Below are positions 1 to 23,070 of a DNA stretch of 23,070 nucleotides, in pieces. A program made the position numbers and the translations under genes. Positions within the stretch are counted from its first letter, which is position 1. The number at the start of each line of letters is the position of its first letter. Source of the DNA: a virus; IMG/VR virus record IMGVR_UViG_3300013087_000007, positions 1-23,070 of that record; one strand, written 5' to 3'. The notes beneath the pieces were generated by a model. It saw nothing but the letters and a program-made list of their open reading frames with translations. It made no database searches and was not told the origin of the DNA.

Positions 1-539
1 GCCTTAGAGGCTGCTGAAGTCGCTGTAGCAGGAGTAGCCGGAAGATTCCGAAGGTCCAGACCCTGAGCAGTCCAAAAGTTAGTAGAAGTGCTTGTGTCTT
101 TTGGGAGGTACTGACCCCCGGTTGTCACTAGTGTGCTTTGTTCCTTTGCTTCTTGGACCAAGTGAATCATGGCTTTGAGGGCCAAGTTCAGTTGTTCAGC
201 GTTCAGCACTTCGGTGTTGAAAAACTCAAGAACATTGTCCTTAAAAGTGGACAATTTGTTTGGAGTAACTCGTTGAATTCTGATTGCTGACCCAGCCACA
301 ATAGTCGAGTTACTAGCAATAGTGACTACAGCAGAGGACGAAATAGGAAGTTCATTTAGAATCCAATATGGATCGCCAAACTTACTGGGAGATCCGTAAG
401 GAATCTTTGCGTTGTTTACATAGACCTCAAGAAAGTCACGGTCGATGTACCCATCAATTCCCCCATTAGCATCGAACACCTTATAGGTGTGGTTGCTATT
501 TGGGCCGGGGGCCACATACTCGACATAACTGTTGGGCAT
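1..539 (-). CDS. Tail fibre protein, T7 gp17-like N-terminal domain (partial, cut by left edge)
   Basis: The first 179 codons of the tail fibre are present and the rest lies beyond the left edge. The fibre's N-terminal domain attaches it to the tail tube while the missing distal part would bind the host surface. The translation begins MPNSYVEYVAPGPNSN. It contains GGIDGYIDRDFLEVYVNN near residues 28-42 and IRIQRVTPNKLSTFKDN near residues 87-103, followed by a helical stretch ending LVQEAKE. This is the pattern of the T7 gp17 N-terminal family, where T7 has an equivalent IEIRRVT...LVDFTDGS...EEARD run. The ATG is preceded by AAGGA eight bases upstream and follows the gp16-like gene directly. 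Base composition is noticeably AT-richer (about 42% G+C in the lines counted) than the capsid-side genes. Family assignment is strong; host specificity cannot be judged. Confidence 0.9.
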   Translation of the reverse strand, partial: MPNSYVEYVAPGPNSNHTYKVFDANGGIDGYIDRDFLEVYVNNAKIPYGSPSKFGDPYWILNELPISSSAVVTIASNSTIVAGSAIRIQRVTPNKLSTFKDNVLEFFNTEVLNAEQLNLALKAMIHLVQEAKEQSTLVTTGGQYLPKDTSTSTNFWTAQGLDLRNLPATPATATSAASK

Positions 540-556
540 TTTTTAGGTCCTTAGAT

Positions 557-3500
557 TCAGTTTGATGTGCGTGGCTGCTGCTTACTGAGGTTGTACTCCT
601 CGGCAATCTCCTGCTCACCAATGTTCAGGTACTGCTTGAGGAGCGGAAAGTTCTGCCCCGGGATCAGGCTGCGGCCTGCATGGAGCGTCTTGGTGGTAAA
701 CTCTCGGCGTATATCCAGATCCAATGGCTTGCCAATCAAGGCCCCACGGGCATCGTTTAGGACAGTACCGATATTTCGCAACTGGGTCTCACCGGGGAAG
801 CCGTACCAGTCCAGCCCAGAGTACCTATAGGGGGCAAAGAGCGGATCCTTGCTACCTAGGCCCCACATAGCGTCCCCGGCCTTGGTCAGCAGGAACATCT
901 CAGACGGCCCTGCAATGGCCCCACGGACAAAGCCCTCGACAGACAACAACTCTTCCATCTTCCGGGCCTTTTCGTAGTTCCTAGCCTTCTTATATGACCA
1001 CCAGTCTGCGTAGTTACGGCCATATCCAATCAGGCCAGCAAGGACCATCGTAGCGGTCACTTCCTTGGCCACTTGAAGACCACCACCGCCCTTGACACGG
1101 CCAGCATTCTGGATCAGGAAGTTGTCGATACCCTTAAGGTTGAAGGTGCTGAACTGAGTCAACAGACGGCCCCACCAAGTGAAGGCCAACTTGTGGAAGT
1201 CACCCCGCGTAGGCACATCCTGAATACGGGTACGAACCATGCGGTCCACCATGACCTTCAGTTCGGCCATCTTGGGTCCAGCCATGTTCTTGATGTTGAC
1301 CACACGGTCACCCAAGATCCCAGCCCTAGTCTCCGCATTCTCGGCTACCCAAGCAGCCAGAGCCCGATACTGATCAGGTTCAAGACCCAAGGTACGGATG
1401 GTTGCATCATCAAAGCCCTTGGTTCCCACCCCACGACCCACCTCATACAGGTGTTGAATGGTTGTGGCAGCAGTCAACTGCTGAGTCATACTGGTGATCG
1501 GAGCAAGACCTGAGATGTCAGACATCAGGTTGCTTGCACCTCGGATGGTCTTGGCAAATGGTCCAGAGTACGAGGCATCCCCAAGGGGATCCATGAACAC
1601 TCGACGCATACGGTCAGTCGATGGGTGGAACCAAGAATCCAAGAATGAGGCAAAGTTCTGACCCTCACGATCAAGGTTCTTGAAGTTGGTCACCATCTCC
1701 ATGACCACGGGCAACTGACGGATCGTGTTACGAACACCAACAGTACCCACGATACGAGCAATTTCACTAAAGGCTGCAAGACCGAACTGACCACCAGTAG
1801 TCAGGTAGCCATACTGCATGAACAACGACATAGCCCGGTCACCAAACTTAGGTGCCCCAGAGTAGATCGGTTCATACCGCAGGGCAGCAATGACCTCGCG
1901 CAGGCCCTCTTCTGCTCCCTGTTCAATGGATCCTCCGGTATCCCTAGCGTTGGCAAACATCTCTTCGATGGTGTCAACCTTCAGGGGTTCTTGGATCTCA
2001 GTACCGTCATCCAGAACCTTCTTCGGACCCTTGAAGCCGTTAGCAGCCAAGGACTCGTTGTAGGCATTGATCAGCCGACGCTCATTGACTGCCCCCATCA
2101 CCGAAGTGATATACTTTTTGAATACCTTGGGAAGATCGTCATCAAACAGATCGTCCAGAGCCAACGAGGTCTTCCCATTGCCCAATAGGTCTGTACCCGT
2201 GACGATCTCGGTGCTTTCATCCAATAGGATGCGGGAGCGACCAAAGGGAGTCTTGCTGCCCACCTTAGCCTTCAGAGGACCAAGGAGATCACCAAGGGCT
2301 TCAACCAGTTCCTGATCCTGAGAACTCATCGGGCGGTTCTCGGTATTCTTGGCGATGGAGATCAGACGATCCGTGAAGGCCACAGCAGCCTGACGAGTAT
2401 CGCCTTCAAAGACCTCTTCAACCCCATCAATAACGACCTTACGACCGTTCTTGTTGATGGCCTGTTCAATCAGATCCTGAAGAGCCTTGGTTCCTTCTGG
2501 ACTGACAGCAAGGTCTCGGATCAGATCAAATCGCCACAGACGGGGCATATAGTTACGCACCGCTGACTGAGTAAAGCCCGGGAGACCAGCCTCAAAGGCC
2601 AAGTTGTGAACCTTCTGGAAGATCTCTTGGAAGCCCTTGGCGGTGTCATTCACAGCAGCAACAGAGTCATCAAAGACCCCAGAGCGCAACTGCTTGGCCA
2701 CGCGACGGTTGAAGTCCTGACGAATAGCCTTGTTGCCAAAGGCAAACCGTAGGTTGTCTACCAAGCCCACCGCATCTGCGGGAACATCTGACACCCCACC
2801 CCCAGAGGCAAACCGCAAGTATCCGTTACGGTAACCACGCAGGAAAGCAAACATGGAGGCATGAAGGGCCTGAGAGCCTGCCTCAAAGATGGTGTACTTG
2901 GCGGCTGCTCCGGTAGCACGACGAGCGTTAAAAGCCATAGAGGCAATCAGACGCACCGCAGGGTTGTTGGACTCCATAGCCCGGGCCGCTTGATTCAACA
3001 GAGGAGAGATCAGAGGGATGCGTTCGGTAAGGTAAGCAGTCAACTGCTTTGGAATACCTTCGCCCCAAGTGCCGTTGCCACCAGTTCCCGTTGTGGGTGG
3101 CGTAGTTCCTCCTGCTCCACCACTCAAAGCAGGACCACCAGCAGCCCCAGAAACCGCCCTAGCCGCGCTCTTGGCTCCCAACTTGGCCAACACGCTCTCG
3201 GGCAGCGTAATGGGCTTCTTGGGCCTAGCGGCTGCACGACCTTGGCTACGGGCAGAGCCCACAGAGACATCCTGAGCCCTACGGTCGATGATCTCAATCA
3301 CCTTGGCCCGACGAGCATTGGAGTCCAACACAGTACGACCCTTGGCATTGACCCGGGTAGGGGGATTGGCAGCAATGGCTTGTAGTTCGTCAATGACCTC
3401 ACTAACAACTTGGCGATTCACGGTACCGCCACGGGTACGAATCTCTTCAAGAACCGTAAAGATCAAAGATTGCGGTGCTGCCGGATCTGCGCCATAGCGT

Positions 3501-5209
3501 CCTGTATTGAAGTACTTCCAAGTCTCGTCGATAAGGTCTTCTCGTTGAGCAAGAGCAACTGCTCTCCCATCTGCCGAACCGATGACTGCCCTAGCACCTT
3601 GTGGACGCAACTTTGATGCAACTTCTGGACCAAGTTCTCTACCGAGTTCTGCCCAGAAAACAGAGTTAAATCTAAAGCCAGTACCGCCAGATCGATGGGC
3701 AGCAGCCATAGCCCTAAAAATTGCAGAGAAAACTTGGACTGTAGGCTGAACTCCTGTAGCCAAAGATATTTCAAATGCAGCGGCAACAACTGGATTACGC
3801 GCAGGCACCCCAGATCGTCGTGCTGCCTGTCCCGCCCCTGCCGCCCTTGGCTGTACTGCTGGAACCGGATTCAGTAGAATAAATTCTGGACCATCAGGAC
3901 CCATAAAAGTTACGGAGTCGTAACCTCTTTTTTGGGCCTCAGTAATGAGATCGTCCATTGAAGCCGATTGCGGCAGCCCAAGCATTGTCTTTGCTTCTGT
4001 CCAAGTTTTAGCGGTCAGTAGTTTTTGTGGTACAAATTCAATAGACCTCTTTGTTCCACCTTCACCAAACGCTTCGGCAAGTTCTTCGACTGGAGTCCAA
4101 AAAGTGCCGCCTTGTGTGGCCGATTGTTTGTTGGTAGTTGGCGATTCTCCACGGAACAGTCGGATCGGCTTTGGCGGCTCAAAGAGTTCTTGAGGAAGCG
4201 CATCCCATTCTGCCTTAGCCGCAGTAGCAGCCGTATCAATCGCTCCGCTAGTAGCCTCAGCCCCATGAAGTAAGGTCTGATCCACATAAGCCGCAGACTG
4301 GAAGGGGAATGGTGTGTAATTGATTGTGTACCCACCCGGAAGTTCCACTTGACGGGTTTGGTACAGGGCTTCAGCAGCAGCCTCAACCTGATCGGCAGCA
4401 AAGGTTCGACCAAAGACTGCCCCACCAAGGACTCCCGCTACCCCAGCCGACATGGTCAGGTTGAAGGCTACCTCACCAAAGGACGGGTCATAGTTAGGGT
4501 CAATACCCTGCCGAGCAATCTGGTAGACAACCTCTTCCCCAGCCCCAAGAGCAGCCCAACGGGCCGCAAGGCCAGTCCTAGACAGGCTAGCCACGGCTTC
4601 CGTGGCGGCTTGGGCCGCAGTCTGAACTCTATTGCGCCCATATACCCGGTAGGCTGCACGGCCAGCCAAGGTGGTCCTAGTGCCCAATCCGGCCAAAGCC
4701 AAGGGCTCTGCCAGCATCCCACCAAGGGTCATGGCTCCTAGGTCAGCGACCATACCCGTGGCATAACCCAAGCCTGCGGCTTGTGCTTCGGGGGTGCCAC
4801 GCTTGACAAACAAGACCCGATCAAGGAACTCATTGTAGGTCCGGGCTCCAAGCACATACTGCCACTTGGCGGGATCAATGGTGTTCAACTTCTCAATGAT
4901 GCCTGTCCGGTTGTTCCCCATGCTGTGAGAAGCAGGAGAAAGTGGACTGAGGTCATCAATATCAGTTTCAAAGTTCAGAGGATCATTTGATTCTCCACTC
5001 AAGTAATCGTAGGCACCTTCTGCGGCCTGAATAGTGGCAGATCCAAGTGCCGTCTGAGCGACCCCTGACAAGTAGCGATCAATGTACGACTCGGTGATCT
5101 CAAGGATGTCCGGGTCATACACCGGAGCCTCCGCAAGAGCCTGCCGTTCAGCAGCAAGTTCTTCAGGAGTCTTGGCAAGGATTGGACTGGAAAAATAAAA
5201 GTCTGGCAT
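557..5209 (-). CDS. Internal virion core protein, T7 gp16-like, with candidate ADP-ribosyltransferase-like domain
   Basis: This 1550-residue protein occupies the gp16 position, between the gp15 analogue and the tail fibre. In T7, gp16 (1318 residues) is ejected into the cell and helps form the envelope channel that draws in the genome. Visible features are Gly/Ala-rich hydrophobic stretches at about 147-176 and 245-271, which could enter a membrane. A candidate ADP-ribosyltransferase-like segment spans about 349-449. A Gly/Ala/Thr/Pro low-complexity linker lies at about 683-716. A long conserved-looking C-terminal half ends in a motif with LIPGQNFPLLKQYLN. No N-terminal lytic transglycosylase signature is visible, unlike T7 gp16. 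The ART-like stretch is AT-richer (about 49% G+C over 3841-4140) than flanking parts (line 4561 is about 72%). The start lies three bases after the upstream stop and its ribosome binding site is weak. Role by position and C-terminus is fairly sure. Confidence 0.85.
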   Translation of the reverse strand: MPDFYFSSPILAKTPEELAAERQALAEAPVYDPDILEITESYIDRYLSGVAQTALGSATIQAAEGAYDYLSGESNDPLNFETDIDDLSPLSPASHSMGNNRTGIIEKLNTIDPAKWQYVLGARTYNEFLDRVLFVKRGTPEAQAAGLGYATGMVADLGAMTLGGMLAEPLALAGLGTRTTLAGRAAYRVYGRNRVQTAAQAATEAVASLSRTGLAARWAALGAGEEVVYQIARQGIDPNYDPSFGEVAFNLTMSAGVAGVLGGAVFGRTFAADQVEAAAEALYQTRQVELPGGYTINYTPFPFQSAAYVDQTLLHGAEATSGAIDTAATAAKAEWDALPQELFEPPKPIRLFRGESPTTNKQSATQGGTFWTPVEELAEAFGEGGTKRSIEFVPQKLLTAKTWTEAKTMLGLPQSASMDDLITEAQKRGYDSVTFMGPDGPEFILLNPVPAVQPRAAGAGQAARRSGVPARNPVVAAAFEISLATGVQPTVQVFSAIFRAMAAAHRSGGTGFRFNSVFWAELGRELGPEVASKLRPQGARAVIGSADGRAVALAQREDLIDETWKYFNTGRYGADPAAPQSLIFTVLEEIRTRGGTVNRQVVSEVIDELQAIAANPPTRVNAKGRTVLDSNARRAKVIEIIDRRAQDVSVGSARSQGRAAARPKKPITLPESVLAKLGAKSAARAVSGAAGGPALSGGAGGTTPPTTGTGGNGTWGEGIPKQLTAYLTERIPLISPLLNQAARAMESNNPAVRLIASMAFNARRATGAAAKYTIFEAGSQALHASMFAFLRGYRNGYLRFASGGGVSDVPADAVGLVDNLRFAFGNKAIRQDFNRRVAKQLRSGVFDDSVAAVNDTAKGFQEIFQKVHNLAFEAGLPGFTQSAVRNYMPRLWRFDLIRDLAVSPEGTKALQDLIEQAINKNGRKVVIDGVEEVFEGDTRQAAVAFTDRLISIAKNTENRPMSSQDQELVEALGDLLGPLKAKVGSKTPFGRSRILLDESTEIVTGTDLLGNGKTSLALDDLFDDDLPKVFKKYITSVMGAVNERRLINAYNESLAANGFKGPKKVLDDGTEIQEPLKVDTIEEMFANARDTGGSIEQGAEEGLREVIAALRYEPIYSGAPKFGDRAMSLFMQYGYLTTGGQFGLAAFSEIARIVGTVGVRNTIRQLPVVMEMVTNFKNLDREGQNFASFLDSWFHPSTDRMRRVFMDPLGDASYSGPFAKTIRGASNLMSDISGLAPITSMTQQLTAATTIQHLYEVGRGVGTKGFDDATIRTLGLEPDQYRALAAWVAENAETRAGILGDRVVNIKNMAGPKMAELKVMVDRMVRTRIQDVPTRGDFHKLAFTWWGRLLTQFSTFNLKGIDNFLIQNAGRVKGGGGLQVAKEVTATMVLAGLIGYGRNYADWWSYKKARNYEKARKMEELLSVEGFVRGAIAGPSEMFLLTKAGDAMWGLGSKDPLFAPYRYSGLDWYGFPGETQLRNIGTVLNDARGALIGKPLDLDIRREFTTKTLHAGRSLIPGQNFPLLKQYLNIGEQEIAEEYNLSKQQPRTSN
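3866..4165 (-). other. Candidate ADP-ribosyltransferase-like domain inside the gp16-like protein
   Basis: Residues about 349-449 read like a compact ART fold. There is a first-strand RLFRGES with R353, then GGTFWT (367-372) followed by an ELAEAFGEGG helix, then a strand RSIEFVP. A helix leads into RGYDSVTF (428-435), and the last strand is GPEFILLNP with E442 just before the hydrophobic run. The order R-G, G-T-F-x-T, G-Y-D-x-V, E-x-hydrophobic-N-P is what many phage and toxin ART-like domains show. The Arg, Thr and Glu are plausible counterparts of the R-S/T-E triad. This is motif reading only. The catalytic Glu normally sits in an ExE or QxE pair, and here the residue two before it is Gly, so activity is uncertain and the domain could be a degenerate structural relic. 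Confidence 0.5.
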
Positions 5210-5212
5210 GGT

Positions 5213-8020
5213 TTATAGTCCGCTTCCAACCTTATCACGCCACAACCAACCCTGCGCTTCTTGCCGAGTTTTAAACCGAAGGACGCTATTGGGGGATGTC
5301 GGTCTACGCAGCATGATCGCCCTGTCCAACGCCGCCTCAAAGACCTTGCGACCTTCAGGCGTTGCCGGAGAAGTAATGTCATTGATGGTGTAGTACTTGT
5401 CGATTACAGGCTGGCCCCGTTCTCGGACACCAAAGATGGCTTCACCAGCCCCCGGGGGCGAAAGGACAACCAAGGTAGCGTTGGGGTTCTTGGGGAAGTT
5501 AACATTCAGCCAAGCCTCAACATAGTCTTCGTTCTTGTATGGACCCAAGGCTGACCTAGGCAGAATACTGCCACGGACGAAGACATGGGTTTCAAGTATC
5601 TTGTCCAAGGTTCGGGTTGCCGCAAAACGACCCATCATACCATTTTCCTGAAATTGCTGACTGTATTCACTTCGGAAAACATAGTCGAGATAGGGAATCG
5701 CATCGGGATCCAACTGCCCATTACCAGACGCTGCGACTGCGTTGTGCAAGTCCGTTACGACTCCTTCAATTTGCTCTTTCGTTTGTTTGTTGTTTCCATA
5801 AATGTCCATCCAACCCAAAGGATTTTGCAAATCAATTGGAGTACCAAAGGGGGCATTCAGCGACATCCGCTGCGAAATATCCTGAGCGACAGCCTTAATG
5901 TTTTCTCCCTTACGAACCCGCAGCACAGCATAATCCATCATCTGGGTCAGGGCTTTACCGTTATCGCCCGTAGGCATGATTGCGCTGATGCTTTGGTTGT
6001 TTTCCTGAGCAAACTTGTAAGCCATAATGAACTGCTCGGTGGCAGGCATGGGCTGATTAGTTTCAACAACCTGTGGGTTCAACTCTTGCAGAACATCCTT
6101 ATACAACTGGTCTAGGCGGCTAGGATCATCGAATCGTGCAGCCACGGACATCTGCATAGCCAGACCCTTGTAACGCATTTGCGCCTTATACTTAGCAACT
6201 TCTTCGTTGTCACTAGGATCCGGGGCAAACCCTGCTGTCCATTGATCGATAGAATCCTGAAGTTTCTGAGAAGCCCGAAGACGGTACTCCTTGTACTTAG
6301 TCTCGGTAGACACCATGCCCAGAGTTCTGGTGGCAAACTGATCGATCTGGGTAGCGTACTTGCCAAAGTCTGGGATGCTAGAGTCATTCGGAGCAGCAGC
6401 CTTTGTGAGAGCCGTCTGCATATCAGGGAGGATTCCATCACCATTGCCTGTACCGTTCCACAGGACATTGGTGGCCGCGATTGCAGCGTTGAGTTGTCGA
6501 GTTTCTTCTGCATCGTCAAACACACGGTCAAACACTCCTACTGCGCGGAAGAACTGCTCTGGTGGTAGGTTGAGGTCTACAATCTTCTTAAGCAACGCTG
6601 CTCGGTCTGGGTTAGTCTGGGCTTCGTTCATAACAGAATAAACTGCGTTAGATTGAGCCTCTTGAAATGCCTTTTCCTGTTGAGCCTTGGCGCGGTTGTA
6701 GTCCCCTTCGTACCGCGTAAGCAAGCCATCAATTCCCTTGGCTCCGGTGTACCTTGAGCCTATTTCCCGGACTTTTGCTAAACCCTCCTCGTAAGACAAA
6801 TATCCGCCAAGGACTTGAGGAAGAATTTCTTTATCCATAACCTCAGTAACCCGACCAAACTCAGCATTTGTAAGTCGATCTGAGTTTTGTCTCATTTCTG
6901 GAAGAGCGCGTAGATACGCATTAGCAACTTCCTTGGACTGAATAAGTTTACCAGTTCCTCCTCTAAGGTTTGCAAGAAGGAACATAGCCGCCATAGGATT
7001 GTCACCTGATTTCATTTCTTCAAGCAAGGTATTAGCAACAGCCATATTTACTTGATGACTCGGCGCACCGCTAAGAGCAAACTCATCCAACTTCTTCTGA
7101 GCCGCGTTAAGTATATCCCGTGTTGGTTGCCCACCGGGAACGGGCGTTTGTTGGTTGGAGTTCTCCAGCATCGCGTTCAGGTGTACCTTCATTTCGCCGT
7201 AGAGCGCGCTCTGATCTTCCAAATCCTTCATGGATAGCCTTCCCCTAGTCTTCATTGCTACGGCTTCAATCTCGGCCATCCTATCCTCAAGTTCTTCTAC
7301 CTTTTTCGACGCTTCGTCATACTTTCGACGGCGTTCAGCGTTGGCCTCATCCTCTGGTGGGGTCTCCGCTACTTCAAACGGAACAGGCAATGAGGCCAAA
7401 TCGTCTACAGCCAGAATGACCGCAGCAGAAGCACCATCAAAGATCTTCTTATTGTTATGCTCAATGACCCGTTGTTCATGCTTGACTTGCATTGCCCCAA
7501 CAAAGGGATTGAACGACTCATAGAACGAGCGGCTCATGTACGAGGCATCGCCAATGAACTGGTTTACATTCTGGGTGTACTGGTAGGCAAAGGCATCGAA
7601 GCCCCGGGGGTCATCAAGGAAGTTGGGGTCTTCTTGGATCTTCTTTTCCAACAGGGTCTCAAAGTTAGCCCGGGCCTTCATCCCCTCCATAGCCCCGCTA
7701 GCCTTCTGGGCACCAATGGCAAACCACGGGTTCTCCGTGGGCTTGATCTGACCTTCTGAAACCAGTTGCTGATAAGAGCGACGGCTCTGGTTGACCAGAT
7801 CCTGACCCTTCAGAATCTCTTCTTCGTTGGACTGCTGCTTCAAGGCTCCTGCAAGTTTGGCCGCGCTGACTGACAGGTTACTAAAGGCATCAGCAAACTG
7901 TAGAGCATTCTGGACTGCCTGTTGGTCGTACAGTTCTGCTGCTACAGCATTCTGGTTGGGAGCAACAAAGGTGCTGACGGGACGAGCCGTGACATCAAGA
8001 GAAGGTCGTGATTTAGCCAT
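5213..8020 (-). CDS. Internal virion core protein, T7 gp15-like
   Basis: The 935-residue product sits between the gp14 and gp16 analogues, the T7 position of gp15 (747 residues). That protein is ejected and forms the periplasmic part of the DNA-translocation channel. The sequence is mostly helical and hydrophilic, with charged runs at about 230-265 that could form a coiled coil. No signal peptide or enzyme motif was recognised. The N-terminus begins MAKSRPSLDVTARPVSTFVAP. The start codon overlaps the upstream stop as TAATG, so translation is probably coupled to the gp14 analogue. The middle of the gene (about 5640-7020) is AT-rich in the lines counted (38-50% G+C), while its 5' part (7561-7740) is 57-63%. 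This suggests a mosaic origin. Assignment rests mainly on position, size and neighbours. Confidence 0.82.
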   Translation of the reverse strand: MAKSRPSLDVTARPVSTFVAPNQNAVAAELYDQQAVQNALQFADAFSNLSVSAAKLAGALKQQSNEEEILKGQDLVNQSRRSYQQLVSEGQIKPTENPWFAIGAQKASGAMEGMKARANFETLLEKKIQEDPNFLDDPRGFDAFAYQYTQNVNQFIGDASYMSRSFYESFNPFVGAMQVKHEQRVIEHNNKKIFDGASAAVILAVDDLASLPVPFEVAETPPEDEANAERRRKYDEASKKVEELEDRMAEIEAVAMKTRGRLSMKDLEDQSALYGEMKVHLNAMLENSNQQTPVPGGQPTRDILNAAQKKLDEFALSGAPSHQVNMAVANTLLEEMKSGDNPMAAMFLLANLRGGTGKLIQSKEVANAYLRALPEMRQNSDRLTNAEFGRVTEVMDKEILPQVLGGYLSYEEGLAKVREIGSRYTGAKGIDGLLTRYEGDYNRAKAQQEKAFQEAQSNAVYSVMNEAQTNPDRAALLKKIVDLNLPPEQFFRAVGVFDRVFDDAEETRQLNAAIAATNVLWNGTGNGDGILPDMQTALTKAAAPNDSSIPDFGKYATQIDQFATRTLGMVSTETKYKEYRLRASQKLQDSIDQWTAGFAPDPSDNEEVAKYKAQMRYKGLAMQMSVAARFDDPSRLDQLYKDVLQELNPQVVETNQPMPATEQFIMAYKFAQENNQSISAIMPTGDNGKALTQMMDYAVLRVRKGENIKAVAQDISQRMSLNAPFGTPIDLQNPLGWMDIYGNNKQTKEQIEGVVTDLHNAVAASGNGQLDPDAIPYLDYVFRSEYSQQFQENGMMGRFAATRTLDKILETHVFVRGSILPRSALGPYKNEDYVEAWLNVNFPKNPNATLVVLSPPGAGEAIFGVRERGQPVIDKYYTINDITSPATPEGRKVFEAALDRAIMLRRPTSPNSVLRFKTRQEAQGWLWRDKVGSGL

Positions 8021-8691
8021 TAGGGTTGTCCGCGAAGACCGGGAATAGTAGAACCTAGACCCGGAGGTCGAGGAGGGGTTGTGGTCTGATTAGCCTGAGC
8101 CGCCACGCCACTAGGACTTCGGTACGAATTCAGGGCACCATAGGTACTGATACCCGTAGTGATACCATTGATCAGCGGGAGCCATGGGCTCGGGTTAGCC
8201 GCAGGAGGCAGCGGAGCAGGGTAGCCACCATTGATGGCACTCTGACCCCGGGCATAGATCGCTTCGATCTCCACGCCCATCTGAGTCCGCATATTGCTGA
8301 TGTTACGGGCAGCGGCTGATTCATACTCCATGACCTCACGGTCAAACTGGGCATGGAGCAGATCGACGCTACGACCTTCTACGCCTGCTGAAGCCGCGAC
8401 CGTGCTGTAGGTAGCCTTGGACTCCCGGGCGTTCCTAGAGATCCCCTCTAGTTCTTGACGAACCGCTAGTTGTCGCTCCGTATTCTGACGAACAATTTGG
8501 TCAACTTGGGAACCGACATCCTGAATCACCGCCTCAGCGTTCTGGACATACTGCTTGTTTCCTGCAACACCAAGACGGGCTCGGTAAGAGTTCTGTTCCT
8601 TAGCGGCTTTGTTCTGTGCATCCGCCTGAGCAGCAGCAGATGCGGCACCGATTGCTACTGAAGCAATGATGCCACCAGTTGGATCACACAT
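8020..8691 (-). CDS. Internal virion protein, T7 gp14-like
   Basis: This 223-residue protein matches the T7 gp14 plan (196 residues). It starts MCDPTGGIIASVAIGAASAAAQ, where T7 has a Met-Cys start and a small hydrophobic Ala/Gly/Ile segment. A long Ala/Gln/Glu-rich helix follows, with SAGVEGRSVDLLHAQFDREV around residues 100-120. T7 has a similar GESMLEGSSMDRI...GQF run there. In T7, gp14 is ejected and forms the outer-membrane pore of the translocation channel. The C-terminal 60 residues are Pro/Gly/Ser-rich and probably flexible. The ATG lies inside the last codons of the gp13 analogue (8-base overlap) and has a good GAGGG ribosome binding site six bases upstream. The downstream gene starts on its stop codon. 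Confidence 0.88.
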   Translation of the reverse strand: MCDPTGGIIASVAIGAASAAAQADAQNKAAKEQNSYRARLGVAGNKQYVQNAEAVIQDVGSQVDQIVRQNTERQLAVRQELEGISRNARESKATYSTVAASAGVEGRSVDLLHAQFDREVMEYESAAARNISNMRTQMGVEIEAIYARGQSAINGGYPAPLPPAANPSPWLPLINGITTGISTYGALNSYRSPSGVAAQANQTTTPPRPPGLGSTIPGLRGQP

Positions 8692-9148
8692 GACTTACCC
8701 TCACAAACTCTATGAATGGAAGAGAGAGAACCCCGTGTTCGGGGACTACTCGGACAAATTTAAAACCAAGCCACTCCAGCCATCTAATGTGGACTGTGTT
8801 GCGTTGGTCAATCAGGTTGTACAGAATTGGACTGCGGGTCTGCAAGTAGTCGCACCACTTACGAGACTTGCGAAGAAAATCCATTCGATACTTGTACAGT
8901 TCATTGGACCCAAGCATCCAGACCATGGAGCAGATACCCTCGGTACGGTACCCAAACATGGCCAAGGGTAGATGGCTCGTATATGATACGATTGTGAAGC
9001 ACTCCGTGGAGTGATCCAAGGCGTACTCCAAGGCCCTAGCCGGGGATCGCCCACTACAGGCAAAGACCTCATCGATGTCTGCCTGCCGCATATCTTGGGC
9101 AATTACAGGGATGTCACAGTATCGGGTCCAGCGGACATCAACTAGCAT
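8684..9148 (-). CDS. T7 gp13-like internal virion/assembly protein with GNAT-like fold
   Basis: The 154-residue product lies between tail tube B and the gp14 analogue, exactly as gene 13 does in T7 (138 residues). It carries RNTVHIRWLEWLGFKFV near residues 115-131. T7 gp13 has NTSHIRFLKTIGAVF at the same point, and this N...(F/W)L...GF pattern is the end of an acetyltransferase-like (GNAT) fold. In T7, gp13 is needed for correct internal virion protein assembly. Whether any acyl-transfer activity remains is unknown, and no clear acetyl-CoA P-loop (Q/RxxGxG/A) was seen. The start has no convincing Shine-Dalgarno sequence, so translation may depend on the preceding gene, which ends 14 bases upstream. 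Confidence 0.82.
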   Translation of the reverse strand: MLVDVRWTRYCDIPVIAQDMRQADIDEVFACSGRSPARALEYALDHSTECFTIVSYTSHLPLAMFGYRTEGICSMVWMLGSNELYKYRMDFLRKSRKWCDYLQTRSPILYNLIDQRNTVHIRWLEWLGFKFVRVVPEHGVLSLPFIEFVRVSHV

Positions 9149-9162
9149 TTGAATTCAGGATA

Positions 9163-12129
9163 TCACATACTGCTGGATCGTGTAGTAAACTCAGCCTCAA
9201 TTTCACCAGACAAGATCTTGCAGGGCAAGAACGAAGTGCTGATGATTGAGATCGTGATGTTGTCGTTCTTGCTGAAGATGGGTACACGGAACTGACCAGT
9301 CTTCAAGAAAGCCTCCCCGACAAGGCTAGAGCCTAGGATATCCCCGGCAAACTCGTACTCGTAGGAGGCACCATCAGGGGTTTCCGTGGTGACCTTGAAG
9401 TACCCAGTCTCAGCGAACTGGAGAATCATGTTATGGATCTGGTATCGACCACCCAACAGCGCAGGCATATTCTGGCCACGCTTCAGGTACTGAGTCGAGA
9501 AGGTGTACTTCATTTCATACGGGGCCCCAAACCACAGGTCCTCATCTGAGTAATTACCAGATAGGACAACAGTCCCGGCGGTATTGTTCCCACCAGTATT
9601 GGCTCCCTCAATGAGAACAGCCGCAGTACCTGAGACAATGGGAATGGAGTTGCCTTCGTCGTTGACAACCTTACTGATCCCTGCCGCGTAATCCATGGGA
9701 TACGGAAGCGTAAAGGTTGTTTGGTTCGTTCCGCTACCCACATAGGTCCCACCAGTCAGTCTGGTACGGAAGTCCAAATGGGTCATCCAGTCGTTGATGG
9801 GGCTGTCGTTAAGGCCAGAACCCATGCGGACCTTGACTAGGACTGGAATGAAAGAGTTAGCCAGAGGAGGAATCAGTCCTGTCTTACGGCGTACCGACAG
9901 AGCCACATACATATCCGACTCCACAAACCCTACCCAAATGGGTTCAGCAGAAGCCGATCCATGGGCATCCTGATCTACAAAGATCTTGGAGGAGTCAGAG
10001 AAGTCCCATTCAACCCACGCCGACTGGGCTCGTTCGTTGTTGATCGCAAGGTACCGATAGATATACAACTTGCGGTTGGCAATGACGGCCACGATATTAT
10101 CGTGCGTTGAAGCCGCCAAAGATCCCGGCGATCCGGCGATGTACCGGGAGACATTAGTAGTCAGATCATTAGCGAGGTATGAGCCATCAAGCGCAGGCTG
10201 TGGCACCAATTCTCGCATACCCACATAGCCACCGTTGTTGTAGGTAAAGAAAATTGAGTTGGCTGAAGGCACCGGGCGGCACAGGTTGGCTTGATTCTCA
10301 TAGTCAGCCGCAGGAGTAATCGACACATTCTTAGGAGTAAAGGTCTCCCCAGTACGCAGAACCGATTGGTTCGTTGGGGTCCACAAGATCAGATCCCGGT
10401 TGAACGGAATCGCAGCGTGGATGACGCCTGACTTGGAAGATGACGCGGCGATATCAATCGAATCTGTATCCAAGAGATCTAGGACGGTAGTTCTGAAGAA
10501 GTTAAAGAACTGCCCCGTTTCTGAGAAGATGATGTTCTCCCCAGAGATAGCCCCAAGGCGACCTTGGAAGTACACAAGACCATTTATCTTTGGTCCTGTT
10601 GAGTAGTAAGTACTGCCGATAAAGGAGGGTGTTGGATTGGTGTCTTCATCCCCAACCAAGCGGTCAGCCCACAAGTAACTAGCAGCGTTTGGAACACCAG
10701 TAGCGGCTGCACCGTCAGCAGTCTTAACAACAAAGCCACCAGTATCGGTTCTGATGACCAGAATAGGCATGGTTGATGGACTGAGTTTGTACTTGAGTCC
10801 CGGAGCCACGGTTTCGACCCAAACGCCCCGTGAGAAGTCCCCGTCTTCTGCTTCAAACTTGACCCAGTAATCATCATAGGATGATTCGGGAACACCAGCC
10901 ACTTTGACCATGTAGCCGTGGGGTGCCGTTGGGGGGAGATCCTCAAAGCGTTCTACCGTATCCCGAATAACCACAAGACCGTCACCCGCAAAGTCATCCT
11001 CAACAGCGATATCAAAGTTTAGTGGAGTAGTGGTTCGGGCTTTGATCCAGATAACACCATCACGGACACGGGTGTTACTGAAGCGGTCTGTCTCAAAGGG
11101 AGCAGTAGCGGCACCACTTGCCGGGTCGGTGAAGTTGCCATCGATACCATCCCTAGGCCCGATGTAGCCAGAACCACGCCCGTTAACCAGACTCTCAGCG
11201 GTGTGATTGGTACCAATCTCGCCACTACTGTCGGCTTTGATACGAACCTGTGCGCCATTAACGCCGTTGTTATTGGGGATATGAAGTAGTACACCAGTAT
11301 CCGTGCCAGTATCCCCGGGACCCTGAACGGACAGGGGCTGCTCCAGACCGACAAAGTCGGTAACCAAGCGCACATCACTTACTCTGTTGTTGGCCCCGGC
11401 ATAAGTGATATAGGCTTGAGGATATACATCAGCCTTCACACCTTTGGAATAAGTGAGTTGCACAGGACCATATACCGCTCCAGCGGTAGTTCCGTTACTT
11501 GTTCCATCAACCGCAACCGCAACAGATCGCGTGGTGTGCTTATATGTGTACACCCGGTTATCGCTACTAGTCAGAATGATGGTGTGTTCACGCCCAAAGT
11601 TGGCCTGCTTGATCCATACCAAAGCGTTCTGATTGTAATTGCTGGGATTCTGCGCCGCGGTGTCGTTGGTATACAGGGGTTGCGTCTTAGCGTTAGCGAC
11701 AAAAGTAACATCACCAATGGTAACCGCTGAACGCTGTGCCGGAGAATCAACAGCACCGAACAAACTGTTAGGCGATGTATACAAACTCTTAGGGGTGTTC
11801 TTAATCAGATCATGGATGCCGTAGCGACCAGTCTTGTCGATATACAACAGGTACTTTTCCTGTTCATCGCGCTCAATCAAGTGGAAGAACAGCGAATCAG
11901 TAGGATCGTCAAACCAAAACTTGGTTGCTTGGTTGCCCGTTGGGGTGGTACCCGGAACCCCACGATACAACTGGGTAACATATTCAGCCGGGGGACGCTT
12001 GATCAAGCCCTCAACAGGCGAGGGGATAGCATTAACAATCTCTTCCGCTTCGTTGTTCTTGCGAATAGCAGCAGGCTGTTGGCTCACGCCACCAATGAAG
12101 TTTGGAATCGAAGTGTTAATCAGCGGCAT
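9163..12129 (-). CDS. Tail tubular protein B (nozzle), T7 gp12-like
   Basis: The N-terminus, with NFIGGVSQQPAAIR (residues 10-23) and EGLIKRPPAEYV (about 39-50), is diagnostic. T7 gp12 has GGISQQP and EGLQKRPP at the same places. The protein forms the tail nozzle below the gp11 ring and helps carry the fibres and DNA channel. At 988 residues it is about 190 longer than T7 gp12. The extra length probably lies in the Gly/Asp/Thr-rich region around residues 270-400, which reads like an inserted beta-rich domain. The rest is beta-rich, with many Ser/Thr/Asn as expected for a phage tail protein. The start ATG overlaps the tail tube A stop as TGATG, so the two nozzle/tube proteins are probably coupled in translation. 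Confidence 0.95.
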   Translation of the reverse strand: MPLINTSIPNFIGGVSQQPAAIRKNNEAEEIVNAIPSPVEGLIKRPPAEYVTQLYRGVPGTTPTGNQATKFWFDDPTDSLFFHLIERDEQEKYLLYIDKTGRYGIHDLIKNTPKSLYTSPNSLFGAVDSPAQRSAVTIGDVTFVANAKTQPLYTNDTAAQNPSNYNQNALVWIKQANFGREHTIILTSSDNRVYTYKHTTRSVAVAVDGTSNGTTAGAVYGPVQLTYSKGVKADVYPQAYITYAGANNRVSDVRLVTDFVGLEQPLSVQGPGDTGTDTGVLLHIPNNNGVNGAQVRIKADSSGEIGTNHTAESLVNGRGSGYIGPRDGIDGNFTDPASGAATAPFETDRFSNTRVRDGVIWIKARTTTPLNFDIAVEDDFAGDGLVVIRDTVERFEDLPPTAPHGYMVKVAGVPESSYDDYWVKFEAEDGDFSRGVWVETVAPGLKYKLSPSTMPILVIRTDTGGFVVKTADGAAATGVPNAASYLWADRLVGDEDTNPTPSFIGSTYYSTGPKINGLVYFQGRLGAISGENIIFSETGQFFNFFRTTVLDLLDTDSIDIAASSSKSGVIHAAIPFNRDLILWTPTNQSVLRTGETFTPKNVSITPAADYENQANLCRPVPSANSIFFTYNNGGYVGMRELVPQPALDGSYLANDLTTNVSRYIAGSPGSLAASTHDNIVAVIANRKLYIYRYLAINNERAQSAWVEWDFSDSSKIFVDQDAHGSASAEPIWVGFVESDMYVALSVRRKTGLIPPLANSFIPVLVKVRMGSGLNDSPINDWMTHLDFRTRLTGGTYVGSGTNQTTFTLPYPMDYAAGISKVVNDEGNSIPIVSGTAAVLIEGANTGGNNTAGTVVLSGNYSDEDLWFGAPYEMKYTFSTQYLKRGQNMPALLGGRYQIHNMILQFAETGYFKVTTETPDGASYEYEFAGDILGSSLVGEAFLKTGQFRVPIFSKNDNITISIISTSFLPCKILSGEIEAEFTTRSSSM

Positions 12130-12743
12130 CAGTTAACCCAGTAAGAACCACGACGAATGAAGGTACGAGCCACATCATACGACTGGAAGATGCTGTAGTC
12201 ACCCGTATCTGTCTCAAACTCCTGCAACCGAGCAAGGGCTTGAACCTCGTCCATCTGGGTGAAACCGTGGATCTTCTCTGAGCCTACAACGCGGTCTTGG
12301 AAAATCCTAGCAGCCCGAATGAAGATGTATCGACGGGCTTCTTCAGGCAGTTGGTCGAAGTCAATCAAGACCACATACATGACCTTGACGGGGGCCCCGA
12401 ACACATACGAGTTGTCCTGTAGGTTGTACAACAGGTTGGCATTGACCGTGGTGTTGTACCGCACAGTCACATCATATTCGGTGTTGGCTGCATCCATATC
12501 AACCCGCGTAATGGAGTCAGCGACATAGATATAGCCAGTACTGGAATCAGGAGTCCATTCGACATCCCGTTCAGTATTGAAGTGCCACCCATAAGACAGC
12601 ACTTCCCGAGTGACTTCATCAAGGATGTTGTTGGCAATCTGAGCATCAGCCCTTGGAGCAGTCGTAGACGAAACCGGAGTTTCACCGATGACGCTCAACA
12701 TGGTGTTGATGGCCTGAAGCCTAGTGGTCTTGGTAAGTGGCAT
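12129..12743 (-). CDS. Tail tubular protein A (gatekeeper), T7 gp11-like
   Basis: This 204-residue protein (T7 gp11 is 196) begins MPLTKTTRLQAINTMLSVIGE, followed by AQIANNILDEVTREVLSYGWHFNTE. This is the helical start shared by T7 gp11-type proteins. The C-terminal helix with LPEEARRYIFIRAARIFQDR also fits. The protein forms the ring that joins the portal to the nozzle and closes the channel after packaging. It is the first gene after the capsid terminator and has a strong GAGGAA ribosome binding site six bases before the ATG, so it is well placed for independent, high-level translation of read-through or re-initiated transcripts. Confidence 0.94.
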   Translation of the reverse strand: MPLTKTTRLQAINTMLSVIGETPVSSTTAPRADAQIANNILDEVTREVLSYGWHFNTERDVEWTPDSSTGYIYVADSITRVDMDAANTEYDVTVRYNTTVNANLLYNLQDNSYVFGAPVKVMYVVLIDFDQLPEEARRYIFIRAARIFQDRVVGSEKIHGFTQMDEVQALARLQEFETDTGDYSIFQSYDVARTFIRRGSYWVN

Positions 12744-12753
12744 AATTGTTCCT

Positions 12754-12802
12754 CAAACAAAAGAGGGGATGGAACCCAACTAAGGGAACCATCCCCCCTT
12801 TC
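12754..12802 (-). terminator. Factor-independent terminator after the major capsid gene (T7 Tphi position)
   Basis: Read on the minus strand, the spacer forms a long hairpin. GGGGATGG plus CCC pairs with GGG plus CCATCCCC around a TTAGTT loop, with two T-T mismatches. The stem extends outward by AAAG/CTTT pairs and is followed by a T-rich run (TCTTTTGTTTG). This lies 17 bases after the capsid stop and before the tail tube A ribosome binding site. T7 has its Tphi terminator at the same place, directly after gene 10, where it limits expression of tail genes relative to capsid. Confidence 0.88.
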
Positions 12803-12818
12803 AACTCACAAACTCAAA

Positions 12819-13874
12819 TTACGGCGTAGCCGAAGTCAGTTCGTAGCAGCACTCATTGCGGAGAACCGAGTGGCCCATCGCGTACTTGGCAAGCATCAGG
12901 GTGCCCATGCGCTCCATGATGTACTCGCTTTCGACGCTCAGGTCCATCAACTTCACGGTGGCAAGACCTTCGCGCTGGAAGACAATACCACAGGTCGTGC
13001 TGAAGTTGGCACCAGAGTAACCAGTACCAGCCGAACCACCCGGGTCGTTCTTGATGGCCGAACTACCAAAGAGCGGGAAGTTCGCCGCCGCAGTTTCGTT
13101 CGCGCTCGGAAGGTGGTTGCTCTTCAGAATGCGAATGCCAGCGACCGACATGATCATACCGCTAGAGATGCTACCGTTACCTTCATTGCCGAAGTCACGG
13201 TTGATCGCATCCGAAGTGTCGTTCACCAACTTGTAGTACTTGGACGGGGTTACGATGGCAAACCGATCATTCGACGGAACATTCTTTTCGTCCATCTTCT
13301 GAGCAATCGCGAACAGTCCGTCAACAAGGTTGTCACCCGTCGAACCAGCATCCTGCTGAGAACCAAGGTATGCAGCAGCGGTACCACCAAAGCGATCCGT
13401 AGTATTACGGGCACCAAGGATGGTCGTGCGGATGAGATGCTTATCAGCGGTGTACGCAAGGGCACGACCGATTTCCGTCGAATAAATCGAACGGACATCG
13501 TAGTGGTTCTTCATCTCATCAATGTCGGCAACAAACACCGACGAAACAAGCACATCATCAATGAAGACAACCTTCTCGTTGTGGTTGAACTTGTTGAGAT
13601 ACTTAGAGCCTTCGGGATTACCGCCGTCACCAGTAGAGAGCAGGCTTTCACCCGGGGTGTGGTAATTAGCACCAGCAACGCCCGTGACCGGGAACTGGGC
13701 CGACTTACCGCTGGAAATAGTGCGAACGCGGTGCAGCGGCATCATCACATTGTTTTCTTCAAACGAAGTGACGATTTCACCGCTAAACACCTTGAGGAAC
13801 AGGGCATCGACATCAGTCGATCCTGCAACGCTAGACAGACCAAGCCGCGAGGGCTGGCTATTAATAATTCCCAT
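12819..13874 (-). CDS. Major capsid protein, T7 gp10A-like
   Basis: The 351-residue product (T7 gp10A is 345) has the HK97-fold capsid layout. There is an N-terminal arm, then FSGEIVTSFEENNVMMPLH (about 30-48), KSAQFPVTGVAG (about 57-68) and HNEKVVFIDDVLVSSVFVADIDE (about 98-120). A helical P-domain with STEIGRALAYTADKHL and the C-terminal GTLMLAKYAMGHSVLRNE complete the pattern. It is preceded by a 185-base leader, the longest non-coding stretch in the window, and has an AGGA ribosome binding site about nine bases from the ATG. A terminator follows at once, so this gene forms its own high-output unit. There is no room for a long frameshifted minor form like T7 gp10B, because the terminator begins 17 bases after the stop. 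Confidence 0.96.
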   Translation of the reverse strand: MGIINSQPSRLGLSSVAGSTDVDALFLKVFSGEIVTSFEENNVMMPLHRVRTISSGKSAQFPVTGVAGANYHTPGESLLSTGDGGNPEGSKYLNKFNHNEKVVFIDDVLVSSVFVADIDEMKNHYDVRSIYSTEIGRALAYTADKHLIRTTILGARNTTDRFGGTAAAYLGSQQDAGSTGDNLVDGLFAIAQKMDEKNVPSNDRFAIVTPSKYYKLVNDTSDAINRDFGNEGNGSISSGMIMSVAGIRILKSNHLPSANETAAANFPLFGSSAIKNDPGGSAGTGYSGANFSTTCGIVFQREGLATVKLMDLSVESEYIMERMGTLMLAKYAMGHSVLRNECCYELTSATP

Positions 13875-13962
13875 GACTAAAAATCCTGATTACGAGACAC
13901 GATAGATGGTTGTGTTGCCTAGACAGAGGTTGTCCCTCGCAAGGGGCCAGAGTCATCAGCAC

Positions 13963-13990
13963 TTTTCAGGCCCATCCGATAGCCTGAAAA
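13963..13990 (-). promoter_or_regulatory. Perfect inverted repeat in the capsid-gene leader
   Basis: TTTTCAGGC and GCCTGAAAA form a perfect 9-base inverted repeat around a 10-base loop, about 90 bases upstream of the capsid ATG. The element is symmetrical, with a T-run before and an A-run after, so it could act as a hairpin on either strand. It may be an RNA-processing or stabilising hairpin like those upstream of T7 late genes, a weak bidirectional terminator, or part of a promoter region. No phage promoter consensus could be derived from this window. Confidence 0.55.
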
Positions 13991-13996
13991 TGAATA

Positions 13997-14025
13997 GAGG
14001 CCACCGGAATTAACCGTATGGCCTC
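13997..14025 (-). terminator. Hairpin with T-rich tail between lipoprotein and capsid genes
   Basis: On the minus strand GAGGCCA pairs with TGGCCTC, with a further inner CGG/CCG pairing around an AT-rich loop (TTAATT). It is followed by TATTCATTTT. It lies 34 bases after the lipoprotein stop. The stem followed by T-rich sequence suggests a modest terminator for the scaffold/lysis transcript, or an RNA-processing hairpin. Together with the second inverted repeat just downstream it separates the capsid gene from the cassette before it. Confidence 0.5.
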
Positions 14026-14059
14026 AAGTTTGGGATCGCCCCGTGTTGTGGGATGGGGA

Positions 14060-14305
14060 TTAAGGAGCGTCCGCCGGGGTTTCCCCGGGTTCTGATATGT
14101 CCGCTGCCCACCAACCCGCAGGGATTTCGACACGATTAGTTGACTTGATCTTCGTTCCGTCCTGCTGAACCACAAAGACATGAGCCTTTACAGGTTCCGC
14201 AAGTTGCACCGGAGTCCCGTGAGGGACCAGAAGCACGGAGGTTCCGCACCCGCTGACGAATCCGAGAGCGAATGCCCCCAGCATCAGGATCAGCATCTTT
14301 CGCAT
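14060..14305 (-). CDS. Small lipoprotein, probable lysis/envelope protein
   Basis: Starting at the ATG at 14305, the 81-residue product has a short basic start (MRK), a hydrophobic segment and a lipobox VSGC with the lipidated cysteine at residue 20. The mature part of about 60 residues begins CGTSVLLVPHGTPVQLAEPV and contains VEIPAGWW. Small phage lipoproteins with a V-P-H-G...EPVK...PAGW pattern are common, but their role is not established. An outer-membrane spanin or superinfection-exclusion role is possible given the holin-like gene just upstream. The chosen start has an AAGGA site five bases upstream; an in-frame start at 14332 lacks one. The gene overlaps an out-of-frame reading frame that begins at 14375. 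Confidence 0.7.
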   Translation of the reverse strand: MRKMLILMLGAFALGFVSGCGTSVLLVPHGTPVQLAEPVKAHVFVVQQDGTKIKSTNRVEIPAGWWAADISEPGETPADAP

Positions 14306-14375
14306 ATGTGTCCTTAGATGCAAAGCGTTCAATGTAGTGAAAGATGGCCGTGACCAGTTGGTACAGCCAGCCCAT
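14136..14375 (-). CDS. Possible overlapping small protein between holin-like and lipoprotein genes
   Basis: An open frame of 79 codons starts with ATG on the holin-like stop codon (TAATG) and would otherwise leave a 69-base gap in a tightly packed stretch. Its first 13 residues, MGWLYQLVTAIFH, are amphipathic to hydrophobic, followed by YIERFASKDTYAKDADPDAGG. The C-terminal 50 residues (Arg/Gly/Cys-rich) are encoded opposite the lipoprotein frame and look like a by-product. The arrangement recalls the overlapping Rz/Rz1 spanin genes, but no true transmembrane helix plus coiled coil is visible, so an Rz role is not supported by the sequence alone. It could instead be only a coupling leader. 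Confidence 0.35.
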   Translation of the reverse strand: MGWLYQLVTAIFHYIERFASKDTYAKDADPDAGGIRSRIRQRVRNLRASGPSRDSGATCGTCKGSCLCGSAGRNEDQVN

Positions 14376-14557
14376 TACGCAGCCTTGTCGGCATCCTTGG
14401 CAAGGATCAGACCAAGACCAGCCGTGACCGCAGCCACAACCGATGCCACATCAAAGACCGTAGCCGGGTCGTTATCAAGCAGAGCGATAACAGCCGAGGA
14501 CACAGCGGTCAGAATGGTGGCGATACCAAGGACGGTAGTCTTAGGATTCTTCTTCAT
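14375..14557 (-). CDS. Holin-like small membrane protein
   Basis: The 60-residue product has a short basic start (MKKNPK), a first hydrophobic helix (TTVLGIATILTAVSSAVIALL, residues about 7-27) and a DNDPATVFD turn. A second hydrophobic helix (about 37-53) follows, and the product ends with a charged tail (AKDADKAA). This two-helix plan with a basic N-terminus and mixed-charge C-terminus fits small phage holins or holin-like proteins. It lies between scaffold and capsid, not in the T7 gene 17.5 position. The start overlaps the scaffold stop as TAATG. No endolysin is visible within the window, so the muralytic partner must be elsewhere. Confidence 0.6.
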   Translation of the reverse strand: MKKNPKTTVLGIATILTAVSSAVIALLDNDPATVFDVASVVAAVTAGLGLILAKDADKAA

Positions 14558-15300
14558 TAGCGGACTCCTAGGGCATTGCTGAGGGCGACCCTCTGTTCAA
14601 CATCCTTACGATACGCGGGGTCCTTGGCATATCGGGGATCCTTCATGGCCTGCACGATCTCAGCAACGCTGCGGAAGGCTCCACCAGACGGACCCGTGGT
14701 GTCGCCCTGAATCAGGTTGCCACCGGGGTTGCCATTGGTCTGCGTATACCGGGCCCACAGTCCCTGAACAGCCATCTTGATGGTGTTCATGTTGCCGGAG
14801 TCCATGATCTGGTTGAAAGCATCAACCTCGTCTTCAGGAAGATTCTCACCAGCCCAGTCAGTCATGGCTGCATACTGGGTGTCGCCACCCACAAGACCCA
14901 TGACCTGAGTGAAATGACCTTCCATCACGGCCTTCTGACCTTCGACATAGGCCCGAACAATCTGCTCAGGGATGCCCATGTTGGTCGTAATGGCCTGAAT
15001 GGATTCCTCGCTGAGGTCCCCATTCTGGTAGAACTCAGTCGAGTACTTCTCAAGGTTCTCAAACCCAGCCTTGGGCTGCTCCTTGGAGCCAACCTTCTTC
15101 TCCAGTTCCCCATAAGCCTTAGCAAGGTCTTCGGGGTTCTGGAACTTCTCAGGGAGCCAGCCCGGACGATCCACAGGGGTTTCCTGCGGCTGTGCCTGTG
15201 CGGTCCCATTCTGCTCTGCAATGGCCTGAGCCAGAGCATCGACTTCACGGTTGCTTTCTGCGGTATCTCGGACAATCGTCACTTGCTGATGATTACTCAT
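14557..15300 (-). CDS. Capsid assembly scaffolding protein, T7 gp9-like
   Basis: This 247-residue acidic, helical protein lies between portal and capsid, as gp9 (307 residues) does in T7. It is rich in Glu, Gln and Asp and has a proline-containing N-terminal stretch with VDRPGWLPEKFQNPEDLAKAYGELEKKVG (about 43-71). That PGWLPEKF...EDLAKAY...LEKK motif is common to podovirus scaffolds. The C-terminal part has VAEIVQAMKDPRYAKDPAYRKDVEQR, a basic helix of the kind that contacts the coat protein. The ATG overlaps the portal stop (ATGA). It organises procapsid assembly and leaves before DNA packaging. Confidence 0.9.
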   Translation of the reverse strand: MSNHQQVTIVRDTAESNREVDALAQAIAEQNGTAQAQPQETPVDRPGWLPEKFQNPEDLAKAYGELEKKVGSKEQPKAGFENLEKYSTEFYQNGDLSEESIQAITTNMGIPEQIVRAYVEGQKAVMEGHFTQVMGLVGGDTQYAAMTDWAGENLPEDEVDAFNQIMDSGNMNTIKMAVQGLWARYTQTNGNPGGNLIQGDTTGPSGGAFRSVAEIVQAMKDPRYAKDPAYRKDVEQRVALSNALGVR

Positions 15301-16829
15301 TGTTCAAGGGCTCTCTGCTCGGCAACTCGACTAGCACTCTGGACCATAGTCGGAGTGTTCTGCTGAAGCATCTGCTGCTGCATGGCGGCTTGCTGCTCCT
15401 GCATAATCTGTTCCTCCGTCTTGACCAGACCCGTCGTATCGATGCCAAGCGAAGCGGCACGACGGTTCATGTACTCACGGAGATCAATGTACTGCTGAAG
15501 TCCTTCAGGTCCCAGAATTTGTCCAATTCCCTGCAAATAAATATCCAGTCGGTTCAGGTCATTACCACGACCCAGAGCATCGACCCCAGTAACGATGGCC
15601 GGAGTCACGAACTTCTTGTCGATCTTGGGCATCTTCTTAGCCTTGATCAGACGGTCCATAACTCGACTGACTAGCGGCAACTGGAACTCCTGCGACAGCA
15701 GGCTGTAGATGCCCCCAAGTTGCCGTTCGATGCTCTGAGTCACCAGACGGATCTCTTCGGCTGTAACGCGCTCTGCGTTTCGGATAGAAGCCTCAGTCAG
15801 CATGAAGGCATAACTCAGGCGTTCGTTGATCTGGCCCATGGTCTGCAAAGCCACGCTGAGGTCAGCGGCCTTGGCAACCTGAAGGACAGAGACATCGGCA
15901 GCATTGCCTTCGATGATGGCCCCGTTGGGGCTCTGGGCGATCTTCTTGGGCCGAGTGGTGCCAACAGGGTTCACAAGGAACAGGACCTTGGCAGACGCTG
16001 CTGCGGCCTCCACGATGCTCTTGCTCAGGCTCTCTAGCGAGACAAGGTCACCATAGTACTGCTCGACATAGGAGCGGCCATAGTCCTCACCATCAACCCG
16101 GTTCATACGCAGGGCAAGGAAGGGGTTGCGCTCTGCCGTATAGGTGATCATGCTGTCGGGCAGCATCACACCACCGATTTCCTGATAGACCTCCACCTTG
16201 CCTTCCGGCATCATGTGGCAACAGGTGTACAGATCCACGGTGTCTTCATGGCTGCACATACAGGTCTTGGCAATGGCGGCTGCTTCAGGAGGCAGCACGG
16301 CAGGAGACACGGTCTCCTTGATCACGATCTTACGAACATGACCCATGGGATCCCGCTTGACCACATAGCGATCAAGACGGATGACTCGCATCGGGCCTTC
16401 GTCAGGGAAGTACAGCAGGACATTGCCGCAGACGATCAGTTGCTTCAGGGCCTCAAACAGGGCAACCCGAATGTTCTGAACTTCGATCTCCTTGGCAATC
16501 ATCCGCTCCATATCGGCCAAGGACTTTTCAGCCTCACCCTTGGCCCGGGGACTCATTCCCTCAAGGGTGGCTGCTGCCTTCGGATCAATGACGAACCGAA
16601 AGAACGGAGCATTAGGGGGAAGCAGGGACAGAAGCAGGGCTGACGCTAGGTTATTAACGCCACGCGCACCCGTTGACTGATACGGGGTTACGAACTTCTG
16701 TGACCGCTGATCCCCCTCGTCGGGCATCAAGTGAGGCAAGGTGAGCCGTGAGCAGTCTCTGGCCCGTTCAAGGTAGGAATACCGCTGGCCCTCCAAGTGG
16801 AGGTACAAAGCCTTGCCTGTTTCTGGCAT
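15297..16829 (-). CDS. Portal (head-tail connector) protein, T7 gp8-like
   Basis: The 510-residue product (T7 gp8 is 536) shows the hallmark N-terminal layout of T7-type connectors: RYSYLERARDCSRLTLPHLMP (about 16-36), TPYQSTGARGVNNLASALLLSLLPPNAPFFRF (about 48-79), and a following helix. It forms the twelve-fold ring at the portal vertex through which DNA is packaged and ejected. The Gln-rich C-terminus (EEQIMQEQQAAMQQQMLQQ) is low-complexity. It is preceded by the gp7.3-like gene, whose stop lies one base before the ATG, and overlaps the scaffold gene by four bases. Confidence 0.95.
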   Translation of the reverse strand: MPETGKALYLHLEGQRYSYLERARDCSRLTLPHLMPDEGDQRSQKFVTPYQSTGARGVNNLASALLLSLLPPNAPFFRFVIDPKAAATLEGMSPRAKGEAEKSLADMERMIAKEIEVQNIRVALFEALKQLIVCGNVLLYFPDEGPMRVIRLDRYVVKRDPMGHVRKIVIKETVSPAVLPPEAAAIAKTCMCSHEDTVDLYTCCHMMPEGKVEVYQEIGGVMLPDSMITYTAERNPFLALRMNRVDGEDYGRSYVEQYYGDLVSLESLSKSIVEAAAASAKVLFLVNPVGTTRPKKIAQSPNGAIIEGNAADVSVLQVAKAADLSVALQTMGQINERLSYAFMLTEASIRNAERVTAEEIRLVTQSIERQLGGIYSLLSQEFQLPLVSRVMDRLIKAKKMPKIDKKFVTPAIVTGVDALGRGNDLNRLDIYLQGIGQILGPEGLQQYIDLREYMNRRAASLGIDTTGLVKTEEQIMQEQQAAMQQQMLQQNTPTMVQSASRVAEQRALEQ

Positions 16830-16830
16830 A

Positions 16831-17043
16831 TTAAATTCCCGGCATATTAGCCGTAGTGCTGCCCATCTGAATCGTCAGACCGCGCTTACCACGACGGCGA
16901 TACAGAGGGTTACCCTCAGTTGGGGTCTTGGGACGAGCCTGCTTGATTGGGTCGGCCTGAATGACCGGGGTCGGAGCATCAGGGAGTTTGATCTCTGGAG
17001 GTGGCGGGGGAGCGGGAACGCTAGGACGGGAGAAGAAGCACAT
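16831..17043 (-). CDS. Small virion-associated protein, T7 gp7.3-like
   Basis: This 70-residue protein starts MCFFSRPSVPAPPPPPE, with a poly-proline run. It ends in a basic RRRGKRGLTIQMGS patch and a hydrophobic C-terminus. It sits directly upstream of the portal gene. In T7, gp7.3 is a small virion protein needed for tail assembly and host adsorption, with a basic, SLxV/I-type end, and it occupies the same place. The match is in position and general character rather than clear sequence identity. An AAGGA site about six bases upstream supports the start. Confidence 0.5.
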   Translation of the reverse strand: MCFFSRPSVPAPPPPPEIKLPDAPTPVIQADPIKQARPKTPTEGNPLYRRRGKRGLTIQMGSTTANMPGI

Positions 17044-17055
17044 AGTTAGTCCTTG

Positions 17056-17268
17056 TTACTCAAGATTAAATTGATTGGATTCCTGCTCGTTATAGAGTCT
17101 ATGAAGGTGCCGAACGACAGCACGGGAACCCGCTTTGAAGAAAATGGAGTCAGAAGACTCACCCAAAGTGGCGCATTGCTCTGGAAACATCTGGTCCAGA
17201 TAGACGAGAACCTCTTGGGTAATACGCGGTGAAAGCGTAAAAGCCTCCTTAGAAGTGTTGTTATTCAT
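17056..17268 (-). CDS. Small conserved-looking phage protein of unknown function
   Basis: I do not recognise a characterised family. From the ATG at 17268 the product is 70 residues and hydrophilic, with helices PRITQEVLVYLDQMFPEQ and SDSIFFKAGSRAVVRHLHRLY. The latter is an amphipathic helix ending in basic residues. The start at 17268 overlaps the preceding stop by eight bases and has AAGGA just upstream. A further in-frame ATG at 17289 lacks a ribosome binding site and would add seven residues. Position between a nucleotide-metabolism-like gene and the virion genes matches the small gene 6.5-7 region of T7. Confidence 0.6.
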   Translation of the reverse strand: MNNNTSKEAFTLSPRITQEVLVYLDQMFPEQCATLGESSDSIFFKAGSRAVVRHLHRLYNEQESNQFNLE

Positions 17269-17596
17269 TTTCCTTGCTCGACTGGACATAGGCGTACAGG
17301 ATCACCACATAGTTGATGATGTCCAGAACGGTGTCCCGCAGGGCCTCGTCCTTGACCTTGAACTCCCCGGTGGTAATGAAGGTACTAAGGCGAGACATCT
17401 TGTCCGTCAGGCGGACCATGATCCCAGCCTCAGTCTTACAGATGCCCATGGCCTCACAGCGGGTGAAGTTCAGGAAGGGATGGGTATCGTCCTTGCCCCC
17501 GCTGTAGTCGTGGTTCTTACGCTCCGAAAGAGACCGGGCCTCTTCGGTCAGTTCCTTGTGCATTGCCAACAGTCGTGATCGATTCATGGTGTCCAT
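17261..17596 (-). CDS. DUF1599/Nmad1-like protein, possible nucleotide-modification or MazG-like helical protein
   Basis: The 111-residue product has ERKNHDYSGG near the N-terminus, followed by PFLNFTRCEAMGI. Further on are TEAGIMVRLTDKMSRLSTFI and LRDTVLDIINYVVILYAYV. The order K-N-x-D-Y, N-F, R-x-x-D-K-x-x-R-L and D-x-x-x-D-x-x-N-Y is typical of the DUF1599 (nucleotide modification associated domain 1) family. Those are all-helical proteins often found beside phage replication genes. Biochemical function of the family is not settled; a role in nucleotide metabolism or base modification is inferred from genomic associations. The start at 17596 was chosen because AAGGAG lies eight bases upstream, and it overlaps the exonuclease stop by 13 bases. 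Confidence 0.7.
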   Translation of the reverse strand: MDTMNRSRLLAMHKELTEEARSLSERKNHDYSGGKDDTHPFLNFTRCEAMGICKTEAGIMVRLTDKMSRLSTFITTGEFKVKDEALRDTVLDIINYVVILYAYVQSSKENE

Positions 17597-18315
17597 AGTT
17601 TGATCTCCTTGGTGTTCCAACAGTACTCGCCATCTCGCAGAATCCTAGCGCACCTAGCCTGAGTCAGGGCGTACTCTTCAGTAAACCCAGACTTCTCGTA
17701 GGCACCAACCACTTCGTCCCAAGTTCCGTTCTTCAGGATCTTGGCGGCGGTCACCGGGCCAACACCTTCAAGGCCCGGGTAGCCATCGGTCTTGTCCCCG
17801 GTCAGGACCTGTGTAAGAAAAAATACATCTGCTTTCTTAGGGTCGATCTCCACAGGCTGCTCGTCTTTGTCGGGATTCCACAGCCAACCCGGAACGCTAT
17901 TCAGGTCTTTGTCGGAGGAAACGATGACGGTCTTCCCCATAGTACCGCCAGTCTGAACCAGACCGAGAATATCGTCGCCTTCAAGACGCGGCTCCACCAA
18001 CACCCGGTACCGATCATGCAGCAGTTCCTTGACGGCTTTGTAACCGCAGGGCTTTCTACAGGCTTTCCGGTGGGACTTGTAATCGGGATAGACCTCCTTG
18101 CGGTAGTTCTCTGCTCCCGTAAACGCAATAACTGGGCTCTCTGCATCGATGGTGGCCTTCCATTTGTTGAGGGTGTCTTCACAGATCGCTAGGGCCTCTT
18201 GAACATTACCGAACACGACATCGGTGTCCTCATCGAACCTAGCCACATATTCAATCGCAGAGCAGACGGAGTAGATCAGGATGTCTCCGTCCACTAACAT
18301 ATGGTCGAACTTCAT
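17584..18315 (-). CDS. 5'-3' exonuclease, T7 gp6-like
   Basis: The 243-residue enzyme has the flap/RNase H-type nuclease pattern. LVDGDILIY (D9, D11) is followed by the basic helix ENYRKEVYPDYKSHR (69-83), LEGDD (111-115) and VSSDKD (132-137). TGDKTD (172-177) then runs straight into the helix-3-turn-helix motif GLEGVGPVTAAKIL (181-194). All metal-binding acidic positions look intact. In T7, gp6 removes RNA primers and degrades host DNA, supplying nucleotides and helping recombination. T7 gp6 is 300 residues, so this is a compact version. The start overlaps the small upstream gene's stop as TAATG, with a purine-rich GAGGGCGAG before it. Confidence 0.92.
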   Translation of the reverse strand: MKFDHMLVDGDILIYSVCSAIEYVARFDEDTDVVFGNVQEALAICEDTLNKWKATIDAESPVIAFTGAENYRKEVYPDYKSHRKACRKPCGYKAVKELLHDRYRVLVEPRLEGDDILGLVQTGGTMGKTVIVSSDKDLNSVPGWLWNPDKDEQPVEIDPKKADVFFLTQVLTGDKTDGYPGLEGVGPVTAAKILKNGTWDEVVGAYEKSGFTEEYALTQARCARILRDGEYCWNTKEIKLWTP

Positions 18316-18518
18316 TACTCGCCCTCGCTATTCAGGGCTGCTTCCTTGGCGAATGAGATCAGACCAAGAGTGCCGTGCATGGAGCCCTTGGCAGTCAGGG
18401 TGTACGAGTCATCCTTGGAGGTCTTGGACTGGAACCCGATGAAGACCATCTCGTCAAAGCGGTTCTTCAGTTCCTTCAGGATCTCGCCCGTACCCATGAA
18501 TTCAATTGGAGTAGACAC
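18315..18518 (-). CDS. Small protein of unknown function
   Basis: The 67-residue product starts at a GTG with GAGG seven bases upstream, and overlaps the end of the LAGLIDADG-type gene by 17 bases. It has an acidic N-terminal helix (GEILKELKNRFDEMVFIGF) and a later stretch SYTLTAKGSMHGTLGLISFAKEAAL. That form, a strand, a Gly-rich turn and an amphipathic helix ending in AK, is common in short proteins of tailed phages with no assigned role. I do not recognise a function. Tight coupling on both sides supports that it is expressed with the replication genes. Confidence 0.65.
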   Translation of the reverse strand: MSTPIEFMGTGEILKELKNRFDEMVFIGFQSKTSKDDSYTLTAKGSMHGTLGLISFAKEAALNSEGE

Positions 18519-18834
18519 TTTTGAGCCTCTTAAGGGTTTTGATGTAGTGTGAACGGATCATCGGATCCTTGGACTGACGAACGAGAAACAAGGCCACAAT
18601 CTGTGGGTACTTGATCACGGAGTACCGGGCTACAGCCAATAGGTACTTGATAGCCTTGTCTCCGCAGAGGGTCCAGACAAACACCTCGCCACCCTTCTCG
18701 CGGATACTGCCGCCCCACTTGCCGCGCATCAAGGACAGCACACCAAAGTGTTTGTTTGTGACTTCAACACATGGAGTACCGTTCCACCGAACGCAGCCCT
18801 CGCCATCCAATAGGCCAGCAGCAAATGCGTTCAA
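18502..18834 (-). CDS. Small LAGLIDADG-type homing endonuclease-like protein, probable TTG start
   Basis: The likely product of 110 residues begins MNAFAAGLLDGEGCVRW, which contains the LAGLIDADG helix (AAGLLDGEG) with E12 at the catalytic acid position. It is followed by strands, VFVWTLCGDKAIKYLLAV, and YSVIKYPQIVALFL. The W..xGxxA..yL and K.pQ pattern is the rest of the core of this fold. It has one motif only, so it would act as a homodimer. It is short compared with I-CreI (163 residues) and may be degenerate. The TTG at 18834 shares bases with the polymerase TGA and has GGGGAG at ideal spacing. An upstream ATG at 18885 would overlap polymerase by 55 bases. Such genes often sit beside the gene whose allele they target, here DNA polymerase. 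Confidence 0.7.
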   Translation of the reverse strand: MNAFAAGLLDGEGCVRWNGTPCVEVTNKHFGVLSLMRGKWGGSIREKGGEVFVWTLCGDKAIKYLLAVARYSVIKYPQIVALFLVRQSKDPMIRSHYIKTLKRLKSVYSN

Positions 18835-20585
18835 TGTGTTTCTCCCCAGTTGAGCCCCACGCGGTACTCGCCGTCCAGTTGGCATCGGAAACCACAGTCC
18901 TTTCCGGCTTGTTGAATAGCCGATACAACTAGGCTACCAACCATACAAGCGGATTCGGGGTCAGTAACAAACTGATACTCGTCATGGACAGAGGCAACCT
19001 GATCGACCTTGATGCCATGTTCGATGAACAGAGCATGGGCATTCACACAGGCTTGCTTCATCACAACAGCCCCGGCAGACTGGAGCAGAGTATTCAGGGC
19101 AGCGTGTTCTGACCTTGGATACAGAGGGCGACCATCAAGACCCTTCAAGAAGCCGTGTGTAGCCAAAGACCTAGAGACATCCTCTTTCAGTCGAAGGTAT
19201 GCAGGAACCTTGGCCTCAAAGTTAGCACGGGCCTTGGAGCCACGGCTCTTGCTGCCGCCAAGGACCAACCCCAACTTGTCGTTGCCTGCACCGTAGATCA
19301 GCGCGTAGATGGCACCCTTGGCTTGATTGCGGATGGCCTTGTGTTCTGCGCCCTTGTCGTACTCGACATCCTTGACCAGACCGAACGCCTTGGCGTTGGC
19401 CCAATGGATGTCTCCCTCAAGGATCTGCTTGGAGTAGGTACCTCCGTCATAGCGGCCTAGGTAGTGCGCTAGGCACCGCAGTTCCAGACCAGAGGCATCC
19501 ACCCCTACAAGCCGCTTCCCGGGGCCTGCAACGAACAGGGAGCGGTACTCCTTCTCGGTGGGCACCTGAGCCATGTTGGGCTTGCTGTGGGTGCAGCGGC
19601 CTGTAATGGCCCCGTTGGTGTTGACCCGGCCATGGATGCGCTTGTCCTTGGTGACCAGTTTCATCCAAGCCTCGTTGCCTGTAGCCAGTTGGCCCACACG
19701 CTTGCCAAGGGTCAGGTACTCCACCAACAGCGCAGCCTCGGGGTAATCCAACGAAGCCAAGACAGACTCGTCTACCCGGGGGCGACCATCGGGAGTGAAC
19801 TCTGTGGGCTCCCAACCGTATCGCTCCTTGAGTCGTTCAGCGATCTGCAAGCGGCTACCCGGGTTGAAAACCTCTTGCTTGGGCTTCAGGGGCCTCCCAG
19901 TCTTCTCAGAGACCCGGGCAATGCTCTTGGGAGGGAACACCTTAGCCAGTTCGCCTTCCAGTTCCATGAGCCGTTGGGCGATCCTGCCGTGGAGATCCAC
20001 AGCCGCAGCCATGTCAAACGCAAAGCCAACTCGCTCCTGCTGCTTGACAATCCTGAAGAATGAATGCTCCAGTTCGATTGCCTGAGTAGCCGTAGGAAAT
20101 GCCCTGTGTGACTCTAGGTACTTCCACAGGGCTGTGGTGACCCGGACATCCTGCTTGCAGTACTCAATAAGGCCGTCCGTGACCTTATCGAATACGGGGG
20201 CTTCAGCCTTGGAGACGCCCAAGCGGTATCCCCAAGCCTTGAGGCTATGAGATCCCACCAGTTCCTTGGGCATCCCCGGCAGGCCGAAGTCTTTCTCCCG
20301 TTGATCAGCATGGAGCAACCGGGCAGTCACCATGGTATCCCGGACCTTGGAGAAGTCCACCACAAACTTGGGAAACAGGTGCATCAGGGCCGGAATGTCA
20401 AAGCCCAAGATGTTGTGACCAACGATGATGTCTGCTTGCTTCATCAGGCCGAAGGCTTGGTCTGCTGAGACCGCCTGTGGTTCCTGATCGTCTACCTGAA
20501 CACAGATGCACAACAGAGTTTTCAGGTCTGTCAGATTGTGCCAGTCATTGATGTCGTTCGTTTCGATGTCGATTGTGACCCGCAT
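18831..20585 (-). CDS. DNA polymerase, family A (T7 gp5-like), compact
   Basis: The 584-residue enzyme replicates the phage genome. The 3'-5' proofreading domain is intact: D6/E8 in TIDIETN, HN (57-58) with D63 in VGHNILGFD, and Y142/D146 in YCKQD. The polymerase motifs are A (VDASGLELRCLAHY, D363), B (HKAIRNQAKGAIYALIYGAG, with K423 and Y427) and C (HDEYQ, D535). T7 gp5 is 704 residues. The thioredoxin-binding insertion found in its thumb is missing: SIARVSEKTGRPLKPK runs straight into VFNPGSRLQIAERL, so processivity must be obtained differently. Y427 matches the T7 Tyr526 position. AAGGAG lies seven bases before the ATG. The LAGLIDADG-type gene begins on its stop codon. Confidence 0.97.
   Translation of the reverse strand: MRVTIDIETNDINDWHNLTDLKTLLCICVQVDDQEPQAVSADQAFGLMKQADIIVGHNILGFDIPALMHLFPKFVVDFSKVRDTMVTARLLHADQREKDFGLPGMPKELVGSHSLKAWGYRLGVSKAEAPVFDKVTDGLIEYCKQDVRVTTALWKYLESHRAFPTATQAIELEHSFFRIVKQQERVGFAFDMAAAVDLHGRIAQRLMELEGELAKVFPPKSIARVSEKTGRPLKPKQEVFNPGSRLQIAERLKERYGWEPTEFTPDGRPRVDESVLASLDYPEAALLVEYLTLGKRVGQLATGNEAWMKLVTKDKRIHGRVNTNGAITGRCTHSKPNMAQVPTEKEYRSLFVAGPGKRLVGVDASGLELRCLAHYLGRYDGGTYSKQILEGDIHWANAKAFGLVKDVEYDKGAEHKAIRNQAKGAIYALIYGAGNDKLGLVLGGSKSRGSKARANFEAKVPAYLRLKEDVSRSLATHGFLKGLDGRPLYPRSEHAALNTLLQSAGAVVMKQACVNAHALFIEHGIKVDQVASVHDEYQFVTDPESACMVGSLVVSAIQQAGKDCGFRCQLDGEYRVGLNWGETH
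18832..18847 (-). promoter_or_regulatory. Ribosome binding site deciding a TTG start inside the end of DNA polymerase
   Basis: GGGGAG ends seven bases before a TTG whose last two bases form the start of the polymerase TGA. It supports translational restart of the LAGLIDADG-type gene on the polymerase stop codon, instead of the upstream ATG at 18885. Confidence 0.6.
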
Positions 20586-20597
20586 ATGGTTCTCCTT

Positions 20598-20933
20598 TTA
20601 AACCAGATCTTTCAGTTGTATTCCGCGCTTTGCAAAGTATGCCCTGAACTTCTGCAAGGCACTTTCGTGGGCTCTGATGGCCGCATCGGGTGAGATGGGA
20701 TCATCAGGATTCATTGCTGTGTACCTCTCGGCTAGATCACGCCAACCTTGGAAGTCAGACAGGATCTTCTCCTCGACCTTCCGGTAGGTTGGCTTGTAGC
20801 CACGCCTTCGGACGAACGAGATCAGTTGAGGGCTGACCCCGAACATCCGCGCAAGTTCAACGCCCTTCTTGCCTTCCCGTGACAACCGGATTACATCAGC
20901 AACTTGGTCTTCTGTCAAGCGTCTAGGGTTCAT
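20598..20933 (-). CDS. Helix-turn-helix DNA-binding protein
   Basis: The 111-residue product opens with LTEDQVADVIRLSREG (6-21), then ELARMFGVSPQLISFVRRR (27-45). This is a clear helix-turn-helix of the resolvase/homing-endonuclease-tail type. The rest is helical, with an acidic WRDLAERY...PDDPISPDAAIRAHE stretch and a basic end (FRAYFAKRGIQLKDLV). No nuclease motif accompanies the DNA-binding region, so a regulator, a replication accessory or the remnant of a mobile endonuclease are all possible. It overlaps the upstream gene as ATGA, and its stop is followed directly by the polymerase ribosome binding site. Confidence 0.7.
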   Translation of the reverse strand: MNPRRLTEDQVADVIRLSREGKKGVELARMFGVSPQLISFVRRRGYKPTYRKVEEKILSDFQGWRDLAERYTAMNPDDPISPDAAIRAHESALQKFRAYFAKRGIQLKDLV

Positions 20934-21142
20934 GCTCCGTCATCCTCCAGTTGTTGCAGGCGACGGTGCATGGCCTTGAGAGACTCGGTCATGGCTTTGT
21001 GAGAGGCTTCCAAGATTTCCAACCTAGCGATTGCCCGGGCTACAGCCGCGCACTCGTCGGGTGGGGACTTAGGCAACATCTTCGCCAACAGGATCTTCAG
21101 GCTACTTGTGAGTTCGTCGTGTGTCATAGTCTTTGCTTCCAT
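20930..21142 (-). CDS. Small helical protein, unknown function
   Basis: The 70-residue product is almost wholly helical and charged. MTHDELTSSLKILLAKMLPKSPPDE leads into ARAIARLEILEASHKAMTESLKAMHRRLQQLEDD, with heptad spacing that suggests a coiled coil. I do not recognise a family. The first ATG (21142) lacks a ribosome binding site, while a second in-frame ATG at 21127 has GGAAG eight bases before it and may be the true start. Both overlap the upstream membrane peptide in another frame. Its stop overlaps the ATG of the helix-turn-helix gene. Confidence 0.55.
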   Translation of the reverse strand: MEAKTMTHDELTSSLKILLAKMLPKSPPDECAAVARAIARLEILEASHKAMTESLKAMHRRLQQLEDDGA

Positions 21143-21230
21143 CTAGTAAGCACATGATTGCAGTCAGGCCCAAGAAGAACAAAGTCATGGACACACCAAG
21201 AACGAGTACGCATAAGACTACGGTGGTCAT
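21102..21230 (-). CDS. Tiny membrane protein (42 residues)
   Basis: The open frame begins MTTVVLCVLVLGVSMTLFFL and continues with a hydrophobic run to about residue 29. It ends in a charged tail (DGSKDYDTRRTHK). It is a single-pass or hairpin membrane peptide by composition. The ATG overlaps the TGA of the upstream membrane peptide, so both are probably made together. It extends 26-41 bases into the following helical gene in another frame. No family is recognised. Confidence 0.55.
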   Translation of the reverse strand: MTTVVLCVLVLGVSMTLFFLGLTAIMCLLDGSKDYDTRRTHK

Positions 21231-21343
21231 CGCTTATCCATTTTCTTGATATCTCGCCATGTCTTCCAAATGAAGACACAGACAACCACATTCAGGAATA
21301 GAACGATAAGACAAGCCGATTGCAGGAAGGTTACTTCATCCAT
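21227..21343 (-). CDS. Tiny membrane protein (38 residues)
   Basis: The product starts MDEVTFLQSACLIVLFLNVV and continues VCVFIWKTWRDIKKMDKR, a single transmembrane helix (about 6-26) with a positively charged, presumably cytoplasmic C-terminus. The ATG overlaps the primase-helicase stop (TAATG), with GAGGAA just upstream. It is directly coupled to a second small membrane peptide. A membrane-perturbing, inhibitory or anchoring role is possible, but nothing identifies it. Confidence 0.6.
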   Translation of the reverse strand: MDEVTFLQSACLIVLFLNVVVCVFIWKTWRDIKKMDKR

Positions 21344-22923
21344 TAGATTTCCTCGTTTTCTGGCATGGCAAACTCTGCCAACCGTCCTGATTCCTTGAAG
21401 TAACGCAGGGCCCCGGCAACTCCGGTGTCCCCAGTAAATCGGTTCTTGAGAACACGGATCACGACTTCATCCGGGTTGTCGCCCTGTTGGTTGCGCTCCA
21501 GACCGATCACGGCATCAGCCAGTTGAGCAATGGCGTGAGAGCCTCGCAACTGGGCAAGACTGGTGGTCGCTCCCTCTTCGTGCCCACGGTCCCCATCGGG
21601 ACGGCGCAGATGGCTGACCACGAACATGGCACATTGGGTCTCTTCGACCAAGGATCGCAGGGAGGTCATGGCGTTGTCGATCAGCCTGCGCTCGTCACCC
21701 TCGCCAAGCCCAGACACCACAATGCTCAGGTGGTCTAGGAAGACGAACTTGCATCCGCACGACTTGATCATGTATCGCATACGGGCCAACAGGTTCTCTG
21801 GGTCCACGGAGCCAAAGTGATCGAAGAGGACCACCTTTGACACCGTGGCATCGAATGCTTCCTTCTTCTGTTCCTCCGTGATACCACGGTCCACCCAGAA
21901 GTAAGGGGGAGCATTCAGATGGAGACCCATTAGGTTCCGTGCTGTTCTTTTGACGGATTCTTCCAACATGAGCAGCCCGACTTGTTGACCTTGCCGGACG
22001 AGGTGTGATACCAGTTCCCGGCACACGGATGATTTTCCGATACCTGTTCCTGATGTGACCACAACCAGTTCTCCTTGTCGAATGCCCAACAGTTTTTCGT
22101 TGAGCCCCGTCCATGGATAGGGTACTGAATCGTTGACATCTTCTTGGAGAACAACTTCCCAAAGGTCTTGGCCCAACACCACGCCATCAGGTCGATAAGC
22201 CTTTGCGCCCCATACAGCATCGATAACTCGCTTTCCTTCGCCCTGTTGCAGGGCCTCGTTTGCATCTTTGAACCCCACGATGGTTCCGATCTTCGCCTTG
22301 CCCGGGGTCAACAGCATGGCGCATTCCTTAGCAGCCTTGCGACCCGGTTCGTCATCATCGAACAGGATCACAACTGATTCAAACTTTTCAAGCCATTCCA
22401 AGTTGTTCTGGAACGCCTTCAGGGCTCCTGCGGCTCCGTTGGGCACAGACACCACGGGCCACTTGTTCTGGAACAACTGGGAGACAGACAGGGCATCAAT
22501 CTCGCCCTCGGTGACTGTAACCATCTTGCCACCGTCACGCCACAGGTGAGCCCCGTACAGCGGGAGGTTCTTGGTGTCGCCAACGATCACGAAGTCCTTG
22601 GACTGAAAGCGCAACTTCTGCGCCACCACGGATCCTTCTCGGATGTACTGAGCAACCTGAACAGTCTGGCCGTTGAACTTACCCAGTCCATAGGACCAGA
22701 TACGGCAAGTGTCCTCGTTGATTCCCCGCTTGTTCAGGGGAGTGAATTCGATATCGATCATGGATTCCTTTCCTTTGGTTACCGATGTTTGACCCTCACC
22801 AAACTCGTAATACTTGCAGCCAAAGCAAAAGCCGTGACCGTCTGAGTATCTGGCTAGGTTGTCTTTAGAGCCGCACGAAGGGCATGGCTCATGTTGGACG
22901 AACTCTGATTCGTTCCGGTTCAA
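21343..22923 (-). CDS. DNA primase-helicase, T7 gp4-like
   Basis: This bifunctional 526-residue protein (T7 gp4A is 566) unwinds DNA and makes primers at the fork. The zinc-binding domain has C14-x2-C17 and C33-x2-C36. The TOPRIM primase core has VTEGEIDALSV (E139) and the acidic run ILFDDDEPG (187-194). The RecA-like helicase has a Walker A GTGIGKSS (292-299), the E of LMLEES, KFVFLDHLS (392-400) and SHLRRP (437-442). A C-terminal QLRGSHAIAQLADAVIGLER motif follows. The start is a TTG with AAGGA eight bases upstream, overlapping the RusA-like gene by 35 bases. A second, stronger start lies at codon 55, giving a form without the zinc domain. The stop is coupled to the first membrane peptide. 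Confidence 0.96.
   Translation of the reverse strand: MNRNESEFVQHEPCPSCGSKDNLARYSDGHGFCFGCKYYEFGEGQTSVTKGKESMIDIEFTPLNKRGINEDTCRIWSYGLGKFNGQTVQVAQYIREGSVVAQKLRFQSKDFVIVGDTKNLPLYGAHLWRDGGKMVTVTEGEIDALSVSQLFQNKWPVVSVPNGAAGALKAFQNNLEWLEKFESVVILFDDDEPGRKAAKECAMLLTPGKAKIGTIVGFKDANEALQQGEGKRVIDAVWGAKAYRPDGVVLGQDLWEVVLQEDVNDSVPYPWTGLNEKLLGIRQGELVVVTSGTGIGKSSVCRELVSHLVRQGQQVGLLMLEESVKRTARNLMGLHLNAPPYFWVDRGITEEQKKEAFDATVSKVVLFDHFGSVDPENLLARMRYMIKSCGCKFVFLDHLSIVVSGLGEGDERRLIDNAMTSLRSLVEETQCAMFVVSHLRRPDGDRGHEEGATTSLAQLRGSHAIAQLADAVIGLERNQQGDNPDEVVIRVLKNRFTGDTGVAGALRYFKESGRLAEFAMPENEEI
22759..22776 (-). promoter_or_regulatory. Internal ribosome binding site for a gp4B-like short helicase
   Basis: AAAGGAAAGGAATCC precedes an in-frame ATG at codon 55 of the primase-helicase. 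This is a stronger site than the one before the TTG of the long form. The predicted short product (472 residues, starting MIDIEFTPL) keeps the TOPRIM and helicase parts but lacks the zinc-binding domain. T7 makes gp4B from an internal start in the same manner. Confidence 0.65.
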
Positions 22924-23070
22924 CTACGCATTCCTTCCATTCGATTTCGATCCTAGGAGATGCGCTGTACTGCTTGGTGGCTTCGATCTTCACGATCTGA
23001 ATATCGTCGTGCCATGCCCACTCATTCAGCGCATCAAGGATCGACTTGATGTGGTTATCTATGTCTCCGA
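22889..23070 (-). CDS. rusA: RusA-like Holliday-junction resolvase (3' part, cut by right edge)
   Basis: The last 59 codons are visible, open to the right edge. They contain GDIDNHIKSILDALN and, a little later, WHDDIQIVKIEATK. The spacing D-x-D-N-x-x-K...L-D-A-L...D-D-x-Q-(V/I) is the catalytic core of RusA endonucleases, with the essential Asp and Lys residues in place. The tail (ECVVEPERIRVRPT) is short. RusA enzymes cut Holliday junctions, which here would debranch concatemers before packaging. T7 uses endonuclease I (gp3) in the same genome position. The gene overlaps the primase-helicase start by 35 bases. Confidence 0.85.
   Translation of the reverse strand, partial: GDIDNHIKSILDALNEWAWHDDIQIVKIEATKQYSASPRIEIEWKECVVEPERIRVRPT

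Follow-up and report, generated by a model that had tools for sequence, protein, structure and literature searches.

The window analysed here, a 23,070-nucleotide stretch of viral DNA, encodes a gp16-type ejection protein with a segment that alignments identify as a discrete in-frame insert, at a position where related phages hold different inserts or none. Sequence and structure comparisons indicate that the insert is probably a small ADP-ribosyltransferase (ART)-fold domain, hereafter the window domain, distantly similar to ART-PolyVal domains and with R353, T369/T372 and E442 as candidate key residues. The whole account, in which an ART-fold cargo occupies a swappable gp16 slot and is predicted to act on host targets early, stands in our judgement just on the probable side.

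Identity of the carrier protein

Family homology and gene order identify the carrier as a T7 gp16-type ejection protein (Table 1). In a PHROGs search, residues 111-1537 aligned to positions 272-1228 of the phrog_342 profile (E 9.4e-52), and an hhalign profile comparison with the gp16 set of T7, SP6, CRP-125 and RHEph01 matched the carrier to T7 gp16 residues 512-1306 (probability 97.8%, E 1.3e-12). Comparison with T7, CRP-125 and RHEph01 revealed the gene order portal, scaffold, capsid, gp11, gp12, gp13, gp14, gp15, gp16, tail fibre, in which gp15 is assigned by position only and gp13 and the tail fibre fall below the Pfam cut-off. A Pfam search of the 1550-aa ORF gave no match, and with the phrog_342 match starting at profile position 272 there was no sign of a T7-type N-terminal transglycosylase. 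The whole carrier protein matched nothing in phages by tblastn (1e-5) or in viral contigs by pattern scan, and a profile built from nine gp16 proteins likewise retrieved nothing from the PDB up to E 0.1. Using tblastn at E up to 1, the last 680 residues retrieved 58 phage records (best E 0.1), many of them named internal virion protein.

Table 1. Features of the window discussed in the text
Feature	Position	Strand	Basis or remark
gp17-like N-terminal part of the tail fibre, truncated at the window end	3..539	(-)	PF03906 E 4.4e-5, just below cut-off; adjoins gp16 as in T7
gp16-type internal virion (ejection) protein	557..5209	(-)	ORF open over 1550 aa; phrog_342
Cargo insert, residues 343-471, between LPQEL and NPVVAAAFE	3797..4183	(-)	Absent in L002 (alignments)
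Candidate ADP-ribosyltransferase-fold domain, residues 347-449	3863..4171	(-)	Sequence and structure comparisons
E442, candidate catalytic glutamate, last predicted strand	3884..3886	(-)	Aligned to E in L007, L008 and L055; putative role
T369-F370-W371-T372, candidate strand-2 S/T position	4094..4105	(-)	Strand at model residues 24-26, low confidence; putative role
R353, candidate NAD-binding arginine, end of predicted strand 1	4151..4153	(-)	Strand at model residues 5-9, low confidence; putative role
Protein at gp15 position, 935 aa	5213..8020	(-)	Position only; no Pfam or PHROG match
gp14-like internal virion protein	8020..8691	(-)	PF24072 E 1.4e-21
gp13-like protein	8684..9148	(-)	PF11090 E 9.3e-5, below Pfam cut-off
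Tail tubular protein B (gp12-like)	9163..12129	(-)	phrog_457 E 3.6e-179

An insertion slot with variable contents

Relatives, designated by L numbers, were found with tail tubular protein B as the query. The closest of them (L002) is 78% identical to the carrier outside the slot, and the insert is cleanly missing. Among ten close proteins, 4/10 have different inserts (that of the window, an ART-PolyVal-like domain, a SprT-like domain and one unnamed) and 6/10 are empty; within this group, carriers with filled and empty slots are up to 98.6% identical elsewhere. Outside the slot, L018, L023 and L021 share 95.9-97.9% identity, but their slots contain an unnamed cargo, an ART-PolyVal-like cargo and nothing, respectively. 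L018 and L023 have short linkers in common with different cargos between them. The L023 cargo matched PF18760 (ART-PolyVal) with E 1.9e-6 and 29.1 bits, below the cut-off of 31.2, and the L014 cargo resembled SprT (SprT-like E 0.0014, NCBIfam SprT E 1.1e-4, both below cut-off). A second long insert, of no recognised kind, is present in L057, L059, L060 and L074. These results suggest that takeover enzymes in the delivery machinery are swappable by these phages.

For a slot census, 24 ORFs that duplicated another or lay within it were dropped, as were six distant proteins (L077-L082); L083 yielded no ORF that passed the search. Additions from 31 further loci were limited to the four on new contigs (L103, L109, L111, L115). 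Forty-five proteins were aligned, and nine with fewer than 200 residues left of the slot were kept out, leaving 36 fully covered proteins including that of the window. The slot is 165-347 aa long in 15/36 and 40-107 aa long in 21/36, counts that do not represent independent events because near-identical proteins were counted separately (e.g. L059/L060, L007/L008, L037/L040, L109/L111).

Two apparent relationships between cargos were rejected. L018 and L023 were linked by phmmer (E 3.4e-25), which was discounted because the compared slots included the shared flanks and linkers; the cores give z 2.1 (10/200 shuffles). L047 and L007 were linked in the census, and their cores give z -1.4. A DNA-pattern scan for further close relatives returned seven stretches, all on contigs already in the set. 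PF18760 matched only the L023 record among nine records behind the loci; its profile found no match in 58 genomes, an uninformative result given that the controls were equally silent, and a protein search of the same 58 genomes found none. By tblastn against phages, the L018 and L007 cargos had no match and the L023 cargo had one partial match (E 4e-3). An earlier sequence-only reading of this DNA did not recognise that the segment is one among alternative cargos that occupy the same position in different phages.

Position and composition of the motif series

The sequence-only reading had placed a motif series in ART order at residues 349-449, and both order and place were confirmed. IRLFRGE begins at residue 349 (window position 4165), T369 and T372 lie within GGTFWTP, and E442 lies within GPEFILLNP. 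By itself, the motif series is no test against chance. The same reading put the G+C content of the segment, at about 49%, below that of its flanks. The 300 bp encoding residues 349-448 have 46.7% G+C (48-50% in a separate computation), a value within the bottom 0.7% of 300-bp windows across the gene (54.3% overall), and their third-position G+C of 36% is in the lowest 12%. The left and right flanks have 55.3% and 48.3% G+C, so the contrast is valid on the left only, the right flank also being low. Low G+C alone was rejected as a mark of a foreign insert, since the right flank is equally low.

Sequence and structural similarity to ARTs

No ART match to the window domain was obtained in Pfam, PHROGs, NCBIfam or PDB sequence searches. 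PF18760 did not match at E up to 10, which places the window domain outside that Pfam model. Direct comparison with the ART-PolyVal-like cargo of L023 gave z 3.9, with equal or better scores in 3/500 shuffles and in 0/200 in a repeat shuffle test; BLASTP of this single pair gave E 0.009. Against the L023 cargo the window domain scored 48, and the highest score among 464 control pieces, each of 183 aa and taken from other ORFs of the loci, was 46. Four of these control pieces reached z 4.0-4.2, near the window domain's own 4.2; related phages are the source of the pieces, not all of which are independent. The L047 cargo is as similar to the L023 cargo (z 3.7) as the window domain is.

In phages and plasmids, tblastn at E up to 10 matched the window domain only at E 1 or more, with none at E 0.01. 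Pattern scans of viral contigs did not find it with a pattern from P0002, and with patterns from alignments they matched only the contigs behind L007 and L008. A window-domain profile gave five weak matches in 368 genomes (best E 0.0019); inspection by eye of L122, L124, L125 and L126, which are among the weak matches, revealed no ART-like protein in frame over the middle of the locus.

R353, T369/T372 and E442 lie at the expected predicted strands, the first two sites in low-confidence parts of the model. Conservation of these residues in homologues had been suggested as a check, and the outcome was divided. E442 is kept in all three homologues that reach it (L007, L008, L055). L007 and L008, the only two homologues in which R353 could be checked, lack a counterpart of it; they are 98% alike and retain the second half of the domain. 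Because the searches yielded a single complete copy of the domain, residue conservation is not demonstrable. The window domain has no histidine; R353 lies in LFRGE, and the H-Y-D active site of ART-PolyVal is not found.

The structure of the window domain was predicted twice, the second time with the L023 row added to the alignment. The first model has pLDDT 62.1, with most of the first half below 50, and a secondary structure order of E-E-H-E-E-H-H-E-E. Among the listed PDB matches that start at residue 1, 6/13 are ARTs and 7/13 are not. Domain-spanning ART matches are MbcT (6fkg, Z 3.5), NatT (8qnl and 8qnq, 3.0), ParT (2.7) and the anti-CRISPR 6kyf (2.3), which we take to be AcrIF11; we assume the ART fold to be common to 6kyf, MbcT, NatT, ParT, tankyrase and PARP4. 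The seven others are three NRPS epimerization domains, two SHMT entries, MJ0236 and chalcone synthase (Z 2.1-3.0). The second AlphaFold model did not raise confidence (pLDDT 58.6). All six listed matches to it that start at residue 1 are ARTs (6kyf 4.0, NatT 3.8 and 3.7, MbcT 3.7, ParT 2.9 twice), and these are not independent evidence because the alignment held the L023 row. In a BFVD search of viral structures, proteins annotated as ART-PolyVal or PolyVal ADP-ribosyltransferase occupy ranks 2, 3, 14, 17 and 27 among the best 50 listed, with a MuF fusion at rank 6 and a vRNAP at rank 16. The best BFVD E is 4.7e-3, no Foldseek E is below 0.001, and Z is at most 4.0 across models. The predicted structures point both ways: the full-span ART and viral ART-PolyVal matches speak for the ART fold, the pLDDT values of 62 and 59 and the 7/13 non-ART matches against it. 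For the central claim of the sequence-only reading, an ART domain in an ejected gp16-like protein, the carrier type holds and weak lines of evidence agree on an ART; the fold is supported, not proved.

Alternative explanations and proposed function

The insert could have an ART-derived fold that has lost catalysis or is degenerating, as a remnant or as structural padding within a gp16 loop that tolerates it. L007 and L008, which retain the second half and the glutamate without the arginine, would fit such decay, as would the short slots in 21/36 proteins and the failure of Pfam to recognise the window domain. However, the window copy presents the arginine, the strand-2 threonines and the glutamate in ART order at predicted strands, its reading frame is intact, and several different enzyme-like cargos at one spot argue for selection for function over drift. 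We consider a dead enzyme unlikely, and less likely still that the insert is some other small alpha/beta domain whose motif order is coincidental. The second half of the first model, which is the confident one (about residues 50-104), resembles ribokinase-like chains (Z up to 3.8), and these, like the other non-ART structure matches, presumably lack the ART fold. Together with the 7/13 non-ART matches and the modest similarity to L023, whose controls reach z 4.0-4.2 in 4/464 pieces, they would favour such a domain. Yet the ribokinase-like matches span only half of the domain, and the top full-span matches (6fkg, 8qnl, 8qnq) are ARTs, though one epimerization domain ties at Z 3.0. Furthermore, the best named viral structure matches are ART-PolyVal, and an ART-PolyVal-like domain occupies the same slot of a relative (L023).

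It seems very improbable that the slot domain acts before or during ejection, by self-modification, control of gp16 refolding or periplasmic action, and not on cytoplasmic host targets. ART activity needs NAD, which is cytoplasmic, and the slot comes before the region that aligns with the cytoplasmic hub of T7. On the other side, the position of the slot relative to the membrane regions comes from a weak alignment, and T7 gp16 is described as having periplasmic as well as cytoplasmic parts (PMC8954989).

Under the preferred reading, an active ART-fold cargo in a swappable slot, gp16 would be packed in the core, exit via the portal and refold in the envelope, as in T7 (topology: PMC8954989). 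The insert would lie between a part that weakly matches the first T7 membrane region at its end and a part matching the cytoplasmic hub, a placement at the hub edge that would face it toward the cytoplasm and NAD; this cytoplasmic placement comes from a weak alignment (E 0.12, probability 0.5%). During the first minutes, ahead of phage gene expression, ADP-ribose would be attached to a host target (polymerase, defence protein or other early target), much like the action of T4 Alt. Slot contents would be exchanged by recombination in the flanking gp16 sequence. More broadly, the chances are about even that in this T7-like phage lineage gp16 is a general delivery vehicle with one dedicated slot at the cytoplasmic-hub edge, whose exchanged effectors (ART-like, ART-PolyVal-like, SprT-like metallopeptidase and several unnamed modules) modify host proteins or disarm defences within the first minutes, setting takeover specificity.

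T7-like phages are usually pictured as taking over the host with proteins made after entry. If the account is correct, an effector in the ejection channel acts ahead of any phage gene being read, and a channel protein that squeezes through the narrow portal also brings an enzyme along. A large insert at this point of gp16 would then be a candidate early-takeover or anti-defence domain, and the swappable slot would therefore make such effectors easy to find.

Comparison with known systems

Virion-borne ARTs are already known. An ART in a T7-type core protein had been held not to be a described standard feature, and indeed no gp16-type ejection protein with an ART was found reported in the open-licence literature, though an earlier description elsewhere is possible. 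Neither a swappable effector slot in gp16 nor an internal virion protein combined with a polyvalent protein was found in that literature.

T4 Alt is an ART inside the virion that is injected with the DNA and has an R-S-E active site (PMC5512222), for which R353, T369/T372 and E442 would be the counterparts in the same order. Alt is a separate protein, whereas the window domain is an insert in an ejection-channel protein, and Pfam and NCBIfam gave no sequence match to the Alt-type family.

ART-PolyVal polyvalent proteins likewise embed an ART domain in a large protein for which injection along with the DNA is predicted; their prototype is the N4-like vRNAP of Roseovarius Plymouth podovirus 1 (PMC5512222). 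ART-PolyVal supplies both the just-below-cut-off match in the slot of L023 and the best named structural matches of the window domain. The carriers differ, a vRNAP in the prototype and a T7 gp16-type ejection protein here, as do the candidate active sites, since section 9 of PMC5512222 gives the triad H-Y-D and the window domain has R instead of H. Polyvalent proteins are described as having several disparate enzyme domains per injected protein (PMC5512222). In contrast, no gp16 of the window, L014 or L023 has more than a single recognisable cargo, and L018 has none that is named; the variety lies between phages.

Homology of the carrier to T7 gp16 and SP6 gp37 covers the C-terminal 800 residues, and its place in the gene order is the same. 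T7 gp16 has an N-terminal transglycosylase (PMC8954989), whereas the carrier has no recognised one and holds other domains in an internal slot. According to the same source, the N-terminal lytic transglycosylase is not universal, being missing in P22-type proteins, and gp15-type proteins of K1E and K1-5 have lysozyme activity, a published case of a functional domain moved between ejection proteins (PMC8954989). In K1E and K1-5 the domain is a cell-wall enzyme for entry, whereas the gp16 cargos all sit at a single recurring internal position and some of them are predicted to be protein-modifying enzymes.

Genome and carrier protein

The window is a virus contig of 23,070 bases with its minus-strand genes in the T7-type order: primase-helicase, DNA polymerase A, exonuclease, portal, scaffold, capsid, tail tubes A and B, gp13-like, gp14-like, a gp15-position protein, gp16 and the start of a tail fibre. 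Identity to named phages is at most 53% for the portal and up to about 33% for tail tube B; two of the matched phages, CRP-125 and RHEph01, are Autographiviridae. Tail tube B has 988 aa compared with 793 positions in phrog_457 and about 850 in several relatives, which implies extra sequence there too. A small lipoprotein-like ORF (hydrophobic start plus cysteine) lies between the capsid and scaffold genes. A 127-aa ORF that overlaps the DNA polymerase gene at its end contains LLDGEGC, reminiscent of LAGLIDADG homing endonucleases, and had no Pfam match at E 0.01.

The carrier, a 1550-aa protein, was called gp16-like in the sequence-only reading. This is borne out by its match to phrog_342, "internal virion protein with endolysin domain" (E 9.4e-52), and by a carrier-family profile (19 members, 17 used) compared with the T7 gp16, SP6 gp37, CRP-125 and RHEph01 proteins (probability 97.8%, E 1.3e-12; residues 735-1530 = T7 512-1306). 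Despite "endolysin" in the PHROG name, the phrog_342 match starts only at profile position 272, and no transglycosylase was found in the carrier by Pfam.

Coordinates of features in the window and in related phage loci
Feature	Sequence	Position	Strand
Carrier ORF	window	557-5209	-
Tail tube B	window	9163-12129	-
Lipoprotein-like ORF	window	14060-14332	-
127-aa ORF	window	18502-18885	-
SprT-like cargo	L014	7362-8351	+
phrog_938 cargo	L047	6000-6614	+
FtsK gamma domain	L025	7348-7791	+

The slot and its cargos

The slot is the position where gp16-type proteins carry different inserts or none. Relatives were collected by three routes: tail tube B gave 25 loci, the gp16 alignment gave 57 in viral contigs and 1 in genomes, and the stretch right of the slot gave 31, four of them on new contigs. 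After duplicates and six distant proteins were dropped, 45 proteins including the window's were aligned, and 36/45 cover the slot fully. Its length is 165-347 aa in 15/36 and 40-107 aa in 21/36, near-identical proteins being counted apart. The closest relative found, L002, is 78.3% identical to the window protein outside the slot; the two DNAs are in register as far as GATGCGCTTCCT, then comes the window insert, and then register is regained. Among ten proteins mutually at least 60% identical outside the slot, 4 are filled and 6 short. L018, L023 and L021 share 95.9-97.9% identity there and hold an unrecognised cargo, an ART-PolyVal-like cargo and none, respectively. Filled L023 and empty L006 are 98.6% identical outside the slot. 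L018 and L023 have linkers in common on both sides of different cargos.

The L023 cargo matches ART-PolyVal (PF18760, E 1.9e-6, slightly under the Pfam cut-off). The L014 cargo, with an HEVVH motif, resembles SprT-like metallopeptidases (Pfam E 0.0014, NCBIfam 1.1e-4, both under cut-off). The L047 cargo matches a mid-profile part (positions 1303-1469, E 2e-22) of phrog_938, which is 2185 positions long and carries the name endolysin. The L018, L057-type and L069-type cargos had no significant family match. FtsK gamma is a DNA-motif-reading domain of chromosome translocases; in L025, a more distant gp16-type protein, it lies near the slot (PF09397, E 5.3e-22), in a kind of protein with a presumed role in DNA transport into the cell.

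About 140 residues past the slot, the gp16 ORFs of L057, L059, L060 and L074 have a second long insert (368-369 and 291 aa, versus about 71-142 in other proteins with that stretch), so these proteins may have a second cargo slot. Pfam gave nothing significant for the second insert of L057 and L074.

Sequence similarity of the window domain

The motif series attributed to an ART lies at carrier residues 349-449, as described. Its 300-bp stretch has 46.7% G+C versus 54.3% for the whole gene. The proposed drop below both flanks holds on the left (55.3%) but not on the right, which is also low (48.3%).

Relatives of the window domain occur in L007 and L008 (phmmer E 2.5e-8 and 3.6e-8 within the set of loci), and L055, which ends at a contig edge, has its last part (z 7.8). 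The window domain and the L023 cargo align colinearly from GGTFWT through EFILLNP with score 48 (z 3.9, 3/500 shuffles equal or better; BLASTP E 0.009). In a panel of 464 pieces from other ORFs the best score was 46. Because the best panel z values (4.2, 4.2, 4.1, 4.0) approach the 4.2 of this pair, the likeness is suggestive, not proof. Against the window domain, other cargos gave z -0.9 (L018) and 2.1 (L014) in one comparison, and -0.8 (L018), 2.5 (L014), 2.1 (L047), 0.3 (L057) and 0.3 (L069) in a second. The L023 and L047 cargos gave z 3.7 with each other, which means that the L047 cargo is likewise ART-like or that z values close to 4 are not unusual.

Predicted structure and candidate active site

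An AlphaFold2 model from an alignment of the window domain, L007 and L008 had pLDDT 62.1 and pTM 0.56, with the order E-E-H-E-E-H-H-E-E and model residues 9-47 under 50. Foldseek against the PDB ranked anti-CRISPR 6kyf first (E 0.05), followed mainly by kinases and other unrelated enzymes. Among the VIA-align matches listed, 13 begin at residue 1. Of these 6/13 are ART-superfamily (MbcT 6fkg 3.5, NatT 3.0 twice, ParT 2.7 and 2.6, 6kyf 2.3) and 7/13 are not (2.1-3.0: three NRPS epimerization domains, two SHMT entries, MJ0236 and chalcone synthase). The model's second half matched ribokinase-like chains, up to 3.8. None of the best 50 BFVD matches reached E <0.001. Ranks 2, 3, 14, 17 and 27 carry the names ART-PolyVal or PolyVal ADP-ribosyltransferase; rank 6 is a MuF fusion, 16 a vRNAP, 24 a large polyvalent protein, 34 RelA/SpoT, 45 a metallopeptidase and 50 an RNA polymerase fragment; the remainder, including rank 1, are uncharacterised or without a name.

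In a second model L023 was in the alignment, so its ART matches are not independent: the six listed from residue 1 are 6kyf 4.0, NatT 3.8 and 3.7, MbcT 3.7 and ParT 2.9 twice, with several tankyrases ranking after them. All of these PDB proteins have the ART fold. Viral structure matches were of the same kinds as before.

In the first model R353 is at the end of strand 1, T369 within strand 2 and T372 just behind it, all in low-confidence parts, and E442 is inside the last strand. Conservation of the proposed active site was partial: E442 aligns with E in L007, L008 and L055, but neither L007 nor L008 has a residue equivalent to R353. The L023 cargo has no E at the E442 position, which would fit another active-site type, the H-Y-D described in section 9 of PMC5512222. 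An ART fold is slightly more likely than not for the window domain, which we do not count as an ART-PolyVal member.

Proposed membrane placement and known systems

The review PMC8954989 describes T7 gp16 as exiting the virion, with residues 1-156 (the transglycosylase) and 157-228 as parts of the periplasmic tunnel, putative membrane regions at 243-410 and 1119-1290, and a cytoplasmic hub to which 411-1118 are assigned. Carrier residues 209-264 weakly match T7 gp16 340-412 (E 0.12), colinear with the strong 735-1530 match. If this weak match is true, the slot, at residue 340, would come after the first membrane region, where the hub begins, and its cargo would face the cytoplasm.

The sequence-only reading held that the pairing of an ART with a T7-type core protein is not known to be a standard feature, and among the open-licence papers listed in literature searches none reported a gp16-type protein with an ART. 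Neither PMC5512222 nor PMC9503650 uses the terms gp16 or "internal virion". Virion-borne ARTs are already known from T4 Alt and from N4-like vRNAP polyvalent proteins (PMC5512222), and domain swapping between ejection proteins is already known for cell-wall enzymes (PMC8954989).

Follow-up and report, generated by a model that had tools for sequence, protein, structure and literature searches.

The stretch of viral DNA analyzed here (the window; positions 1 to 23,070 of IMG/VR record IMGVR_UViG_3300013087_000007, 23,070 nucleotides) carries a small LAGLIDADG gene directly behind its DNA polymerase gene, and on balance we take it to be an active, free-standing homing endonuclease gene at a post-polymerase nuclease hotspot. 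The genes of the locus lie on the minus strand in the order primase/helicase, DNA polymerase, LAGLIDADG gene, gp67, exonuclease, and gp119, a pattern found in T7-like phages (Table 1). The LAGLIDADG frame, whose sequence includes FAAGLLDGEGCVRW, has in its 127-aa form a 55-nt overlap with the polymerase, read in the −1 frame, and in the shorter form its TTG (18834–18832) has two bases in common with the polymerase TGA (18833–18831). Searches of the window for introns and tRNAs (Rfam and ARAGORN) found none, and inverted repeats were likewise sought and not found. Upstream of the polymerase (20598–20933) lies a gene for a 111-aa helix-turn-helix-like protein, which is 35–70% conserved, far below the primase of the same phages.

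Table 1. Features of the polymerase–exonuclease region (window coordinates)
Feature	Position	Strand	Remarks
DNA polymerase gene, T7-type, family A	18831..20585	-	584 aa; intact C-terminus ...GLNWGETH; Pfam DNA_pol_A 1.1e-41
LAGLIDADG gene, most likely extent	18502..18885	-	ATG at 18885 to TGA at 18502; 127 aa
Best supported start codon, ATG	18883..18885	-	From polymerase Arg567-Cys568 (CGA TGC), −1 frame
GGGGAG, resembling a ribosome site	18842..18847	-	7 nt upstream of TTG; window and L001 only
LAGLIDADG gene core, TTG form	18502..18834	-	110 aa; alternative start in this phage
LAGLIDADG motif AAGLLDGEG	18796..18822	-	Glu codon 18801–18799 is the catalytic acid position
Lys75 codon	18610..18612	-	Corresponds to the active-site lysine conserved in I-CreI/I-MsoI
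gp67, small conserved gene	18315..18518	-	Starts with GTG; 17-nt overlap with the LAGLIDADG gene
5'-3' exonuclease gene, T7 gene 6 type	17584..18315	-	

The frame is not a chance one, since it has 26 distinct homologues at 53–96% identity and a dN/dS of about 0.15. Taken alone, the window protein matches Pfam LAGLIDADG_3 weakly (15 bits, under the gathering cut-off of 22.5), but each of the 25 sequences in the first alignment hits that family, at best with 1e-6. When the PDB was searched with the single protein, no relative appeared; relatives came from the family profile only, which matches I-MsoI (1.4e-12), I-CvuI (1.1e-05), and also I-CreI. The AlphaFold model of the 110-aa form (pLDDT 95, pTM 0.86) contains the alpha-beta-beta-alpha-beta-beta-alpha core fold and superposes over its full length on I-CvuI, I-MsoI, and I-CreI (VIA Z 12–14, rmsd 1.8–2.7), the best-quoted superposition being that on I-MsoI (Z 13.7, rmsd 1.9 over 109 residues).

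The catalytic positions are also kept. The acid at the eighth position of the motif is E in 79 of 80 distinct homologues and D in the other, Lys75 is unchanged in all 81 sequences compared, and Asn27, at the position of Gln47 in I-CreI, is N or S across the homologues. There are no degenerate copies among the 80, a set sampled partly by the conserved motif. From the profile match, the predicted fold, and these positions, we conclude that the protein belongs with the single-domain LAGLIDADG nucleases of I-CreI/I-MsoI type, as the first-pass annotation had proposed in calling it a single-motif LAGLIDADG-type gene; the structure prediction, which that annotation had named as able to overturn the assignment, has the expected fold. 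The protein would act as a homodimer and presumably cleaves DNA. The earlier concern that some 110 residues are near the lower limit for a homodimer is a weak one, since the whole chain superposes on the I-CreI/I-MsoI core. The best PHROG of the protein, phrog_5046, is labelled "HNH endonuclease"; no HNH family match was found and the predicted fold is LAGLIDADG, so this label is a misnomer.

The start codon deserves particular care. The first-pass annotation began the gene at the TTG on the polymerase stop, behind a well-spaced GGGGAG; both elements are present, but a gene start there is unconfirmed, as neither is conserved. The codon at this position is TTG, CTG, or CTA in relatives of the window's clade, and GGGGAG occurs only in the window and the near-identical L001. 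A better supported candidate lies further upstream. The polymerases have a conserved end, Arg-Cys...Asn-Trp-Ala-Glu-Thr-His, and the third base of this Arg codon and the TG of the Cys codon together form an NTG that is in frame with the LAGLIDADG gene and precedes the TTG by 17 codons. This NTG is ATG, GTG, or TTG, and never CTG, in 30 of 30 distinct sequences (the fragment L042 excluded), although 27% of Arg codons across these polymerases end in C. Among 17 conserved Arg columns (weighted, 17 clusters), the start-site column alone is free of C-ended codons, and 59% of its codons end in A, compared with at most 29% in any other. Where phages lack the overlap, 13 of the 24 corresponding Arg codons in their polymerases end in C (Fisher p 0.00015, to be read as a guide, the sequences being related).

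Several lineages deviate from this arrangement. In L144 and L146 a stop lies between the upstream site and the TTG site, but there is a TTG with AGGAG five codons upstream. In L162 and L264 the gene has its own ATG and ribosome site after the polymerase stop and begins MALGRNT(I)NAYSAG, which repeats the "LGRNT" that others encode inside the polymerase; this tail repeat is the best of 208 phages (15/20 and 14/20), and we infer that the overlap was undone here by a short duplication. The duplicated piece of the polymerase tail (L162 2964–3001, L264 3240–3290) supplies both the start and the ribosome site. A different overlap, in the +1 frame, is seen in L217–L220, L249, L274, L288, L291, L297, and L302, where an ATG made from the polymerase GAT GGN lies 40 nt ahead of the end of the polymerase; L289 and L296 lack any ATG, GTG, or TTG at that position. 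In other lineages the LAGLIDADG gene starts on TGATG or TAATG.

The ATG at 18885 is thus the likely start in this phage, while the TTG with GGGGAG may serve in its place. Translation from the TTG by termination-reinitiation, giving 110 aa, would make use of the GGGGAG 7 nt upstream, would resemble the ATG or GTG that commonly overlaps or adjoins the polymerase stop in distant homologues (e.g., L030, L171, and L180), and would yield a chain that already covers the fold. We nevertheless think it unlikely, given the CTG or CTA of many relatives, the poor conservation of GGGGAG, the retention of "LGRNT" upstream of the motif in L162 and L264 even with an ATG of their own, and L144, which begins no later than the TTG five codons upstream. 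The AlphaFold model of the 127-aa form, in which residues 1–5 of the extension have pLDDT <50 and a helix runs from residue 15, neither proves nor excludes the longer form.

Three other lines of argument were set aside. For −1 ribosomal frameshifting from the polymerase into the LAGLIDADG frame, no slippery heptamer was seen by eye in the overlap. Synonymous-site constraint in the polymerase tail, considered as proof of the overlap, is only weakly raised (ratio 1.11, with 16% of windows as high), and the open −1 frame in the tail is confounded by base composition.

The gene is found in the same place in about 50 viral contigs with polymerases at least 56% identical; the window's clade, 20 lineages after dereplication, has it throughout. 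More distant lineages (polymerase 41–50%) often carry a LAGLIDADG gene as well (L030, L165–L184, L187, L200–L221, L249–L254, and, in part, L288–L303). One lineage, L185 (2938–4894), has two adjacent frames with three LAGLIDADG-profile matches, two domains being in one frame, and no polymerase match on the locus. Among cellular genomes, a close relative was found on a single MAG contig, which has the same gene order and is evidently phage.

The sister group, L282–L287, is without the gene. These phages, with polymerases 58–63% identical to those of clade members, came from a search with polymerase sequences, which is unaffected by whether the LAGLIDADG gene is present. Here lies the uninterrupted junction that the first-pass annotation had suggested looking for, the polymerase stop overlapping the start codon of the gp67 homologue, an ATG (as TGATG or TAATG); in L285 and L286 the exonuclease begins 229–238 nt after the polymerase. 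Polymerase and gp67 are intact at filled and empty junctions alike. The candidate cleavage site hoped for at the empty junction did not materialize: no site was predictable, and a search for a palindromic target at empty polymerase/gp67 junctions gave nothing above shuffles. As a separate observation, L282, L284, and L287 have a 215-aa gene with no assigned function inserted between gp67 and the exonuclease, about 205–865 nt behind the polymerase.

In a 103-row polymerase tree, all 20 members of the window's clade carry the gene (SH-aLRT 98), all 5 of the sister group lack it (100), and the next group carries it. Over the whole tree, presence of the gene takes 7 state changes, compared with 34.6 for shuffled labels. 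The LAGLIDADG gene is a fixed resident inside the window's clade, with empty alleles one clade away; the pattern that the first-pass annotation had named as counting against its reading, all close relatives carrying the gene with no empty alleles, holds inside the clade and fails one clade further out. A gain in the window's clade would account for this distribution, and so would a loss in the sister group.

Purifying selection acts on the gene, with a sum dN/sum dS over 15 close pairs of 0.149 (polymerase 0.086, exonuclease 0.095). Its distances follow those of the polymerase (r 0.68, Mantel p 0.0005) about as exonuclease distances do (0.73), and the gene is an old, stably inherited resident of its spot. 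The window and L002 form the exception, with LAGLIDADG proteins 81% identical compared with 69% for the polymerase and 68% for the exonuclease, the largest excess of 190 pairs. Identity in this pair is elevated from the polymerase tail through gp67, which is suggestive of one local exchange and no more.

The slot behind the polymerase is used by other genes too. Among relatives without the LAGLIDADG gene, it holds Endonuclease_7 (L344, 6e-20; L313, L102, and L345), T5orf172 (L349 and L331), PDDEXK_5 or Hjc (L298, L332, L309, and L339), an endonuclease PHROG (L227), uncharacterized EVK-type proteins whose nuclease status was judged by eye only (L110, L261, and L311), other genes, or nothing, several relatives having a bare polymerase/exonuclease junction of 12–50 nt. 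T7 itself (L357) has gene 5.3 here, which matches PDDEXK_5 (1.1e-10). Homologues of slot genes occupy the slot in 32 rows; in 7 rows they lie elsewhere, in five cases just upstream of the polymerase. This count is biased by queries taken from the slot itself. The slot nucleases lie 0–500 nt behind the polymerase, and a number of them apparently overlap its tail as well. One might read the place as a functional nuclease position in T7-like phages. Many of them would then retain a nuclease there, T7 with its gene 5.3 included, drawn from at least four unrelated fold classes (LAGLIDADG, PD-(D/E)XK, Endonuclease VII/HNH, and GIY-YIG); these nucleases would do equivalent work, for instance against co-infecting relatives, and the overlapping reading frames would couple their expression to the polymerase. 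We hold this reading to be quite doubtful.

If the gene is a homing endonuclease gene, its product would act on co-infecting relatives without the gene, cutting their DNA at the uninterrupted polymerase/gp67 junction or in polymerase sequence close by. Phage recombination would then copy the gene, together with adjoining polymerase sequence, into the genome that was cut. Translation would most likely begin at the ATG inside the polymerase (18885), and because this start lies out of frame within the polymerase, expression may be tied to polymerase translation. Support for homing comes from the profile and structural matches to I-MsoI, I-CvuI, and I-CreI, from catalytic positions kept without degenerate copies, from the dN/dS, from filled and empty junctions with polymerase and gp67 intact, from other nuclease folds in the same slot of other lineages, T7 gene 5.3 among them, and from the excess between the window and L002, as local exchange would give. 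Homing endonuclease genes (HEGs) adjoining polymerase genes are documented (PMC10448857). Against it stand the lack of presence/absence variation inside the clade and the few changes on the tree, which fit a domesticated gene too, together with the failure to find a palindromic target at the empty junction. The agreement of LAGLIDADG and polymerase distances counts against free mobility, and the absence of any degenerate copy, in a set sampled in part by the conserved motif, contrasts with the decay that intron-borne LAGLIDADG endonucleases are reported to undergo (PMC13405050).

The main rival is an old LAGLIDADG endonuclease now serving the phage (e.g., in recombination, in genome processing, or in cutting competing phages or satellites) and kept for that benefit. 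Fixation in one place throughout the clade and in many distant lineages, vertical inheritance, and the want of decayed copies all agree with domestication, and several unrelated nuclease folds in one slot, T7 included, could mean that some nuclease is useful there; domesticated phage HEGs exist, such as Odn of ICP1 and the HNH protein of HK97 (PMC10448857). On the other hand, the sister group and many others do without any nuclease in the slot and several bare junctions exist, so no nuclease is required there, and a shared hotspot explains the diversity of folds equally well. We regard domestication as a serious possibility, though the less likely one. A relic, that is, a former homing endonuclease without activity that persists by chance, would accord with the sub-threshold Pfam score of the window protein, but with invariant catalytic positions and a dN/dS of about 0.15 over wide divergence it is very improbable. 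An active homing endonuclease at a hotspot is the explanation that we prefer.

Phage LAGLIDADG genes are often carried by inteins or introns. This one is compact, intact, and free-standing; it has stayed at a single position while the T7-like phages that carry it diverged widely, and the sister group offers clean empty alleles. This defined pair of filled and empty junctions makes homing versus domestication directly testable. The unrelated nucleases found behind the polymerase, from T7 to the window's clade, give T7 gene 5.3 a comparative context. Annotators should be cautious, as the start probably lies out of frame inside the polymerase, and both the start and the family would come out wrong from gene callers and PHROG labels (HNH). 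Phage LAGLIDADG genes, HEGs beside polymerase genes, and domesticated HEGs are already known (PMC10448857); a free-standing LAGLIDADG gene behind a T7-like polymerase was not found in the literature searched. Likewise, no such gene behind a polymerase was recognized in isolated phages among 50,697 records, going by the feature names under matches.

The closest structural parallels, I-CreI, I-MsoI, and I-CvuI, are homodimeric and encoded in organellar group I introns. The phage protein shares with them the single LAGLIDADG motif, the same predicted fold over the whole chain, and the catalytic acid and lysine positions; it differs in being free-standing with no intron found, in its size (110–127 compared with about 160 residues), in having Glu for Asp, and in the Asn at Gln47 of I-CreI. 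Among phages, single-domain LAGLIDADG genes of Cyanophage PP and of Gordonia, Streptomyces, Caulobacter, and Sphingobium phages are also free-standing, with products 26–36% identical and of similar predicted fold; in Cyanophage PP, the only isolated phage whose neighborhood was read, the gene lies between terminase and portal. T7 gene 5.3, also small and of nuclease type, immediately follows the DNA polymerase gene of T7, but its PD-(D/E)XK fold is unrelated to LAGLIDADG. The HEG islands of ICP1-like phages resemble the present locus in that nuclease genes cluster beside essential genes such as the DNA polymerase gene, and differ in being mostly of the T5orf172 and HNH types; in that data set, at least 8 of 20 LAGLIDADG genes are intein-borne in nrdA (PMC10448857).
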